Below the pieces are notes generated by a model. It was not told where the DNA came from. It saw nothing but the letters and a program-made list of their open reading frames with translations, and did not search any database. Both the position numbers and the translations under genes were made by a program. From positions 124,001-188,000 of the forward strand of contig JAUVXD010000002.1 in assembly GCA_030603805.1 (NCBI GenBank): DNA of 64,000 nt, read 5' to 3'. Source of the DNA: Acholeplasmataceae bacterium. GTDB taxonomy: Bacteria > Bacillota_I > Bacilli_A > Acholeplasmatales > Acholeplasmataceae. Numbering within the stretch: the first letter of the stretch is position 1; each line of letters opens with the position of its first letter. This document shows positions 1 to 64,000 of the stretch, in pieces.

Positions 1-660
1 CATCAGCCATTCTTCAATGGTTGCAGATAAACCTCTTTTAAGTAAAATAGGCTTTGTTGATTTCCCAAGTGCTTTAAGAAGGTGGAAGTTTTGCATATTT
101 CTAGCACCGACTTGAATGACATCGACATATTGTTCAAAAAGAGGTAGTAAATCAGCTGAAGGAATTTCTGTGACAATGGCTAACCCCAGTTCATCTCCGA
201 TTTTTCTTAACAATTTCAAACCTTCAAGTTCTAAACCTTGAAACGCATAAGGTGAAGTTCTTGGCTTATACGCACCACCTCTAAGCATGTGCGCACCTGC
301 TTTTTTGATTCCTTTGGCTATCACTCTTAATTGATCTTCTGATTCAACAGAACAAGGTCCTGCCATCATCACAAATTGATCTCCACCAATTTCAATATCT
401 TCTCTTATTTTGACAATCGTATCTTTTTTCTTAAAGCTACGACTTGCTTTCTTAAAGGGTGTTGAAACACGGATAACTTCCTTGACACCTTCGAAAGCGT
501 AAAGATCACTAGGATCAATGGCTGAGATATCTCCAATAATGCCGAAAACAACCACATCATCACTTGATGCGTCTTTAATTTCTAAGTTTTTACTTCGAAT
601 AAATTCAACGAGTCTTTCATATTCTTTTTTCGTTGCTTCTTTTTTCATTTGAACAATCAT
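1..660 (-). CDS. aroF: 3-deoxy-7-phosphoheptulonate (DAHP) synthase, type I beta; C-terminal part outside window
   Basis: This enzyme condenses phosphoenolpyruvate with erythrose 4-phosphate, the first step of aromatic amino acid synthesis. The visible 220 residues begin MIVQMKKEA. They hold an N-terminal ferredoxin-like regulatory domain (about residues 1-90), then the start of the TIM barrel with MAGPCSVES, the [16 protein letters not shown] substrate loop, and [21 protein letters not shown]. The N-terminal extension plus the GPCSVE motif is typical of type I beta enzymes of Firmicutes. The start at 660 has AAGGAG about 8 bases upstream. The gene runs off the left edge, so its 3' end and operon partners cannot be seen. 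It is preceded by a Tyr-codon attenuator (separate entries), which suggests control by tyrosine supply. Symbol aroF is used in the Bacillus sense; aroA(G) naming is equally possible. Confidence 0.95.
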
Positions 661-679
661 CGTTCTTCTCCTTTGGTTT

Positions 680-713
680 AAAAATAAAAACACCCCTCAA
701 GGAACCTCGAGGG
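680..713 (-). terminator. Attenuator terminator hairpin before the DAHP synthase gene
   Basis: On the minus strand a stem CCCUCGAGG / CCUUGAGGG (694-713) is followed by GUGUUUUUAUUUUU (680-693). It sits between the leader peptide and the DAHP synthase ribosome site. Its 5' arm overlaps segment D, so antiterminator pairing with segment C would prevent it from forming. Confidence 0.85.
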
Positions 714-783
714 ATGAATGAGTTTCATGTGCCTGCTGTTCCTTTTTTATCGCATAAAAAGGAATGCCTAGCAATCCTTTTGT

Positions 784-828
784 TTAATGATATGCGTAAT
801 AATAAACAACAGTTTTATGGGTTAACAT
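784..828 (-). CDS. Tyr-rich leader peptide of the attenuator
   Basis: This is a 14-residue peptide, MLTHKTVVYYYAYH, with three consecutive Tyr codons and a fourth two codons later. A clear ribosome site (AAAGGTGAT) lies just upstream of the ATG, and the stop is TAA. It lies between the promoter and the terminator of the DAHP synthase leader. Four Tyr in fourteen residues, directly before alternative hairpins, is what a control peptide looks like. It is too small to have another obvious role. The logic with the downstream segments is described in the attenuator entry. Confidence 0.82.
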   Translation of the reverse strand: MLTHKTVVYYYAYH

Positions 829-927
829 CGAAATCACCTTTCTTTGCTTGTAGATATAGTATCACATTCACTTAAAATTGACAAGATATAGATTTGAAAA
901 GAAAATAACTTTTTTTGAAAATAGGTA

Positions 928-974
928 TTGTGTTTTGCACAGTACGGTGTTATTATAGTAGTGTGCAACACACA
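928..974 (+). promoter_or_regulatory. padR promoter with two PadR-type operators
   Basis: The promoter has -35 TTGTGT (928-933), a 17-base spacer and -10 TATTAT (951-956). Two similar imperfect dyads flank it: TGTGTTTTGCACA (929-941), over the -35, and TGTGCAACACACA (962-974), just after the -10. Both resemble the TGTG...CACA dyads bound by PadR-family repressors. Autoregulation of the following gene is inferred from position. Confidence 0.65.
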
Positions 975-989
975 GTAAGGAGGTATGAC

Positions 990-1313
990 ATGAATACACA
1001 ATTCAAAAAAGGTATCCTAGAAATGTGCATTCTTTCGCTCATCAAAGATCATGACATGTATGGTTTTGAAGTGATTGAACGATTATCATCAGAAATTGAT
1101 GTGAACGAAAACACGGTATATCCGATTTTAAGAAGACTCACAACACAAGGACTTTTTGAAACCTACGTTGAGCAAACCAACATCGGAGCACCTAGAAAGT
1201 ATTACCGGTTGACTAAAGCAGGCGACAAAAAATTAGAAGCCTATGAACACGAATGGCGAACATTCTTAAAAGGTGTATTTAAAATATTAGGAGGTATGGA
1301 ACATGAAAAATAA
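990..1313 (+). CDS. PadR family transcriptional regulator
   Basis: This is a 107-residue winged-helix protein: KKGILEMCILSLIKDHDMYGFEVIERL (helix-turn-helix), then NTVYPILRRLTTQGLFETY and APRKYYRLTKAG (wing). That is the standard short PadR (subfamily s1) layout. The start at 990 has AAGGAGG at 977-983; a longer upstream reading frame lacks a ribosome site and would run through the operator. The stop overlaps the next gene by 11 bases, so the two are co-translated. PadR paired with a HAAS-domain membrane protein is a frequent Firmicutes arrangement, often responding to membrane stress. The two TGTG...CACA dyads in its promoter suggest self-repression. Confidence 0.92.
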   Translation: MNTQFKKGILEMCILSLIKDHDMYGFEVIERLSSEIDVNENTVYPILRRLTTQGLFETYVEQTNIGAPRKYYRLTKAGDKKLEAYEHEWRTFLKGVFKILGGMEHEK

Positions 1314-2406
1314 ATATTTAGACGCTCTAAGAGCACAACTTGTGGAGTTTAAAGCAGAAAACTCAGATATCGAAGAAATATTAAGTGACTACAGTCAACT
1401 TTATGATGATGCACTAGACACTAAAGGATCTGATGAAGAGGTGTGGAAGTTATTAGGTGATCCTAAAACAGTTGCTTATGACCTAATCGACACATTAAAG
1501 ATTAAAAAACAAAAAGAAAGAAACATAAAGACAAAACTGATTGCTATTACACCTTTCATCTCTTTAATGACTTTCTTTATCTTAGGGTTTTACTTTGATT
1601 TATGGCATCCAGGGTGGTTAGTCTTCTTACTCATCCCAGTGACATCTATCCTACTTTCAACAAGACTTAAACAAGGCATTATCGCACTCTCACCCTTTGT
1701 TGCCGTCATTACATTTATGATTTTAGGATTTGGGTTTAATTTATGGCATCCAGGCTGGATGATCTTCTTCATCATTCCTTTGGTTTCTATCATCTTAAGT
1801 GCAAAAGCAAAAGAAATCCCAGTAGCCATCTCACCTTTTATAGCAGCAGTCATTTTCTTTATCTTAGGTGAAGTTTATGGTTTATGGAATCCAGGTTGGC
1901 TTGTCTTTTTAATGATTCCGATGATTGGGATTCTTTACAGTAAAAACACACTACACAAAATCATTTATGAATTATCTTTTATCTTCGCGATCGGATTTTA
2001 TCTCTACATGGGCTATATTGAAAATAGTTGGACAACTGGCACATTAGGTTTCTTAGTTCCAGTCATAATGGGTGTCATCTTTGGTGATATTCATATCCTA
2101 TGGAATAATGATTGGGCTAGTTTAAGTAAAGTAAAAGCACTCATTATGGTATTTTTTACTTCAGGTATTCTTGTAGCTTTTATCGTGGTTGGTATCATGT
2201 TTAATGGGTGGGCCTATGCATGGCAGTTCTTCCTTGCCATACCTGTCTTAGCCATCATTTTATTCGACAAATTAAGAATGACTGCGATAATGCCATTTAT
2301 TGCTGTTGCCCTCTTTTTCTCCCTTGGTTATTTCTTTAATCTATTCCATATTTCTTGGCTTGCATTCTTACTCATTCCAGTAACTGCCATTATGGAAAAC
2401 GCATAA
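1303..2406 (+). CDS. HAAS-domain (DUF1700-like) membrane protein with six repeated transmembrane hairpins
   Basis: This is a 367-residue membrane protein of unknown function. Residues 1-70 form a helical HAAS/DUF1700-type domain (MKNKYLDALRAQL, then DEEVWKLLGDPKTVAYDLID). The rest is about six copies of a unit of roughly 43 residues: a hydrophobic stretch ending FFILGF, a short NLWHPGW turn, then a second stretch FLLIPV. Copies 1-3 and 6 are well conserved (LWHPGW, LWHPGW, LWNPGW, LFHISW); copies 4 and 5 have drifted. AGGAGGT precedes the ATG, and the gene overlaps padR by 11 bases. The HAAS domain is a known partner of PadR regulators; a sensing or membrane-stress role is inference. A terminator follows. 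Confidence 0.8.
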   Translation: MKNKYLDALRAQLVEFKAENSDIEEILSDYSQLYDDALDTKGSDEEVWKLLGDPKTVAYDLIDTLKIKKQKERNIKTKLIAITPFISLMTFFILGFYFDLWHPGWLVFLLIPVTSILLSTRLKQGIIALSPFVAVITFMILGFGFNLWHPGWMIFFIIPLVSIILSAKAKEIPVAISPFIAAVIFFILGEVYGLWNPGWLVFLMIPMIGILYSKNTLHKIIYELSFIFAIGFYLYMGYIENSWTTGTLGFLVPVIMGVIFGDIHILWNNDWASLSKVKALIMVFFTSGILVAFIVVGIMFNGWAYAWQFFLAIPVLAIILFDKLRMTAIMPFIAVALFFSLGYFFNLFHISWLAFLLIPVTAIMENA

Positions 2407-2462
2407 ATTATGCCTCATATATTTTTGCTATCATCTTTAAATTAAGATCTAATCTCAAGTAA

Positions 2463-2503
2463 GGCTAAACGAGATAAATCATCGAAGTTTAGTCTTTTTT
2501 TCT
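2463..2503 (+). terminator. Rho-independent terminator after the padR operon
   Basis: The stem GGCTAAAC (2463-2470) / GTTTAGTC (2487-2494) is followed directly by a run of seven T. It ends the padR operon. Confidence 0.75.
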
Positions 2504-2877
2504 ATCCTTTTTTACGATAAAAAAATTATTTTTTCATTGAATGCTTGCGAATATCAACAAATATATGAAAACTTCAATTTTCCATGTGAAAAGTATGGAA
2601 ATGAATACTATAATAATGAATTGCCTGTAATCATCAAGCTTTATTTAGGTTTTTTTGAATTGGGATAGATATAGGTCAGTATTTTACTTTACGATTCTTT
2701 GCCAAATCTTACTTTTCTATAAAATATCAGTGTTGGATTGAATTCATTATATATTCATTAATTTATTCAAATGGATTCTATAAAATAATATCCGATGAAG
2801 GTATTAATGCCTCTATCATCAGAAATCTAATACGTGCTATAATAGAAGAAAAGAAAGTCAGGTAAGTAGGGATTGAC
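2504..2877 (+). promoter_or_regulatory. Intergenic region with extended -10 promoter for the TerY-like operon
   Basis: No gene or clear gene remnant is visible in these 374 bases. Close to the next gene is TGCTATAAT, an extended -10 box (TATAAT at 2838-2843) without a good -35. An imperfect dyad, GATGAAGG...CCTCTATCATC (2794-2820), lies where a regulator could bind at the -35. The operator role is inferred from position only. Confidence 0.5.
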
Positions 2878-3573
2878 ATGAATCAAAATCAGTTTAACAC
2901 TCATGTAAACAAGATTTTTTTTGGTTCAATCATTTGGGGAGCTTTCTATCTTCATCTTTTTTTCAATGCCACCAGATGGAATGAGACATATCTAGGCAGT
3001 CGACTGGGCGTTACTTTTAGTTATGAACTGGTCTATGCCATTCAGATTGTTTTCTTCCTTTTTTTGAACTTTAATTTATTCCATTACACGATTGGAAAAA
3101 AGTATAGTGCTTTTGATGTTGATCGTTTTTTTAGAATTCTCATTTTTATAATCATCATCTTAATTTTAGTTCAAGGGGTTACCCTTTATTTTGATTTACC
3201 TTTTCATTATGGTGTCATTGGATATTTAGTAGGTCGGGGAGAACTTATCCATATCACAGCGGGAACTCAAGTGCATCTCTATATTATGTATCTTGCTGGT
3301 ATCATTTTATCTTCCATTTACTTATCTGGCGTTTTAGTTTTTTTATATCAACTCTATAAAATGAATCAGCAGCTCCCTTTTTATATTTGGTTAAGAATTG
3401 GCATTGTGCTCTTCATTTATGGGTATACCTTAGGCTATTCAGAAGCTGGATTTAGTTTCATCACTTTAGGTTTATGTGCATTATATATTTTAATTGCTTA
3501 TGTGATTTACATCAAAACCAAATACAGCATTAAAGCATTACTTGTTTCATTGATCTTGTTATTTCTGCTTTAA
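2878..3573 (+). CDS. Multi-pass membrane protein, first gene of the TerY-like operon
   Basis: I do not recognise this 231-residue protein. It has about six or seven hydrophobic segments, joined by short polar loops, and no soluble domain. It has its own promoter just upstream (extended -10 at 2838-2843) and is followed after 27 bases by the vWA gene, so it is probably co-transcribed with the phosphatase and kinase genes. A membrane sensor or anchor for that set would fit the position, but nothing in the sequence proves it. The start was chosen at the first ATG of the frame; the ribosome site (AGTAGGGA region) is weak. Confidence 0.7.
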   Translation: MNQNQFNTHVNKIFFGSIIWGAFYLHLFFNATRWNETYLGSRLGVTFSYELVYAIQIVFFLFLNFNLFHYTIGKKYSAFDVDRFFRILIFIIIILILVQGVTLYFDLPFHYGVIGYLVGRGELIHITAGTQVHLYIMYLAGIILSSIYLSGVLVFLYQLYKMNQQLPFYIWLRIGIVLFIYGYTLGYSEAGFSFITLGLCALYILIAYVIYIKTKYSIKALLVSLILLFLL

Positions 3574-3600
3574 AAAAATATAGAAAAAGAGGTATGAATC

Positions 3601-4299
3601 ATGAGTACAAACAAAAATGATTTCGAATTTGAAAAGGAAGTCGTGGATGAAGCCTTACTGGATAACCCAGAACCAAGATGTCCTGTTGTTTTACTACTCG
3701 ACACATCGTATTCGATGACTGGAAATCCAATCAATCAACTGAGTGAAGGCGTTTATGCACTTTATGCTGCTTTAAGGGATGATGATTTGGCATCGGTTCG
3801 TGTTGATTTAAGTGTCATTGCTTTCGGACAAAATGTCACAGTTCTTCAAAATTTCGCAACCGTCTCTGAATCACAAGCCCCAGAACTTAAAGTCAATGGC
3901 ATGACCCCTATGGGTGAAGCCATTGTTACCGCACTTAAAAACATTGAAAACCGGAAAAATGAGTATCGCAATGCCGGTATATCTTATTATCGTCCATGGC
4001 TTTTTGTCATCACGGATGGTGAACCCACTGATAATGTCCAAGAAGCAAGCATGATGTTACAACAAGCGATTAGTTCTAAGAAAGTCATTTTCTTTGGTAT
4101 TGGTGTTGAAAATGCGAATATTGAACGCTTAAGACAAATATCTGGGTCACCAGAACGTGTCTTTAAACTCAATGGTTTAAACTTTAAAGAACTCTTCCAA
4201 TGGGTGTCTTCATCTTTATCTTCCGTATCCTCATCACGCGTTGGTGATACACTTAAACTTGAAAAACCAAGCGATGATGTCTTCGAATTTGAGGTTTAG
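3601..4299 (+). CDS. TerY-like von Willebrand factor A domain protein
   Basis: This is a 232-residue single vWA domain. The MIDAS metal site is intact: DTSYS (D34, S36, S38), the Thr of GMTPMGEA (about T102) and the Asp of ITDGEPTD (D139). The length and the motif DTSYSMTG match TerY-type cytoplasmic vWA proteins. It is followed two bases later by a PP2C phosphatase and then by a kinase. That is the vWA-PP2C-kinase triad described for TerY-associated phosphorylation systems. In that family the vWA protein is thought to be a scaffold or substrate of the kinase-phosphatase pair. AAAGAGGT precedes the ATG. Any biological output (stress or phage defence) is not shown by the sequence. Confidence 0.88.
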   Translation: MSTNKNDFEFEKEVVDEALLDNPEPRCPVVLLLDTSYSMTGNPINQLSEGVYALYAALRDDDLASVRVDLSVIAFGQNVTVLQNFATVSESQAPELKVNGMTPMGEAIVTALKNIENRKNEYRNAGISYYRPWLFVITDGEPTDNVQEASMMLQQAISSKKVIFFGIGVENANIERLRQISGSPERVFKLNGLNFKELFQWVSSSLSSVSSSRVGDTLKLEKPSDDVFEFEV

Positions 4300-4301
4300 T
4301 T

Positions 4302-5054
4302 TTGATTAGATTATATGGTGCCTCAGTTGTTGGCACATCTCATCAATTAACAGATACACCCTGTCATGATGCCCATGCTTACCGCATTATAGAAGACGAA
4401 TCGCTTTGTATTGCTTGTGTGAGTGATGGGATGGGTAGTGCCAGTCATGCAGAAATTGGATCCCAAACGGCATCCCGTTTTATCGTTGACTTTTTAGCAA
4501 GAACTTTAGATAGTTCGATGTCTGATGATGAAATTATTAGAACCATTCAAGAAGGCTATGTTGAAGTCAATGATATCCTTCATATGGAAGCAAATGAACG
4601 CGGATTATCCATTAAAGATTTAAATGCCACGTTACTTGTTTTTGTCTCAATCCAAGATCGTCAATTTTATGGTCAGGTTGGAGATTGCGCAGCGATTGGC
4701 AAAATTGGGGATTCCTACGAAGTTATTGCAAGGCAACAAAGAGGCGAGTTTGCAAACGCAACGTTTTCGATATGTAACCTAGAATCGATAGAACATGGTA
4801 TTTACGAAAAGTGTGAGAAATTCTATCCAAGAGTTGCACTGATGAGTGATGGGATTGAAAGCATTTCGATTTCTGCAAAAGATAAAACGGTCTCTGCACT
4901 CTTTTATGATCCCTTTTTTAAAGTTTTTGATCACGAAAACTATGATCAAACTGAAATTCAAAAATCTTTGGAACGTTTTTTATCCTCTGAGCGTATTGGT
5001 AAGAAAACAGATGATGATAAGACACTTCTTTTCATCCAAGTGAGAGGTACATGA
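4302..5054 (+). CDS. PP2C-family serine/threonine phosphatase
   Basis: This is a 250-residue PP2C-like protein. It has the metal-binding motifs VSDGMGSASHAEIGS (about residues 41-55), QVGDCAAIG (mid protein) and MSDGIES (about residue 183). The start is a TTG at 4302, placed by the GAGG of the preceding gene's end. The stop TGA overlaps the ATG of the kinase gene (ATGA), which indicates translational coupling and also shows that TGA is a stop here. It would reverse the action of the adjoining kinase, probably on the vWA protein or on other substrates. It lacks membrane segments. Confidence 0.9.
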   Translation: MIRLYGASVVGTSHQLTDTPCHDAHAYRIIEDESLCIACVSDGMGSASHAEIGSQTASRFIVDFLARTLDSSMSDDEIIRTIQEGYVEVNDILHMEANERGLSIKDLNATLLVFVSIQDRQFYGQVGDCAAIGKIGDSYEVIARQQRGEFANATFSICNLESIEHGIYEKCEKFYPRVALMSDGIESISISAKDKTVSALFYDPFFKVFDHENYDQTEIQKSLERFLSSERIGKKTDDDKTLLFIQVRGT

Positions 5055-7660
5055 GAAAATACTATCTTGAAGATGGATCTAAAATATTAGTTGATGATTC
5101 AAAACCTATTGGTAGCGGTGGCGAAGGTAGTGTTTTTAAACTTGCAAAGAATCCAAATATTTTAGTCAAGGTTTATAATGACCGTGCACTGATGCGTATG
5201 CCTGATATTGAACCCAAAATTAAGGCAATGGTCAGTAAAAAACCTGCACTTCTTGAATATAACGGTTTAACCATCATTGCTTGGCCAAGTTATGTCATCT
5301 ATGATGAGCAAAAGAAATTTGTTGGTTATTTAATGAGACGTGTTCAGGCTAAAAATCAACTTTCTCACGTCATCACTCCAGGACTTCAAGCAAAAAAATT
5401 CCCAAATATTACGTGGTATGACAGATTAGTCATCGCGATTAATTTAGCGAAAGTGATGAGTTTTTTACATAAAAATGATACCGTCATCGGAGATATCAAT
5501 ACTTCTGACTTTTTCGTATATCCTGCATTTGAAATTGGTGTCGTAGATACCGATTCTTTTCAAGTTTCTTCTGAACAAAGACTTTTCCATTGTAAGGTCT
5601 TTACGCCAGACTATACGCCACCCGAAGTGATTGAAGCTAAAAAGAGAACTACCCAAGAAGTGAAAAGAATACCTAATCATGATAACTATGGGCTTGCGAT
5701 TTTAATCTTTCAAATTCTGATGATGGGGGTTCATCCTTTTTCAGCAAGAATCAAAGGGATTCTTGGATTTGATGGAAATGCGATTAACTATAATATGGAA
5801 AATGAAATATTTCCTTATTTTACCAAAAATAGCAATATCATCCCTCCCAAAAATGCGATGCCCTTCTCTTTTTTTCCTAAACACCTTCAAGATTTATTTA
5901 TTAGAGCTTTTGAAAAAAATACAAATGTCATTAATCGTCCAACGGCAGATGAATGGGTGAATGGATTAAGAAAAGTCAAAGATAACATTAAAAAATGTAA
6001 ACGTCATAAAGCCCATTATTATCCAAATCATTTCCAAAAATGCCCGATTTGTGCCAAAGAACAAACGAAAGACTATGACTATTTATTAGAACACTTTAAA
6101 ACGATTTCTAAAAAATATGTCAAATATGAAACTAGTGATAAACCCATCATCGTTGATGAAAATCATAGTTATGATGAAACCTTGGTTTCTAAGAGTTATA
6201 CTTTAAAAAACAGTAAAAAACTTGCCATCTTCTTCCATCCCAAGATGATTGAAAAATATCATTTGGATCAAAGAATCGAAGTTCATGTCGCACTTAAGAG
6301 TTATCAAAAGATGAAACAATACTTCTTGCCTCCAGAAGATATTATCTATGATTCAGGAAAAACAAGAGTTATTGGTTATGTTTCACCTGCAAGAGAACCT
6401 TTATATAAGCTCCAAAATTTCTTTAAGAATAACCGCTTAGGCAAACTTAAAATTACAGAGAAAACAAAATGGATTGTTGCAAGAAATATCGCATCCATGT
6501 TTTCAGTTTTAGAAAAATATGAGACGCATATTGAAATCAATCAGATTTTTGTAGATAAAAATTTAAATGTCTTTGTTCCTGATGTTGTTCTGATGGGGAC
6601 TCCTGATCAAAAGTTTAAGTCCATGAGTTTTCAAAAGGAAGAGTATTTACCTCAAGAATATTATTTGATGCTCAAGTATCAAGCTTATCAAAGAGAAATT
6701 CAAGCACAAATCGATCTTGAAAAGGAAAAAGAAAGAAAACGACTTGAAGCCATTAGACAAAAAGATTTAGATTTAATCAAATCACCTTTCGAAAAAGAAA
6801 AAGAGAAAAAACAGAAAGCCTTAGAAGAAAAAGAAGCGAAAGTGATTGAGCTTAAACCTGAAAAAGAAGTTATTGACTTTGAATTTGAGAAGTCTCATGA
6901 CGCTTTGATAGAAAAAGAACCCGAGGAAGAGAAAGTCGAAGTTCCTTTAAAATTTGAGAGTTTTGATATCAACAGCAAACAATCCATAAGATTTACACTT
7001 GCAGTGATAATCTTCATGATTCTAAATGATGAGCATCCTTTTAGGGGGACTTATAAGCTTGCCCATAAGAATATCTCATTTTTTGTTGAGAATAATTATT
7101 TTATCCATAAGGGATTTGTGCCTGGTGCTGAAATTATAGAACGCTCAAAACTGATTGAAACATTCCCTAATTATTATCAAAAGACATTAAAAAATGCCTT
7201 ATATTTAAAAGATCCTTTAAAGATTCATCGACCTTCGCCTTCAGAGTGGCATGGTGTTTTATCTAAAATGATTTTTGAATCTAAGAAATGTGATACCAAT
7301 GAATACCATTTTTATCACCAAAGCATGACCAAGTGTCCACATTGCTATACGAAAGAACCCAAAGATCATGAACAGGTGAGACGTTTTGTCCGAGAAAACA
7401 AACGTGGTATCATTCATCACATGATTTTCGCAAACAAGATTCTAAACTATTCAACTTTAGCGGGGATATTACTTGGCGTCCTTTATGTAGTTAACCGATA
7501 TAGTTTTTCAAACTTAGATCAAATGCTTTCTGACATTAATTTCTTAGATAAGATTGAAACGCTTAAAAATTTTATCCGCTATGATGACATCATCGGTTTC
7601 TTCAGAAATCTTTTTAATGGGTTGAAAAACCTATATGATTCTATCTTTGGAGGTGCTTAA
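5051..7660 (+). CDS. Large tandem serine/threonine kinase-like protein with zinc ribbons, coiled coil and C-terminal membrane segment
   Basis: This is an 869-residue protein. The first kinase domain (about 1-310) has the glycine loop GSGGEGS (21-27), a Lys at 40 (LVKVY), the catalytic loop GDINTSD with D148, and the metal site DTDS with D166. The Asn normally five residues after the catalytic Asp is Asp153 here. A zinc-ribbon-like CKRH...CPIC follows near residues 316-336. A second, degenerate kinase-like region starts near 370. It is interrupted by a charged coiled coil (about 555-640), resumes with NDEHPFRGTY, and ends in a second CxxC-type ribbon (KCDTNEYHF...CPHC). One membrane segment lies near 800. 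In TerY-type triads the kinase usually has one kinase domain plus a ribbon, so this looks like an internal duplication. The second copy lacks recognisable catalytic residues. Confidence 0.82.
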   Translation: MRKYYLEDGSKILVDDSKPIGSGGEGSVFKLAKNPNILVKVYNDRALMRMPDIEPKIKAMVSKKPALLEYNGLTIIAWPSYVIYDEQKKFVGYLMRRVQAKNQLSHVITPGLQAKKFPNITWYDRLVIAINLAKVMSFLHKNDTVIGDINTSDFFVYPAFEIGVVDTDSFQVSSEQRLFHCKVFTPDYTPPEVIEAKKRTTQEVKRIPNHDNYGLAILIFQILMMGVHPFSARIKGILGFDGNAINYNMENEIFPYFTKNSNIIPPKNAMPFSFFPKHLQDLFIRAFEKNTNVINRPTADEWVNGLRKVKDNIKKCKRHKAHYYPNHFQKCPICAKEQTKDYDYLLEHFKTISKKYVKYETSDKPIIVDENHSYDETLVSKSYTLKNSKKLAIFFHPKMIEKYHLDQRIEVHVALKSYQKMKQYFLPPEDIIYDSGKTRVIGYVSPAREPLYKLQNFFKNNRLGKLKITEKTKWIVARNIASMFSVLEKYETHIEINQIFVDKNLNVFVPDVVLMGTPDQKFKSMSFQKEEYLPQEYYLMLKYQAYQREIQAQIDLEKEKERKRLEAIRQKDLDLIKSPFEKEKEKKQKALEEKEAKVIELKPEKEVIDFEFEKSHDALIEKEPEEEKVEVPLKFESFDINSKQSIRFTLAVIIFMILNDEHPFRGTYKLAHKNISFFVENNYFIHKGFVPGAEIIERSKLIETFPNYYQKTLKNALYLKDPLKIHRPSPSEWHGVLSKMIFESKKCDTNEYHFYHQSMTKCPHCYTKEPKDHEQVRRFVRENKRGIIHHMIFANKILNYSTLAGILLGVLYVVNRYSFSNLDQMLSDINFLDKIETLKNFIRYDDIIGFFRNLFNGLKNLYDSIFGGA

Positions 7661-7661
7661 G

Positions 7662-7868
7662 ATGGTCTTACAAGTATTTGCATATATCTTCATCGGACTT
7701 GCCATCTTTTGGGTCATCCTCAATCTTTTTTGGTTGATCATTTTAGGCATTAAAAAATACACCAACATCAAGCTTCCTCAAGAAATTGAATTTCATGTGA
7801 AAAAGACGATTAAAATAAATTTCATCTACTTGGTTGTCTTTGCCGTATTGGGGTATTTGTTCATATGA
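7662..7868 (+). CDS. Small membrane protein of the TerY-like operon
   Basis: This 68-residue protein has two hydrophobic helices (FAYIFIGLAIFWVILNLFWLII and the C-terminal NFIYLVVFAVLGYLFI) joined by a charged loop of about 20 residues. I do not recognise the family. The start at 7662 is preceded by TTTGGAGGTG. It follows the kinase stop by one base and overlaps the next gene by 4 bases, so it is part of the operon. A partner for the membrane-anchored kinase is possible but unproven. Confidence 0.65.
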   Translation: MVLQVFAYIFIGLAIFWVILNLFWLIILGIKKYTNIKLPQEIEFHVKKTIKINFIYLVVFAVLGYLFI

Positions 7869-8101
7869 AAAATATACTAAGTTTACTGATCCTCGGTGTG
7901 TTTGCTATTTACTTTATTCAAAGATCTTTATTTGACACGCTCCTCAATAATTTAGTCCATGTAAGTCAGTTCCTGCTTCTATTCTATGTGATTTGGATTT
8001 TATTCTATGATTTTTTTAGATCGCTAAAAAAGAAACTTGGCGAAAAATTTGGTATCCATTTGAAAAGGTTCAAAAGAAAAATCTACAAGTTAAAAAGATA
8101 A
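7865..8101 (+). CDS. Small membrane protein with basic tail, last gene of the TerY-like operon
   Basis: This 78-residue protein has two hydrophobic stretches (about 3-20 and 30-50) and a strongly basic C-terminal tail (SLKKKLGEKFG...KRFKRKIYKLKR). The tail should face the cytoplasm, by the positive-inside rule. The ATG overlaps the stop of the preceding gene by four bases (ATGA). No known family is recognised. A terminator follows immediately. Confidence 0.62.
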   Translation: MKNILSLLILGVFAIYFIQRSLFDTLLNNLVHVSQFLLLFYVIWILFYDFFRSLKKKLGEKFGIHLKRFKRKIYKLKR

Positions 8102-8128
8102 CCACACATCGCTGTGTGGTTTTATTTT
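8101..8128 (+). terminator. Terminator of the TerY-like operon
   Basis: The stem ACCACACA (8101-8108) / TGTGTGGT (8113-8120), loop TCGC, is followed by TTTATTTT. It lies between two convergent operons; the opposite strand also has a fair T-rich tail, so it may act both ways. Confidence 0.75.
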
Positions 8129-9176
8129 AGAGCTTGTCAAATTGAATTGCTGCAAAAATTAATGCTGCGATTCCATAAGACCAATTCTTCCCTCTAGGAA
8201 TCAGTTTATAGCCTAAGTAAGGGAAAATCGGTAGTGGTATGGTTGGCCCAGATATCTCTGGCATATAAATTGAATCCTCATCAATGATCAGTGCATCCAC
8301 ACAAGCTTTAAATGCTTTAATGCCTGCTTCTTTATAGGTTTCATCTAAAAGATTTAATCGATACCCATGCATAAACCCAGCAGCAACCAACGCTGTAAAT
8401 GAAAGTTCTCTATATGTTTTGCCAACTTTATTTATAACGGTTTCAAAGGTGCCATCACTTCTTTGATAGGGTAGAAGCGCTTGGCAGGTGTTTTTGAAGA
8501 TTTGGATAATATGATCTTTTTCTTCGTGATTTCCAATGTTATCTAAAATCATTGGTAGGGACGCAACCACCCACCCATTACCTCTTCCCCAAAAAATCTT
8601 TCTTCTGGGGTAATGCGTTTTTTGTTTAACCCAATAACAGTGATACCAAAGATGTGAATCTTTATCTTGCATGTATTTAGACATAATTCTTGGTTGTCTT
8701 GCTGCAATATTCATCATCGCTTGATCTTGATGATCTTTTGCATAATGTGAGGGAAATACTGAAAACATCATGAGACTATCGACCCAAATTGATTTGGGAT
8801 AGAATTTGCCTTCAGGGCTATTGCCTAAATGATTCACCGAGTCTTCGATGAGTCTTGGTTCGTTTTTAATATAGTTTAAAACACGGTCTGTGAGTTTCTT
8901 ATAGTCCTCATTTTTTGTCTTCTTATACATTTGATAGGTAATTAAACCAGGTGCTGATGTATCGCTTTGATCAACTCTCGGTTGATTTTTCACATAGTAA
9001 TCACAATAAGCTTTTAAAAACTCTGTATAATCCTCTGTTTTTTGGTGCTCATCTAAAAGACTTAAAGCATACCCAAGTAAAGCTTCACCCCACATCCATT
9101 TCATTTTGGGGTCCCATGTTTTTTTAATGAAGTTTGCGAGATGGACTACGCTTTGGTAATAAGACTGTTCTGGCAT
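8127..9176 (-). CDS. Unsaturated glucuronyl / rhamnogalacturonyl hydrolase family protein (GH88/GH105-like)
   Basis: This 349-residue cytoplasmic protein has an alpha/alpha toroid pattern. Motifs of the family are visible: WMWGEALLGYAL near the N-terminus, SIWVDSLMMFSVF (the Asp is the expected catalytic acid) and RGNGWVVASLP. These enzymes remove the unsaturated uronic sugar left at oligosaccharide ends by polysaccharide lyases, by hydrating the double bond. There is no signal peptide, so it acts on imported oligosaccharides, in agreement with the transporter in the same operon. It is the last gene of the glycan operon. Its start (AGGGAGG about 11 bases before the ATG) lies inside the end of the upstream gene, with a 53-base overlap. 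The exact substrate cannot be read from the sequence. Confidence 0.85.
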   Translation of the reverse strand: MPEQSYYQSVVHLANFIKKTWDPKMKWMWGEALLGYALSLLDEHQKTEDYTEFLKAYCDYYVKNQPRVDQSDTSAPGLITYQMYKKTKNEDYKKLTDRVLNYIKNEPRLIEDSVNHLGNSPEGKFYPKSIWVDSLMMFSVFPSHYAKDHQDQAMMNIAARQPRIMSKYMQDKDSHLWYHCYWVKQKTHYPRRKIFWGRGNGWVVASLPMILDNIGNHEEKDHIIQIFKNTCQALLPYQRSDGTFETVINKVGKTYRELSFTALVAAGFMHGYRLNLLDETYKEAGIKAFKACVDALIIDEDSIYMPEISGPTIPLPIFPYLGYKLIPRGKNWSYGIAALIFAAIQFDKL

Positions 9177-11019
9177 AGCATTTTTCCTCCCTTTTAAGAT
9201 TCTTAAAGTCTAAGAATAAGACGTCGTTATGATAATAAATGGTTAGTTTTTTAGGATCTCTTTTCGATTGTACAAACGGTGTATCGAAACGATCATAAGA
9301 TAGAGACATTTTCTTTTGATCTTTGAAGAACTTTCCTGATGATCTTAATAGATAGTGATGTGTATTTTGTAAACTCACCTTTTGACTGGAGAACATATAA
9401 GATAAAGACTTCACATATTTATTAAAGTTTTCAAAACTACCCATCTCATCCTTAGATGAAACTAAGACAATAAACTGAAGTTTCTTACCGAAATAAATAA
9501 GTTCCTCTTCCTCTTTAACTTCATAGGGTTTCGAGGAGATGATGGCGATATAAGAATCCTTCACTCGACCTAAGATGACTTGATCTCTTTGAACAACTTG
9601 ATCCATCTTCTTCATTGGAAAGTAAAAGTGAACTAGATGTAATCTTTCTTTCTCCAAATAACCCTTTCTAGGCGTTAAATCATACATCAAAAACAAGGTG
9701 TTCTCATCTTGAACAGAAAGCGGATTGATGCCATTACCTACCCAATAAGAGGGTGAAAAATTTCTGGCTGCATCATCAAACATTGGGCTTCCCGGATGGG
9801 TTGAAAAGATGTTGACTTGATTAGGTAAAGTAGCTTGCCAAATGTGGTGTTGATCACCAAATTTCTTAGGATGATATTTTTGAGCAGTCGATAACATATA
9901 ATCTTTCGTCTTATAAGTATAGGTGTTTGCACGTTCAATCGCGACCCCTTGTGTGGCTGGATTAAGCAGTTTAACAACGAAAGGAAGTAATTTGAGTTTT
10001 CTTAGAATGGGAATATTGACTGAACCTAAATCCTTTAAGAAATTATTGTCTTGTAGCTTCCATGCATTAAATATTTTCATGGTCATATCAATCGACTCTG
10101 GATTGGTGAATGCTTCCATTTGCCATAAAAACATACCCAAATCATCGATCTCATAATTTTGAAGTGTACGTTTAACTTCATTTAAATCAAGACCCATGGA
10201 ATCTTTAATAATGAGTGGGTCTTTAACCGATGCAATCATTTTGATGACATCAGGAACTTGATAGTTTTTAGATAAAATGAAAAGACTTGATAATCTTTCA
10301 TAATCATATTCTTTTTTAATAATCCCAAACGCATGGGCTAAAATATCATTAACGTCATGTAAATTTGAATCCTTCTTCTGGGCCTCATAACATCTGCCAG
10401 AAGTTGCAACAAAATAGCCTTCAAAACTATGAAGTGCCATATCTAAAAAGAGAAGATCTAAAATCATTTTAGACTTTTCAACAATTTCATGATCATTGGC
10501 ATAATCAACGAGCATCACTAAAGGTGCGATATCTTCTTCGTAGTATGTATTGGAATGCCACTCGATAAAGCCAAATCTAAACTTATAATCAAGCCATCTA
10601 ATGATTTTTTTATGTGCTTTTTCGATATGATAATATCCAGGGTTTCCATCATTTTTAAATGTTTCATCTGGAAAAAGATGGCCGACTAAATATTCACATG
10701 TATGAAAAAGTATTTGATGATTTTCAGACCAAAAGCACATGCCATCGCTTCCTGGTTCATCCATCCAATATTTAAACCCTAGCATTGCATCTTTGATTTT
10801 TTCAACCAAAGCCTCAGATAAAAGATGTTTGTAAGCGATATAGGTCTTAATCAAGACAATCATTCTAAAATCTGCACAGTCAAAACGCTGATTGACAAAA
10901 TCAATCAGGACTTCAATTTGAGCTTCATCAATCTTCTTTCCTTGTTCAAGTAAGATGATATCTTTAAAGCTTTTGCTATTCATTTTGATGTTCATGCCAA
11001 CGTCAGCTTTAACTGTCAT
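9124..11019 (-). CDS. Large uncharacterised protein of the glycan operon, paralogue of the 723-residue protein
   Basis: This 631-residue protein has no signal peptide. It is clearly related to the gene at 13225-15396. Shared blocks include FKYWMD...CFWSENHQILF, GFIEWHSNTYYEEDIAP, GVAIERANTYTYKT, GDQHHIWQA.LPNQVNIF and YWVGNG. The first half is rich in helices and aromatic residues, as in alpha/alpha-toroid polysaccharide lyases or hydrolases; the second half looks beta-rich. I cannot name a known family with confidence. The invariant His, Glu and Tyr in ENHQ and SNTYYEEDIAP are candidate catalytic residues. AAGAGGT precedes the ATG. A polysaccharide-degrading role is inferred from the operon: symporter, GH88/105-type enzyme and isomerase-like protein. 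Confidence 0.6.
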   Translation of the reverse strand: MTVKADVGMNIKMNSKSFKDIILLEQGKKIDEAQIEVLIDFVNQRFDCADFRMIVLIKTYIAYKHLLSEALVEKIKDAMLGFKYWMDEPGSDGMCFWSENHQILFHTCEYLVGHLFPDETFKNDGNPGYYHIEKAHKKIIRWLDYKFRFGFIEWHSNTYYEEDIAPLVMLVDYANDHEIVEKSKMILDLLFLDMALHSFEGYFVATSGRCYEAQKKDSNLHDVNDILAHAFGIIKKEYDYERLSSLFILSKNYQVPDVIKMIASVKDPLIIKDSMGLDLNEVKRTLQNYEIDDLGMFLWQMEAFTNPESIDMTMKIFNAWKLQDNNFLKDLGSVNIPILRKLKLLPFVVKLLNPATQGVAIERANTYTYKTKDYMLSTAQKYHPKKFGDQHHIWQATLPNQVNIFSTHPGSPMFDDAARNFSPSYWVGNGINPLSVQDENTLFLMYDLTPRKGYLEKERLHLVHFYFPMKKMDQVVQRDQVILGRVKDSYIAIISSKPYEVKEEEELIYFGKKLQFIVLVSSKDEMGSFENFNKYVKSLSYMFSSQKVSLQNTHHYLLRSSGKFFKDQKKMSLSYDRFDTPFVQSKRDPKKLTIYYHNDVLFLDFKNLKREEKCYARTVLLPKRSPSRKLH

Positions 11020-11028
11020 AATGACCTC

Positions 11029-12456
11029 TTAAAAAATAGCTTTCTCTAGTAGATTGAGTTCTTCTTGTTCTTCTTTTGATAGTTTAGTTTTCGTTTCTCT
11101 AAGCTTTAAGAACTTTCTTACTTGATGGCTTCTTTCATTGGTTAAAACAAACTTACGAGCCATAATATAACCGACTGTCATCAATAAAACAAAGCTTAAA
11201 GACATGGCAAGTCTAATGCCTAAAAGTGCGCCAGCGGGTTGTGTCGGGAGCGGTTCTAAATCTGTTGGTTTGAGATAACCAGATACAGCAAGCATAATCC
11301 CAAAAATTTGAATGGCAATTGCACTACTCGTTTTTCTAATAAATGTCATAATGCCAGAAAAAGATCCTGTGGGTCTTTCTTTAAGCATGAGTTCTCCTGC
11401 ATCGACGGCATCCGGGAAAATAATCCAGCTCATCAGTTGTGCACCAGCAAAGCCAAGTGCAGTCACAGCAGTGAGTCCATAAGCACCAAAAATCGGCCAA
11501 TCACTTGGATATAATCCAACCCCGACAAAACCTATAATAGCAATCGGTAGGCCAAAATAATAAATCTTCTTCTTATCGACTGTATTGACTAACTTGTTAA
11601 TGATTGGAAACATCAAAAGTTGAATACCAATAAAAGTGCCTAAGAAAATGGTTGGGCTTCCCTTAACGACATAAAGCGCGTAATAGATAATCCCCGCAGA
11701 TAAGATATCCATCGAAATACTTTGGCATAAATACATATAAGTGAGACCTCTAAAAGCTTTAACTTTGAGGGGTTTTACAAATGTTTTAACTTCAAAGACT
11801 GATTTTTCCGTAGGAATAACGACTCTTTCTTTGGTAAAAAGACCTATTAAAATTAAAGGTAATGCAAAGAATAATCCAAAACCAATACCTACAGCAAGAT
11901 AGAATACTTCAATTCCAAAGCTTCCTGCCTTATAGGATTCTAAAATCATCGTTGGTACTAACGTACAAACTGCGGTTGCTACAGTAGAAACAACCAGTCT
12001 TAAGACATTGACAGTATTACGTTCTTTAACATGGGTTGTAATTTCTGCGGATAAAGAACTATAGGGTACTGCAATAATGGTTGAAATCGTACTGTAAAAC
12101 AAGAATGTTGAGATTGCAAATACAACTTTACCTGTTTCAGATTGCCACCCACCGATTGGCATCCACATTAATGCGAATGCGATAATGACCATGATCCCAC
12201 CAAAAAAGATATAAGGTCTTCTTCTGCCAAATTTTGTTCTGGTATTATCAGAGATAATGCCCATTAAAGGATCTGAAATCGCATCCCAAACCTTTGAGAT
12301 TAAAATCGCGGTTGCTGCGATTGCAGGATTGAGTCCAATAATATCCGTTAGGAAGATGAGATAAAGCACGCCAATTAAAGCTTGTGCCCCACCTCCAAAA
12401 ACATCTCCCCATGCAAAAATGACTTTCTCTTTTGTTTTCATTTGATTAGTTTCCAT
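11029..12456 (-). CDS. GPH-family (MelB-like) sugar:cation symporter
   Basis: This is a 475-residue, 12-helix transporter of the glycoside-pentoside-hexuronide:cation symporter family. Diagnostic motifs are FAWGDVFGGGAQALIGVLY at the N-terminus, SKVWDAISDPLMG (the Asp residues form the cation site) and DNTRTKFGRRRPYI in the first cytoplasmic loop. The start was set at 12456 because AAGGGAGAG lies 7 bases upstream; an upstream in-frame ATG at 12492 has no ribosome site. It overlaps the isomerase-like gene by 11 bases. It probably imports the oligosaccharide or uronide processed by the GH88/105-like enzyme, with Na+ or H+. Confidence 0.9.
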   Translation of the reverse strand: METNQMKTKEKVIFAWGDVFGGGAQALIGVLYLIFLTDIIGLNPAIAATAILISKVWDAISDPLMGIISDNTRTKFGRRRPYIFFGGIMVIIAFALMWMPIGGWQSETGKVVFAISTFLFYSTISTIIAVPYSSLSAEITTHVKERNTVNVLRLVVSTVATAVCTLVPTMILESYKAGSFGIEVFYLAVGIGFGLFFALPLILIGLFTKERVVIPTEKSVFEVKTFVKPLKVKAFRGLTYMYLCQSISMDILSAGIIYYALYVVKGSPTIFLGTFIGIQLLMFPIINKLVNTVDKKKIYYFGLPIAIIGFVGVGLYPSDWPIFGAYGLTAVTALGFAGAQLMSWIIFPDAVDAGELMLKERPTGSFSGIMTFIRKTSSAIAIQIFGIMLAVSGYLKPTDLEPLPTQPAGALLGIRLAMSLSFVLLMTVGYIMARKFVLTNERSHQVRKFLKLRETKTKLSKEEQEELNLLEKAIF

Positions 12457-13222
12457 GTGTCTCTCCCTTTGGTTCAAATAAATGTGCAACATTGTTTTTT
12501 AAATATTTCATGCTCATATCAATGCTTTGCATCGGATGCTTTGTATCTTGTTCGATCACCATATATCCTGCAAAGGTTTTACCATATTCGATTACTTTTT
12601 TAAAATCTACTGTACCTCTGCCAAGTTCAGTATCGTATGCCTTTTTAGTTTTGTCGTCAAAGTTGTAATCTCTTAAATGGATCCCCATGAGTCTTTTACC
12701 CACACGATTGATTAAATCCAGTGGAACGACCTTAGATTTTGTTGCCCAGTAGGTGTCTAAGACAAATTTGACTTTTGGATTAGTTTCCCGGTAAAGAATT
12801 TCAAACTTCGTTAACTTACCTACTTTTTTGAATTCATAATCATGGTGATGAAACCCTAATTCAATCTCATGTTTTTCATAAATCTTTTGAAGTTTATTGA
12901 GTTTTTTTGCAAAACTGATGAGTGCTTTTTCCTGACCTAAAATTGCAGAAATAGGCAAAACAGAAACACAGACTCTATTGCAAGAGGTCATCTTGCAAAA
13001 ATCAACTATTTTTTTAACTTTTCTCTTCAATTTTTTATACGTGAGTTGAATCGCTAATACTTCTATTTGATGCTGATTAAGTAGTGCAACCGTCATATCA
13101 TTGATGGGTATCCTTGCCAGTTCAACACCATGGACATCTCTTCTTTTAAGTAATGTGAGCGTGACACTGAGTTTTTTCTTTAAAAGATGTCTCACCGTAT
13201 AGGTTTGTACACCAAACTTCAT
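12446..13222 (-). CDS. Sugar phosphate isomerase/epimerase-like TIM barrel protein
   Basis: This 258-residue protein belongs to the AP endonuclease family 2 / xylose isomerase-like fold. It starts MKFGVQTYTVRHLL. Metal-ligand motifs are visible: HHHDYEF, the Asp in KFVLDTYW, MGIHLRDYN, GRGTVDFK and VIEQD near the C-terminus. Such proteins act as isomerases, epimerases or dehydratases on sugars and inositols. It lies between the large predicted lipid-anchored or membrane-anchored protein and the symporter, two bases from its upstream neighbour, and is surely co-transcribed. The substrate is unknown. Confidence 0.82.
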   Translation of the reverse strand: MKFGVQTYTVRHLLKKKLSVTLTLLKRRDVHGVELARIPINDMTVALLNQHQIEVLAIQLTYKKLKRKVKKIVDFCKMTSCNRVCVSVLPISAILGQEKALISFAKKLNKLQKIYEKHEIELGFHHHDYEFKKVGKLTKFEILYRETNPKVKFVLDTYWATKSKVVPLDLINRVGKRLMGIHLRDYNFDDKTKKAYDTELGRGTVDFKKVIEYGKTFAGYMVIEQDTKHPMQSIDMSMKYLKNNVAHLFEPKGETHGN

Positions 13223-13224
13223 AA

Positions 13225-15396
13225 CTACACGACCGTTCTGGTTAAGTTTTGATAGTTTAAGGTAAGTCTTCTACTATTCAATTCAAAGATAATCGTTTCA
13301 GGTTTTCTTTGAATACCAAGAGGTGCGACATAGGGGCCTTCAAATCTTAAATATTCTAAATCTAAAATTTGATTATTCACTGAAAATGAGGTAGCGTAAA
13401 TCGCTTTGAGCGTTGAGATTTGCGATGTTTGGTTCAGTACTGTTTGATAGGTAACTGAATGTTCTGCCTTATTATAGGTGATGGTGTTACTTAAAAATCT
13501 TGAAATAAAGGCTCCAAAAGATTCGGTTGTTGTATCTGAGAGTTCAATGACGAAGTAGTGATCTCCTACGCCTTTTTGAACAAGATCATATTTTTCTGTA
13601 ATCGTGTCCTTTACAGAACCTCTCACCAATAAATCATCACGATCTCCCTCTTGATTGCTGATTTCAAATGGCACAAACTCAAGGGCATATCTGGCTTTAA
13701 TGGCAATCATTGCTGCACCAACTCGACCAAAAATGTAGCCCTCTTCTAATCTTGTTTCATCGACTTCGTCAAAGAGTTGATAAGGAAAATAGACATGGGT
13801 CATTTCCTTCATAATCATCGGTTCCATAAATCCAACTTTTGTTGGCGGTTGATAGATTTGAATGCTTACATTCTTTTCTTGGACTAAATAACCCTGTCTA
13901 CCATTGCCAGTCCAATAGGTTGGAGTTCCTGAACGTCTTGGAATTTTTGCGGGTTGTGTGGTAAAAATAGAGACTTGATTCGTTAAATTAATTTGTGAAA
14001 TGGCATGTTGGTCTGCATATTCACCGGGTTGATAGGCTTGTGCTGTATGCATCGAATAATATGGTGTTTTATAGGTGTATACATTGGCTCTTTCAATAGC
14101 AACACCATTGGTTGAAGGTTGTAATGTTTCACTGACCCATCCTAAAAGATTAAAAAGTCTAAGAGGCCATAAATTAACCAGTTTAAAGTCATTAAGAAAA
14201 TCATTTCTAAACATGTTGTGTTTAGACATATAGTTAATCGTGTTATCAACCACTGCAGGATTACTGAAGGCTTCCATATTCCATTGCATCATGATTTGAT
14301 GATCTTCTAAGCCTAATAAACCTTCACCTTTAAGTTCTTCAACATTTAAAGATTGGGTCGAACGAATGATTTTTTCAGAAGATGCATCATCAAAAATTTC
14401 TTTAATAACTTCTGGAACAATGTAGTAAGGATTGCCAAAGTCATCGGTAGCCTCAGACATTTGTCTAAAACTATTGAAAAAGCCACTACTTGATGTAAAC
14501 CAGCTATTGGCTAAATCCTTCGTTTCTAAGGGTTGCATCACATAATCAATAAAAGGTCTCATGCGATTGCCATGATCATCAGAAACACGGTTATCTGAAT
14601 ACATTCTGCCACTACTTGATACAAATATATAATAGGTTCTTGGTAAAAAGGTTACGGGGTCTACGCCTTCATATTTAAAGGATTGTGAAGCCATATCGTA
14701 CCACAAAAGATCCATAATAATCTTCATTCTCGAAACCATCGTGCTGTTATTCGAAAATTGAATGATATTAGACATTGGAGCGATATCTTCTGGATAGTAA
14801 TTATTGGAATACCATTCTGTAAATCCATAAAGATATCTTTGTTCCATCCATGCGTTAATTCTTCGCTCAGCCATTTCCATATGCTCAGCTCCGGTTTTAC
14901 CATCGACTGTAAAGATTTCATCAGGGAATGTTTGACCGACTAAATACTCCGAAGATGCAAACAAGATTTGATGATTTTCAGACCAATAGCACATCGAATC
15001 TTCTCCACCTTGGTCCATCCAATACTTAAAATCAAGTAAAACACGCTTGATATCTTCTTGGGTATCGGGATTAAGTTCATCCTTAAAGGAAAGATAAAAT
15101 CTAACCAAAGCTTGAACTCTAAAATCGGCAACATCATAACGTCCGTTGATATAATCAAAAGTTCCAGAAAGTTCACTATTGATGAACTCATCTGTTAAAA
15201 CAATACCTTCAGGTAGTGCCTCTCCTTTGGACGTTTTATAAAAATAGTAGAGTAAACGGTCCCCACCACCAGAATTATAAGGTCCTGATGGGCGTTGCGG
15301 TAGTGGGTTTATTTGCATGTTAATTGCAAACTGGATGCCTAAACTGAGTAAAAACAAAAAAAGAACTATAATAATATATAACACCGTTTTTTTCAT
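13225..15396 (-). CDS. Large membrane-anchored uncharacterised protein, first gene of the glycan operon
   Basis: This 723-residue protein has an N-terminal membrane segment (LYIIIVLFLFLLSLGIQFAI, about 5-24) and the remainder outside the cell. It is a paralogue of the 631-residue protein at 9124-11019, which lacks the anchor. The motifs FKYWMDQGGEDSMCYWSENHQILF and EWYSNNYYPEDIAP and the GVAIERANVYTYKT block align. One copy outside and one inside the cell suggests that both act on the same type of glycan, long chains first and imported fragments later; this is inference. The start has AAGTAGGT about 8 bases upstream. A promoter lies at 15491-15518. The family is not recognised; it may be a polysaccharide lyase or hydrolase. 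Confidence 0.6.
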   Translation of the reverse strand: MKKTVLYIIIVLFLFLLSLGIQFAINMQINPLPQRPSGPYNSGGGDRLLYYFYKTSKGEALPEGIVLTDEFINSELSGTFDYINGRYDVADFRVQALVRFYLSFKDELNPDTQEDIKRVLLDFKYWMDQGGEDSMCYWSENHQILFASSEYLVGQTFPDEIFTVDGKTGAEHMEMAERRINAWMEQRYLYGFTEWYSNNYYPEDIAPMSNIIQFSNNSTMVSRMKIIMDLLWYDMASQSFKYEGVDPVTFLPRTYYIFVSSSGRMYSDNRVSDDHGNRMRPFIDYVMQPLETKDLANSWFTSSSGFFNSFRQMSEATDDFGNPYYIVPEVIKEIFDDASSEKIIRSTQSLNVEELKGEGLLGLEDHQIMMQWNMEAFSNPAVVDNTINYMSKHNMFRNDFLNDFKLVNLWPLRLFNLLGWVSETLQPSTNGVAIERANVYTYKTPYYSMHTAQAYQPGEYADQHAISQINLTNQVSIFTTQPAKIPRRSGTPTYWTGNGRQGYLVQEKNVSIQIYQPPTKVGFMEPMIMKEMTHVYFPYQLFDEVDETRLEEGYIFGRVGAAMIAIKARYALEFVPFEISNQEGDRDDLLVRGSVKDTITEKYDLVQKGVGDHYFVIELSDTTTESFGAFISRFLSNTITYNKAEHSVTYQTVLNQTSQISTLKAIYATSFSVNNQILDLEYLRFEGPYVAPLGIQRKPETIIFELNSRRLTLNYQNLTRTVV

Positions 15397-15490
15397 TGAT
15401 TGTACCTACTTATGTCAATTTTTATAATCAATAACGCTTTAAGGTGATTCTTTTCATTTTTGTTTCTAGAAATGTTTGATATTCTATTTC

Positions 15491-15518
15491 ATTATACTAT
15501 AGTAATAATTACTTTGAA
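15491..15518 (-). promoter_or_regulatory. Promoter of the glycan operon
   Basis: On the minus strand there is -35 TTCAAA (15513-15518), a 16-base spacer and -10 TATAAT (15491-15496), about 95 bases before the first gene. No clear operator dyad is seen. Confidence 0.55.
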
Positions 15519-15563
15519 CCTAAAAATATTATCATTTTCTAAAACATTTGAATTGTTCGTTTT

Positions 15564-16973
15564 TTATGTGTTTCCGGTTTGTTTATCTTTCAAGTGAATC
15601 GTCATCGAACTCAGTAATCTTTCCATGACAAATCTAATATCTTCTATGGGAATACCTGCATATCCAATCACGAGTGTCGGATAATTTGATATTTTTTGAT
15701 TGACTAATTGATTGTAGTGATGAATCCCTGTCACTTCAATTTTCATCTGTCTAGCTTGTTCAATTAAGACTTTTTCATCGATATCTCTTCTAATTTCTAG
15801 TAAGAAATGGAGTCCTGCTTCCTCCCCAATCATGAAAACATCTTTATAGTTTGAAATCACTTCTGAAATAATATCTAATTTTTTCTTATAATGATTACGC
15901 ATGCGGTTGATATGTCTTTCAAAAAATCCACCATGCATAAAACGATACATGATCCATTGTTCGATATTAGGGACCGTACAGCCTTGATAAGTTGATAACA
16001 ATTGATACTTTGAAAGTAATTTCTTAGGTAAAACCATGTATGCCATTCGAAACGATGGCGCAAGCGTCTTTGTAAATGTATTGATATAAATGACTTTATC
16101 ATTTGAGTCTAAACTTTGAAGCGCTGGAATCGGACTGCCTTGATATCTAAATTCTGAGTCATAATCATCTTCAATAATATATCTATCCTCTTTTTGATTC
16201 GCCCAGTTTAAAAGTTCATTTCTTCTTTGAATTGGCATGACAACACCTGTTGGAAACTGATGTGAAGGTGTCACATGGACAATGTTTGCTTGTGAACTAC
16301 TGAGTTGATCCACAATAAGTCCAGATTGATCTAAAGAGATTAAAGATAATTTAACTTCGCTTGCTTTAAAGATATGATAGATTTTAAGATAATTTGGATT
16401 TTCAATCGCGTAATGCTGCTTTCTACCGAGTAAATCTAAGATGATGTGCATAAGTTGAGAGCCCCCTGAACCCATCACGATTTGATTGGGATCCACATGA
16501 ATTCCTCTATAAACCTCAATATATCTTGTGATTTCTTCTCTCAGTTTTAAAATGCCTTGAGGATCTATTACATTGAGGGTTTCATGATGATTTTCAGCTA
16601 AAACCTCACGCGTGAGTTTTGCCCATGTTGCACTAGGAAAAAGGTTCGTATCGATAATATTGGTTTTGAATTCATACTCATAGATAAAAGGTTTTTCTGA
16701 TTCTTCAAAACTAATTTTCTTCTTTGGTGTGATCTGTTGAATAACGTCCACTTTTTTAGAGACATAATAACCGCTTTTTTCAATGGCATAAACATAACCT
16801 TCTGCCACGAGTTGCTCATAAGCAGCTTGGACCGTGAGAGGTGATATCTTAAGTGATGCAGCAAGTTTTCTTTTTGAGGGTAATTTGTCATGTTCAAGGT
16901 ATTTATTCTCATTGATCATGGTTTTAAATTGCTCATAGAGTTTCATGTAAATCGTATTTTTCGTAAAAGGCAT
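15564..16973 (-). CDS. pdxR: MocR-type (GntR-aminotransferase) regulator, PdxR-like
   Basis: This 469-residue protein has two domains. Residues 1-75 are a GntR winged helix (LPSKRKLAASLKISPLTVQAAYEQL). About residues 105-460 are a fold-type I aminotransferase-like domain with the PLP Lys in TFTKTLAPSFRMAY. MocR proteins of the PdxR branch bind PLP and control pdxS-pdxT. Here the gene is divergent from pdxST across about 100 bases, the classic arrangement. The start was set at 16973 (MPFTKN), with GAGGTG 5 bases upstream; the ATG at 16985 has no such site. The regulatory role is inferred from domains and gene position. Confidence 0.88.
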   Translation of the reverse strand: MPFTKNTIYMKLYEQFKTMINENKYLEHDKLPSKRKLAASLKISPLTVQAAYEQLVAEGYVYAIEKSGYYVSKKVDVIQQITPKKKISFEESEKPFIYEYEFKTNIIDTNLFPSATWAKLTREVLAENHHETLNVIDPQGILKLREEITRYIEVYRGIHVDPNQIVMGSGGSQLMHIILDLLGRKQHYAIENPNYLKIYHIFKASEVKLSLISLDQSGLIVDQLSSSQANIVHVTPSHQFPTGVVMPIQRRNELLNWANQKEDRYIIEDDYDSEFRYQGSPIPALQSLDSNDKVIYINTFTKTLAPSFRMAYMVLPKKLLSKYQLLSTYQGCTVPNIEQWIMYRFMHGGFFERHINRMRNHYKKKLDIISEVISNYKDVFMIGEEAGLHFLLEIRRDIDEKVLIEQARQMKIEVTGIHHYNQLVNQKISNYPTLVIGYAGIPIEDIRFVMERLLSSMTIHLKDKQTGNT

Positions 16974-16985
16974 ATGACACCTCAT

Positions 16986-17045
16986 CTGGTATGTTTATTT
17001 TTTTTCAAACTGAATATTTGTGTATACCAGTTATCATTATATAAT
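16986..17045 (+). promoter_or_regulatory. pdxR-pdxST divergent control region
   Basis: The pdxS promoter has -35 TTGTGT (17018-17023), a 16-base spacer and -10 TATAAT (17040-17045). Two inverted 7-base elements, CTGGTAT (16986-16992) and ATACCAG (17024-17030), stand 38 bases apart. One overlaps the pdxR start region and the other lies inside the pdxS spacer. They are good candidates for PdxR binding sites; binding is inferred. Confidence 0.6.
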
Positions 17046-17076
17046 AATAACGGACATTCTACAAGGAGGGATCCCT

Positions 17077-17952
17077 ATGCAAAATCAACGTTATAAACTC
17101 AACAAAGAACTTGCGCAAATGCTAAAAGGCGGCGTCATCATGGACGTCTCAACGCCAGAACAAGCAAAGATAGCTGAAAAGGCTGGTGCGGTTGCTGTCA
17201 TGGCACTCGAAAGAATTCCAGCTGACATTAGAGCTGCTGGTGGTGTCTCAAGAATGAGCGATCCAAAAATGATTAGAGAAATTCAAAAAGCCGTTTCTAT
17301 TCCTGTTATGGCAAAAGTTAGAATTGGCCATTTTGTCGAAGCACAGATTTTAGAAGCGATTGAAATCGATTATATCGACGAAAGTGAAGTCTTATCTCCA
17401 GCAGATGATATCCATCATATTGACAAAAATAAATTTAACGTTCCCTTTGTTTGTGGTGCTAAAAATTTAGGCGAAGCCTTAAGACGCATTTCTGAAGGCG
17501 CAGCCATGATTCGCACCAAAGGTGAACCAGGAACTGGCGATGTCATTCAAGCAGTGAGACATATGAGAGAAATCACTAAGGATATTAGACGGATTCAATC
17601 TTTGCACGAAGATGAGCTTTATGTGCTTCAAAAAGAACTTGGTGTCTCAATCGATTTAATTAAGTATGTTCATGAACACGGCAAACTTCCTGTGGTTAAC
17701 TTTGCTGCTGGCGGTATCGCTACCCCTGCAGATGCAGCACTGATGATGCAACTTGGTGCTGAAGGTGTCTTTGTTGGTTCCGGTATTTTTAAATCTGGTA
17801 ATCCAGCTAAACGTGCAGAAGCTATTGTTAAAGCAGTGACCAATTATAATGACCCAAAAATTCTTGCAGAAGTCTCTGAAGACTTAGGTGAAGCAATGGT
17901 TGGGATTAATGAATCTGAAATTGAACTTTTAATGGCAGAACGAGGCAAATAA
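17077..17952 (+). CDS. pdxS: Pyridoxal 5'-phosphate synthase, synthase subunit
   Basis: This 291-residue subunit makes PLP from ribose 5-phosphate, glyceraldehyde 3-phosphate and ammonia. The TIM-barrel family blocks are all present: [20 protein letters not shown], the reactive Lys in [37 protein letters not shown] and [20 protein letters not shown]. Length and sequence are typical of PdxS (SNZ family). The start at 17077 is preceded by AAGGAGGG; a longer frame upstream would cross the promoter. The stop overlaps the pdxT ATG by one base (TAATG). Ammonia comes from the PdxT partner. Expression is probably under PdxR. Confidence 0.97.
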
Positions 17953-18524
17953 TGATAACCATCGGCATCCTTGCAGTTCAAGGGGCATTCATCGAGCACA
18001 AATACGTATTAGATCAACTTGGTGTTAAGTCCTTTGAGATCAGACAGCTTAAAGATTTAAAACAGCCTATGGACGGACTGATCTTGCCAGGTGGCGAGTC
18101 AACGGCGATGGCCAAATTGCTTCATGACTTAAAGATGTTTGACCCCATACAAATTCTCATTCAACATGGTATGCCTGTTCTTGGAACATGTGCAGGTATG
18201 ATTTTACTTGCAAAACGTATCACCAATCAAGAAACCCATCATTTTCAGACCATGAATATCGCGGTTGAAAGAAACGCATATGGTAGACAATTAGGTAGTT
18301 TTTTCACCCATGCACTTTTCAATAAAGTGAGTATTCCGATGACATTTATTAGAGCACCTTATATTGTCTCATGTGGGCCAGGTGTTGAAGTGTTATCGAT
18401 TGTCAAAGATCGAATTGTTGCTGCTAGACAAGGCAATCAACTGGCTACTGCATTTCATCCTGAACTCACCGATAGCACCTATATACACGAATACTTCCTT
18501 TCTATGGTCAGCCATAGGATTTAG
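17952..18524 (+). CDS. pdxT: Pyridoxal 5'-phosphate synthase, glutaminase subunit
   Basis: This 190-residue class I glutamine amidotransferase supplies ammonia to PdxS. The triad is visible: the nucleophile Cys in LGTCAGM and the His-Glu pair in AFHPEL. The GGES motif in LPGGESTAM forms the oxyanion region typical of PdxT. It is translationally coupled to pdxS through a one-base TAATG overlap. A strong terminator follows within 10 bases. Confidence 0.96.
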
Positions 18525-18532
18525 TAGAGAAA

Positions 18533-18571
18533 AGGCACTGTTCTCTCCCCCAAGAACAGTGCCTTTTTGTT
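18533..18571 (+). terminator. Terminator of pdxST
   Basis: A perfect 12-base-pair stem AGGCACTGTTCT (18533-18544) / AGAACAGTGCCT (18553-18564) is followed by a T-rich tail. Confidence 0.88.
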
Positions 18572-18578
18572 TTATTAA

Positions 18579-19427
18579 TTAAAGTTTAATATAGCCAACA
18601 CCTAAAGCTTTAGGTCCTGTATGTGCACCAACCACAGGGGTTAGATAAGCAACAATAACTTCTCTTTCTGGAAACACCTTTTTGATTTCTGAAACAAACC
18701 ACCCAACATACTCATCTGCGTGAGCATGTGAGATATACGTTAAGACATTCAGCCCTTGTGTATCTTCAATATATTTTTCTAAAACACGATGATGTGCTTT
18801 ATGAATGGTTCTAATTTTTTCTAATGTTGTAACTTTTCCTTCTTCATCGATGGTTAACATCGGCTTCATTTGAAGCATGGTGCCCAGAGTACCTTGAAGC
18901 TTAGATAATCTTCCGTTTTTAACTAAATACAATAGTGTATCTACTGCAAAATAGACACGGTGATTGTCTCTAATCTTTTCAAGTATTGGTAAAATCTCTT
19001 CAACAGATTGACCTTGTGAGATGAGTCTATGTGCTTCTAAGACCATATAAGCTTCACCATATGCAAGCGTCTTAGAATCAAAGACATGAAGCTTAATTTT
19101 AACTTCAGTCGCCAGTTTTCTAATGGCTTCATAGAGTCCAGAAAGCTTAGATGATATCGTAATAATCAGTGCCTCTTCATAACCTTCAGCTTCGAGTTCT
19201 TCAAAAATTTCAAGCATTCTTCCAATGGAAACATAAGATGTTTTTGGAATATCATTAGGATCTTTTGTGATTCTTTCATAAAATGTTTTAGCATCCATCT
19301 CTACAAAATCATCATAGGTTTCATCGGCTCCAAAGTGGATGACTGATCTTAAGATTTTTATGTCTTTTGGATACTCAAGATAATCAAGTCCTGCGTTACT
19401 ACATGTGAGTACTGCAATTTTTTTCAT
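18579..19427 (-). CDS. DegV family fatty-acid-binding protein
   Basis: This 282-residue protein is of the DegV/FakB type. These proteins bind a fatty acid and present it to the kinase FakA for entry into phospholipids. Typical features are the DTSxxD-like N-terminal region (here TCSNAGLDYLEYPKDI), PKTSYVSIGRMLEIFEEL, ISSKLSGLYEA and, at the C-terminus, VGAHTGPKALGVGYI. It follows mscL after three bases and is probably co-transcribed with it. Which fatty acid it binds cannot be told. Confidence 0.9.
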   Translation of the reverse strand: MKKIAVLTCSNAGLDYLEYPKDIKILRSVIHFGADETYDDFVEMDAKTFYERITKDPNDIPKTSYVSIGRMLEIFEELEAEGYEEALIITISSKLSGLYEAIRKLATEVKIKLHVFDSKTLAYGEAYMVLEAHRLISQGQSVEEILPILEKIRDNHRVYFAVDTLLYLVKNGRLSKLQGTLGTMLQMKPMLTIDEEGKVTTLEKIRTIHKAHHRVLEKYIEDTQGLNVLTYISHAHADEYVGWFVSEIKKVFPEREVIVAYLTPVVGAHTGPKALGVGYIKL

Positions 19428-19430
19428 GTA

Positions 19431-19889
19431 TTACTCCTTATTCTTTTTATTTTGTTTTTTGAGTTCTTCTAAGATAGATGTCAATAGTTTGATATCTTCA
19501 GGAATGACTTTAACTTCGGGTTCTACAACTTTTGGTGCTTCAAGTTCAGCAGCCTTCTTCAAGAACTTTTCTCTACGAATAATGAGAGTAATGACTAAGT
19601 AGATAGAAAATGCAATAATCAAAAATTCAACGATGTTTTGGATAAATTGACCATATCTGATTTCAGCATTATTCACAATCCAAATCAAGTCTGTAAAGTT
19701 TGCTTGTCCTGTGAGTGATGTGATGAGCGGCATGATGATATCATTGACAAGCGAGCTAATGATTCTACCAAATGCACCACCAATGATCACTCCAATCGCT
19801 AAATCGAGAATATTACCTCGTGTGATAAAGGCCTTAAACCCAGCAAAAAAAGCTTTTGCTTTCGTCTTTGTTTTGACATGTTCTGACAT
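19431..19889 (-). CDS. mscL: Large-conductance mechanosensitive channel
   Basis: This 152-residue MscL protects against osmotic downshock. The first membrane helix has the pore motif AFITRGNILDLAIGVIIGGAFGRIISSLVNDIIMP. The second helix (IQNIVEFLIIAFSIYLVITLII) is followed by a charged cytoplasmic helix ending KKQNKKNKE. AGGAGG precedes the ATG. It is the first gene of a pair with the DegV gene. Length is normal. Confidence 0.96.
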   Translation of the reverse strand: MSEHVKTKTKAKAFFAGFKAFITRGNILDLAIGVIIGGAFGRIISSLVNDIIMPLITSLTGQANFTDLIWIVNNAEIRYGQFIQNIVEFLIIAFSIYLVITLIIRREKFLKKAAELEAPKVVEPEVKVIPEDIKLLTSILEELKKQNKKNKE

Positions 19890-20023
19890 ATGAAGTTTCC
19901 TCCTAGAATTTCTTTACTTCTATCATACCACTTTTTACATTTGATTGATAGTGTGTGATGTTAAAATACTTGTCACAGATTTATAGATAAAAACGCTTAA
20001 AGAAAATTATATCCTTCTTTTAC

Positions 20024-20058
20024 AAAAACAAATGAAGCCACATAGAAGTGGCTTCATT
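20024..20058 (-). terminator. Terminator after the MBL-rlmH-HAD operon
   Basis: On the minus strand an 11-base-pair stem AATGAAGCCAC / GTGGCTTCATT (20031-20058) is followed by TTGTTTTTG. Confidence 0.85.
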
Positions 20059-20066
20059 AAGCGATT

Positions 20067-20687
20067 TTAAATCATATTTCTTAGTTCTTTAAGTTGATGA
20101 ATTAAAGGATAATCCTTAAGTCTTTCAGGGTGTTGATGTCCTTTGGAGAATAAAATAATTTTAAACCCTAATGCCTCTGCAACTTCTGCATCATGAAGCG
20201 TATCACCAACCATCACACAGTCTTTAGGATCAATTTGATGTATCTCGATGTATCTTTTTCCGACAGCTACTTTGCTTTTCGCGTAGACATCTGATGTGCC
20301 AAGCACTTCGTCAAAAAGGTGATCAATTTTATAATGCTTAAGTTGCTCGTTTAAATTTTTGACTTCGGATGCCGAAAGTAAGATGTTTTTAATTCCTTGC
20401 TTTTTAAAGAATAGAATCGTTTCTATAACATCCTCATGTAAAGTAATCTTTAAACTTCTTGGTTGATATTTTTGAATAAACCGATGTGCAAGTTCTATAA
20501 AGCTTGTTTTATTTAAATCATAGACTTTTGCATAATAGGCTTCGACTGGAAAATCAAATATCTTTAAATAATCCTCGTAACTCACGGTTGGTCTTTCTTC
20601 TTCAATAAGCATTTCATTTAAAATCTCGAAACATAGTTTTGCATCATCTAAAATAGTTCCATTAAAATCCCAAAATAGATAAGTCAT
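20067..20687 (-). CDS. HAD superfamily hydrolase (phosphoglycolate phosphatase-like)
   Basis: This 206-residue HAD enzyme has motif I FWDFNGTILDD (nucleophile Asp, though the second Asp of DxD is Asn here), motif II LLSASE, and motif III/IV with VGKRY...VMVGDTLHDAEVAEALG. The cap is a small helical type 1 insert. The DFNGT variant of motif I occurs in some Gph-like subfamilies; the second acidic residue normally donates a proton, so activity may differ. It is the last gene of a three-gene set with rlmH and an MBL hydrolase. The substrate is unknown. Confidence 0.82.
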   Translation of the reverse strand: MTYLFWDFNGTILDDAKLCFEILNEMLIEEERPTVSYEDYLKIFDFPVEAYYAKVYDLNKTSFIELAHRFIQKYQPRSLKITLHEDVIETILFFKKQGIKNILLSASEVKNLNEQLKHYKIDHLFDEVLGTSDVYAKSKVAVGKRYIEIHQIDPKDCVMVGDTLHDAEVAEALGFKIILFSKGHQHPERLKDYPLIHQLKELRNMI

Positions 20688-20697
20688 GAAAGTCCTC

Positions 20698-21141
20698 CTA
20701 TTTGTGATAGGGATGATTTTTTAAGATCATCATAGCACGATAGATTTGTTCCATAAGCATTAAACGCATCACTTGATGCGGAAATGTCATTTTAGAAAAA
20801 GAGAGTTTTTTATTGGCGCGTTCATAAACTTCTTGATGGACCCCATAAGACCCTCCGATGATAAAAACGATGTCACCTTTTTGATAGGTAGTTATCTCAT
20901 CGATTATTTTTGCAAATGATTCAGAAGTTTCCATTTTCCCTTCAATGGCAAGCAATATTACATAATCAGAATCCTTGATTTTACTTAAGATGCGTTCGCC
21001 TTCTATAGACATGCCTTGAACGGTAGATTCATCTGAAACTTCAATGATCTCAGTTTTTAAAGGTATCTGCTTTTGATAATATAAGATGCCTTCATTTAGA
21101 TATTTTTGATTGAGTTTTCCAACACATACGATCTTAATCAT
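20698..21141 (-). CDS. rlmH: 23S rRNA pseudouridine-1915 N3-methyltransferase
   Basis: This 147-residue SPOUT methyltransferase modifies helix 69 of 23S rRNA. The knotted SAM-binding region is visible in VFIIGGSYGVHQEVYERANKKLSFSKMTFPHQVMRLMLMEQIYRAMMI, and the C-terminal NHPYHK is the family hallmark. The start ATG overlaps the stop of the MBL gene (ATGA), so translation is coupled. Length is slightly under the usual 155-159. Confidence 0.95.
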   Translation of the reverse strand: MIKIVCVGKLNQKYLNEGILYYQKQIPLKTEIIEVSDESTVQGMSIEGERILSKIKDSDYVILLAIEGKMETSESFAKIIDEITTYQKGDIVFIIGGSYGVHQEVYERANKKLSFSKMTFPHQVMRLMLMEQIYRAMMILKNHPYHK

Positions 21142-21908
21142 AATTCGATAACCGGTAAGCCTTCTTGACTTGCATAAAACACTTCAACTTTGGTTGGATC
21201 ATCCAACGCCTTAACGATCGCGATATCGATATCATCAATCGAATTGCAGTCTTCTGATATATGAGCAACTACCCATTTGCTCACACGATTTTGAACAAGC
21301 TGGTTTATTAAATAGGCTGCATCTTCATTGGATAGATGCCCTTTTTCACCAGCGATTCTTTTCTTTAATAAAAAGGGTCTTGCTGATTGAAATAGTGTGA
21401 AAGGATTATGATTAGATTCTAAAATGTATAAATCTGCATTCGATAATAAAGGATAGTAAGATTGATCGACATAGCCTGTATCTGTAAGTAAAACCATTTT
21501 CTTCACATGGTTTTCAATGACAAATCCTACAGGTTCAGCTGCATCGTGAGAAAGCATAAAAGGAGTTACTTTCATCTCACCTAAAGTAAAAGATAAATCC
21601 GCTTCAATGAGATGAATTTCTGGCATCATATCCACTAAATCTTGAGATAAATTGTTATAAGTGCCTTTAGTCATATAGACGTCTTCGATTGCACCTTGTT
21701 TGAGCAAAGCTTTGAGTCCAAAGATATGATCGTGATGCTCATGAGTAATCAAAAGCGTCTTCACATCATAGATGTTTTCGCCGTAAGATTCCATCTTTTT
21801 TTTCACTTTTAAATAGCTAATTCCGGCGTCTAAAAAGAGTCTGATATTACCTACTTTTAAGTAGGTCATATTTCCTTTAGATCCAGATGCCAATACGAAT
21901 ACTTCCAC
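21138..21908 (-). CDS. WalJ/YycJ-like metallo-beta-lactamase fold hydrolase
   Basis: This 256-residue metallo-hydrolase has the N-terminal VLASGSKGNMTYL typical of the YycJ/WalJ group, the metal motif THEHHDHIFG, LTDTGYVD, and the late His in LSNEDAA...VAHISED. The start is GTG at 21908 with AAGGTGAT upstream. In Firmicutes, YycJ-type proteins sit near rlmH at the end of the walRK cluster; here the neighbour rlmH is retained but no walRK genes are in view. A nuclease-like function has been proposed for the group. Confidence 0.87.
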   Translation of the reverse strand: MEVFVLASGSKGNMTYLKVGNIRLFLDAGISYLKVKKKMESYGENIYDVKTLLITHEHHDHIFGLKALLKQGAIEDVYMTKGTYNNLSQDLVDMMPEIHLIEADLSFTLGEMKVTPFMLSHDAAEPVGFVIENHVKKMVLLTDTGYVDQSYYPLLSNADLYILESNHNPFTLFQSARPFLLKKRIAGEKGHLSNEDAAYLINQLVQNRVSKWVVAHISEDCNSIDDIDIAIVKALDDPTKVEVFYASQEGLPVIEL

Positions 21909-21971
21909 TTTATCACCTTCTTACATGATATCACAAAAATATGTGAGATTAACATAATAAAATGAAAGTGG

Positions 21972-22000
21972 TTGCAATACCCCTGTAAAAATGCTATATT
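21972..22000 (+). promoter_or_regulatory. Promoter of the PrsA-like lipoprotein gene
   Basis: -35 TTGCAA (21972-21977), a 17-base spacer and -10 TATATT (21995-22000). The ribosome site GAAGGAGTG follows before the ATG at 22042. Confidence 0.72.
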
Positions 22001-22041
22001 ATACTTGCTTGTATGAAATACACTGAAGGAGTGAACTCAAA

Positions 22042-24993
22042 ATGAATCAAATAAAAACACTGAGAAAAGTCGCATTACTGGTGCTAGTTTTCGCGAGTAT
22101 TCTCACGTTAGCTGCTTGCAAAAGCACAGACTCAATTCCTTACGGTAATATCTCTGACGACGTTTATATGTCTGTTGGAAATATCTCAGTAACGGAAAAA
22201 GAATTATATGATCAACTACGTATGCAAGGTGCTTCTGTTTTATCAACCATGGTTGATGAAATTATCTTTGCTGAACAAATTACAACTGTGAGAGGTCTAC
22301 TGCAAAGCGGAGATGAAGAACTCAACAAGTTCCTAGATGATACCATTAATAATGCAATTCATGGCACAACCAATAAGGAAAGCCTTGAAAAATTATATAA
22401 TGACAATCTAGATCGCTTCAATAGAAATATCGAGCAATTTGCAGACTCACTATATTTATTAGACAACACGATTAGCATCAGTGCAGTTATCGCTGCAATC
22501 CAAGGTTTAGACGTTGCTTATGAAGGCTACTCTGTGATTCCTTTCTTAGTTGAAAGATATGTGTTAAGAGGTGCTCAAAGAGAATATGCGAAAAACCTTT
22601 TAATCGATGAAGTCGATAACGAAGATCATGCTAACTTCATTTCAGAACAAAACTTAGTCACTTATTATAAGACCAATATGCAAAATAGATATGATGTTGA
22701 TGCTTTAGTCATTCGTTTCATTAACTTAAACGAAGCAAACGCAGCATTATACCAAGCATCCATTAAGTCAGACTCAAGAGGCCGTTGGTATCATATTCCT
22801 GATATTAGAATTGCTGATCAAAACGATCCAAGATTCGTAGATTTAAATGATACTTCTGAAACTGGCTTTGGTCATGTTAGAACTATTTTACAAGATTTAA
22901 ATATTCTTGGTAAATTAGGCGTTGATCTTTTAGATCGTAGCCAAATCAGTATTGCTGATTACCAAAACTACTACACACGATATGTCATCTCTACTTCTAG
23001 AACTACAGGTAGAAATGATGAGCCTATGACAACAGCACAAGTCAAGGAAGCTTTCGTTGGTATTTATAACTTACTCAATCCAGCTGCACAAGTTGAAGTT
23101 GCTTTAGATGGTTCTATCGTTGGTAAAGCAGGTTCTACATTTAATGCAACACTTACTTATGATGATTTAACCAAGATGAATACAAGTTTAAGAACTCATG
23201 TTTATACAACATTAACTGCAGAAGCATCCATGGAAGATCCAGAAGATGTGACTTCTGTTAGACCTTATTCTTCACGTATTCAAACATTTGGTAATTCTCG
23301 TTACTTAGTCTTCAAACTCTCTGATGAAAAAGCTTCTGAAGATGGTATCTTAATTGCAGATCCAGAAGATGACAAAAAAGAAGTATTCTCTGATATTCAA
23401 GCTGCACTTGATATCAAAGCTGAAGTTCGTACGAAGTTATTTGAACAACTCTTATCAAACACATATATTTCTGGTAAGGTCAATGCTTTATATAAAGATA
23501 TTAAAGTCGATATTTACGATCCAGTCATTAGAATCTTCTATGAACAAGCTTATGGTTATGAAGGTACAACTAAGAACCGCGGTGGTGATGTCTTAGCAAC
23601 TGTTAACGGTACTGAAATTTTAGTTGATGATTTCTATGAAAAACTTGAAAAATCTTATGGCATTAACTTATCCTTAGATATCGTATCGAATAAGTTCTTA
23701 CTCGCTTCTGAAGATTATACAGTGACTTCTACTCAAATGGATACATTCAAGAAGCAATTCGAAGAAATTATTAGCCAATTTTCTGCAGACAACTTTGCTT
23801 CTGCTGGTTTCCCAGCATCTATGGGTAGAGAAAAGTTCTTAATCTTAGCATTTGGTGCAAGAACAAACACTGAAGCTGTAAACCAACTTTATGTGTTCCC
23901 AGAACTTAGACAACAATTCTTAAATGATTTTGAAAATCACTTTGGTGATGATGATAACGAAATTTATGACTTATTTGCAGCACTTGCTGAAAAACAATTC
24001 AACAATTTCAAATCGATTACTGTATCACATCTTCTCATTTTCTTTGATGAAAATGGCGATGGTACACCAGACAATCCACAAGAATACTTAGATAAGCTTG
24101 GTCCAGTTGGTGCACAACAAGTTAAAGATGGATTAGTTCAACTCGTTGAATTACTTTATACTAAGGTTGGAGATTACAAAGGATTCTCTGAAGGTCTTCA
24201 AGGTTTAGCAACTGAATTCAACAATTCAGGACGTATCTTACGTGGTAGTGCAACACCTCCTTATGATTATCAACTCGAGCTTGTTTGGTCACAGTTCCGT
24301 CAACTTGGATTCCATTTCAGATTTGAAAACTTACCAAACCCAATTACCAACACATCAAACTTTATTACTGGATCTAGCGTACTTGATCAAGTCTTCTACA
24401 ACCGTGCTATGGAAATTCACGCAAGACTTGCACTAGAAGAAAATGATGATTCTAAGTTCCCACACTTAGATATGTATGGCACAGCAATTACTGAAGCTGA
24501 TATGGATAATGTTCAATCATCCTTCGGATGGCATTTAATTCTAGCAACTTCTGTTAGAAACACTGTCAGTGCAGTATTCAGTGCAGAATCTGATGAAGCT
24601 GGACGTTATGTTTCAGAAGATGGTACACTTAATGCTTACAATGAAGATTCAGAAACTTTAACAGCTTCACAAATCAAGTTCTACTTAACTGAACAAAAGA
24701 AGCCTGAAGGCGTTGTACTTCCAACTGAAGTTCAAACAGCTGTATCGAACTACTTAAACCCAATTCTAACACGATACAATAACACCAACATGCAAAGAGA
24801 ACTCATCTTCAAGTTACTTGAAAATGCAACGTTCGCTAACGCAAATGGTGCAGCAAGATTCAATACGATTAGAGAAATCAACAGACGTCAAATTAATGAA
24901 TACATGTTATCAACAACAGGTGGCGTATTTGATGCAAACTATGATGCACTTTATGGCGATTGGTTCAACATCTTAGAAAACGGCGTGAACTAA
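22042..24993 (+). CDS. Very large PrsA/SurA-like foldase lipoprotein
   Basis: This 983-residue lipoprotein has a signal peptide ending in the lipobox LAAC (Cys about 26), so it is anchored outside the membrane. The N-terminal region (VYMSVGNISVTEKELYDQL) and a later internal copy (VLATVNGTEILVDDFYEKL) resemble the SurA/PrsA N-domain, suggesting two foldase units. A parvulin-like region starts with ITVSHLLIFFD (about 660-672) and ends FGWHLILATS. Inside it is an EF-hand-like loop, DENGDGTPD, at D669. PrsA is normally about 290 residues, so this is over three times longer. It probably helps folding of exported proteins; isomerase activity is uncertain. It is a single-gene unit with its own promoter and terminator. 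Confidence 0.82.
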   Translation: MNQIKTLRKVALLVLVFASILTLAACKSTDSIPYGNISDDVYMSVGNISVTEKELYDQLRMQGASVLSTMVDEIIFAEQITTVRGLLQSGDEELNKFLDDTINNAIHGTTNKESLEKLYNDNLDRFNRNIEQFADSLYLLDNTISISAVIAAIQGLDVAYEGYSVIPFLVERYVLRGAQREYAKNLLIDEVDNEDHANFISEQNLVTYYKTNMQNRYDVDALVIRFINLNEANAALYQASIKSDSRGRWYHIPDIRIADQNDPRFVDLNDTSETGFGHVRTILQDLNILGKLGVDLLDRSQISIADYQNYYTRYVISTSRTTGRNDEPMTTAQVKEAFVGIYNLLNPAAQVEVALDGSIVGKAGSTFNATLTYDDLTKMNTSLRTHVYTTLTAEASMEDPEDVTSVRPYSSRIQTFGNSRYLVFKLSDEKASEDGILIADPEDDKKEVFSDIQAALDIKAEVRTKLFEQLLSNTYISGKVNALYKDIKVDIYDPVIRIFYEQAYGYEGTTKNRGGDVLATVNGTEILVDDFYEKLEKSYGINLSLDIVSNKFLLASEDYTVTSTQMDTFKKQFEEIISQFSADNFASAGFPASMGREKFLILAFGARTNTEAVNQLYVFPELRQQFLNDFENHFGDDDNEIYDLFAALAEKQFNNFKSITVSHLLIFFDENGDGTPDNPQEYLDKLGPVGAQQVKDGLVQLVELLYTKVGDYKGFSEGLQGLATEFNNSGRILRGSATPPYDYQLELVWSQFRQLGFHFRFENLPNPITNTSNFITGSSVLDQVFYNRAMEIHARLALEENDDSKFPHLDMYGTAITEADMDNVQSSFGWHLILATSVRNTVSAVFSAESDEAGRYVSEDGTLNAYNEDSETLTASQIKFYLTEQKKPEGVVLPTEVQTAVSNYLNPILTRYNNTNMQRELIFKLLENATFANANGAARFNTIREINRRQINEYMLSTTGGVFDANYDALYGDWFNILENGVN

Positions 24994-25006
24994 TATTTAA
25001 ATGAAT

Positions 25007-25040
25007 AGAGGTTGCTCAAAATCGAGCAACCTCTTTTTTT
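25007..25040 (+). terminator. Terminator of the PrsA-like gene
   Basis: A perfect 11-base-pair stem AGAGGTTGCTC (25007-25017) / GAGCAACCTCT (25024-25034) is followed by seven or more T. Confidence 0.9.
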
Positions 25041-25048
25041 CTTGTTTT

Positions 25049-25885
25049 TTAACGGCGTCTTCTAAAAATACCCATACCACCTGATGATCCGCCCCCGCCT
25101 TTATTTTTCACCACATATCCAAATCCTCCACCAATGATGATGAAAACTATAATTGGAATGAGTGATGTTAAATTCCCAGATAAGAAAAACGGAGATAAAA
25201 GATATAACCAAAAAGTTAGGGGTTCTTGTGAGATATAGTCGTCTGGAACATAACTCATCATGTAATCTTCATAGTCTTCCATATCATAATTAAAGCTTTC
25301 ATAGCCATAAGCATCGACATATATGACAGATAGCATTTCATAAATGAGATGCATCACACCTAAATCCATATCACCATGGTATTCTGGATTAAAGACTGTT
25401 TGATCTGTCATCAAGCCTAATTTTGTTGGGGTTAAATATTGTTCCATACGATAGCCAACTTCAATTTGGAGTTCTAGGAATTCTGGATAGACAATCTCAT
25501 TTTCGATGGTTTTCTCAAAGAAAATAAGGATTAAAACACCCATATCATTTTTTCCGATTTTCCACGCTCTAAAAATTTCAGTCTTATCATAGTTTTCAAT
25601 TTCTGAAATGTGATCAACCATGAATGTTGCAACAACAATTTGTGCGCCACCCTCAGGTAAATCTTTAGTCAAATCATATAAGCTTTCACCTTCAAGCAAA
25701 ATGCTATATCTTGTTGCTTCCATGAAAGCTCCTGCATAATCATTGATATAAAAGGCATCGGTATGCCTTGGATAATCATTTGATTTACAACCCAAAAGGA
25801 TGACAGCAAAACTTGCCATCATCATGATTAAGAGATATATTTTTAAAAAACTTCTTTTAGTCGAAGACAATGACTGGGACCTCAT
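25049..25885 (-). CDS. TPM-domain lipoprotein (YgcG-like), partner of LemA
   Basis: This protein of about 278 residues has a lipoprotein signal (VILLGC), then a TPM domain (FYINDYAGAFMEATRY, QIVVATFMVDHISEIENYD, KNDMGVLILIFFE, EVGYRMEQYLTP). It ends with a transmembrane helix, a Gly-rich stretch and terminal FRRRR. TPM proteins are linked to membrane protein quality control or photosystem repair, and commonly pair with LemA, as here. I place the start at 25885, where AGGTG lies about 9 bases upstream; the ATG at 25894 is an alternative. The gene overlaps the lemA end by about 29 bases. Confidence 0.82.
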   Translation of the reverse strand: MRSQSLSSTKRSFLKIYLLIMMMASFAVILLGCKSNDYPRHTDAFYINDYAGAFMEATRYSILLEGESLYDLTKDLPEGGAQIVVATFMVDHISEIENYDKTEIFRAWKIGKNDMGVLILIFFEKTIENEIVYPEFLELQIEVGYRMEQYLTPTKLGLMTDQTVFNPEYHGDMDLGVMHLIYEMLSVIYVDAYGYESFNYDMEDYEDYMMSYVPDDYISQEPLTFWLYLLSPFFLSGNLTSLIPIIVFIIIGGGFGYVVKNKGGGGSSGGMGIFRRRR

Positions 25886-26435
25886 CGGCACCATCACCTA
25901 ATTTCCAGTAAGCTTGATTTCTTTCAAATCCAAAAAGACTTGCATAAAGGACACGTGGAAATCTTCTAACTGCTGAGTTATACGCTTGAACAGCTTCATT
26001 ATAATCTCTTCTAGCAACAGATAATGCAGACTCAATCGATGATATTTCATCAATGAGTGCGACATAGCCAACGGTTGCTGTAATATTGGGATTATCCTCA
26101 ACAACAAGTAACACTTGAGTAAAAGCAACCGCCTGTGCAGCATCCGCTTCAATCAAATCTTCCATCGAAGCCGCTGCTGAATATGCAGCACGTGCTGCAG
26201 TAATCGCGTTATAAATGGTTTCTGCATGTTGCTGCAAGCCATTAACAGCACCGAGTACTTGCCCTATTTTGTCATAACGTTCTTGAAGTCTATTTTCAAC
26301 TTGGGCATATTTGGCATCAATATTTTCATCCATATCGACGAGTCCATTATAGCCTGTAATTAAACTAATACCAATGATTAGTAAGAATAGTCCTGTCACA
26401 CCTAAAACAATTAAACGAATCAATCTTTGATCCAT
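25857..26435 (-). CDS. lemA: LemA family protein
   Basis: This 192-residue protein has one N-terminal membrane helix (LIVLGVTGLFLLIIGISLI), then a helical-bundle domain: YNGLVDMDENIDAKYAQVENRLQERYDKIGQVLGAV is the LemA signature. It also has YNEAVQAYNSAVRRFPRVL near the C-terminus. The start at 26435 has GGAGG 6 bases upstream; a Met four codons earlier does not. It is co-transcribed with the TPM gene. Function is unknown; the pair is widespread in bacteria. Confidence 0.92.
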   Translation of the reverse strand: MDQRLIRLIVLGVTGLFLLIIGISLITGYNGLVDMDENIDAKYAQVENRLQERYDKIGQVLGAVNGLQQHAETIYNAITAARAAYSAAASMEDLIEADAAQAVAFTQVLLVVEDNPNITATVGYVALIDEISSIESALSVARRDYNEAVQAYNSAVRRFPRVLYASLFGFERNQAYWKLGDGADEVPVIVFD

Positions 26436-26582
26436 ACATGCCTCCATGATTCATATCTTTTATAAAAAATTATACGCTTATTTATTTAAAAAGTATTCAA
26501 TTTGATTTATTCGTTTATTTTAATAGATTTGTTAAGTATTATGTCAGATACTTAGATGAAAATAGATAGGTTTTGTTCACTT

Positions 26583-26608
26583 AAAAAAAACACCCCTTAA
26601 GGAGTGTT
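26583..26608 (-). terminator. Terminator of the cca-yhaM operon
   Basis: On the minus strand the stem AACACTCC / GGGGTGTT (26589-26608) is followed by a run of eight T. Confidence 0.85.
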
Positions 26609-26617
26609 GATAATTTT

Positions 26618-27541
26618 TTACTTAATATGGTGTTTATAAAACTTCATTTTATCTAAGACTGAAATCATTTGTGTAAATGTGCCAACAGCGGTATCTTGAT
26701 AAGCTTCACCTAAGACAGTAAACTTAGAGTCCATCGTATCGATAAACCATAACAATAATGCTTCGCCTGTTTGAGGTCTTTTTGGTGAACCAAAATTAAA
26801 CTGTCCATGGTGTGAGATAATCATATGCTTAAGCATTAAGACTTCTTCTGAATCCTGATATCCTAAGTCTTTAGCTGCTTGGTCGATATCAATCGTTTGC
26901 ATCACAAGATGACCAATTAATAAGCCTTCTTTCGTATACTCTCCATCAACCCCACTGATTTCTCCTATCTTAGACATATCGTGAAGGATGGTCCCTGCAT
27001 AAAGTAAGTCGCGATTTAAATAAGGATAAATTTCAATGAAGGGGTCAATGAGTTTAAGCATCGTGAGTGTATGATAAGATAGTCCACCTACATAGGCATG
27101 ATGGAACTTGGTTGCTGCTGGGTGAAGATAAAAAGATTTTTGGTGTTCTTTGTAAATCTTTTTTGTAACTTCTTTTAAGATGTTGTTATCTATTTTATTT
27201 AAATATTTTTCAATACCCTTTTTAATTTCAAGCATAGGCATGGGTGCATAGACATAAAAACTATCTAAAACCTTTGCCATCTCTTCATCAGATAACACTT
27301 CTTCAGCAGGTTTAATGGTCAAAGTCTTTAAGATGAGTTCATCTTCAAGTTTTACAATCGCTTGTGCTGTAAACTCATAAACTTTTCCTAAAGAAATTTT
27401 TTCAAGCTGTTCGAAATCAAGTTTGAGATTAACATGTTCCCCGTCTAGCGTGTGGACAGTTGTATTGCAAAAATGAACACCTGAATTGATGCTTTCTACT
27501 TTTGCAATCATCTGATATGTTTGATTGACATTTAGTTCCAT
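26618..27541 (-). CDS. yhaM: 3'-5' exoribonuclease YhaM family
   Basis: This 307-residue protein has an N-terminal OB-fold (residues about 1-90) and an HD phosphohydrolase domain: HAYVGGLSYHTLTML, GTILHDMSKIGEI, then LMLKHMIISHHGQ. That order and length match YhaM, a Mn/Co-dependent 3'-5' exoribonuclease of Firmicutes involved in RNA turnover. GGAGATT precedes the ATG. It follows the CCA-transferase gene by 13 bases, so both act on RNA ends from one operon. Confidence 0.93.
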   Translation of the reverse strand: MELNVNQTYQMIAKVESINSGVHFCNTTVHTLDGEHVNLKLDFEQLEKISLGKVYEFTAQAIVKLEDELILKTLTIKPAEEVLSDEEMAKVLDSFYVYAPMPMLEIKKGIEKYLNKIDNNILKEVTKKIYKEHQKSFYLHPAATKFHHAYVGGLSYHTLTMLKLIDPFIEIYPYLNRDLLYAGTILHDMSKIGEISGVDGEYTKEGLLIGHLVMQTIDIDQAAKDLGYQDSEEVLMLKHMIISHHGQFNFGSPKRPQTGEALLLWFIDTMDSKFTVLGEAYQDTAVGTFTQMISVLDKMKFYKHHIK

Positions 27542-27554
27542 TGGAATCTCCTTA

Positions 27555-28700
27555 TCATTTCACATGAGCAAGAACATAAGCTTCGAGCTCACTTTTTTCG
27601 TTTTTGAGTTTGTGGTTAAGCACAAGTACGACCATCTCTGATTGCAGTTGCTTTAACCAAGCACCCGCTTTTTTATTGGTCAATTTTAAAATATCGGTTG
27701 CTCTAAGTTTTAAGTCAAGATCGCTTTGTATCGCCAAATGCTCATAATCATATTCAATCTTTGTCTTTAAGTTTTTTGACCTTCCAAGCATGTAATTGAC
27801 TCTATTTGCAAGTAAGCAGTGATCAATTCCATATGTATAAAGGGTATAGGCATCAAAGTCTTGATGCGTATTTGCAAGCATCATTGCTGTTTCATATTTA
27901 TGTTTATGTTTATTTGAAAATGGCCAATGAGGTGGAATGGAGCCATTCAGTGTAAATGAGAGCGCAAAGAATGCATCTACAAAAGGAACCTCTTCCATTT
28001 GGTTCACATGAAGAAGACCCTTTTCTAATCCCGGTAAGACTTGATGGACTCCAGTTGTAATCATTGAGTGAATCGCTTTTTTAACATAGGGACCCTTAAG
28101 CACTTTAATCATTTCATTCATCATGCGTTCCATTGCAACATCATTTAATCTGTGCTTAAGATTGGTAATTGCGTCTCTGGTTGCTTTATCAATTTGAAAA
28201 CCTAACTTCGATTGAAAATAAAACGCACGCATCATACGCAAGGCATCTTCATTAAATCTGTCTTCTGGATTACCGATTGTTCTAATGAGTTTAGCGTCTA
28301 AATCTTTTCTACCTTCAACGTGATCAATGATTTGATTTTTTTCAGTCATTAGTAGTCCATTGATGGTAAAATCTCTACGTTTCACATCTTCAATCACGGA
28401 ATCCGAAAACGTTACTTCTTCTGGATGTCTACCATCTAAATAGTCGCCATCAATTCGAAATGTCGTGACCTCATAGGTTTCTAATCCCATAAAGACCGTG
28501 ACTGTCCCATATTTTAAACCTGTTGGTTTTGTTTTAAAGAGTTTTGCTACTTGATGAGGTTTAGCATTGGTTGTAATATCAACATCTGTTAAAGGCATAC
28601 GTAAAAGATGGTCGCGCACAGCGCCACCGACAATGTAAGCTTCATATTGATTTTTCTTTAAGACATCTATTACTTTTTTAGCGCCATTTAATGTGCTCAT
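27555..28700 (-). CDS. cca: CCA tRNA nucleotidyltransferase
   Basis: This 381-residue enzyme adds or repairs the CCA end of tRNAs. Class II features are visible: YIVGGAVRDHLL, the catalytic LTDVDITTNAKP, TFRIDGDYLDGRHPEEV, RRDFTINGLLM, and EDALRMMRAFYFQSKLGF. The C-terminal region is helical. Length is close to Bacillus Cca. It is the first gene of a pair with yhaM. The reading GTGATTAAATG gives a weak but usable ribosome site. Confidence 0.95.
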   Translation of the reverse strand: MSTLNGAKKVIDVLKKNQYEAYIVGGAVRDHLLRMPLTDVDITTNAKPHQVAKLFKTKPTGLKYGTVTVFMGLETYEVTTFRIDGDYLDGRHPEEVTFSDSVIEDVKRRDFTINGLLMTEKNQIIDHVEGRKDLDAKLIRTIGNPEDRFNEDALRMMRAFYFQSKLGFQIDKATRDAITNLKHRLNDVAMERMMNEMIKVLKGPYVKKAIHSMITTGVHQVLPGLEKGLLHVNQMEEVPFVDAFFALSFTLNGSIPPHWPFSNKHKHKYETAMMLANTHQDFDAYTLYTYGIDHCLLANRVNYMLGRSKNLKTKIEYDYEHLAIQSDLDLKLRATDILKLTNKKAGAWLKQLQSEMVVLVLNHKLKNEKSELEAYVLAHVK

Positions 28701-28818
28701 TTAATCACCGTTATCATTATACCAAAAAATGGTGCTTTATGGATAGATGAGGTCATGAAAAGTAAAATAATGTTTGGTATCTTTATGATGTGATATGATG
28801 GTTTTGAGGTGATTTTAA

Positions 28819-29334
28819 GTGCGAAAAGTTGTATTATACATTGCATGTACTTTAGATGGATATATTGCATCTGATGATGACCAACTTGATTTTTTAAAAC
28901 CATTTGAACAAAGCAAAAAGATTTCAGAACATATCGAGTCTTTTACGGAATCTGTCGATACAGTGGTGATGGGTAGAATGACCTATGATTTTATTAAGGC
29001 TTTTGAACCTTGGCCATACTCTAAGATGACTTCTATTGTTGTATCACATCAAGATATCAAAGATCATCGAATTATGCTTACAAAAGATCCTATTCAAGCG
29101 ATTAAAGAGCAAAAAGAGATGACAGGTAAAAGTATATGGGTATTAGGTGGCGGACTTTTAATTCAATCTCTTTTAAATATGAATTTGATTGATGAATTCA
29201 TCATTGCAATCACACCAACGCTTTTAGGTTCAGGAAAAAGATTATTTCACCCGCTAGATAGAAGCATTGAACTCCAGTTTGAAAAATCTGAAGTCATTGA
29301 TGGACTTCCCATCTTGACTTGGACAAAAAGATAG
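28819..29334 (+). CDS. RibD C-terminal / DHFR-like domain protein (YwjB type)
   Basis: This is a 171-residue single-domain protein of the dihydrofolate-reductase-like fold. Features are VVLYIACTLDGYIASDDDQLDFL, VVMGRMTYDFI (cofactor-binding), SIWVLGGGLLIQSLL, and ITPTLLGSGKRLF. These proteins are NADPH-binding reductases of unclear substrate, often in stress or resistance contexts. The start is GTG at 28819 with GAGGTGAT upstream, and a TATGAT -10 box is near. It is monocistronic with its own terminator. It marks the left edge of the housekeeping region before the accessory island. Confidence 0.87.
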   Translation: MRKVVLYIACTLDGYIASDDDQLDFLKPFEQSKKISEHIESFTESVDTVVMGRMTYDFIKAFEPWPYSKMTSIVVSHQDIKDHRIMLTKDPIQAIKEQKEMTGKSIWVLGGGLLIQSLLNMNLIDEFIIAITPTLLGSGKRLFHPLDRSIELQFEKSEVIDGLPILTWTKR

Positions 29335-29363
29335 GGCATATCGCAATGGATATACCCTTTTTT
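29334..29363 (+). terminator. Terminator of the RibD-like gene
   Basis: The stem GGGCATATC (29334-29342) / GATATACCC (29349-29357) is followed by six T. It overlaps the stop codon. Confidence 0.8.
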
Positions 29364-29412
29364 CATAATTTTTCTAGCAACTGTACCAATCCATGCTAAC
29401 TAAAACTTATTA

Positions 29413-29605
29413 TCAACTGAATTCTTCTAACAAATAGGTAAATTTTACTAACATGGTTTTATCTATAATGATTTCTTCCCAATGAATCTCTGAGCCACTT
29501 GAGTCATAATTCACAATTAAGAAGGTCGATACAATATCAAAATCGCCATTATTATAAGTGATTTTGATACATATTTCATCCTCACCCAGCAAATAGATTT
29601 GTACT
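29413..29605 (-). pseudogene. Possible gene remnant or tiny ORF at the island edge
   Basis: An open stretch of about 63 codons ends at 29413. It reads LLGEDEICIKITYNNGDFD and later SGSEIHWEEIIIDKTM, like a real beta-rich domain, but there is no ATG and no ribosome site; only a TTG at 29592 could start it. It is preceded by an in-frame TGA. It may be the tail of a lost gene downstream of the membrane protein at 29671. The remaining parts of the 29364-29670 gap show nothing else. Confidence 0.35.
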
Positions 29606-29670
29606 CATCAAAATATGTAACTAAACTTAGCATTCTATTAATCGAAAAAAATGATTATGTATTACACTAT

Positions 29671-30312
29671 CTAGAAAGCAATTATTTCTTGTCCAATTCT
29701 AACACTTACTATACCTATATCAATATATGTTTTTATTTTCGATAAATCAATACCATCATCAATCACTGTGATTTCAACTTTATTAGATATAAAATTAAGA
29801 GAAACACTTATAAAATTGTACTCTTTTATATTAAGTGAAATTGCTTTGAACACTTCTTTTAGTTGTGCATAGCTATATGTTACCTTGATAAATTGAATAC
29901 TTTGATTTGTTAGAATATCAGTCAATTCCGATGGCGCATTTTCAGTTAGACATACAACATAATTGTTGTTTTCATCTAAGTAATACCCGGAAAAAAAGAC
30001 ATTGTATTGTTTATAGACCATTTCAATATAAACATTGGGGAAACTGCCATCATCAAATCTTTCATAATTAAGTTCATTCTTCAAAATATCATTCTCACTT
30101 TCTAGAGCATATACTTTAATCAATGAGTAAGAACCAAAGAATAAGAGCAGTCCGATAACTAAAATTGTGTTAAACTTGATAGGTGCTATTTTCAAATTTA
30201 TGATTTTTTTTCCCTTTAATAAAGAATTAAGATCGTAATAATATTTAACCCAATAACTAAAACATGTAAAAATTACTAATATACCCACCAAACCAATAAT
30301 ATAGTAATTCAT
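29671..30312 (-). CDS. Membrane protein with an outer domain resembling the protease propeptide
   Basis: This 213-residue protein has two N-terminal membrane helices (about 3-22 and 47-67), then an outer domain of about 135 residues. Its central part (YNVFFSGYYLDENN, IQFIKVTYSYAQLKEVF, EYNFISVSLN, NKVEITVID) lines up by eye with the propeptide of the S1 protease at 30919-32070 (FDVLYGGAFFENNE, IRFVKYSLGDLNLVI, FSISSISRSE, NTIIVKVTN). Propeptides of streptogrisin-like proteases act as folding helpers and inhibitors. A membrane-bound inhibitor, sensor or chaperone for the protease is therefore a reasonable hypothesis. It lies 9 bases after the LytTR gene. No known family is recognised. Confidence 0.65.
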   Translation of the reverse strand: MNYYIIGLVGILVIFTCFSYWVKYYYDLNSLLKGKKIINLKIAPIKFNTILVIGLLLFFGSYSLIKVYALESENDILKNELNYERFDDGSFPNVYIEMVYKQYNVFFSGYYLDENNNYVVCLTENAPSELTDILTNQSIQFIKVTYSYAQLKEVFKAISLNIKEYNFISVSLNFISNKVEITVIDDGIDLSKIKTYIDIGIVSVRIGQEIIAF

Positions 30313-30321
30313 AATACCCTC

Positions 30322-30771
30322 CTACATTCCGATTTTTTTTCGAAAACTCATTAAATACATACGAGATACATATACAGTAATCTTATTTTTCAGAAGTATC
30401 TTCAATTTTGAGTTATATTGGGGAATAATCTTCATTATCTTTTCTTTAGGTATAATTTGGGATTTGTTTATCCGTATAATATCTCTATTTTCAAAAATCC
30501 CTTCAACTTCAAATAATCGTTCTTTAATTTTATACTCACCAAATGATGTATGAACAATGATATCATGTGCAAAACTTTCGATAAGATAAAAGTCATCATA
30601 ATTGATTATCCTTTTTTCTCCTTTTGTGTTGAATCCAATAAGATACTCTTGTTGAAAATCAATTTCTTTAAAAAGCAAGTTAGCATCATCTGAGACACTA
30701 AATCCAGCTTTCTCGAGCATATGTTGATATTTAGCATAATTTTCATCCCTACAAATAATTTTCAATTTCAT
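30322..30771 (-). CDS. LytTR-type DNA-binding regulator
   Basis: This is a 149-residue protein. About residues 50-145 match a LytTR domain: INYDDFYLIESFAHDIIVHTSFGEYKIKERLFEVEGIF, then IIRINKSQIIPKEKIMKI and KITVYVSRMYLMSFRKK. The N-terminal 45 residues are a small domain without a receiver Asp pattern, as in stand-alone LytTR regulators that pair with membrane proteins. It precedes the propeptide-like membrane protein by 9 bases, so the membrane protein may control it. LytTR regulators commonly control secreted virulence factors and bacteriocins. Direct targets here are unknown; the neighbouring protease is the obvious candidate. Confidence 0.88.
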   Translation of the reverse strand: MKLKIICRDENYAKYQHMLEKAGFSVSDDANLLFKEIDFQQEYLIGFNTKGEKRIINYDDFYLIESFAHDIIVHTSFGEYKIKERLFEVEGIFENRDIIRINKSQIIPKEKIMKIIPQYNSKLKILLKNKITVYVSRMYLMSFRKKIGM

Positions 30772-30918
30772 AAAATCCCCTTCAAAATGATTATAAATGA
30801 ATCACAAAAATATAGCGCAAGTTTTCCATATGTTACACCTTTTATCTCATAAGTTGCAAAAACAAGGAATTTCAATAAACATAATTAAAATTCCCTGCTT
30901 TCATTATTTATTCAATTT

Positions 30919-32070
30919 TCAATAGTTTGTTAAGTTCAAGTCAGAAAAAATGTGATTAACGGTTGTATACACAGTTATAGTATCATTCCCTCCACTAAGA
31001 ACACCCATAACTATATGATGAGCAGTAGCACTTCCTGCATACATCCAGAATGTTAATGCTGCACCTGAATCACCTCGTATCGCAACAATATCAGTCAAAA
31101 TTGTATTTGTAAGTATAACTCCTGACACATTAACTGTAGCATAAGTAGATGTAATTACTCCATTTAACTTACCAGATTGAGAACCATACATCCAAACACT
31201 TGTTCCTTGGACTAAATAAGAAGATGGAGCAGAAGCAGCATGATATGTATCACCATTCATAAACATTCTCGTCGGTAACCATTGAGTTCCAAACAAAGGA
31301 TTCCTCAACCTAATAAATGCAGCATCTGTAGATCCTGAAAATTTCCATGTGGAAGTTCCGCCAACATCCCCAACATGATAACCATCATATTCTACGTTTG
31401 TGCCGTTTGATGAATTTGAACCAGAGACACAATGACCAGCTGTTACTACACCCGGTCTACCCTGACTATCCTTAGCTGCAAACCCAGATGTGCATTTACC
31501 AGGGGTACTAGATTTAAAGGTAAGTTCTTTACCATTAATAACATACTTAACTAATGTTTCAAATTCTGATTGTTCATCTATTATAATAATATTGCTCAAT
31601 TGTGCTATTTCTTTAATTGCTTTTTCATTTTCAGGATAATTGTTAGTGACTTTAACGATGATGGTATTTAGACTTTCACTCCTGCTTATTGAACTTATTG
31701 AGAATTCATTCATATAATCTTTCAATACATCAATAACAAGATTAAGATCACCTAGTGAATATTTGACAAATCTAATATTGAAATCATCTATGAGATTCAA
31801 CTTACTAGCTATATTAAATTTTTCAGTAACAACATTGATTGTTATTTCATTATTTTCGAAAAATGCTCCTCCATAAAGAACATCAAAATCCCGATGTTGT
31901 TTATTTGAATTTAAAAAATCATCAAGTTTAGCCAACTCTCGAGTTTGTTGCATTGCGTGTTCAATTTCATTCTGCTCATTTTGATTGATTGCTTTAACAG
32001 ATATAAATGAAATACTGAACATAGTAAGAATGGTTATACATATGTTAAATAAGATTAATATTTTCTTCAT
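30919..32070 (-). CDS. Secreted S1 family (streptogrisin / alpha-lytic-like) serine protease
   Basis: This 383-residue protein has a signal peptide (about 1-27), a propeptide of about 160 residues and a C-terminal chymotrypsin-fold domain that begins near GKCTSGFAAKDSQG. The triad is visible: H213 in TAGHC, D249 in STDAAFIRL, and S335 in RGDSGAAL. The catalytic domain resembles bacterial S1 peptidases of the streptogrisin group, more usual in actinobacteria and some Firmicutes. GAGGAGAAA precedes the ATG. It is encoded upstream of the LytTR and membrane genes, with a gap of 147 bases. Its leader region contains a terminator-like hairpin (32305-32330) and part of a duplicated segment. Confidence 0.88.
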   Translation of the reverse strand: MKKILILFNICITILTMFSISFISVKAINQNEQNEIEHAMQQTRELAKLDDFLNSNKQHRDFDVLYGGAFFENNEITINVVTEKFNIASKLNLIDDFNIRFVKYSLGDLNLVIDVLKDYMNEFSISSISRSESLNTIIVKVTNNYPENEKAIKEIAQLSNIIIIDEQSEFETLVKYVINGKELTFKSSTPGKCTSGFAAKDSQGRPGVVTAGHCVSGSNSSNGTNVEYDGYHVGDVGGTSTWKFSGSTDAAFIRLRNPLFGTQWLPTRMFMNGDTYHAASAPSSYLVQGTSVWMYGSQSGKLNGVITSTYATVNVSGVILTNTILTDIVAIRGDSGAALTFWMYAGSATAHHIVMGVLSGGNDTITVYTTVNHIFSDLNLTNY

Positions 32071-32438
32071 TACATTTCTCCTCGTATAATTTTTTTAGTT
32101 GATTTTTACGTTTTTGATACTGCTTTTCTATCAAGAAAATTGATTATTATGATCTATTTTAAACATTAGATTGCAAGTAACCTATAAAAGAATAAAATCC
32201 TTTTCGTTATTAGTTCATTAATCACCCCCACTTACTTATTTGATTTAACAGCACAAATAATCTTGATCAAATGTAAAATGTAAAATGTTTTAACCTATTC
32301 TAGTGAAAAAAAACTCTATAATTAAAGAGTGATACAATGTGTAATAGCATAGACAGTAGACAAAAAGAATCAGAATCTCTTTACACAACATCTTCACAAA
32401 TGCCATCTTCTCTTCAGAAGCTTATACTATAATCGTTC
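32071..32438 (-). promoter_or_regulatory. Protease leader region with internal terminator
   Basis: This region of 368 bases has no convincing gene. On the minus strand the segment TAGACA...TATAAG (17-base spacing, next to 32430-32450) could be a promoter firing leftward. A stem-loop ACTCT...AGAGT followed by eight T at 32305-32330 lies between it and the protease ATG. Transcription from the duplicated segment might therefore end in the leader unless it is antiterminated, or the hairpin may terminate a short RNA. Both are inference. Confidence 0.4.
32305..32330 (-). terminator. Terminator-like hairpin in the protease leader
   Basis: On the minus strand the stem ACTCT (32326-32330) / AGAGT, with an AT-rich loop, is followed by TTTTTTTTC. 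The short 5-base-pair stem makes it weak to moderate. Confidence 0.55.
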
Positions 32439-32620
32439 CTTTATGTCTATTTTACATATGGATTGTCAATATAAACAGAGCGTATATGTCCTATTCGTGA
32501 GAAAATGTGAGGAAATTTTCGTTTTTTTAGAATAATCGATTTGAAACTTAATGTTAGTGAATGAACTTTACTTTTTTAGGTTGTATATAGTAGATTCAAT
32601 CTGTGTGATTATCCATCCAT
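32439..32620. repeat. Left copy of the island-bracketing 183-bp direct repeat
   Basis: About 182 bases, from TTTATGTCTATTTTACATAT to ATTATCCATCCAT. They match 49528-49710 in the same orientation with only about ten differences. The copy holds the last 17 codons of the holin gene plus its downstream flank. The second copy lies just upstream of the long Rhs gene. The two copies bracket all of the Rhs/recombinase region (about 17 kb). Confidence 0.85.
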
Positions 32621-32936
32621 TAATATCTCCATAATGTTCAAGGATATGTTCTTTTGCAATATCCCCTAAATCATTTAGGATCTTTTCTTGTGCATACCTT
32701 AGCGCATAGCTTTGTGCTTTATCATCAAACTTATCTTTCTTCTTCAGATTTTCAACATATGTTTGAAAGACATAAGACACATTGGTAGATACAATCTGAT
32801 TTATCTCTTCAACAACCTTTTTGGTTTCATCATCTTTGATTCTTCCATTAATCCACTGAGTTAGCTTTGCACCTAATAGTGTTATTAAAGGTATTACAAT
32901 GCTTGTGACAACTACTGCTATGACATTAACAACCAT
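32568..32936 (-). CDS. LLH-type phage holin family protein
   Basis: This 122-residue protein has one hydrophobic N-terminal helix (VIAVVVTSIVIPLITLLGAKLTQWI), then a helical charged region with the block KVVEEINQIVSTNVSYVFQTYVENLKK and the end GDINGWIITQIESTI. Length and layout match phage holins of the LL-H / Phage_holin_6_1 type. Holins make membrane pores and are often reused for export of enzymes or toxins. Its last 17 codons are duplicated at 49660-49710. It stands alone without an endolysin nearby, so a role with the island's secreted proteins is a possibility only. Confidence 0.78.
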   Translation of the reverse strand: MVVNVIAVVVTSIVIPLITLLGAKLTQWINGRIKDDETKKVVEEINQIVSTNVSYVFQTYVENLKKKDKFDDKAQSYALRYAQEKILNDLGDIAKEHILEHYGDINGWIITQIESTIYNLKK

Positions 32937-33320
32937 TTATTTCGATTTTCTTTCCCCTTGGTCTTTTTCTGATTTGTTTATCAATATGTCCATAAATAAA
33001 CGAAGAAAAAGGGTAAAAGCACCTTAATAAAGTAAAAGGATTCTAAAAATATCCCTTTAAGATATACTAATCGATTTCACCAGTTCTTTAGTTAAGTTCG
33101 GATTCGTATTAATTAAATGTGATAAAGTAGTTCTGATTCGTGTCACAAACTAAAGGAAAAATAATCAAAACAGTTAGTCTCATCAAATCAAACCTCAAAC
33201 GGATTTGAACTGAGTATATAAAACGTACATAAAAAAGTAAAAAATCGCAGTTTTATATGCGATTTATACTACTATTGGTTGTTTTTAGTGCCAGTTCATA
33301 TCCGATTGACACGACCAATA
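32937..33320. other. Intergenic region with one terminator
   Basis: About 380 AT-rich bases without a credible gene on either strand. A hairpin AAATCGCA (33242-33249) / TGCGATTT (33258-33265), followed on the minus strand by six T, is the only clear signal. It would end transcription of the putative immunity gene at 33585. Confidence 0.5.
33237..33265 (-). terminator. Terminator downstream of the first toxin/immunity module
   Basis: On the minus strand an 8-base-pair stem AAATCGCA / TGCGATTT (33242-33265) is followed by TTTTTTAC. Confidence 0.7.
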
Positions 33321-33580
33321 CAAAATTAAGTTGGAGTCTCTGTTAACCTTAAAGGGTAGTGTTTATAGGGGCTCTTTAACCTTAACTGGTAAGAAATTGC
33401 CAGTTCGAGAAAAATCGAGTAAGTAGTGGTATCTATGGATAAATAATGGAAAATAGTTGACCTACTACAACTGGTAAGAAAATGACCTAAAGTGGAAAAT
33501 AGTGGTAAAATCGAGAAATATCGAGTAAGTAGTGGTATCCTTGGGCAAATAATGGAAAATAGTAGAAAAATCCAGAAAGG
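33321..33580. repeat. Module-end repeat, copy 1 (with internal partial duplication)
   Basis: 33321-33516 match 42102-42299 over about 195 bases, with blocks such as GGAGTCTCTGTTAACCTTAAAG and AACTGGTAAGAAATTGCCA. An internal part (ATCGAGTAAGTAGTGGTATC and the following 40 bases) occurs a second time at 33520-33575. Both copies lie just downstream of a putative immunity gene. Confidence 0.75.
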
Positions 33581-33584
33581 TTAA

Positions 33585-34052
33585 TCACTCAAACACTTTT
33601 TCGTATGATAAAACCACTCTACTTTTCGGTAAATAATCTATCTTTATTTCATCACCTATCACCAAATCATCAGTAGCAACAAAAAGAAATTTCTCTTGGT
33701 TAATGATGACAATCTTACAATTAACTTTCCCTCCTTCACTATAATAACCTTGTATAAACCAAGTCTCATTTATCTCATCAATAAATCCAACTAATTCAAT
33801 TGAATCAGATTCATTTTCTTTTACTAGATGAATACCATACCTTAAGTTCATAAGGGAGATAATTAACAGAAATATAGAAATACAGGAGATAATTAAAAAT
33901 TTAAACAAAAACAAGATTCTTCCAAACTTAAAAATCGGTTTAACATACCTTAATAATCTGATGGAAAAAACAAGAAATACTAATCCAATTATAAGTGTCA
34001 AAAGACCTCCAAAGAGTAGAAAGTTTTTATAATATTGATAGCTAAATTGCAT
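33585..34052 (-). CDS. Putative immunity protein 1 (small membrane protein)
   Basis: This 155-residue protein has two N-terminal membrane helices (FLLFGGLLTLIIGLVFLVF and FLFKFLIISCISIFLLII) and a beta-rich C-terminal domain of about 80 residues (GFIDEINETWFIQGYY, VNCKIVIINQEKFLFV). The start was set at 34052 (MQFSYQ), with GGAG 8 bases upstream. It begins six bases after the stop of the toxin-like tail, the usual toxin-immunity arrangement in Rhs loci. No known family is recognised; the immunity role is inferred from position, and a membrane location would fit a toxin acting at the membrane. Confidence 0.55.
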   Translation of the reverse strand: MQFSYQYYKNFLLFGGLLTLIIGLVFLVFSIRLLRYVKPIFKFGRILFLFKFLIISCISIFLLIISLMNLRYGIHLVKENESDSIELVGFIDEINETWFIQGYYSEGGKVNCKIVIINQEKFLFVATDDLVIGDEIKIDYLPKSRVVLSYEKVFE

Positions 34053-34057
34053 ATACA

Positions 34058-34621
34058 TCACTCCAATCGAATGGTTAAACATTTCAAGTAAATGTAATAA
34101 TCCACTCCACCATACATGTATGGTCCAGTACTGAAAGTAAGTGAAGTTGCTTTAACTGTGTTGCGATAGTCATATCTTGGATCATATGAATGATCAACAC
34201 CAATGAAGTAACCTCCACCAAAATTAGCAAACAAACCTTTAAAATCGCCTTCTTTTGTATAGTTGTCAACATAACCTACTGAAGCTGAAAATCCAGAAGA
34301 CATTCCGTAAGTTACCCCGCCATGCAAATAAAACTCAATTCTATTCTCATCACTTGAAAAATCAAATATTGTTGATAAACCAACTTTGGGATTTGCAGGT
34401 GAAGGAAACTTCAAATCCCTATATGGAGATACTGGCATTGAGTTTGGTATCACAAGACTTATATCAATAACAGCTGTCAAACTCTCTTTTTTTGCATACT
34501 CAATTGCCATAACAATTATTGTTCCTATTATAGCTAATCCTATTGTTGCTGCAAATGTTATCAATAAATTTCCGCTGGGGTCTGTATACTTCACTGGAGT
34601 GTTGTATAAATATAGGAACAT
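34058..34621 (-). CDS. Orphan Rhs C-terminal toxin-like tail 1
   Basis: This 187-residue ORF begins FLYLYNTPVKYTDPSGN, which is the end of the Rhs core (compare LYAYCGNNPVMYSDPSGN in the intact Rhs reading). A hydrophobic segment (about 21-42) follows, then a beta/Gly-rich domain (YLHGGVTYGMSSGFSASVGYVD, FANFGGGYFIGVDHSYD). It has no signal peptide, no Rhs shell and no ribosome site before its first ATG. It is therefore best read as a silent cassette or an orphan tail, displaced from a full Rhs gene. The toxic activity is not recognised. The putative immunity gene overlaps its stop (TGATG). Confidence 0.6.
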   Translation of the reverse strand: MFLYLYNTPVKYTDPSGNLLITFAATIGLAIIGTIIVMAIEYAKKESLTAVIDISLVIPNSMPVSPYRDLKFPSPANPKVGLSTIFDFSSDENRIEFYLHGGVTYGMSSGFSASVGYVDNYTKEGDFKGLFANFGGGYFIGVDHSYDPRYDYRNTVKATSLTFSTGPYMYGGVDYYIYLKCLTIRLE

Positions 34622-34679
34622 CAGTATTTATGACTTAATTCACCCTAATTATAGCAGTTAAACTATCTATTATAAAGTC

Positions 34680-34708
34680 AAAACGACAAAATTGCTCATT
34701 CTGTCGTT
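34680..34708 (-). terminator. Terminator of serine recombinase 1
   Basis: The stem AACGACA (34702-34708 on the minus strand) / TGTCGTT (34682-34688) overlaps the recombinase stop and is followed by a short T-rich tail. Recombinase 2 has the same CGACA...TGTCG hairpin in the same position. Confidence 0.65.
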
Positions 34709-36306
34709 AACTTACCAATAAACTTATAATGAATATCAACTTGTTGCTTTCTCACATTTTCTTCATAATCTGGTTCATGAACAATTATCTTATCAATGAA
34801 TTCATTTAATATTCTTGAATCAAGTTCCTTGATATCTGTATATTTTTTAATAATACTCATAAACTGATTAGCGTTTTTTGTCTTTGAACTTGCTTCAATA
34901 ATCCTGTTTGTTTTTTCTTCATTGCTCATTATTAAACTTTCTTGTTCCTCTTCATACGCTTTAAGTAAGTTTCTAAACCTTTTATCATCTACTTTATCGA
35001 TAGCGTGATCCTCGTATAACTTGCTGATGACTACATCCAAAGTTTGAATCCGTTTTTGATTAAATGATATTTCATTTTTCAATTGTGCAATACCGTTTTT
35101 AATGTTACTGTTATCTTTATCCTGGATTTGACTTAGAAACACTTTTTCGTTTAGATTAGCTTGTTTGATATGTGCTATGATATCATCTAAAACAACATTA
35201 TATAAATTCTCATAATTAATGTAATGCATCGAACAATAAGACTTGCCAAAAGTTCTAAATGTTGTACATGCATATTGTCCATAACTTTTTCTATCCTTAG
35301 TTCTTTTAAATGATAGTGTTCTACCGCAATCTGGACAGCTCAGTAGTCCAATAAAGATTTGTGGTTCGTCTGCATCTTTTAACTTCTTCTTTTTAACTGA
35401 AATGATTTTTTGAACCTCATCAAATGTTTTTTCATCAATGATTGATTCATGCATATTTTTAACCTCTATCCATTCATCTTTAGGTAACTTGATTAGACTT
35501 CTATCTTTAAATGATTTGGATGTGTTTTTATTACAGACAATATGTCCTAAGTATTCTCTGTTTTTTAAAATGCTAAAGATTGTTTGTTGACTCCAGTCAT
35601 AGGGATATTTAACAAACTTCTCAGAAACATACTTTCCTAAGTCCTTCATCATTTTGGCTCTAGGTTTTAAAATGCCCTCTTTTTTAAAGAGACTTGCTAT
35701 TTTAAAAGGTGTAAGACCGTCTAATGCATAATCAAAGATTCTTTTAATAATAGGGGATGTTTCTAAATCTATGATTAAGTGATATTTATTCTCGGGATCT
35801 TTCTTATAGCCATATGGTGCATAAGGACCGGTAAATTCACCTTTTAATGCCTTAGAACGATATGCTGATTTAATCTTCTTACTGATGTCTTTGGCATACC
35901 ATTCATTAATGATATTTTTAAATGGTGTGAAGTCATTAGATTCTTTGTTGCTGTCAACACTATCATTAATCGCGATAAATCTAATGTTGTGGTTTGGAAA
36001 GTAAGATTCAATGTAGAAACCAGTTTTCAAATAATTACGACCTAGTCTTGAAAGATCTTTAGTAATAACCGTACTGACTTTTCCCTTTTCAATATCACTT
36101 AGTAATCTTCCAAAATCAGGTCTTTCAAATGAAGTCCCTGAATATCCGTCATCCACATAAAATTCATGATTTTCAAAGCCATTAACTATTGCATACTCTG
36201 CTAACATTTCCTTTTGGTTCTTAATACTTAAGCTATCACCGTTGTAATCATCATCTCTGGATAACCTACAATAAAGTGCTGTTATGTTGTTTGCTTGCTT
36301 CATCAT
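34696..36306 (-). CDS. Large serine recombinase 1
   Basis: This 536-residue protein has an N-terminal resolvase domain with the nucleophile Ser in YCRLSRDDDY, DDGYSGTSFERP, and TKDLSRLGRNYLKTGFYIE. A recombinase domain (KALKGEFTGPYAPYGYKKDP, YPYDWSQQTIFSILKNREYLGH) follows, then a zinc ribbon (SCPDCGRTLSF...YCSMHY) and a coiled coil. This is the TnpX/TndX-type large serine recombinase layout, which inserts and excises DNA between short att sites. It is a close paralogue of the gene at 37825-39426. It lies between toxin-like tail 1 and immunity gene 2, inside the Rhs array. Its key residues look intact. Confidence 0.93.
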   Translation of the reverse strand: MMKQANNITALYCRLSRDDDYNGDSLSIKNQKEMLAEYAIVNGFENHEFYVDDGYSGTSFERPDFGRLLSDIEKGKVSTVITKDLSRLGRNYLKTGFYIESYFPNHNIRFIAINDSVDSNKESNDFTPFKNIINEWYAKDISKKIKSAYRSKALKGEFTGPYAPYGYKKDPENKYHLIIDLETSPIIKRIFDYALDGLTPFKIASLFKKEGILKPRAKMMKDLGKYVSEKFVKYPYDWSQQTIFSILKNREYLGHIVCNKNTSKSFKDRSLIKLPKDEWIEVKNMHESIIDEKTFDEVQKIISVKKKKLKDADEPQIFIGLLSCPDCGRTLSFKRTKDRKSYGQYACTTFRTFGKSYCSMHYINYENLYNVVLDDIIAHIKQANLNEKVFLSQIQDKDNSNIKNGIAQLKNEISFNQKRIQTLDVVISKLYEDHAIDKVDDKRFRNLLKAYEEEQESLIMSNEEKTNRIIEASSKTKNANQFMSIIKKYTDIKELDSRILNEFIDKIIVHEPDYEENVRKQQVDIHYKFIGKLTTE

Positions 36307-36439
36307 TTGAAACCTTGCCCTCTATTTCTTTTTCTATGAGTTTTAAAACTATTTTTTGAATAGTTTTATCCTCTTCATCTTTATAATAAGCAGAAGCATA
36401 AGTTTTAACTTTTATTTTGTTGAATTTTTCTTTTTTCAG
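36266..36439 (-). CDS. Small protein preceding serine recombinase 1 (start codon lost)
   Basis: This is about 57 residues, including KIKV...YYKDEEDKTIQKIVLKLIEKE. It is the counterpart of the 43-residue protein at 39435-39566. By alignment the start codon is CTG here (36437-36439) where the other copy has ATG, and a TTG three codons earlier is an alternative start. The C-terminus is 13 residues longer and overlaps the recombinase start by 41 bases. Small basic or helical proteins of this type commonly precede large serine recombinases; an accessory role in recombination is inference. Confidence 0.55.
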   Translation of the reverse strand: MKKEKFNKIKVKTYASAYYKDEEDKTIQKIVLKLIEKEIEGKVSNDEASKQHNSTLL

Positions 36440-36525
36440 ATGTTTCAACACCTTTATATACACAAGTGTATGAAGCACTTATGACATAATGTGGAATCAC
36501 TAAATTTTTAATTTTTTTAAACATC

Positions 36526-36553
36526 AAAAAAGGAATGTTAATTTCAACACTCC
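36526..36553 (-). terminator. Terminator after immunity gene 2
   Basis: On the minus strand the stem GGAGTGTT / AACATTCC (36532-36553) is followed by TTTTTTG. Confidence 0.75.
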
Positions 36554-36588
36554 TCTGTCTAAAGATTCGATTCAATGAATCCCATAAT

Positions 36589-36636
36589 GTTTAGTCACAC
36601 TTAACACGAGTACAGTTTAGTATGCGAAACTAAACT
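36589..36636. repeat. Palindromic site before recombinase 1
   Basis: AGTTTAGT (36614-36621), a 7-base centre ATGCGAA, then ACTAAACT (36629-36636), with a third copy GTTTAGT at 36589-36595 and CACTTAACAC between. The same set occurs at 39693-39781 before recombinase 2. It lies between the immunity gene stop and the small pre-recombinase ORF, and may be a recombinase binding or att site. Confidence 0.7.
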
Positions 36637-36652
36637 TTGAGAACTTTTGATG

Positions 36653-37144
36653 TTATCTTTTGTATGACTTTGCAATATCGCTTAAAACACTATCTTCTAT
36701 TGAATTATCAATCATAATGATTCGAATATTATAAGAGCTATCTTCTGAACCATTGAATAGCAAAAACTTATAATCATATGAAATACTAGACATTTCCCAT
36801 GTATTATCTCCCCATTGAGCACCATTTGAATTGCCACTCTTTAAGTCACTTTTCACACGCTCATAATCATCAAAATATGGGTTAAATAATCTTTCATCAT
36901 ATAAAACCGTACCCACATAATAATATAAACCTTTATCCCATTGTATACCTATGATTTCATCTTTTTCTGTATCTATAATCTGTATCCAATCATCAATAAC
37001 TTTAAACTCCCAATGGTTAGGTATTTTTACGGTGCCTATATTGTCATCAGGTATTTTAACATCTTTGTAACTCGAGTAATTTATGCAACTCGTTAATATT
37101 AAACTGAATGTTATTAACGATAAAAATAATATGGTCTTTTTCAT
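36653..37144 (-). CDS. Putative immunity protein 2 (lipoprotein)
   Basis: This 163-residue lipoprotein has a signal peptide ending in the lipobox LTSC. The mature part (about 140 residues) is rich in Asp, Trp and Tyr (WEFKVIDDWIQIID, GIQWDKGLYYYVG, QWGDNTWEMSSI). The start at 37144 has AGAAAGG upstream; an earlier TTG is less likely. It begins 14 bases after toxin-like tail 2, so immunity is inferred from position. An extracytoplasmic lipoprotein would protect against a toxin acting from outside. No known family is recognised. Confidence 0.5.
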   Translation of the reverse strand: MKKTILFLSLITFSLILTSCINYSSYKDVKIPDDNIGTVKIPNHWEFKVIDDWIQIIDTEKDEIIGIQWDKGLYYYVGTVLYDERLFNPYFDDYERVKSDLKSGNSNGAQWGDNTWEMSSISYDYKFLLFNGSEDSSYNIRIIMIDNSIEDSVLSDIAKSYKR

Positions 37145-37158
37145 GATTAATACCTTTC

Positions 37159-37731
37159 TTACCAATAAATTCTAGGCATTATTGGCGGAATTGGTTTTAA
37201 GCCTCTCGCAAATCCTTCAAATATCCATGCTGTCCAATCTCCATTTAAATCCGGAGCGCCTAACCATGCCGGATTCCCATTAGTAATACCGAACGGTCTC
37301 GCTACTTTATCAAATACATAATGAGCTTGCAGTTCGATATGCATTCCTAAAACAGTACGTCCTTCTACATAATAATTCGAATGCAAATGTTTGGCATAAA
37401 GACCGGCAGTAAAAATACTGTAGTACTTGTTTTTGGTAAAATCAAAATTGATATATGGGTCGTCAGTTGCATTATATCCTGGAATAATATTTTGTGAAAT
37501 ACTATCCCAATTATCCCTTACAACAAAGTAATCTCCTGCAATTAATCCTGATGCTGTATATCCAGCAAGATCCCAACCACTATAACCTAAATCTTTAGAT
37601 GTATTATATGATTTTACTGCTCCATATGTCATATAGGTAGCAACAGCAATTGCTAGTAGTGATATTAATACTGGAAAATTTCCGTCCCTATCAATATACA
37701 TCACTGGAGTCATGTGCCTGTAACCCAGCAT
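37159..37731 (-). CDS. Orphan Rhs C-terminal toxin-like tail 2
   Basis: This 190-residue ORF starts LGYRHMTPVMYIDRDGN, the end of an Rhs core (the PVMYxDxxGN boundary). A hydrophobic helix (FPVLISLLAIAVATYMTYGAV) follows, then a polar domain with a His-rich block (YAKHLHSNYYVEGRTVLGMHIELQAHYVFDKVARPFGI) that could be catalytic. No signal peptide, Rhs shell or good ribosome site is present. Like tail 1 it appears displaced and silent, and it is followed by its own putative immunity gene. Toxin class is unknown. Confidence 0.6.
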   Translation of the reverse strand: MLGYRHMTPVMYIDRDGNFPVLISLLAIAVATYMTYGAVKSYNTSKDLGYSGWDLAGYTASGLIAGDYFVVRDNWDSISQNIIPGYNATDDPYINFDFTKNKYYSIFTAGLYAKHLHSNYYVEGRTVLGMHIELQAHYVFDKVARPFGITNGNPAWLGAPDLNGDWTAWIFEGFARGLKPIPPIMPRIYW

Positions 37732-37792
37732 AATAATCTTTATGTACTTTTACACCTTCATTATATCAATTAATACCTTATTTTTATAGTAA

Positions 37793-37818
37793 AAACGACA
37801 AAATTTAGTGTTTTGTCG
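37793..37818 (-). terminator. Terminator of serine recombinase 2
   Basis: On the minus strand the stem CGACAAAA / TTTTGTCG (37794-37818) is followed by a T run. Confidence 0.75.
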
Positions 37819-37824
37819 CTTTCT

Positions 37825-39426
37825 TTAAATGATACCTACAAACTTATAGTAGATATCTATCCTTTGTTGTTTTTCTCCATTTACTTCTTTTGCATCATAA
37901 ACCAGTATCTTTTCAATCATTTCATTTAAGATACTTGCATCTAGTTCTTTAAGATGCTTGTATTTCTTAATGATACTTAAGAAATTTTCAGTATCATCCT
38001 TTTTATCTTTATACTCACTTAACTGTAATGTCAATTCGTTAATATTTTCTTTGATACTCTTTTGTTCAACTTCATAGTCCTTTAAGAAAATTATAAAGCG
38101 TTCTTCACTAATCTTTTCATGCATTCGATCCTCATACATCTTTTTAATCAGTGCATTGATATCTTCTACTCTTTTCTCAAACTTGAGTATTTCTTTTTGA
38201 TACCTATTTAAATCCTTTTCATGTTTAACTTGATTTGATGCTAGCATATGTTTTAAAACTGTTTCTTCATTGATTTTAGCGTGCTTTAAATGTTTGTTGA
38301 TATCTTCTAAGATCATACGATAAAGCTTTTCATAACTAATATAGTGGGTTGTACAATAACCTTTACCAAATCTTCTATAGGTGGAACATGCATAAGCACC
38401 AAAACTCTTTCTATTATTGTATCTGGAAAAGGATAGGGTTTTACCACAATCAGGACATCTAAGAAGTCCTACAAACATTTGATAAGTTGTTGTTTCTTTG
38501 ATGTTTGTTCTTTTTGCTGTAAGCATTGGTTGGATGGTATTAAACGTTTCTTCATCTATCAGTGCTTCATGTGTGTTTTTAACAATGATCCAATCTTCTT
38601 TTGGTACATTGATTAATGTTCTATCTTTAAATGATTTAGATCTATTTCTATTACATACTAAGTGACCTAAGTATTCCATATTGCCTAATATAGCATAAAT
38701 ACTTCTGGGACTCCAATCATAGGGGTGTTTAACAAACTTATCCATGACATATTTACCATGGTCTTTAATAATTTGTGCTCTGGGTTTTAATATCTTATCT
38801 TTATTAAGTATCATGGATATCTTAAACGTTGTTAAACCACTTCTTGCCAGTTCAAATATACGTTTGACAACTGTTCCGGTTTCAGGGTTAATAAGAAGTT
38901 GATGCTTATTGTTTGGATCTTTCATATAACCATAGGGTGCGAAAGGTCCCGTAAATTTACCTTCTAGTGCCTTGGTGTGATATGCTGATTTTATTTTCTT
39001 ACTAATATCCTTGGCATACCACTCATTCATGATATTTCTAAAGGGTGTAAATTCTTGATGTTCTTTGTTACTATCCACACTATCATTAACTGCGATAAAG
39101 CGTACCTTGTTTTCTGGGAAGTAGTTTTCCAAATAATAACCAGTTTTTAAATAATCCCGACCCAATCTTGATAAGTCTTTAATAATGATAGTACCTACTT
39201 TACCTTTATCAATGTCCCTAAGTAGATCTTGAAATCCCGGTCTTTCAAATGAAGTGCCAGAATAACCATCATCAATATAAAACTTCGTATGATTGAATAG
39301 ATTTTGTTTAGCATATTGTTCCAGCATCTGTTTCTGGGTTTGGATGCTGGCACTATCACCATGATAATCATCATCTCTTGATAATCTACAATAAAGTGCC
39401 GTGATTTTATAATTTGCTGCTGTCAA
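37825..39426 (-). CDS. Large serine recombinase 2
   Basis: This 533-residue paralogue of recombinase 1 has the same domain order. The resolvase domain has YCRLSRDDDYHGD, DDGYSGTSFERPGF and KDLSRLGRDYLKTGYYLE. The recombinase domain has GKFTGPFAPYGYMKDP and YDWSPRSIYAILGNMEYLGHL. A zinc ribbon RCPDCGKTLSFSR...YCTTHY and a coiled coil follow. The two recombinases share long blocks but differ throughout, so they are not a recent duplication. It lies between toxin-like tail 2 and immunity gene 3, as recombinase 1 lies between tail 1 and immunity 2. It is probably active in its own mobilisation or in cassette exchange. Confidence 0.93.
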   Translation of the reverse strand: MTAANYKITALYCRLSRDDDYHGDSASIQTQKQMLEQYAKQNLFNHTKFYIDDGYSGTSFERPGFQDLLRDIDKGKVGTIIIKDLSRLGRDYLKTGYYLENYFPENKVRFIAVNDSVDSNKEHQEFTPFRNIMNEWYAKDISKKIKSAYHTKALEGKFTGPFAPYGYMKDPNNKHQLLINPETGTVVKRIFELARSGLTTFKISMILNKDKILKPRAQIIKDHGKYVMDKFVKHPYDWSPRSIYAILGNMEYLGHLVCNRNRSKSFKDRTLINVPKEDWIIVKNTHEALIDEETFNTIQPMLTAKRTNIKETTTYQMFVGLLRCPDCGKTLSFSRYNNRKSFGAYACSTYRRFGKGYCTTHYISYEKLYRMILEDINKHLKHAKINEETVLKHMLASNQVKHEKDLNRYQKEILKFEKRVEDINALIKKMYEDRMHEKISEERFIIFLKDYEVEQKSIKENINELTLQLSEYKDKKDDTENFLSIIKKYKHLKELDASILNEMIEKILVYDAKEVNGEKQQRIDIYYKFVGII

Positions 39427-39434
39427 GATAAAAC

Positions 39435-39566
39435 CTACTTTCTGTCACCCATTTCTTTTTCAATCAGTTTTAAAACTATTTGTTCAATAGTTTTATCTTC
39501 TTCATCTTTATAATAGACAGTTATAGGCTGTTTTACTTTTATTTTGTCTAAATTTTCTTTTTTCAT
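39435..39566 (-). CDS. Small protein preceding serine recombinase 2
   Basis: This is a 43-residue protein, MKKENLDKIKVKQPITVYY then KDEEDKTIEQIVLKLIEKE. The ATG at 39566 has AGAGGT about 11 bases upstream. It ends 8 bases before recombinase 2. The counterpart before recombinase 1 is at 36266-36439. It is a charged, helical protein of unknown function, probably co-translated with the recombinase. Confidence 0.65.
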   Translation of the reverse strand: MKKENLDKIKVKQPITVYYKDEEDKTIEQIVLKLIEKEMGDRK

Positions 39567-39640
39567 ATGTTTTTTATACCTCTAATATCTTAAGTATATG
39601 AACCACTAACGACATAAATTGGCATTCTATGAGTTTAGAT

Positions 39641-39668
39641 AGAAAAAAGAGCGTATTTTTACACTCTT
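39641..39668 (-). terminator. Terminator after immunity gene 3
   Basis: On the minus strand the stem AGAGTGTA / TACGCTCT is followed by TTTTTTC (39641-39668). Confidence 0.7.
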
Positions 39669-39692
39669 ATCTTAAATATTTTATGAATTGTG

Positions 39693-39781
39693 GTTTAGTA
39701 GCACTTAACACTGACACAGTTTAGTACGCGATAACGTGGCTATTAGTATAGCCACGTTCCGCGTAACAGTAAAACTAAACT
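39693..39781. repeat. Palindromic site before recombinase 2, with nested long stem-loop
   Basis: The outer arms AGTTTAGT (39718-39725) and ACTAAACT (39774-39781), and the third copy GTTTAGT (39693-39699), match the site at 36589-36636. Here the centre holds an extra hairpin, with CGCG (39727-39730), AACGTGGCTAT (39733-39743) and ATAGCCACGTT (39748-39758), CGCG (39760-39763). The 3' arm touches the stop codon of immunity gene 3. Confidence 0.72.
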
Positions 39782-39784
39782 TTG

Positions 39785-40321
39785 TTATGTTTGTTCCGGG
39801 TCATCTTTTGAGTCTAACTCAAACATTTCTCTATAAACTTTTTCTTTTACACCTAAATCAATTTTCACTGCATTAATACATTTTTCAAGAAGTATTTTTG
39901 GGAACAATTTATCATAAATATTAATTGATATACACACTTCATTTTTAAGCATCTTTAATATTCTTCTTCTTTCTTTCATGATGGTGTCTTTAACGCTTAT
40001 ATTAAAATCATGTGTAGAAGCAATAACCATTGCTCCAATAAAGTATAAATAATTAACTTCTTCAAAATTTATTTTTTTTCTTTTTTTAAACCATTTTTGT
40101 ACAATTTGCTGTTCATCATAATAAGTTAAATACCAGTGATCCAGTAGATAAAAATATACAAAATTAACGGTCACTATTATGCATGAAAATCCAATTATTG
40201 GAACAATGGTATCTATAGACTGCTCTCTTGTAGCAAAGAAAATAATCATTATTGACGATATTACATTCATTAATACTGTAATAAACCCCATATGGTTAGC
40301 TATATTATTATACTTTTTCAT
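39785..40321 (-). CDS. Putative immunity protein 3 (membrane protein)
   Basis: This 178-residue protein has two N-terminal membrane helices (GFITVLMNVISSIMIIFFA and IVPIIGFSCIIVTVNFVYFYLL) followed by a cytoplasmic domain rich in Lys and Glu. AGGAGG precedes the ATG, and it begins 14 bases after the stop of Rhs tail 3. Immunity is inferred from this arrangement. The resemblance to immunity protein 1 in layout (two helices plus soluble domain) is general rather than sequence-based. Confidence 0.55.
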   Translation of the reverse strand: MKKYNNIANHMGFITVLMNVISSIMIIFFATREQSIDTIVPIIGFSCIIVTVNFVYFYLLDHWYLTYYDEQQIVQKWFKKRKKINFEEVNYLYFIGAMVIASTHDFNISVKDTIMKERRRILKMLKNEVCISINIYDKLFPKILLEKCINAVKIDLGVKEKVYREMFELDSKDDPEQT

Positions 40322-40335
40322 TTAAACTAATCCTC

Positions 40336-41988
40336 CTAGAAGTATGGTATTAATCTTATTGTTGCTATATTTGATTTTCTACCCATACCAGAAATTAAAT
40401 CATATGCCCAGGCAATTTCAGCTCCCATCATTGGTCCCCAAATAGCATCGAACACTTTGTAACCTGTAGGATCTGCAAAACTAAATAATCCTGATCCAAA
40501 TGATATTAAAGCACCACCTAAAGAAATTTTATCTCCATGAATGCCAGCTTGTCCTAAATATGCCCCTAAGGATAGAGTTCCATCAATACCTGCCATAATT
40601 GCTCGTTGTCCATAAGTCCCAAGTTTAGCAATTGCTCCAACTTTTGCTCCAATGGCACCAGATATAGCTCCAGTTATCGAACCTAGCATGAATCCTGTAG
40701 AGGCCTTATTTGAATCGAAATGAAAACCATCTTCATCGAGTGAAACACCACTAATAATTCCAACGGCTCCACCGACAGATGCACCCAAGAATGCACTTCC
40801 CAATATAGCAGCTGCGGCACCTCCTGTTAAAACCGTTGCTACCCCCAAACCAACAATTATTCCTATGCCTATTGTCCATTTTAACCATTCAGGCATATTA
40901 CCGCTGGGGTCGGAGTACATAACAGGATTATTTCCACAATAAGCATAAAGATTTAAACCTTGCTCACTGGATGGATCTAGATAGTTTATAGAATCTGCAC
41001 TAATAAATCTTCCAATACTTGGATCGTAATATCTTGAATTGAGATAGTAAAGTCCTGTTTCTAAATCTAATCGATAACCTCGATAACGATATGGATTGAT
41101 ATTTGCGATACCTATTCCGCTATCCCAAAGGTGTACAATATTCCCCCATGCATCATATCTATATCTTGCTACTGTATTGCCAGATGCATCGACAATCTCG
41201 ATGATATCTCCTTGAAGGTTCTTGATATAGAAATACTCATCACCATTATAGTTCATTGATAATAGAGATCCATCAACATCATATGTATAGTATATAACAT
41301 CATTTCCTGTTTTTTCAAACAAAACTAAAGAACCCTCTAAAAAATACTCAGTAGTGGTAGTTCCATTAGATTTAGATGTCCGAATCCCTTGATCATTATA
41401 GGTATATGTATAGGTAACACCACCTATGATATGTTCAACTAATCTTCTACCTTCAAAGTCAAAAGACTGATTGGTATCTGATGTAATACTTGTGATGTTA
41501 CCAATGGAGTCATACGTGTAATTCGCTGTTTTTTGTAAAATTCCACTCACATAATATTCAATATAGGTAATCTGATCTTTCCACCCTGATGTCTTGTAAA
41601 ATAATCTAGTTTCGCTTAATGGAGTACCTGATGGCGTGCCTGTCGTATATGCATAGCGTTTAATCGATGTGATATTTCCTCGGTTGTCATTTGTGTTTGA
41701 ATCGCCATAGTCATCATAAGTATAAAGGATAGTTTGCTCATAGTTGGTTGTTTTGATGTTTTCTCGAATTAATCGATTAAAGCCATCATAAACATATTGA
41801 TAGTTCTCTATTTCAACCAATAATGCATTCTTAATGGATATTTCTACGATGTTACCTAAAGCATCATAGGCGAAATGATGTGTATATTGAACATTGCCAT
41901 CTTTTTTATAAGTGATGGATGCGACAATGAGACTTGCGTTACTGTTTAATTTCCATACCAATCCAATTTTGTATATATAGAGCATCAA
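40336..41988 (-). CDS. Truncated Rhs core with toxin-like tail 3
   Basis: This 550-residue ORF starts inside an Rhs repeat region. The first 16 residues (MMLYIYKIGLV...) are not Rhs; from NASLIVASITYKKDG it is nearly identical to the long Rhs gene up to NNPVMYSDPSGN (about residue 360). It holds YD repeats and the Rhs core with YRGYRLDLETGLYYLNSRYYDP. The last 190 residues differ from the other tails: hydrophobic Gly/Ala-rich (GIGIIVGLGVATVLTGGAAAAILGSA), then LGTYGQRAIMAGIDGTLSLGAYLGQAG and WGPMMGAEIAWAYDLISG. No signal peptide and no ribosome site are seen. It looks like a recombined partial copy carrying tail 3. Confidence 0.8.
   Translation of the reverse strand: MMLYIYKIGLVWKLNSNASLIVASITYKKDGNVQYTHHFAYDALGNIVEISIKNALLVEIENYQYVYDGFNRLIRENIKTTNYEQTILYTYDDYGDSNTNDNRGNITSIKRYAYTTGTPSGTPLSETRLFYKTSGWKDQITYIEYYVSGILQKTANYTYDSIGNITSITSDTNQSFDFEGRRLVEHIIGGVTYTYTYNDQGIRTSKSNGTTTTEYFLEGSLVLFEKTGNDVIYYTYDVDGSLLSMNYNGDEYFYIKNLQGDIIEIVDASGNTVARYRYDAWGNIVHLWDSGIGIANINPYRYRGYRLDLETGLYYLNSRYYDPSIGRFISADSINYLDPSSEQGLNLYAYCGNNPVMYSDPSGNMPEWLKWTIGIGIIVGLGVATVLTGGAAAAILGSAFLGASVGGAVGIISGVSLDEDGFHFDSNKASTGFMLGSITGAISGAIGAKVGAIAKLGTYGQRAIMAGIDGTLSLGAYLGQAGIHGDKISLGGALISFGSGLFSFADPTGYKVFDAIWGPMMGAEIAWAYDLISGMGRKSNIATIRLIPYF
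40916..41940. repeat. Rhs core duplication, left copy
   Basis: About 1,025 bases nearly identical to 43735-44762, in the same orientation. Identity stops abruptly at both ends, inside coding sequence on the tail side and at NASL on the other. It covers the YD repeats and the conserved Rhs core. Confidence 0.85.
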
Positions 41989-42101
41989 AATCCATAGTCT
42001 ACCAACTAATTAGTAGTTTTCTTGGTAGACTCTTTTTTATACAAAAAAATGCCCTAAATGGGCATAAATTTGCTTAATTAGCTCGTTTTATCGAACCAAT
42101 T
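41989..42101. other. Hairpin-rich spacer between Rhs copies
   Basis: This spacer holds an inverted repeat AGTCTACCAA (41996-42005) / TTGGTAGACT (42022-42031), followed on the plus strand by TTTTTT, which would be a terminator for plus-strand transcription although no plus-strand gene exists here. It also holds a minus-strand terminator-like hairpin ATGCCC/GGGCAT (42049-42065) followed by seven T. The first may be a remnant of a lost insertion element or gene. Confidence 0.5.
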
Positions 42102-42299
42102 CAAGATTAATTTGGAGTCTCTGTTAACCTTAAAGGGTCGTGTTTTTAGGGGTTCTTTAACCTTAACTGGTAAGAAATTGCCAATTCGAGAAAAATCGAG
42201 TAAGTAGTGGTATCTATGGGTAAATCATGGAAAACAGTGGACGTACTACAACTGGTAAGAAAATAACCTAAATTGGTAAATAGTGGAAAAATCGAGAAA
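42102..42299. repeat. Module-end repeat, copy 2
   Basis: Matches 33321-33516 over about 195 bases in the same orientation. It lies downstream of immunity gene 4 (42593-43108). The DNA between 42300 and 42592 shows no gene that I can support. Together the two copies bracket the 9-kb part of the array that holds both recombinases and tails 1-3. Confidence 0.75.
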
Positions 42300-42592
42300 G
42301 TATTTACCCAAAATCTTCTACTTTATACGAAATCACTTTGATTCATTTAGATAGTTTGAATACTCAGAAAATTCAATATTGCTAATGCACTCCTAACAAA
42401 CTGGCCAATTCCTGTTTTTCATATAATAGCAAAAAGCAATTTAGAAAATGTTCAACAGTGGTTGTCTATTGGTTTTATATGTTCTAATCACTTTATCTTT
42501 TATAAAGATTTATTTAGTCAACTTCACTTTTTGTATACCCTTATCATTGTTTTAAACTTTTCATTAGATGCAATATGTTTTTGTGCAAATGT

Positions 42593-43108
42593 CTATACTA
42601 TTTTACCTAATTTAACAAATATATCTTGCCATCTTTTTTTAATTGATTCATCGTCATATTTTATTTGAGTCTTAACAAATTGATAAAACTCTCTATAGTA
42701 ACGTATTTCTTTCTTGTCGTTGTCAAATATCCTTTCAGTAAGGCTAATGAACTCAGTAGCATAATCATTAATTAAGATTCCAAGAGCACAATAATAATCT
42801 GTTGCTTTATTACCATTTTCTGCATATAAGGACATCTGAAGTAGTTGATCAAAAGAAGGATATGGCAATCTACAATAAGAAACTTCTAACCCCCACCCCA
42901 AATCGATTAAATATCTTTTTATCCATTTGCTATTATCTTTCGGGTTAACATACATGTTATCTTGACTTGATATTGCTAATCCAAAATCTTCTGGTTTTGT
43001 TTTGTCAAAACGAAAACTCATGTGAAATTTCACAAATTCAGAATATTCGAGATCATTTTTGTTTGAGCATTTATCTTTCTTCATTGATAATAAATCGATT
43101 GATTTCAT
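42593..43108 (-). CDS. Putative immunity protein 4 (soluble)
   Basis: This 171-residue soluble protein has no membrane segment. It has aromatic, charged composition (KFHMSFRFDKTKPEDFGL, DLGWGLEVSYCRLPYPSFDQLLQMSLY). GGAG precedes the ATG, and it lies 13 bases after the end of the long Rhs gene. It is in the position of the cognate immunity gene of the main Rhs toxin, and its solubility agrees with a cytoplasmic toxin. No named immunity family is recognised with confidence. Confidence 0.58.
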   Translation of the reverse strand: MKSIDLLSMKKDKCSNKNDLEYSEFVKFHMSFRFDKTKPEDFGLAISSQDNMYVNPKDNSKWIKRYLIDLGWGLEVSYCRLPYPSFDQLLQMSLYAENGNKATDYYCALGILINDYATEFISLTERIFDNDKKEIRYYREFYQFVKTQIKYDDESIKKRWQDIFVKLGKIV

Positions 43109-43121
43109 TAGGTATCTCCAT

Positions 43122-46100
43122 TTACATAAAAATTAATTCTTTCAACATTAAGAAAACATACTCTACGGTCCAGAAGACAGAATTTAGATTTTGAGAATAA
43201 ACAAAAGCATATGATGTTCCTTGAGCGGTATTAGCAAAATTTGCTGAAGCTAAATCCCAAAGAGGTCTCATTGCCTCCCAATTACCTGCTGTTGTCATTG
43301 ATTGCAAATGTTGTCCTGTTCTAGTCATCTCAATTGTTACTCCACCAATTCTATTAGCATAATCTTGCGCTGCATTTTTTGCCAAATCTCCTCCTGACCA
43401 GAAGACATGTGAACTCTGATTTATTGCATTACTCCAATTGTCTATTACCATTTTTCCAGCCATACCAATTCCTCCAGTAGTCACAGTTGTAGCCATTATT
43501 TGCGTCCCAACTACAACAGCTGAAGTTGATGCAAAAAAACTACCTGCAACAGTTGCTGCATATGCAGCTCCTAAACCAGTACCTATTAGTCCACCTGCAG
43601 TTGCGCCAATTGCAATTCCTGCCCAAACATTATTATTATTACTTGATGCTATAATTCCACCTACTACAGCTCCAATTACCGCTCCAATGATTCCAGTTAA
43701 TATCAAGAATGGAAAATTACCAGTGTTATCCATATACATCACAGGATTATTCCCACAATAAGCATAAAGATTTAAACCTTGCTCACTGGATGGATCTAGA
43801 TAGTTTATAGAATCTGCACTAATAAATCTTCCAATACTCGGATCATAATATCTTGCATTGAGATAGTAAAGTCCTGTTTCTAAATCTAATCGATAACCTC
43901 GATAACGATATGGATTGATATTTGCGATACCTAATCCGCTATCCCAAGGGTCGATGATATTATTTCCCCATGCATCATATCTGTATCTTGCTACTGTATA
44001 ACCAGATGCATCGACAATCTCGATGATATCTCCTTGAAGGTTCTTAATATAGAAATATTCATCACCGTTATAGTTCATCGATAAAAGAGATCCATCCACA
44101 TCATATGTATAGTATATAACATCATTTCCTGTTTTTTCAAACAAAACTAAAGAACCATCTAAAAAATACTCTGTTGTGGTAATTCCATTAGATTTAGATG
44201 TCCTGATTCCTTGATCATTATAGGTATATGTATAGGTAACACCACCTATAGTATGTTCAACTAATCTTCTACCTTCCCATTCAAAAGACTGACTGGAATC
44301 TGATGTGATACTTGTGATGTTACCTATCGAGTCATAGACATAAGTCGATGTCTTTTGAAGAGTGCCACCCACATGTTCTTCTACTCGTGTAATCTGATCT
44401 TTCCATCCTGATGTTTTATAGAATAGTATAGTTTCACTTAATGGAGTACCTGATGGCGTGCCTGTCGTATACGTATAGCGTCTAATCGATGTGATATTTC
44501 CTCGGTTGTCATTTGTTTTAGAATCGCCATAGTCATCATAGGTATAAACGATGGTTTGTTCATAGTTGGTTGTTTTGATGTTTTCTCGAATTAATCGATT
44601 AAAGCCATCATAAACATATTGAAAGTTCTCTATTTCAACCAATAATGCATTCTTAACTGATATTTCTACGATGTTACCTAAAGCATCATAGGCGAAATGA
44701 TGTGTATATTGAACATTGCCATCTTTTTTATATGAGATGGATGCGACAACGAGACTTGCGTTTCCACGTCCTGAAGCGGGTGTTTTATATGTGAAATGTT
44801 CAGTGAAACTCAAGGTTCCAATCAAGAGTTCAATATATTCAAGTCTTCTCAATGAATCTGTTGTATCGATATGGTTTATTTTACTGATGGTTTCATTTCC
44901 AGTTTCATAGATGGTATATAGATACTCACCTGTATTTTGGTCATAGTAAAAATAGACTTCTCGTTCAACTTGTTCAACTTCATAAGCGTATTTGTTGATG
45001 TTACCCTGCTCGTCATAGGTATACTTAATTCGGTTTCCATGTTTATCGACAACTTGCTTGATTCTGCCAGCTAAATCATAGGTGTAGAAAAAGATGTTAT
45101 TTGATTGTAGTTCCTTATATATCGCTAGTCTACCAGATTGATCGTAGACATATTCAAAGCGATCAACACCATTAAATTTAATTAACTTGATTTGGTCTTC
45201 ATTGTTATAGACAAATGTATACGTATCTCCAGAACCATATGTTTGGGTGTTTACTTTATGTGTTGAATAGGTGAGTCCATATTGTTCGTTAAGATAGGTC
45301 AATGTCACATAGCTGACACCAGAAATTCTAATATTGGTGATGCGGTCTAAGTGATCATAATGGAATGTATAACTTATACCATCAATGGTAATACCCGATA
45401 ATCGACGATTGCTATCATAGATGAAATCTTTGACAATCGTATATTGATTTGAAATATCTGTTTCAACTTGTTGTGTTAAGAAACCATAGTTATTATAGTC
45501 GAAAGTCTTTAAATGATTGTTTGCATTGATTACCGTTTCCACAAGTCCATTTAGATGATTTGTCTCGGCTGTTGTTGTGTTTCCAAATTCATCTGTTTGT
45601 GATGCAATGTATTGATAATCTGTTGTATAGGTTGTGTTTGATTTAAACCACTCTCCATCTATACCATTATCACCAATTAAAGTTTCTGTAATTTGTTTTG
45701 ATGTGCTATGATAGGTAAATGCAGTTCTTACGTTATTAGCTGCTATTTCAGTGATACGATTCTGATAATAATCTATTTCTATCGTTTTGTTTCCTTCTTG
45801 AATGACAGTTACATTCCCATTGCTATCTCTATCATAGGATGTAACAACGCCATTTTTATTTATCTTACTATCTAAATAACCATTCCCTAAATTATAATTG
45901 TATTCTGTACTTAATTTGTCATGATAGAGTTGGATATTATCAAAGTATGCAGTGCCTTCTCCTTGAAATCTTCCATATACTTTAACACTAAGTACTTGAT
46001 AAACATCAATCTTAAATGATCTCATTTGATATTGCCATTCTTCAGTCGATGTATTGAATGGTAAATAGATAAACCCAATATCAGGTGTATCACTTGAAGG

Positions 46101-47465
46101 ATACTCAGAATCATAATATTCATAGAGGATATAGATTCCAAAAAATCTGCCATCACTGATGTGATACCCATTTGAATTCACATAACCTTTGTGAGGGACT
46201 GCATTCGCTTTGCCCCATCCACCAATGATATATGTTTCACCTATTGTGATGAAACTTGTGATGTCTTGATAGAAAAACTTATTACTTCCTCCATCTCCTT
46301 CAATCTTGATAGATTTCTCGCCTAAAATATCTTGATTTGCACCTGTGGATGAATTATCACTGATGAGTGTTGCTCCATTGAGTATCCAATTGCCTGTTCC
46401 ATATTCAAATGATGGGTTCGTTAAACTATTGTATCTTGTATCCATAAATCCTTCAGTTAAGGAGATATTGTCAAAATACGCACTTGTCAAATATCTAGCA
46501 TTAGTTAGTTTAACTCTAACGGTCTGATCCGTTGTAATTTCAAATTGAAGGCTTAAACTTCTCCATTCCCCAACAGAGTTAGTTGAGTCAGAAAAAGTTC
46601 CTAAACTTGTATCAACACTTATACTTGATGTACCTGTAACTAATTCATTCGTGTTTTTTACAACACCTTGTAAAGTATAAACACCAGCTTTTAAAAATAC
46701 ATCCTGATATGCGAAAATTGAACCATTATTATTAATTCGTAATGATGCATCTCCCATCGCTGACTCACTTGTGACCTTCTGTATTGAACCACTACCACTT
46801 TGAAACCATCTTAAGTTATAATCAATATTTTCAAATCCGTGATTATTGATGTAATTCACTTGTTGCTTCATGGTTTCTGATGATTCGAGTAATGCGTGTA
46901 CTGTGTAGTAATTTGGTTGATAAGGAATCATTTGAGCATCGCCAAGGAGGTCAACATGGCTCAAATCGTAAGTAAACAATCCTGCATATCTGTTATATGT
47001 GGCGTTTCCATAAGAATCGAGCGCATTAATGGTATGCCCATAACTATCAAATAGATATTCTATCCACTCATATTTATGATTAACATATCGTGTTTTCCCA
47101 TGATAATAGATAATATCTATATTTGCTAAATTGGCTGTTCCTGATGTTGTATCACTTATTTTGACTGTATTGACTCTGTAATTTAAATCGTACGTGTATG
47201 TGACTTGATGCTTACTTGTGTTATTGTATGCATAGTTTAAACTGTTTGTCGTAGAATTAAAACTATAGGTTAACGTATCTCCTGAGGAAAATAAGGGTGT
47301 TGATTGTCCACTTTTGTTATACCTTTGTGTAATTTGGTATAATCTTGGATTTGTTGACGCAGTGTTATATGTATATGTCTTATCTTGTACAATATTAAAA
47401 GTTGCTGTCCCTGGTTGTTTCAGCTTGAGTTCAGTTTTTGTCATGAGATAATTGGATCCATTCAA
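43122..47465 (-). CDS. Rhs protein, C-terminal part: CBM-like domains, YD repeats, core and toxin-like tail 4
   Basis: These 1,447 codons continue in frame from the TGA at 47484; the apparent TTG start is not a real start. Two carbohydrate-binding-like domains lie about residues 205-335 and 345-515. Many YD repeats (TYDEQGNINKYAYE, YDSIGNITSITSD) follow, then the Rhs core (RYRYDAWGN, YRGYRLDLETGLYYLNARYYDP). After NNPVMYMDNTGNF come about 190 residues of tail 4: a Gly-rich hydrophobic region, then HVFWSGGDLAKNAAQDYANRIGG and EMTRTGQHL. The tail pattern FWSGG...A..YA...GG..IEMT occurs in polymorphic toxins of Firmicutes, but I cannot name its enzymatic class. Separate expression of this part would need internal initiation. 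Confidence 0.85.
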   Translation of the reverse strand: MNGSNYLMTKTELKLKQPGTATFNIVQDKTYTYNTASTNPRLYQITQRYNKSGQSTPLFSSGDTLTYSFNSTTNSLNYAYNNTSKHQVTYTYDLNYRVNTVKISDTTSGTANLANIDIIYYHGKTRYVNHKYEWIEYLFDSYGHTINALDSYGNATYNRYAGLFTYDLSHVDLLGDAQMIPYQPNYYTVHALLESSETMKQQVNYINNHGFENIDYNLRWFQSGSGSIQKVTSESAMGDASLRINNNGSIFAYQDVFLKAGVYTLQGVVKNTNELVTGTSSISVDTSLGTFSDSTNSVGEWRSLSLQFEITTDQTVRVKLTNARYLTSAYFDNISLTEGFMDTRYNSLTNPSFEYGTGNWILNGATLISDNSSTGANQDILGEKSIKIEGDGGSNKFFYQDITSFITIGETYIIGGWGKANAVPHKGYVNSNGYHISDGRFFGIYILYEYYDSEYPSSDTPDIGFIYLPFNTSTEEWQYQMRSFKIDVYQVLSVKVYGRFQGEGTAYFDNIQLYHDKLSTEYNYNLGNGYLDSKINKNGVVTSYDRDSNGNVTVIQEGNKTIEIDYYQNRITEIAANNVRTAFTYHSTSKQITETLIGDNGIDGEWFKSNTTYTTDYQYIASQTDEFGNTTTAETNHLNGLVETVINANNHLKTFDYNNYGFLTQQVETDISNQYTIVKDFIYDSNRRLSGITIDGISYTFHYDHLDRITNIRISGVSYVTLTYLNEQYGLTYSTHKVNTQTYGSGDTYTFVYNNEDQIKLIKFNGVDRFEYVYDQSGRLAIYKELQSNNIFFYTYDLAGRIKQVVDKHGNRIKYTYDEQGNINKYAYEVEQVEREVYFYYDQNTGEYLYTIYETGNETISKINHIDTTDSLRRLEYIELLIGTLSFTEHFTYKTPASGRGNASLVVASISYKKDGNVQYTHHFAYDALGNIVEISVKNALLVEIENFQYVYDGFNRLIRENIKTTNYEQTIVYTYDDYGDSKTNDNRGNITSIRRYTYTTGTPSGTPLSETILFYKTSGWKDQITRVEEHVGGTLQKTSTYVYDSIGNITSITSDSSQSFEWEGRRLVEHTIGGVTYTYTYNDQGIRTSKSNGITTTEYFLDGSLVLFEKTGNDVIYYTYDVDGSLLSMNYNGDEYFYIKNLQGDIIEIVDASGYTVARYRYDAWGNNIIDPWDSGLGIANINPYRYRGYRLDLETGLYYLNARYYDPSIGRFISADSINYLDPSSEQGLNLYAYCGNNPVMYMDNTGNFPFLILTGIIGAVIGAVVGGIIASSNNNNVWAGIAIGATAGGLIGTGLGAAYAATVAGSFFASTSAVVVGTQIMATTVTTGGIGMAGKMVIDNWSNAINQSSHVFWSGGDLAKNAAQDYANRIGGVTIEMTRTGQHLQSMTTAGNWEAMRPLWDLASANFANTAQGTSYAFVYSQNLNSVFWTVEYVFLMLKELIFM
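43735..44762. repeat. Rhs core duplication, right (parental) copy
   Basis: About 1,028 bases; partner of 40916-41940. The three-base length difference is one extra codon in the NNIIDPWDSG segment. Confidence 0.85.
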
Positions 47466-47483
47466 ACTATAGATGAAATCGAT

Positions 47484-48179
47484 TCAATTTCCAACCATGT
47501 CAGACACATAATGTAATCGGTCTGTTGTACCTACATAGTATACAAAAAGTTTGTGATAATTCTTCTCATTTGTGATTTGTGTTAGCCTACCACTTGAATC
47601 AAAATTGTATGCCATATGGTTGGTTGTCTTAAGTGTTGTAGATGAATGATACCAATTATAATAAACCATTTCCAACTTCATTCTTGATCCATCTTCTGCT
47701 ATGTAATTGAAATAGTCGTATCCATCACTGGAATAGTTATCTTTTTCAATAAAATAGATTCTGCCACCATCTGGTTTTGACATAAAATAACTGTTCACAG
47801 AAGAATCATACTCAATCTTCATGTGGTAATTTGATTTCCATCCATTACCATAACCAATATTTGTTGTTCTTGTTGCATTATTGAAATAGAAAGATAGCGA
47901 TAGAGGTAAGTATTCATTTTTAACTTGGTACTCATTTCTGACAAAAGTAAGATTACCTGTGTAGTCAGAAATATATCCAGTACCTACTTGACCGATATCC
48001 TGAGATGTATATGTCCAGTAGTCTTTTAGTCCTGATGGATTTTCGAAACCAATTCGGATGATTGGACGATATGCTGGACTATTATCGTACTGATAAAACC
48101 CTTTATATTCACCAGTCAAATCATCTGCTGCTAAAGTAAACCCATAATTTGGTGAGAGTCCTGCTTGCCATTCTTTCAC
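47484..48179 (-). CDS. Rhs protein, middle part
   Basis: 231 codons between the frameshift and the TGA stop. It reads EWQAGLSPNYGFTLAADDLTGEY (end of the DNRLRE-type domain), then Rhs N-terminal repeats such as NIGYGNGWKSNYHMKIEYDS and GGRIYFIEKDNYSSDGYDY. It ends VSDMVGN followed by TGA where Rhs proteins have GNRI. The start Met is arbitrary. It has no ribosome site, so it is unlikely to be made by itself. Confidence 0.8.
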   Translation of the reverse strand: MKEWQAGLSPNYGFTLAADDLTGEYKGFYQYDNSPAYRPIIRIGFENPSGLKDYWTYTSQDIGQVGTGYISDYTGNLTFVRNEYQVKNEYLPLSLSFYFNNATRTTNIGYGNGWKSNYHMKIEYDSSVNSYFMSKPDGGRIYFIEKDNYSSDGYDYFNYIAEDGSRMKLEMVYYNWYHSSTTLKTTNHMAYNFDSSGRLTQITNEKNYHKLFVYYVGTTDRLHYVSDMVGN

Positions 48180-48192
48180 GGTTTTTGTGACA

Positions 48193-49491
48193 TTAAAAAA
48201 TTACTCTAGGGCTTCCTGTATGGTAACTAAAGTAATCGACAACTTCATCACTAAATGATGGTCTTCCAGTATCCCATGTTACTGATTTCTCATTAAAATC
48301 TGAAGTATTTTTAAAAATGTTGATTTGAAAGGTATTTTGTGTGTGATTTGTTTTTTTAAACTCAACATGGGCATAGGTAATTACTTGATTACTGAGCAAG
48401 GTTGGAAGATTGAATTTTATCAATCCTCTAGCTTCAGATCCATAACCACCACCTATACTCATTAAGTAACTATCATAGTAATTTGATGATGAGCTTGACT
48501 GTAACACGTAAGTGTCAACCAATGACATTGGTATCGTTGGATTAACAATGGTTGGATCAATTAAGACTGGATAAATTGCTGTTTTCAACCATTCATCATC
48601 AGGTATGACTGTAACTTCATAGACATCTTTTGAGACTTGTTTAGAAGAAAGTATGATATTTTCTGATGTGTTGTACTCAGCATCTATCATGTAAAGACCT
48701 GAAAACGAAAAAACAATCTCTCCTTGGCTGTTTTTAAATACGATATTATTATTTTCTTGGACTAGTGTCAAATTACTCACATCATATTCAAAGACAAACT
48801 TCATGTTTTCTGAATATGATTTTAAATAAATATTTTCTTTAATTTTACTTCCAGATAAAACATATTCAATGTCTGTGTTGGGTAATACATTTTCATATAG
48901 AATTGATGAACTTGTTTTTGATAGCACTGATTTGTTGCTGTTTTTATTTGATTCATTTGATGTTTTAAATACTGATGTTTGTGAATTAATGAGTTTCCAG
49001 TTAATCTTATAGTCATCTTGAGATAACTTAATGGTCTCATTGGAAGTGAGTGTCTTCGGAAACTTGATATCAAATGCGTTTGACTTATTCTTGAGTTCTT
49101 TCGTTGTTTCTACGAAAGTGTTATCAATATCTTTGTATTGACCGTTTTCAAGATAATGGACAACATCAGGATAAATAGATACTTCATAAGATCCATCGAG
49201 TTTTCTAAACACTTTCTCATTGAGACTTCGCATGGATTCAATTTCTATATCAACCGCTATGTCAGATTTCTCAATATTCGCAAACATATCACGATTTACT
49301 TTTATGTCATCATACTCCTCAATATATTCCACTTTTTCATGAGTGATTGCTTGCGCTTGTATTGTCTTTTGAGGTAATATACTAACTAACTGACCCAATA
49401 ATGCTAAAAAAACAAGAAATTTCTTGCTTGCATCGATAAGTCTAACAAAAATCAAAATCTGTTTGTCATTTACAGCTTTCTTTTTGAACAT
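48193..49491 (-). CDS. Rhs protein, N-terminal part with signal peptide and DNRLRE domain
   Basis: 432 codons from the true start, MFKKKAVND, with AGGGGA about 9 bases upstream; a TTG two codons earlier is less likely. The signal peptide (FLVFLALLGQLVSILPQKTIQAQA) shows that the Rhs protein is exported. The remainder contains WapA-like N-terminal sequence and a DNRLRE-type domain (TPTIPMSLVDTYVLQSSSSSNYYDSYLMSIGGG, GLIKFNLPTLLSNQVITYAHVEF). The frame ends in GSPRVIF-stop at the T6 run. As translated it would be a secreted fragment without toxin. Confidence 0.85.
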   Translation of the reverse strand: MFKKKAVNDKQILIFVRLIDASKKFLVFLALLGQLVSILPQKTIQAQAITHEKVEYIEEYDDIKVNRDMFANIEKSDIAVDIEIESMRSLNEKVFRKLDGSYEVSIYPDVVHYLENGQYKDIDNTFVETTKELKNKSNAFDIKFPKTLTSNETIKLSQDDYKINWKLINSQTSVFKTSNESNKNSNKSVLSKTSSSILYENVLPNTDIEYVLSGSKIKENIYLKSYSENMKFVFEYDVSNLTLVQENNNIVFKNSQGEIVFSFSGLYMIDAEYNTSENIILSSKQVSKDVYEVTVIPDDEWLKTAIYPVLIDPTIVNPTIPMSLVDTYVLQSSSSSNYYDSYLMSIGGGYGSEARGLIKFNLPTLLSNQVITYAHVEFKKTNHTQNTFQINIFKNTSDFNEKSVTWDTGRPSFSDEVVDYFSYHTGSPRVIF

Positions 49492-49527
49492 ATTCAATTT
49501 TCCCCTTTAACGAATATTTATACTACT

Positions 49528-49710
49528 CTTTATGTCTATTTTACATATGGATTGTCAATACAAACAGGCCGTATATGTCCTATTCGTGAGAAAATGTGAG
49601 GAAATTCTTGGTTTTTTTAGAATAATTGATTTGAAACTTAATGTTAGTGAATGAACTTTACTTTTTTAGGTTGAATATAGTAGACTCAATCTGTATGATT
49701 ATCCATCCAT
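49528..49710. repeat. Right copy of the island-bracketing 183-bp direct repeat
   Basis: Partner of 32439-32620. It contains a truncated 3' end of the holin gene (GWIIIQIESTIFNLKK then TAA) with no upstream part, so this copy is the derived one. It lies directly before the Rhs start, and may supply its promoter. The remainder of 49711-49835 holds only the promoter of the next gene. Confidence 0.85.
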
Positions 49711-49835
49711 CAAAGTATTTGTATTTGGTTTAAATTGATGATGCTTTTATGAGAAACACATGATAAACACGACAACAATCTGTTGATAATTTAATAGTCG
49801 TATGGTTGTTATGTTATAATATGGGGGGTGAAAAA

Positions 49836-50447
49836 ATGCGCTATATTAAAGAGATAAGGGCATTTGAATACATTGAAAATAAATCTCTATTTATTGGAAT
49901 TCTTTTTCCACTTGAAGATCCTAAAGAAATCAGTCAACTTATTTTAAAAGCGAAAGACATGTATCCAAAGGCTAATCACTATTGTAGTGCATCTATTTAT
50001 GGAGATTCTGGTGAACTTCATACGGCTGATGACAACGGGGAACCTTCTAGAACTGCAGGAATTCCCATCCTTGAAGTCTTGAAACACCATCATGTCACCA
50101 ACATCTTATGTGTCGTAGTTAGATATTTTGGTGGCATTAAACTTGGTGCCTCTGGGCTTGTTCGTGCTTATACCAAAACGTCTGCAGAAGTCTTGAAGGC
50201 TGCAACTTTCTATGAGAAATCCTTTGTTTCTTCTTATGAAATTGAATTTGGATATGCGCTTGTTCATACCATGGATCATATACTAGAAAAAAAGGCAACG
50301 ATTTTAGAGAAAATATTTCTCGAAAACGTCACCTATAAATTCGTGTTAACTCAATTAGATTCAAGTTTCTTAACCGATATGTCGCATCAGTTTATTTCTT
50401 TAAAAGAAGGTCCAAAAGAAATCTTATGGACTAAGGTCTCATCTTAA
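49836..50447 (+). CDS. YigZ/IMPACT family protein
   Basis: This 203-residue protein has an N-terminal UPF0029 domain (KSLFIGILFPLEDPKEISQLI, HYCSASIYGDSGELHTADDNGEPSRTAGIPIL, CVVVRYFGGIKLGASGLVRAY) and a ferredoxin-like C-terminal domain. The DNGEPSRTAG and RYFGGIKLG motifs are diagnostic. The start was set at 49836, where GGGGGGTG precedes; a -10 TATAAT is at 49815-49820. Function in bacteria is unclear; the eukaryotic relative IMPACT regulates translation. The gene marks the right end of the island and is tail-to-tail with the CotH gene. Confidence 0.92.
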   Translation: MRYIKEIRAFEYIENKSLFIGILFPLEDPKEISQLILKAKDMYPKANHYCSASIYGDSGELHTADDNGEPSRTAGIPILEVLKHHHVTNILCVVVRYFGGIKLGASGLVRAYTKTSAEVLKAATFYEKSFVSSYEIEFGYALVHTMDHILEKKATILEKIFLENVTYKFVLTQLDSSFLTDMSHQFISLKEGPKEILWTKVSS

Positions 50448-51991
50448 GAATCAAAATTTCCTTCAAGATATGCTTCTTGATGCATGGCATCAAACATCCA
50501 TGCAGCACGGTCTTCTATAAACTTATATACATAACCTACTTGACCTGAAAAAGTTGGAATCTGCCACATAGGATATGGATTTGGCCAAACATAATGTCCT
50601 AAAGTAGGCCATTTTGCAAAGTTTCTATTAGCCATTTCAGATATCGAATCAGCAAGATGTGGAATCATCTCTAAAATAACTGGGACAACATCATAATAAA
50701 AGTCTAAATACTTTTCTTTAAACTTGTTACGTACTTCGGGAATTCTCATCATTAAAATGAACATTCTATTTTTATATTGTCTCATACCATAAAAATTTTC
50801 TGGTCCATAATCAATATAATCGGCATTACCCATCGCAAGATCAAAATCCCAAAGGGGTCCATATTTAAGTGGACCATCTTTTTCTTTATACATGAAAATA
50901 CTTGACCAGCCCACATCCACATTTTTTACAAACTCATGGATGATAAAATGCTCAATCCAATTGTCTATATCAATTAAGTCTTCATATCCAGATTGTGCAA
51001 TTAAGGCTTGTTCAACTTGGACAAAATAGTCTTCAATAAAGTATAGTTGATTGATACTATAATTAGGATCACTTGTATCTGGTTCTTTAATCTCATAAGG
51101 ATGTCCACTAACCACAAACCAGTCAAACCCAGGCTCTGTCCCTGACTCATAGAGTCTCATGTCTTTTTCCATGAAATATCCTGTATTAAGCTCTCCTGGA
51201 ATGGATTCTATAAAAAATTTATTCGGATGAACCTCAACATGCTCAGTTAAGACATAAACCCCTAAGTATTCGTTATTGATATAAAGCTCAACAAATCTAG
51301 TTTGAATGGTATAAGGTAAATTGGGCATCATCGAAACCATTTTTTGAGTGATGACATTTCTCATTAAAGATTTATCTGAATATTCCGCAAGTAGCACATA
51401 ATTCTTCGCTTCTGGCATGCCTAAAATCGATGTATTCTTATCAAATCTTAAACGGTAAGGCTTTTTCTCAAAGGAGTACCATGTGGAATTGCCTCGACCT
51501 CTAATTTGTGCAGATGAGGTTTCATGCTCAACTTGGAGTTCACCGTTGATATTTGTTTCAACCCTGACATCCGTTTGATTATAGATTGTTTTATTAATTT
51601 GGTGTCTTTGAACAGGCATGGTTAAATAAATCTTTGTTTGATTTCTTCCAGATTCATAAGCCAGATGGTAGAAACTATGACTAAAAGTCTTTGAATTTCT
51701 ACCACGTTTAATCGTAAAATTCATCACAGCCATTTGATCATAAAATGGCGTTTGATGGATATATCTGGTTGTATATGTTTGATCTTTTAATGTATACGTA
51801 ATATCATAATTTTCAAACTGTGGTAAATCAAAATCACGATTGATCGTACTCGGTAAAGTTTCTTGAATGAGTTCAGCAATTTCTTCAATTTCTTTGGTGT
51901 AGTCTGTTGTAACTTCAGTTAAAGAATCATTGCAGGCAGCAAGAAAAGTAAGCAAAACAATGCTTAAAATCCATAACGTTAGTTTTTTCAT
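50444..51991 (-). CDS. CotH-like protein kinase lipoprotein
   Basis: This 515-residue lipoprotein has a lipobox LAAC, followed by a CotH-type atypical kinase fold. Blocks are RGRGNSTWYSFEKKPYRLRFD, LGMPEAKNYVLLAEYSDKSLMRN, NNEYLGVYVLTEHVEVHPNKF and the metal-binding GPLWDFDLAMGNADY. In Bacillus, CotH phosphorylates spore coat proteins, but the family is wide and includes secreted kinases. No spore context is visible here, so targets may be other exported proteins. The start at 51991 has GGAGGG upstream; the longer frame runs into a terminator. It is the only gene after the terminator of the atp operon. Confidence 0.88.
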   Translation of the reverse strand: MKKLTLWILSIVLLTFLAACNDSLTEVTTDYTKEIEEIAELIQETLPSTINRDFDLPQFENYDITYTLKDQTYTTRYIHQTPFYDQMAVMNFTIKRGRNSKTFSHSFYHLAYESGRNQTKIYLTMPVQRHQINKTIYNQTDVRVETNINGELQVEHETSSAQIRGRGNSTWYSFEKKPYRLRFDKNTSILGMPEAKNYVLLAEYSDKSLMRNVITQKMVSMMPNLPYTIQTRFVELYINNEYLGVYVLTEHVEVHPNKFFIESIPGELNTGYFMEKDMRLYESGTEPGFDWFVVSGHPYEIKEPDTSDPNYSINQLYFIEDYFVQVEQALIAQSGYEDLIDIDNWIEHFIIHEFVKNVDVGWSSIFMYKEKDGPLKYGPLWDFDLAMGNADYIDYGPENFYGMRQYKNRMFILMMRIPEVRNKFKEKYLDFYYDVVPVILEMIPHLADSISEMANRNFAKWPTLGHYVWPNPYPMWQIPTFSGQVGYVYKFIEDRAAWMFDAMHQEAYLEGNFDS

Positions 51992-52008
51992 GCTTCCCTC
52001 CTTTTTTT

Positions 52009-52036
52009 TAAAAAAGCATAGGGGTTTCCTATGCTT
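52009..52036 (-). terminator. Terminator of the atp operon
   Basis: On the minus strand the stem AAGCATAGG / CCTATGCTT (52014-52036) is followed by TTTT. It overlaps the DUF1146 stop codon. Confidence 0.8.
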
Positions 52037-52244
52037 ATGAGATATAGCCCACGAGAAGTTGTGATAATTTGACCATAATTTCTGCAAGCAAATGGGCAAA
52101 GATTAAAGACAGCAGGAAATAAGCGGCTTTAATCTCCCAAAGTTTAAATTTTTCAAACTTATCTTCTAAATGTATTGCTTTAAGAATTCTTAAACATAAC
52201 GTAAAGAAGATGAGTAAAGATACGAAATAGATGACTGCATCCAT
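52035..52244 (-). CDS. DUF1146 family membrane protein (YwzB-like)
   Basis: This 69-residue protein has two membrane helices (AVIYFVSLLIFFTLCLRIL and AAYFLLSLIFAHLLAEIMV) around a charged loop. Size and position match DUF1146/YwzB, which in Bacillus also lies at the end of the atp region. It starts 12 bases after atpC and shares its terminator. Function is unknown. Confidence 0.82.
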   Translation of the reverse strand: MDAVIYFVSLLIFFTLCLRILKAIHLEDKFEKFKLWEIKAAYFLLSLIFAHLLAEIMVKLSQLLVGYIS

Positions 52245-52256
52245 CGCTCATACCTC

Positions 52257-54043
<1,787 letters not shown>

Positions 54044-54886
54044 CTATACGTTAGCGCCATTGATTACGTCAATGAGTTCGCTTGTAATTTCTGCTTGTCT
54101 TGCCTTGTTATAGACAATGCTTAATTTTTCGACAATGTCATTGGCATTGTCTGTGGCATTTTTCATAGCAATCATGCGTGCTGCATGTTCACTTAATTTC
54201 GCATCCGTAAGCGATTTAAAGATAACAGACTCAATAAAGATAATGAGTGTTTGATCTAAGACCACTTCAGGTGCAACATCATAAATATACTTTTCAACCA
54301 TCTTTTGATTATCCTTAAATTGAATTGGCAAGATGGTTTCTTTTTTTACCACTTGATTGCCTGTATTGACAAAGTGATTATGATATAAAATCACATGATC
54401 AATCACGCCACCTAAGAAGACTTCTTTAATGATTTTCGCATAAGGTCTAAAGTACATGGTTGAGACATCATCACGGTTATAGATGATTTCTTCATTGATC
54501 ATCGGAAGCTTTCTTTTTTGTGCAAAATAGTACCCTTTTTTGCCTAAGACAAAGACTTTATAAGAATCTTTATCTAAGTCCTTAATCTCTTCTAAAAAGG
54601 CTTTAAAGAGCTGATTATGATAACTTCCTGCGAGTCCTCGATCACTGGTGACTAAAACATAAAGTTTGGTCTTTCCTTGGTTTTGTGCTGTAATTCTGTT
54701 CGATTCAAAAATGTTTTGGTCCGCATATTTGATAACATCATAAAGCTTATCAACGAAGGCATCAGAGTGATTAAAGAGTTCTGTTGATTTTTTAATTTTG
54801 GATAAGGCAATGTTATGCATTGCCTGAGTAATGGCAGCTGTTTTCTTAATCGCTGTCATTCTCAATTTGATATCCTTAAGTCCCAT
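54044..54886 (-). CDS. atpG: ATP synthase F1 subunit gamma
   Basis: This 280-residue rotor subunit has long coiled-coil helices at both ends (GLKDIKLRMTAIKKTAAITQAMHNIALSKIKKS and the C-terminal AKLSEHAARMIAMKNATDNANDIVEKLSIVYNKARQAEIT). The conserved VTSDRGLAGSYH lies between. The start ATG overlaps the atpA stop (TAATG). Length and sequence are typical. Confidence 0.97.
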   Translation of the reverse strand: MGLKDIKLRMTAIKKTAAITQAMHNIALSKIKKSTELFNHSDAFVDKLYDVIKYADQNIFESNRITAQNQGKTKLYVLVTSDRGLAGSYHNQLFKAFLEEIKDLDKDSYKVFVLGKKGYYFAQKRKLPMINEEIIYNRDDVSTMYFRPYAKIIKEVFLGGVIDHVILYHNHFVNTGNQVVKKETILPIQFKDNQKMVEKYIYDVAPEVVLDQTLIIFIESVIFKSLTDAKLSEHAARMIAMKNATDNANDIVEKLSIVYNKARQAEITSELIDVINGANV

Positions 54887-56391
54887 TAGACTAACCTCTT
54901 AAGTCCTAAAATGAACGTATCTAGTTCTTTCTTTTCTGGTAAGGTTTTTGTGTCCATCAGGTGCTTATAAATCTTGATTCCTAAATCATGATGTTGAAGG
55001 CCTTGAGTAATTTCTGCTTCAAGTGCTTTGACTTGATCGATATTTAAATCATCCATATGCCCTTCAGAGAGTGCATAGACCGACACGATTTGAGTTGGCA
55101 TTTGAACCAGTTCATGAACATCTTGTTTCAAGAGTTCAACTGTTTTTCTACCACGTTCAAGTCGCTTTTTAGCGGATGCATCTAAGTCTGAACCAAATTG
55201 AGCAAAGGATTCAAGTTCTCTATAATTGGCTAAGTTAATTCTTAAAGTACCCGCAACTTTTCTCATACCCTTCCACTGAGCCGCACCACCGACACGTGAC
55301 ACAGATAATCCGGCATTAATCGCTGGGCGAATACCTGAATAGAATAGCTCTGCTTCAAGGAAGATTTGTCCATCGGTAATGGAGATGACATTTGTGGAAA
55401 TATAGGCAGAAATATCGCCTGCTTTAGTTTCAATAATGGGTAATGCTGTAATAGAGCCTCCACCAAGTTTATCATTTAAGCGCGCTGAACGTTCTAATAA
55501 TCTTGAATGTAGGTAGAAGACATCCCCTGGGTAAGCTTCTCTTCCTGGAGGTCTTCTTAGAAGTAAGGATAACTCACGGTAAGCAACCGCATGTTTGGTG
55601 AGATCATCATAGACAATCAGTACATCTTTACCTTGTTCCATGAAATATTCGCCCATGGTAACCCCTGCAAAAGGTGCAAGATATAGAAGTGTACCTTCCT
55701 TAGATGCTCCTGCAGTCACAACGATTGTATAATCTAATGCTTGATGTTGATTAAAAAGTTCTACTAATGTGGATACAGAAGATTCCTTTTGACCAATAGC
55801 TACATAAATACAAATCGTATTCTTACCTTTTTGGTTCAAAATGGTATCGACAGCAAGCGTTGTTTTACCCGTTTGTCTATCCCCAATAATAAGTTCTCTT
55901 TGACCACGTCCAATCGGAACAAGTGCATCAATGACTTTAATCCCTGTTTCCATGGATGCATTAATCGATCCACGTTGCATAACACCTTGTGCTTTTCTTT
56001 CAACAGGTAAGAAGTGCTTCGCATGGATCGCACCTTTAGCATCTAAAGGTTGTCCTAAGGGATTCACGACACGACCTAAAAGTTCTTCACCCACAGGTAC
56101 TTCGAAAATGCGTTTGGTCGTTTTGACCAAATCGCCTTCTTTAATTTTTTCTGATTCGCCTAAAAGAATGACACCGACATGATGTTCTTCTAAGTTAAAC
56201 ACAAGCCCTTTGACGCCTTCAGGAAATTCAAGAAGTTCGCCCATCATAGCTTGTTGAAGACCATAAACAATGGCAATCCCATCACCAACGCTTAAGACCT
56301 TACCTATATTTTCGAGTTTAACGTCCTGCTCGAATGATTGAATCTGCTTTTTAATGATTTCAGTCATTTCCTGGACTTTGATTTTTGACAA
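54886..56391 (-). CDS. atpA: ATP synthase F1 subunit alpha
   Basis: This 501-residue non-catalytic nucleotide-binding subunit has the P-loop [26 protein letters not shown], and [27 protein letters not shown]. The most likely start is the TTG at 56391, with GAGGTG 8 bases upstream; the ATG at 56367 would delete the conserved N-terminus. It follows atpH by 10 bases. Confidence 0.97.
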
Positions 56392-56401
56392 TGTCTACAC
56401 C

Positions 56402-56914
56402 TCAAATCGTTAGATATAATTCTTCAAGTTCACGTGCAATGGAACGGTCTAAGGACTGTCCTTGATAGACAATCTTAAGTCCTCCTAAAAGATTAGGGTC
56501 AATGGTGATATGAAGCTCAACCTTTCGGTTGGGAAAACGTGGCTCAACCGCTTTTTTTAGCCTAGCCTCTGTTTCTTTAGATACGGGTTTTGCAGAATAA
56601 ATATGAAGATGTGCAATTTTATGATGGATGCGTGTTAAATGAATCCATTCTGTGTAAATCTCTTTGTATTCATAAATCAATTTTTTTAAAACAAGTGTTT
56701 TGAGGAAAGCTAAAAATGAGACATCGTATTCCAATGCGTCGATCATCTTGACCTTTTCTTTAAAATCAACCATCGGTGAATCCATCAGAACAAGCCATTC
56801 TGGATGTTTTTCAACCGTATCTTTGAAATCTTCGAAATGATAGGTCAAAGTATCAATCTTCTGTGCTTCTTTAGCAATCTCAAAGAGTGCTTTGGCAACA
56901 TTAGAAAAACTCAT
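56402..56914 (-). CDS. atpH: ATP synthase F1 subunit delta
   Basis: This 170-residue peripheral-stalk subunit has the N-terminal helical domain (SFSNVAKALFEIAKEAQKIDT) and C-terminal LLGGLKIVYQGQSLDRSIARELEEL, both typical. It joins F1 alpha to the b subunit dimer. The ATG overlaps the atpF stop (ATGA). Confidence 0.94.
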   Translation of the reverse strand: MSFSNVAKALFEIAKEAQKIDTLTYHFEDFKDTVEKHPEWLVLMDSPMVDFKEKVKMIDALEYDVSFLAFLKTLVLKKLIYEYKEIYTEWIHLTRIHHKIAHLHIYSAKPVSKETEARLKKAVEPRFPNRKVELHITIDPNLLGGLKIVYQGQSLDRSIARELEELYLTI

Positions 56915-57453
56915 GATTTACTGCTTTCTTGCAAGATGTCATCGATGATATCCTGATGGACACTCTCATCGATTTCTCGCTTGACAATTTTTTCAGCTGC
57001 AGCAAAAGCGACGGCCTTAATCGATTTTTTGATGTCTTCATTGGCTTGTGCAATTTCAAACTCAATATCTTTTTCAGCTTGTTCTAAGCGACGTTTCGCT
57101 TCTTTTTTAGCATTTGTAATCAATTCTTCTTGCTGCTTATAAGCTTCTTGTGTCAATTTCTCTTTTAACTTTCTTGTTTCTTCTTTCATGGCTTCATAGT
57201 CATGTGCTGATTTTTCTTGAAGCTCTTGAGCGCGTAGTCTTTCTCGTTCTGCGGATTCTAAAGCTTCCATCATCACTTCACGTCTTTTTTCTAAAAAAGT
57301 CGTGACTTTTTGCCAGAAGAATTTTTTGATGATGAATACCAGGATTACAAAAGCGAGGATGTTTAAAAGAACAATCGACGGATTGTTGAGTGCTGAATAT
57401 AGGCCGTCTTCTATTGCCTTAATGACATCATCGAATACATTTGAATAAACCAC
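56911..57453 (-). CDS. atpF: ATP synthase Fo subunit b
   Basis: This 180-residue stator subunit has an N-terminal membrane helix (IVLLNILAFVILVFIIKKFFW) and a long charged helix (EKRREVMMEALESAERERLRAQELQEK). The start is GTG at 57453, with AAGGA about 8 bases upstream. It lies 30 bases after atpE. Confidence 0.94.
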   Translation of the reverse strand: MVYSNVFDDVIKAIEDGLYSALNNPSIVLLNILAFVILVFIIKKFFWQKVTTFLEKRREVMMEALESAERERLRAQELQEKSAHDYEAMKEETRKLKEKLTQEAYKQQEELITNAKKEAKRRLEQAEKDIEFEIAQANEDIKKSIKAVAFAAAEKIVKREIDESVHQDIIDDILQESSKS

Positions 57454-57483
57454 TGATATCAGTCCTTTGTCTGTTTTTTATAA

Positions 57484-58467
<984 letters not shown>

Positions 58468-58484
<17 letters not shown>

Positions 58485-58878
58485 GGTTTTCTTCACCTCG
58501 TTTTTCTATTATTTCTGTCTTAGGTTTTTTAATGAGTGGTGTGTAATAGAGAAATACCCCAATTTTGGTTGCGAAAAATCCTAAAACTAAGAAAATAAAA
58601 CTATTAGAAACGATTTGCATGTCTAAATCTTTGGTATCAAAATAGACATAAACAACAATGATCAAATAAAAAACATAGCGTTGTGCAATATTTAACACGA
58701 GACGTTCTGTTTTTAGTTCACCTTTAGCTGCATGAATGGCTGTACTATGATTGAAAAGTGACACGGCTGAACCGAGTACAGCATAAAGCGTATAATCTCT
58801 AAAAAATATGAACGTAACTAAGCTTAGGATGATGGCATAGATTAAACCAATAATGCTAATGACGTGTAGTTCTTTCAT
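58468..58878 (-). CDS. atpI: AtpI-like small membrane protein
   Basis: This 136-residue protein has four hydrophobic segments (VISIIGLIYAIILSLVTFIF, YTLYAVLGSAVSLF, YVFYLIIVVYVYF, NSFIFLVLGFFATKIGVFLYY) and a charged tail. Position immediately before atpB and size fit AtpI, an assembly factor for the c ring. The start was set at 58878, with GAGGAAAG upstream, rather than the GTG at 58890. It overlaps atpB by 17 bases. Confidence 0.78.
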
Positions 58879-59080
58879 ATCTTTCCTCACTTTGAATCAT
58901 TTTAATTAACGTGACAAATCCAACAACGACACCTAAAGCTAACCCAATTGCGGTTAGGGTTGTTGGTAAATTGGAGTCAGGATTTATTCTATTTCCAATG
59001 AAATAGCCCACGAGGGCTAATCCGATGGCACTGAAGATGAATTGCATGACGAGCATGTAATTCATAAACAGTCGTTTCAT
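58856..59080 (-). CDS. AtpZ-like (AtpQ) small membrane protein
   Basis: This 74-residue protein has two membrane helices (YMLVMQFIFSAIGLALVGYFIG and LTAIGLALGVVVGFVTLIKMI) with NRINPDSNLPTTLTA between. It matches the F1Fo-ATPase gene 1 / AtpZ family, reported with AtpI to form an ion transporter linked to the ATP synthase. The start at 59080 (MKRLFMNYM) has only a weak ribosome site, and the longer open frame overlaps upp, so it was rejected. It overlaps the AtpI-like gene by 23 bases. Confidence 0.8.
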   Translation of the reverse strand: MKRLFMNYMLVMQFIFSAIGLALVGYFIGNRINPDSNLPTTLTAIGLALGVVVGFVTLIKMIQSEERYERTTRH

Positions 59081-59090
59081 TTTTCTTGCT

Positions 59091-59717
59091 TTATTTGGTT
59101 CCAAACAGACGATCCCCACAATCTCCAAGACCAGGGACAATATAGCCCTGCTCATTGAGGTGACTATCCAAGGCTGCCAGATATATACTGACATCTGGAT
59201 GCTCTCTTTGTAATCTTTCAATACCTTCAGGGCATCCAACGAGTCCAACATAACGGATATCGGTTGCACCTTTTTGCTTGATAATTTCAATTGCTTTTGC
59301 AGCAGATCCAGCTGTTGCAAGCATAGGATCTACGACTAAAACTGTGCTTTGTGCAATATCCTTAGGGAATTTTGCATAATAGACGTGAGGCTGTAATGTT
59401 TCCTCATCACGATAAAGTCCGATGTGTCCGATTTTAGCGGTAGGAATGATATTATGAATCCCTTCTACCATGCCTAAGCCTGCTCTGAGGATGGGTACTA
59501 TCACGACTTGTTTTTCCAATTCATAAGCGGTTGTTTCGCAAATTGGAGTTTCAATGGTGATTGGTTTGGTTGAAAAATCACGTGTGATTTCATAGGTGAT
59601 TAAACCACCAACTTCAGATACGCTTTCTCTAAATTCTTTTGTTCCTGTTCTTTTGTCTCTAATCTTTGCCATTTTGTGGTTGATTAAAGGATGATTAAGA
59701 ATCACTACTTTGCTCAT
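59091..59717 (-). CDS. upp: Uracil phosphoribosyltransferase
   Basis: This 208-residue enzyme makes UMP from uracil and PRPP. The family blocks are [58 protein letters not shown], the PRPP loop [15 protein letters not shown], and the C-terminal [14 protein letters not shown]. It lies 4 bases after rpiB and 10 bases before the AtpZ-like gene. That upp begins the atp operon is common in Firmicutes and Mollicutes. Confidence 0.97.
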
Positions 59718-59721
59718 GCGA

Positions 59722-60156
59722 TTACTCCTCTATTTGATTTATTTTATTGATTCTCGTTTGATGTCTAGCTTCAAACGTTGCGCCCATAAAGGAGTCGATG
59801 ATGGCAATCGCTTTTTCTCTGGTGGTTGTTCTACCACCTAAAGCAATGATGTTGGCATTGTTGTGCTCTTTAGCAAGTCTTGCGGTATTTTCATCGTAGA
59901 CGAGTGCTGCACGTACACCTTTGATTTTGTTGGCAGCGATACTAATGCCTATACCAGTGCCACATAAGGCGATGCCAAAATCGTAGGACCCAGAAATGAC
60001 TGCCTCTCCGATTTTTGATCCAAAATCTGGATAGTCAACCGAATCTCTTGAGTGTGTTCCAAGATCAACATATTCAATTTTTTTAGAATCGAAATAAGCT
60101 TTAATCTGTTCTTTAAGTTCAAAGCCACCATGATCACTTGCGATAACAATACTCAT
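59722..60156 (-). CDS. rpiB: Ribose 5-phosphate isomerase B
   Basis: This 144-residue enzyme interconverts ribose 5-phosphate and ribulose 5-phosphate. It has the N-terminal [13 protein letters not shown], the nucleophile Cys in [16 protein letters not shown], and [28 protein letters not shown]. It is the first gene of the rpiB-upp-atp operon, with a good promoter at 60187-60215. Confidence 0.96.
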
Positions 60157-60186
60157 ATGAATCCTCCTTTGTTTGACCTATTAGAT

Positions 60187-60215
60187 ATTATATCATAAAA
60201 ACTTGTTTTTATCGA
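60187..60215 (-). promoter_or_regulatory. Promoter of the rpiB-upp-atp operon
   Basis: On the minus strand there is -35 TCGATA (60210-60215), a 17-base spacer and -10 TATAAT (60187-60192), 30 bases before rpiB. Confidence 0.7.
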
Positions 60216-60235
60216 AAATATGGTAATTGATTGGG

Positions 60236-60261
60236 TAAAGAAAAGAATGCAAGAGCATTCT
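60236..60261 (-). terminator. Terminator after typA
   Basis: On the minus strand the stem AGAATGC / GCATTCT (60244-60261) is followed by TTTCTTT. It overlaps the typA stop codon. Confidence 0.78.
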
Positions 60262-62078
60262 TATTCCTGGGTTTCATTATAGTAAGCTCTTTTACGTTCG
60301 TTAGCTTTTAAGATTGCTTTTCTAAGTCTGATATTTTGTGGTGTAATTTCGATGAGTTCATCATCATTGATAAACGCAAGACATGCTTCTAGGTTCATAT
60401 TTCTTGGTTTCTTTAAGACAACTGTTGAATCTTTACCTGCTGAACGCATGTTAGTCAGTTGTTTTTCTTGAGTGACATTGACGACCATGTCGGTATCTTT
60501 ATTCGATTCTCCAACAATCATGCCTTCATAGACACTGACTCTTGGGTCTAAAAACATATTGCCTCGATCTTCAAGTCTTCCGATCGCATAAGCCGTTGTC
60601 ATGCCTTGGTTCAGTGAAATTAAAGCTCCTGAACGACGATTGCCAACAGCATCATGAACCACAGGTCGATAATCTAAGAAGATATGTGAAAGCATACCGT
60701 ATCCTTTGGTTGCAGTTAAAAACTGTGTCATAAATCCAATTAAACCACGTGATGGCATAATGTAGTGAATTCTAGAATAGTCTTTATTTTGATTCATGGA
60801 AACTAAGTCACCTTTGCGTTCACCAAGCATTTCGATGATGGTGCCCATATGTTCAGTAGGTAAGTCTACTTGCACATCTTCATAGGGTTCGTGTTTAACA
60901 CCATCAATCATTTTAACAATAACTCTAGGTCTTGAAACTTGGAATTCAAAGCCTTCTCTTCTCATATTTTCAATGAGGATGCCTAAGTGAAGTTCACCGC
61001 GGCCAGAGACTGTCCAAGCTTCCTGTGATTGTATTCTTTCAACGCGAAGTGCAACATCCTTTTGTGTTTCTTTATAAAGTCTGTCATCTATTTTTGAAGC
61101 TGTTACAAACTTGCCTTCCTTACCAGCAAAAGGACTGCTATTAGTTAAGAAAGTCATCTGCACTGTGGGTTCATCGATATGTAGATGTGGGAGTGCCTCT
61201 TCATCTCCTATCGATGTAATGGTTTCACCCACATGAATGTCAGGAAGTCCCGCAATAGAGACAATATCCCCAGCGTAAGCTTCCTCGACTTCGAGTTTAT
61301 CCATACCAATACTTTGATAGATTTTTTGCACTCTAAAGGTGATAATTGAACCATCTAAACGGATGCATGAAACGGTCTCATTTAAATGAATGGTTCCTTT
61401 ATAAATCTTACCAATACCCATACGTCCGACATACTCATTATAGTCAATTAAAGCAGGTTGAAATTGGAGTGCACCTTCTTTTATTTGGTTGGGTTGTGGT
61501 ACAGATTTGATGATGGTATCTAAGATAGGATCCATTTTAACGGACTCATCTAAGATGGGTTTATAATTGGCAAGTCCTTGAAGTCCTGAAGCATAAATCA
61601 CAGGAAAATCAAGCTGATGCTCATCAGCACCTAAGTCAATGAATAGATCATAGACTTCATTTAAAGTCTTTTGGATATCTGCAAACTTGCGGTCAATTTT
61701 ATTGACCACAACAATTGGAATGAGATGTGCTTCTAATGCTTTCTTTAAGACGAATCTTGTTTGTGGCATAACACCTTCATAAGCATCTACTAAGAGTAAA
61801 ACACCATCAACCATATACATGATACGTTCCACTTCACCACCGAAATCGGCGTGTCCTGGCGTATCAAGAATATTGATTCTATGGTTCTTATAAATGATGG
61901 CTGTATTTTTAGCAAGAATGGTAATCCCGCGTTCTCTTTCGATATCATTTGAATCCATCACACGATCATCTAAGATGTCATGTGTATCATAAGCTTCACT
62001 TTGCTTGAGTAATTGATTGACGAGTGTTGTTTTCCCATGATCGACATGGGCAATAATGGCGATATTTCTAATATTCAT
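60261..62078 (-). CDS. typA: Translational GTPase TypA/BipA
   Basis: This 605-residue ribosome-associated GTPase supports ribosome assembly and stress adaptation. It has G1 [10 protein letters not shown], the RERGITI switch, G3 DTPGHADF, and G4 NKIDR. EF-G-like domains follow, and the C-terminal domain specific to BipA ([56 protein letters not shown]). The ATG has GTAGGA upstream. A promoter with an extended -10 (TGTATAAT) lies at 62106-62134. Confidence 0.97.
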
Positions 62079-62105
62079 ATATGTCCTACTTTCATAACCT
62101 CATTT

Positions 62106-62157
62106 ATTATACATGTTTTTTTGAAAAAAACACAAAAAAAAGTCCGAAAATCGGACA
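62106..62157 (-). promoter_or_regulatory. typA promoter combined with upstream terminator
   Basis: On the minus strand the stem GTCCGA/TCGGAC (62142-62156) is followed by a run of eight T and ends the prfA-prmC operon. The run lies directly before the typA promoter with extended -10 TGTATAAT (TATAAT at 62106-62111) and a weak -35 TGTGTT. Confidence 0.7.
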
Positions 62158-62178
62158 TTTTGTTTGATGTGTTACATA

Positions 62179-62649
62179 TCATTTTTTGATAGCATTCATG
62201 ACACCATAATAGATGATAGCCAACAAACTTGTGAATACCAATCCTAAACCAAAGAAAACATCTTTGAGCAAAAACACAAGTTCATCGTGTTTTTGTTTTA
62301 ATGGGAATACAGTCCAATAGTTTTCATAAGTAAGATTAAACTGAAAGCTATCTACGATCCTAATAAAACAAAGGATTCCGAGTGTATAGATGGCAAAAAC
62401 ATGCATTAAGATGAACCATATTCGACTTAAAGGGCGATGATTATCTTTATAATGTGAAACAAAGTTTGAAATCACTATTACTGTCCCTGTGATAAATAAC
62501 AAACTATACCCTATCCAAAGAGTTAGAGGCACTTCACTAAATGTTTGGAATCTTTGGTATTGGGAAACGATAATCAAAATAACGCCGATGATAAAAAATC
62601 CCATTAAGCCTGAGTAAAAGGCTATGTATGTTTTTGCTTTTCGTGACAT
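62179..62649 (-). CDS. Small multi-pass membrane protein
   Basis: This 156-residue protein has four hydrophobic segments (FYSGLMGFFIIGVILIIV, LWIGYSLLFITGTVIVISNFV, IWFILMHVFAIYTLGILCFIRI, FLLKDVFFGLGLVFTSLLAIIYYG). It is basic at both ends. No family is recognised. The start was set at 62649, where GGGGGAA precedes; the longer frame has no ribosome site. It follows prmC by 22 bases and is the last gene of that operon. Confidence 0.7.
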   Translation of the reverse strand: MSRKAKTYIAFYSGLMGFFIIGVILIIVSQYQRFQTFSEVPLTLWIGYSLLFITGTVIVISNFVSHYKDNHRPLSRIWFILMHVFAIYTLGILCFIRIVDSFQFNLTYENYWTVFPLKQKHDELVFLLKDVFFGLGLVFTSLLAIIYYGVMNAIKK

Positions 62650-62671
62650 GTGTTCCCCCATGAGATATCTT

Positions 62672-63520
62672 TTACTTCAATATATCACGAAAGCCTATGA
62701 ATGTAAATCTATCTTTTCCTTGTAAATCTTTAAGCTGAATGATTGTTGCTTGCTCAAAGTGTGTTTCTGCAATCCTTTTTATCGATTCTTTTTGTTGGTA
62801 TCCATGTTCAAATGCAATTAAGCTTCGCTCATTTAAAAAGGGTTTGATTTCTTTAATAATGCGCTCATAAAACTCAGTCCCTAAGAACCCACCATAGAGT
62901 GCAACACTCGGTTCTTTAGAGACAATGTCATCTACAATTTCTTGTTCTGGAATATAAGGTGGATTTGAAACAATGATATCAAACTTACCCTTGATTTCCT
63001 GAAATAAATCTGAGTGAACAAAGTTCACTTTGGCATCTAAATTTCGACTATTTTTTCTTGCAACTTCTAAAGCATCTAAACTGATATCAGAGAGCGTTAC
63101 ATTTAAGTTTTTTTCTTCTAACGCAAGTGCCAATCCGATACATCCTGAACCAGTCCCTAAATCAAGAACATTTAAGTTTTGATTGGAAAAATAGGTGTCA
63201 TAATAGTAAAGCACATGTTCAACAAGTTGTTCGGTTTCACTTCTTGGAATTAAGACATGGTCATTGACAAAAAGTTTGTAGCCATAAAAATAAGCATGTC
63301 CGATTGAATGTTGAACTGGAACATGATGAATTAAATACTGATCTAATTTTTCTAGATATACCTTTTGAAAGTTAGGATCAACTTCAGTTTTTAAATTGAT
63401 AAAAAACTGATGAGGATCTTGATTTGAAAGCTCCATTAAAAGAAGCTTTGCGGCTTCTTCTTCCTTATGATATGTTTTGACCTTTTTATAGGCTTGTTTT
63501 AATAAGGCTTCATAGGTCAC
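62672..63520 (-). CDS. prmC: Peptide chain release factor N5-glutamine methyltransferase
   Basis: This 282-residue enzyme methylates the Gln of the GGQ motif in release factors. The SAM site VLDLGTGSGCIGLALAL and the catalytic NPPY motif in IVSNPPYIPEQE are present. The N-terminal helical domain and the loop RSETEQLVEHVLYY are typical. The start is GTG at 63520, two bases from the prfA stop. It is in its usual place after prfA. Confidence 0.96.
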   Translation of the reverse strand: MTYEALLKQAYKKVKTYHKEEEAAKLLLMELSNQDPHQFFINLKTEVDPNFQKVYLEKLDQYLIHHVPVQHSIGHAYFYGYKLFVNDHVLIPRSETEQLVEHVLYYYDTYFSNQNLNVLDLGTGSGCIGLALALEEKNLNVTLSDISLDALEVARKNSRNLDAKVNFVHSDLFQEIKGKFDIIVSNPPYIPEQEIVDDIVSKEPSVALYGGFLGTEFYERIIKEIKPFLNERSLIAFEHGYQQKESIKRIAETHFEQATIIQLKDLQGKDRFTFIGFRDILK

Positions 63521-63522
63521 GC

Positions 63523-64000
63523 TTATTCACCCGTGAGTTGTCTTTTTTGAAACTCATTTAAAAGAGGTTCTAAGACCAGATCAAGACGACCTTCCATAAT
63601 GACATCTAAGCGTTGAAGTGTTAAATTAATCCGGTGATCAGAAACACGATTTTGTGGATAGTTATAGGTTCTAATCTTTTCACTTCTCTCACCACGACCG
63701 ACTAATGCTTTTCTTTCAGCTCCTTCTTTTTCAAGTTGAGCTTCAATGATGGCATCATAAATCCTTGTTTTTAAAAGTCTAAACGCTTTATCTTTATTTT
63801 CATGTTGGGACTTACCTTCTTGACAAGCAACCATGGTACCAGTTGGAATATGTGTAAGTCTTACTGCGGATTTCGTTGTATTCACGGATTGCCCACCAGG
63901 ACCTGATGAGTTATAGGTATCCACACGGATATCATCCCACTTCACATCGACTTCAATTTCTTCAGCTTCAGGCATCACTAATACAGTTGCTGTTGAAGTG
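63523..64000 (-). CDS. prfA: Peptide chain release factor 1, 5' end outside window
   Basis: This is the C-terminal 158 residues of RF1, which ends translation at UAA and UAG. The catalytic motif [18 protein letters not shown] and the upstream VLPEAEE-like block ([14 protein letters not shown]) are visible. The segment [16 protein letters not shown] is typical of RF1. The Met seen near 63978 is internal; the frame continues through the right edge. The presence of RF1 with standard PrmC is ordinary. In a TGA-stop organism RF2 must be elsewhere. Confidence 0.96.

Follow-up and report, generated by a model that had tools for sequence, protein, structure and literature searches.

Six closely packed, co-directional genes, carried by uncultured Acholeplasma-like bacteria and spanning positions 2878-8101 of the window (the whole 64,000-nt stretch of DNA analyzed), combine a known kind of vWA/PP2C/kinase triad with two elements that appear to be new: a kinase-repeat architecture and three dedicated membrane proteins. 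We estimate at about one half the probability that this cassette constitutes a portable, membrane-anchored Ser/Thr phospho-switch reporting on the envelope, with an input and an output that we infer. The features of the region are listed in Table 1.

Table 1. Features of the six-gene cassette (positions refer to the window, residues to the product of gene 4).
Feature	Location	Strand	Description
Extended -10 promoter element	2835-2843	+	TGC followed by TATAAT (2838-2843); precedes gene 1
Gene 1 (c3)	2878-3573	+	231-aa multi-pass membrane protein, about 6-7 helices
Gene 2	3601-4299	+	vWA adaptor, YegL type; PF00092, E 1.5e-17
Gene 3	4302-5054	+	PP2C-type Ser/Thr phosphatase, TTG start; PF13672 (PP2C_2), E 5.6e-36
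Gene 4	5051-7660	+	869-aa kinase
Kinase domain	residues 5-315		
First zinc ribbon	residues 316-334		
Pseudokinase-like repeat	residues about 356-745		charged insert at about 540-640
Second zinc ribbon	residues 747-765		
Membrane anchor	residues about 790-816		
Gene 5 (c5)	7662-7868	+	68-aa small membrane protein, two predicted TM
Gene 6 (c4)	7865-8101	+	78-aa small membrane protein, two predicted TM, basic tail
Intrinsic-terminator-like hairpin	8100-8121	both	9 pairs, after gene 6

An earlier note on this DNA had described the three triad genes as adjacent and translationally coupled. This is borne out by a gap of 2 nt between the vWA and PP2C genes and a 4-nt overlap (ATGA) between the PP2C and kinase genes. 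Coupling extends to the 3' part, with 1 nt separating the kinase gene from gene 5 and a 4-nt overlap between genes 5 and 6; the start of gene 5 is most likely at 7662, the position used in relatives, rather than at 7635 as in the longest form of the ORF. The triad and the three membrane proteins had also been placed in a single operon, with which the recurrence of the six-gene order in relatives agrees. Upstream of gene 1, all six letters of the TATAAT box are invariant in 11/11 aligned upstream regions, including those of two relocated copies (L025 and L026), and the box is preceded by TGn in most of them. No -35 element is conserved in these 11 regions, and a consensus promoter scan did not list the box. 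Since it is invariant even in copies sited elsewhere, the six-gene unit carries its own promoter. Terminator-like sites number 7 in the region, against 3.1 expected from shuffles. Membrane segments of the cassette proteins are as predicted from hydropathy and predicted helices, and no recognized effector or DNA-binding domain was found in any of the six genes.

Judging from sequence relationships, the triad is of the Escherichia coli YegL/PphC/YegI type and TerY-P-like in the broad sense. The vWA protein is 49% identical to YegL over 204 aa (hhalign E 1.1e-48), the phosphatase aligns with PphC (YegK; E 3.3e-24), and residues 16-338 of the kinase, including the first zinc ribbon, align with YegI (E 1.2e-37). 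In E. coli MG1655 the genes lie in the order yegL, pphC, yegI, with yegJ between the last two on the opposite strand, which is the same family order as in the cassette, and both YegI and the cassette kinase are kinases with membrane segments. However, the YegI alignment stops at residue 338, beyond which the cassette kinase has a kinase repeat and YegI does not. The remaining part of YegI contains hydrophobic segments, no second kinase repeat, and what is presumably a helix-hairpin-helix region; plasmid homologues carry a helix-hairpin-helix annotation. The two proteins differ in their active-site letters (GDVNQNSF and DSDSF in YegI, GDINTSDFF and DTDSF in the cassette), and the E. coli set lacks genes 1, 5 and 6. 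According to the accessible text of PMC13232886, citing Rajagopalan and Dworkin, YegI is a membrane-bound, self-phosphorylating, active kinase that PphC dephosphorylates.

A TerY-P triad, as defined in the accessible part of PMC11090510, consists of a vWA protein, a PP2C and a Ser/Thr kinase with a fused zinc ribbon, encoded by adjacent genes. The cassette shares this arrangement with such triads (Anantharaman 2012; Gao 2020), including the CoCoNuT-associated ones: its vWA has a MIDAS, its PP2C gene is adjacent, and its kinase domain is followed by a C-terminal zinc ribbon. It differs from them in that no Ter, restriction or nuclease neighbors were seen and in having a pseudokinase-like repeat, a membrane anchor and three membrane proteins. 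The term TerY-like, used in the earlier note, can thus be retained for the broad TerY-P type, with YegL/PphC/YegI as the more exact assignment. In a search with TerY profiles, which the note had proposed as a check, PADLOC TerY matched the vWA protein weakly (E 0.0027) and E. coli YegL and PphC were unmatched; because the E. coli control fails as well, these profiles are uninformative on membership. A TerY-C domain was not found in a Pfam scan of the vWA protein. Pairs of the PrkC/PrpC type comprise a membrane kinase with a PP2C partner; the cassette departs from these in its kinase family, in the added vWA and in the three membrane partners. As had been suspected, an Acholeplasma-like version with membrane partners seems undescribed: the literature searched, which included few subscription papers, yielded no six-gene form, no kinase-pseudokinase in such a triad and no such membrane partners.

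In a structure model of middling quality (pLDDT 68), residues 5-315 of the kinase have a protein kinase fold (structure comparison Z about 20). Pfam Pkinase falls just under its cut-off (29.8 versus 31.7 bits, E 5e-7), and a sequence-based search of solved structures gave no match to the kinase profile. The unusual active-site letters (the ILVK lysine, GDINTSDFF and DTDSF) are fixed in 16/16 kinases, and residues C316, C331 and C334 of the first zinc ribbon are invariant in 11/11. The second half of the protein repeats the first (hhalign probability 98.5%, E 3.7e-15). It has no glycine loop, the equivalent of K40 is I393 in the window and a hydrophobic or aromatic residue in relatives, and the catalytic-loop Asp is not safely placeable in the alignment. 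We thus regard this half as a probable degenerate, pseudokinase-like repeat, with a kinase-like fold predicted from the sequence repeat. The second zinc ribbon ends the repeat in all 15 sequences reaching it, a count that leaves out the G406 kinase, which is cut by a contig end.

The kinase and the vWA protein may share a short motif. FxFExS-like letters occur at both ends of the vWA protein, whose C-terminus reads FEFEV, and are absent from E. coli YegL. With the FxFE pattern picked post hoc, 20,000 shuffles of one sequence each gave P 0.00135 for two copies in the vWA protein and P 0.24 for one copy in the kinase. The case for a shared motif derives from the conservation of FxFExS in 16/16 kinases inside an otherwise poorly conserved charged insert of about 100 residues. 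It is a guess of ours that the copies in the two proteins compete for the same site.

The MIDAS of the vWA protein is intact (DTSYS...T102...D139), with D34, S36, S38, T102 and D139 invariant in 12/12 copies, and the metal-binding Asp motifs of the PP2C are likewise invariant in 12/12. The last 30 residues of the vWA protein show one or two differences among the copies compared. Identity to the vWA protein of G000 is 84% in G329, 84% in G492, 86% in G406 and 80% in G530, whereas the same comparisons yield 61-63% for partial RpoB (63% in G329, 61% in G406), 48-53% for the kinase and 33-36% for gene 1. In these alignments, conservation across orders is higher for the vWA protein than for RpoB. 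Recent transfer was considered as a cause of this similarity and rejected, four-fold sites of the vWA gene being only 19-48% identical over nine comparisons and showing roughly the divergence seen in the PP2C gene; such divergence points to purifying selection instead. In an unrelated pair of triads (L035 and L037), the vWA protein is again the slowest of the three (96% versus 88% and 84%).

Gene 1 belongs to no Pfam, NCBIfam or PADLOC family. Its profile matches only the 12 carriers among the 160 genomes of the order; a thirteenth match (54 aa with 5 internal stops) was dismissed as spurious. A Foldseek search with gene 1 found nothing. When its AF2 model (pLDDT 81) was aligned to Foldseek's own rows, the top two were SpdC (Z 6.7, rmsd 5.0, 184 aligned) and Rce1 (Z 6.6, rmsd 4.4, 179 aligned), at Z values below the tool's trusted level. 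When gene 1 was compared by profile against 13 CPBP-family proteins from the genus, the probability was 0.5%. Thus, an Abi/CPBP identity is suggested by the structural rows and not by sequence, and may serve as a lead. SpdC, an Abi membrane protein of Staphylococcus aureus, controls the sensor kinase WalK through membrane contacts (accessible text of PMC5854430); the likeness is a works-like idea only, that of a multi-pass membrane protein acting on a kinase.

Gene 5 has no Pfam family, a match of gene 6 to Pfam at E 0.092 was discounted, and both genes are conserved in 12/12. No separate gene 5 was found in three Izimaplasma genomes (G329, G492 and G530), where, in a search of six proteins, the gene 5 profile matched the C-terminus of the kinase instead (E 7e-9, 4.5e-6 and 4.8e-7, respectively). 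A relative of gene 6 follows these fused kinases, weakly matched in G329 (E 7e-5) and G492 (E 7e-4) and better in G530 (E 2e-8). The fusion in three genomes ties gene 5 to the membrane anchor of the kinase, with which it probably partners.

Ten further complete loci from Acholeplasmatales (L022-L031) have the same six genes in identical order, as do a split Acholeplasmatales locus (L032 plus L033) and, in a second order, a locus on two contigs of one genome (L079 plus L080). A survey of neighboring genes in relatives had been proposed in the earlier note, and the membrane partners are indeed kept beside the triad in two orders. The kinase search covered 160 genomes of the first order, 18 of which matched, and 90 genomes of the second. 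Thirteen of the 18 correspond to the cassette: 11 of the 20 genomes of the genus (one of them, G044, with the cassette split over two contigs), G077 from another genus, and G076. The remaining five (G091, G143, G144, G145 and G150) hold different triads. Carriers in the second order are G329, G492, G406, G530 and G516, the last with a locus visible from the PP2C gene onward only as the contig ends there. The gene order is identical wherever contigs allow, and the named copies of such loci come from Acholeplasmataceae and Candidatus Izimaplasma MAGs. G076 (L034, 6315-7369) has kept no more than kinase pieces and a relative of gene 6, beside a 1754-aa protein, and the locus is apparently a decaying cassette.

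Within the genus, nine of the 11 carriers hold the six genes at one site, marked by genes for PadR, a HAAS-domain membrane protein and DAHP synthase. An extra gene lies in between in four of these nine; in one it encodes an RsmB/F methyltransferase, and in the other three it falls in the same cluster as this gene. The site could be read in 7/9 non-carriers, and the block is absent from all seven; in G027 and G041, both 99% complete, the HAAS gene directly adjoins a GH88 gene. The two genomes unread at the site (G035 and G040) have weak HAAS paralogues only. In the two other carriers (G030 and G034) the block is located elsewhere and their own HAAS site is without it; an IS110-type transposase lies about 1.2 kb from the relocated G034 copy. 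On an RpoB tree of the 20 genomes, the carrier/non-carrier label needs three changes. The empty sites in relatives and the relocated copies indicate that the cassette behaves as one unit, and it occurs as a whole or not at all in the genomes compared. In the kinase tree, 11 Acholeplasmatales kinases group together (98/97), apart from those of Izimaplasma, so that transfer between orders does not look recent. Origins from a plasmid or a phage were rejected: none of the 56 matching plasmid records covers 80% of the query (among the 15 matches listed of the 56, only the N-terminal half of the kinase is matched), and two phage records have weak matches to that same half. Viral contigs yielded no relative.

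Matches to PP2C_2 and Pkinase (E <= 0.001) occur in exactly the same 11/20 genus genomes, which are the carriers; G039 and G044 have one further kinase each. The nine non-carriers, with completeness of 81-99% (99% in two), gave no match to either model. For most carriers, these models see no Hanks-type kinase or PP2C beyond the cassette. As the kinase and the phosphatase are gained and lost jointly, by cells without other such enzymes, the first substrates are likely to lie inside the cassette. The triad and its likely membrane sensors form a single transferable unit, offering a low-background system: upon adding or removing a single block, every Hanks-type/PP2C phosphorylation event should follow.

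We envisage that genes 1, 5 and 6 and the kinase anchor would form a membrane complex sensing the state of the envelope. The pseudokinase-like repeat would relay this state and set the activity of the N-terminal kinase, which would phosphorylate itself and the vWA protein, or what the latter holds; the first substrates, at least, would be internal to the cassette. The PP2C would reset phosphorylation, and the vWA protein would carry the signal. The near-frozen sequence of this protein suggests a grip on something equally conserved. Envelope stress would be the likeliest input; wall-less bacteria are among the relatives of the carrier lineages. A bolder version, which we consider doubtful, likens the layout to a bacterial JAK: a membrane-tethered kinase and pseudokinase in tandem, with a three-protein receptor complex and a vWA readout through FxFE, movable and supplying the entire Hanks-type system at once.

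The pattern of gain and loss speaks against the phospho-switch inasmuch as an add-on for defense or stress would fit it as readily as a sensor would. Defense stays the main rival because TerY-P-like triads are protective against phage: Pseudomonas aeruginosa TerY-P protects against Autographiviridae (accessible text of PMC10889362), and triads with OB-fold kinases protect against phage (Gao et al. 2020, as reported in the accessible part of PMC11090510). The cassette could then act against phage on its own, as a membrane form of the TerY-P defense triads in which phage-caused changes in the membrane or in replication trip the kinase and the vWA protein drives protection or growth arrest; its patchy occurrence (11/20 genus genomes) and its movement as a unit would fit. 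However, the stand-alone defense kinases described in that part of PMC11090510 carry an OB-fold after the kinase, where the cassette has the kinase repeat. Moreover, the cassette has no effector domain, metabolic genes lie on either side of its main site, and the kinase tree groups by order. Flanking proteins were scanned as samples of 10 and 6 at E 0.001 with no clear defense protein emerging: in the first, nine gave nothing and one a marginal 'E2' match (E 0.00094); in the second, defense matches were 0/6. A defense hot spot at the HAAS/PadR site was also rejected, no defense gene being called in two non-carriers inspected (an MFS transporter in G033; ferric-reductase-like and cytochrome-b5-like proteins in G036). 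With no named defense gene among the scanned flanks and no viral-contig relative, the link to phage defense drawn in the earlier note is unsupported, and we hold the anti-phage reading to be possible, if somewhat unlikely.

An ordinary house-keeping Ser/Thr signaling operon, standing in for PrkC/PrpC and lost in some lineages, would account for the common chromosomal site in 9/11 genus carriers, for genes that are intact and under strong purifying selection, and for the order-wise grouping of kinases. Yet 9/20 genus genomes, two of them 99% complete, have neither the cassette nor any other Pkinase or PP2C_2 match, and two copies have moved, which makes this account rather improbable. The association with tellurite/stress gene sets made in the earlier note found no support as regards tellurite, TerD being above cut-off in 0/160 genomes of the order. 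A tellurite or metal-stress module, as in Ter gene sets, would be consistent with the metal site of the vWA, the zinc ribbons and the weak TerY profile match; given the TerD result and the lack of TerY-C in the vWA Pfam scan, we consider it very improbable. The phospho-switch remains the reading that we prefer.

Some further observations concern the surroundings of the cassette and other triads. The PadR regulator and the HAAS-domain multi-pass protein (window 984-2406, with an internal repeat pattern of LWHPGW segments) are matched in 20/20 genus genomes, as a weak paralogue only in two. On the minus strand, window 8127-15396 holds a sugar-use locus with a GH88 hydrolase, an MFS_2 transporter, a xylose-isomerase-like TIM barrel and two large proteins without Pfam match, which we guess to be heparinase-like; this locus is conserved beside the cassette site in several genomes. 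At 17020-18524, a SOR_SNZ/SNO pair of the type seen in vitamin B6 synthesis lies beside a GntR-aminotransferase regulator. Other vWA/PP2C/kinase triads, with different neighbors, were found at L035-L039 and at L083 and L084 (Izimaplasma order); the L083 triad has two vWA genes, and several vWA proteins of these triads likewise finish with an acidic-aromatic tail. Three YegL-like vWA genes stand in tandem in G223, a further genome of the class (L143, 930-3095).

Follow-up and report, generated by a model that had tools for sequence, protein, structure and literature searches.

We found that the LytTR regulator and the membrane protein (MP) encoded beside a secreted protease in this window (the whole stretch of 64,000 nucleotides analysed) probably form a variant of a LytTR Regulatory System (LRS) with an unexpected and informative receptor domain, in which the outer domain of MP and the propeptide of the neighbouring protease are true homologues. 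We propose, with a confidence just short of even, that this tethered propeptide is a receptor which binds, and perhaps inhibits, a protease of the alpha-lytic type, the neighbouring one first, and so relieves LytTR. The three genes are intact and are transcribed from the minus strand in the order S1 protease, lytTR and MP. The protease (30919-32070, 383 aa) is a secreted enzyme with signal peptide, pro region and catalytic domain. The LytTR transcription regulator (30322-30771, 149 aa) matches the Pfam LytTR domain at 2.7e-16 over residues 55-147, with no receiver domain and no further family matched in Pfam. MP (29671-30312, 213 aa), which starts 9 bp after lytTR, is composed of a first TM helix, a short basic cytoplasmic loop, a second TM helix and an extracellular pro-region domain. 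Orthologues of MP were found in Peloplasma and in related uncultured genomes, the nearest named relative with one being Peloplasma aerotolerans (G005), of the same genus as the window genome; Peloplasma is wall-less, and P. aerotolerans is a free-living mollicute (PMC11122141).

The protease belongs to the S1 enzymes of the alpha-lytic protease/streptogrisin type by fold, catalytic triad and pro region. It matches Pfam Trypsin at 6e-6 and, by phmmer, NAPase (2oua) at 2e-5; residues 179-383 of its model match streptogrisin B and alpha-lytic protease with Z of 17-18, and the triad H213, D249 and S335 is invariant in 11 homologues. The mature catalytic domain occupies 30922-31554 (about residues 173-383, with a cut site estimated by analogy with alpha-lytic protease) and the pro region 31555-31989 (about residues 28-172, with an estimated C-terminal end). 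The alpha-lytic pro region is absent from the VIA match list of the protease model because the catalytic domain fills that list. Rice NARROW LEAF 1 structures were among the best structural matches of model residues 102-383, an overlap which extends beyond the catalytic domain into the pro-region half of the protein.

A similarity between this propeptide and the outer domain of MP had been claimed in the original prediction, and it is real although pairwise BLAST of MP against the protease missed it (E 5.2, not significant), so that profiles were needed to test it. When a profile of MPs only was searched against 160 genomes of the order, the top non-orthologous match over the outer domain lay in a propeptide, that of a trypsin-like protease of G030 (E 1e-3 per genome); three other matches of comparable E-value fell on model positions 12-85, the TM part. 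Another profile was built from 12 protease propeptides and no MP, most of its proteases having been gathered with a mixed profile (A4). It scored the MP ectodomain of the window at 48.8 bits and its orthologues at 21-52 bits, while none of 10,000 shuffled copies exceeded 16.2 bits, and it reached the MPs at E 1e-5 to 1e-14 in a pool of 759 ORFs. With only the three genus propeptides, whose proteases had been found without MP, the result was borderline (15 bits against a best shuffle of 14). HHalign of the MP family against the propeptide family returned a probability of 98% and E 4e-14 over 97 columns. The family profile A8 (21 rows) reaches the alpha-lytic pro region 2pro_A by sequence at E 1.4e-6, the next, unrelated match standing at E 0.2. 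Neither the MP domain nor the propeptide matched a pro-region model in Pfam at E up to 1, and the MP lineage shares about 13-26% identity with the propeptides.

The most powerful independent test came from structure. An AlphaFold2 model of MP was built from five MP-type sequences (MPs and one lipoprotein relative), with no protease among them. Searching the PDB with this model by Foldseek placed the alpha-lytic protease pro region (2pro/4pro/3pro) at ranks 1-4, with a probability of 1.00 and E 1.2e-3 to 2e-3, and VIA aligned the model to the same pro region (4pro residues 30-166) with Z of 9.9-9.6, the best (9.9) over 108 residues at 3.0 Å, the other rows aligning to the ectodomain having Z of about 5. 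In the predicted models the order of elements E-E-H-E-H-E-E-H-E is common to MP residues 107-206 and propeptide residues 66-166; different folds had been named as the refuting outcome, and the two models agree instead. The MP domain shares with the alpha-lytic pro region the fold, the strand order, the C-terminal end and the sequence profile match, but it is stand-alone, membrane-anchored and associated with a transcription regulator rather than being the N-terminal part of a protease, and the first 30 residues of the alpha-lytic pro region have no counterpart in MP, which has a TM helix instead.

In the membrane part of MP (30109-30306) a basic loop (residues 23-47, with 6 K/R and 1 D/E) is flanked by two TM helices, as read from hydropathy, charge and alignment A9, in which F47 is invariant and P44 is found in all five TM-bearing MPs. 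The ectodomain carries 11 basic and 21 acidic residues; from these charges, the loop is expected on the cytoplasmic side and the domain on the outer side, and the loop/TM part is the sole region able to reach LytTR. The extracellular pro-region domain (29674-30048, residues 89-213) ends about 7 residues past its last strand. Since the aligned part of 4pro reaches residue 166, with which that pro region ends, the free C-terminus of MP sits at the place of the cut that would separate a pro region from its protease. The alpha-lytic pro region speeds protease folding, and its C-terminal junction crosses the active site (PMC2829044). In the MP model pLDDT stays at about 90 as far as residue 200, is low from residue 209 on and falls below 50 in the tail; this low-confidence C-terminal tail may have a role at the protease active site.

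As judged from sequence, the lytTR-MP pair has the hallmarks of an LRS, namely a soluble LytTR, an adjacent two-TM membrane protein and direct repeats before a putative -35. LRS are widespread two-gene operons in which direct repeats, spaced by 11-13 bp, stand right before the -35 of the operon (PMC6193735). As in HdrRM and BrsRM of Streptococcus mutans (PMC6193735), the gene of a soluble LytTR regulator without receiver is directly followed by that of a membrane protein, and 9-bp direct repeats with 12 bp between them lie upstream of the operon promoter. Unlike in these systems, the membrane protein carries a protease pro-region ectodomain and no DUF3021/DUF2154 by Pfam or NCBIfam, a protease gene stands beside the operon, and the hosts are wall-less Mollicutes as well as members of another family in their class. 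DUF3021/DUF2154 are common in LRS membrane proteins without defining them, one of the five S. mutans LRS lacking both (PMC6193735).

The repeats of the window, GCAACTTAT-12 bp-GTAACATAT (30828-30857, minus strand), lie upstream of lytTR at the same site as in four relatives, and direct repeats 12-13 bp apart precede lytTR in all five LytTR-MP operons: GTAACATAT-12-GTAACATAT in G005, GCATTATAT-12-GTAACATAT in G002 (the weakest of the five), GCAACTTAA-13-GCGACTTAA in G013 and GTAACTTAT-12-GTAACTTAT in G637, which belongs to another family and whose site, read after the pattern had been fixed, fitted it. In the operons read, a -35-like hexamer about 10 bases past the repeats is followed by a TATAAT-like -10; in the window this putative LRS promoter (30790-30817, minus strand), inferred from the sequence and from LRS spacing, has the -35-like CGCTAT 10 bp after the repeats, then 16 bp and the -10 TATAAT. 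A degenerate repeat pattern occurs once per genome in the window genome (G000), G005, G013 and G637, always at lytTR, and 18 further genomes searched after the first five gave one match. In the genus member G001 the pattern is found upstream of an unrelated lipoprotein gene (L108:829-858), and no LytTR-MP pair was found there; given this match, the pattern is specific but imperfect.

Between the protease gene and lytTR there is an intrinsic terminator, a hairpin with a T run (30856-30901, minus strand; folding -18.0 kcal/mol). Hairpins of -20.3, -8.0 and -8.3 kcal/mol occur at the same place in three genus relatives, just before the repeats in all four genus members. With a terminator ahead of the repeats, the protease is a separate transcription unit, and no LytTR repeats were found before protease genes. 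Thus, the visible LytTR output is the lytTR-MP operon itself. The interpretation first offered, with an output to transcription, is partly supported: the pair is an LRS-type regulator unit with direct repeats, but the only output visible is its own operon and not the protease.

The whole trio, which the original prediction had proposed to look for in other genomes, is conserved at 34-37% identity in a divergent relative (G013) and was found broken in P. aerotolerans, where a relic (L013:7462-8716) retains the last 16 protease codons, a lytTR with a stop and a frameshift, and an MP with a frameshift near its start; this joint decay counts as one event, in one genome. The order lytTR then MP is the same in G002, G013 and G637. 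Two of the five pairs, those of G002 and G637, have no adjacent protease; in G637 the contig covers about 530 bases ahead of lytTR. The G002 genome encodes a different pro-region protease at another place, and in G637, which is about 90% complete, no other pro-region protein was found at E 1e-4. MP occurs alone in G638, and G003 has the protease without the pair. In the domain tree one clade (96/97) unites all MPs with one lipoprotein, and the neighbouring propeptides (98/98) stand outside it, so the MP domain is an old separate lineage. The description of MP as a membrane-bound copy of the propeptide is right as to the extracellular pro-region domain and needs refining as to origin: that MP is a recent duplicate of the neighbouring propeptide is rejected by this tree.

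A class-level search found the domain in many S1 proteases and also outside proteases. One protein of G281 (L072:6232-7554, plus strand) carries an HTH_3 DNA-binding domain, then a TM segment and, on the outer side, a pro-region domain, and is by its predicted architecture a membrane-tethered regulator with a propeptide-like sensor; in the tree it groups with a protease of the same family (92/75), which suggests a second, separate recruitment of the domain. In G477 (L071:1073-3073, minus strand) an ECF sigma factor, an RsgI-like anti-sigma factor and a pro-region lipoprotein stand in a row, and in G210 (L075:2383-4146, plus strand) an S1 protease with pro region is immediately followed by a small lipoprotein which is a stand-alone pro-region domain (3652-4146). 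Small secreted proteins of about 180-195 aa are also mainly stand-alone pro-region domains (L078:6869-7411, L079:7185-7724, L080:4037-4621). It is conceivable, though we would sooner doubt it than assert it, that pro regions were more than once turned into extracellular receptor domains for bacterial regulators, as in the LytTR-MP pairs, the HTH-TM fusion and the lipoprotein beside sigma and anti-sigma genes, and make up a general sensor class which recognises S1 proteases, secreted or foreign, by binding of the zymogen type. In the open-licence literature searched we found no description of a LytTR-protease-propeptide system or of a pro-region sensor, nor of this use of the fold, detached from proteases and attached to regulators.

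The free alpha-lytic pro region strongly inhibits its protease and acts on folding in trans. Known pro regions fold and tightly bind their protease, so that a tethered one would be a ready receptor and inhibitor. In the mechanism that we propose, MP would keep LytTR inactive via its short basic cytoplasmic loop, and its pro-region domain would bind mature alpha-lytic-type protease outside the cell, that of the neighbouring gene first, in the manner of a free pro region and probably with the C-terminal tail in the protease active site. Protease binding, or cleavage of the bound MP, may then relieve LytTR; freed LytTR would bind the direct repeats before its own operon and lead to more LytTR and MP, the extra MP serving as a tethered inhibitor which shields the surface of the wall-less cell. 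LytTR could also act on further genes. A receptor role is consistent with the coupling of the same domain to regulators elsewhere, in the HTH-TM fusion of G281 and beside the sigma and RsgI-like anti-sigma genes of G477.

The main uncertainty of this model is the ligand, which may be the own protease, a foreign protease or something else. For the own protease argue the pro-region fold of MP, obtained from an alignment without protease sequences, the trio kept in G013 and the joint decay in P. aerotolerans; against it stand the pairs of G002 and G637 without adjacent protease, the G003 protease without the pair, and the lack of repeats before the protease. Those two orphan pairs, and the absence of another pro-region protein found in G637, would suit a receptor facing foreign proteases, one that senses or neutralises alpha-lytic-type enzymes of competitors or predators, the neighbouring protease being incidental or a competition partner. 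The old lineage of MP, separate from the neighbouring propeptides, fits this too, and RsiV, which senses and inhibits lysozyme, is a precedent (PMC5014341); however, protease adjacency is kept at 34-37% identity in two species and was lost by joint decay in a third, and we consider such a receptor unlikely. Slightly less likely again is that the pro-region fold is a mere scaffold reused to sense another ligand (a peptide, a small molecule or envelope stress), with no protease bound. That the domain turns up in a diversity of regulators, in lipoproteins and in small secreted proteins, and that the MP lineage is divergent, would agree with this, but the loci are linked with proteases in several lineages (the window, G013, the G005 relic and the G210 lipoprotein), and the strand order and the C-terminal end are conserved.

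Two further explanations appear improbable. Because the alpha-lytic pro region catalyses protease folding (PMC2829044), MP might be a tethered foldase helping the protease to fold or stay at the membrane, with LytTR adjusting its supply; this is the least probable explanation of all, as the protease has a complete pro region of its own and MP exists in other genomes without such a protease beside it. For the first of these reasons, of the roles first suggested, a protease held, sensed or chaperoned at the membrane, chaperoning is the least likely. That MP and LytTR have no functional link to the protease and are its neighbours by chance is barely less improbable: the transcription units are separate and orphan pairs exist, but a common domain family together with an adjacency conserved in divergent genomes argues against coincidence.

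RsgI-type anti-sigma factors have ectodomains that resemble modules of the secreted enzymes under their control. They share with MP the character of membrane regulators with enzyme-module-like ectodomains, and the pro-region lipoprotein of G477 adjoins an RsgI-like gene; they are of another regulator class, and their best-known modules bind carbohydrates. RsiV of Bacillus subtilis, an anti-sigma factor that is also a receptor for lysozyme (PMC5014341), is similar to our preferred model in proposed logic, its ectodomain occupying the active site of an enzyme, inhibiting it and signalling, while the target is lysozyme and the pathway is sigma/anti-sigma and not LytTR. Unlike in RsiV and RsgI systems, the partner gene of MP is lytTR, and no sigma gene was found among the neighbouring genes scanned. 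SpeB-Spi and the staphostatins (PMC3462683) likewise combine a protease gene with an adjoining dedicated inhibitor gene, but their proteases are cysteine proteases and their small inhibitors, thought to be cytoplasmic, have no transcription signalling.

Although LRS input signals are given as unknown (PMC6193735), in the LRS variant described here an alpha-lytic-type protease can be predicted as ligand from the fold of the receptor domain, and the input question is thus directly testable with two purified proteins and one reporter. As to the surroundings of the locus, two large serine recombinases with DUF4368 (34696-36306 and 37825-39426, minus strand) and then RHS-repeat genes (40336-47465) form an adjoining low-GC, possibly mobile region, and a CotH kinase-family protein is encoded in this mollicute at 50444-52099 (minus strand; Pfam 1e-41).
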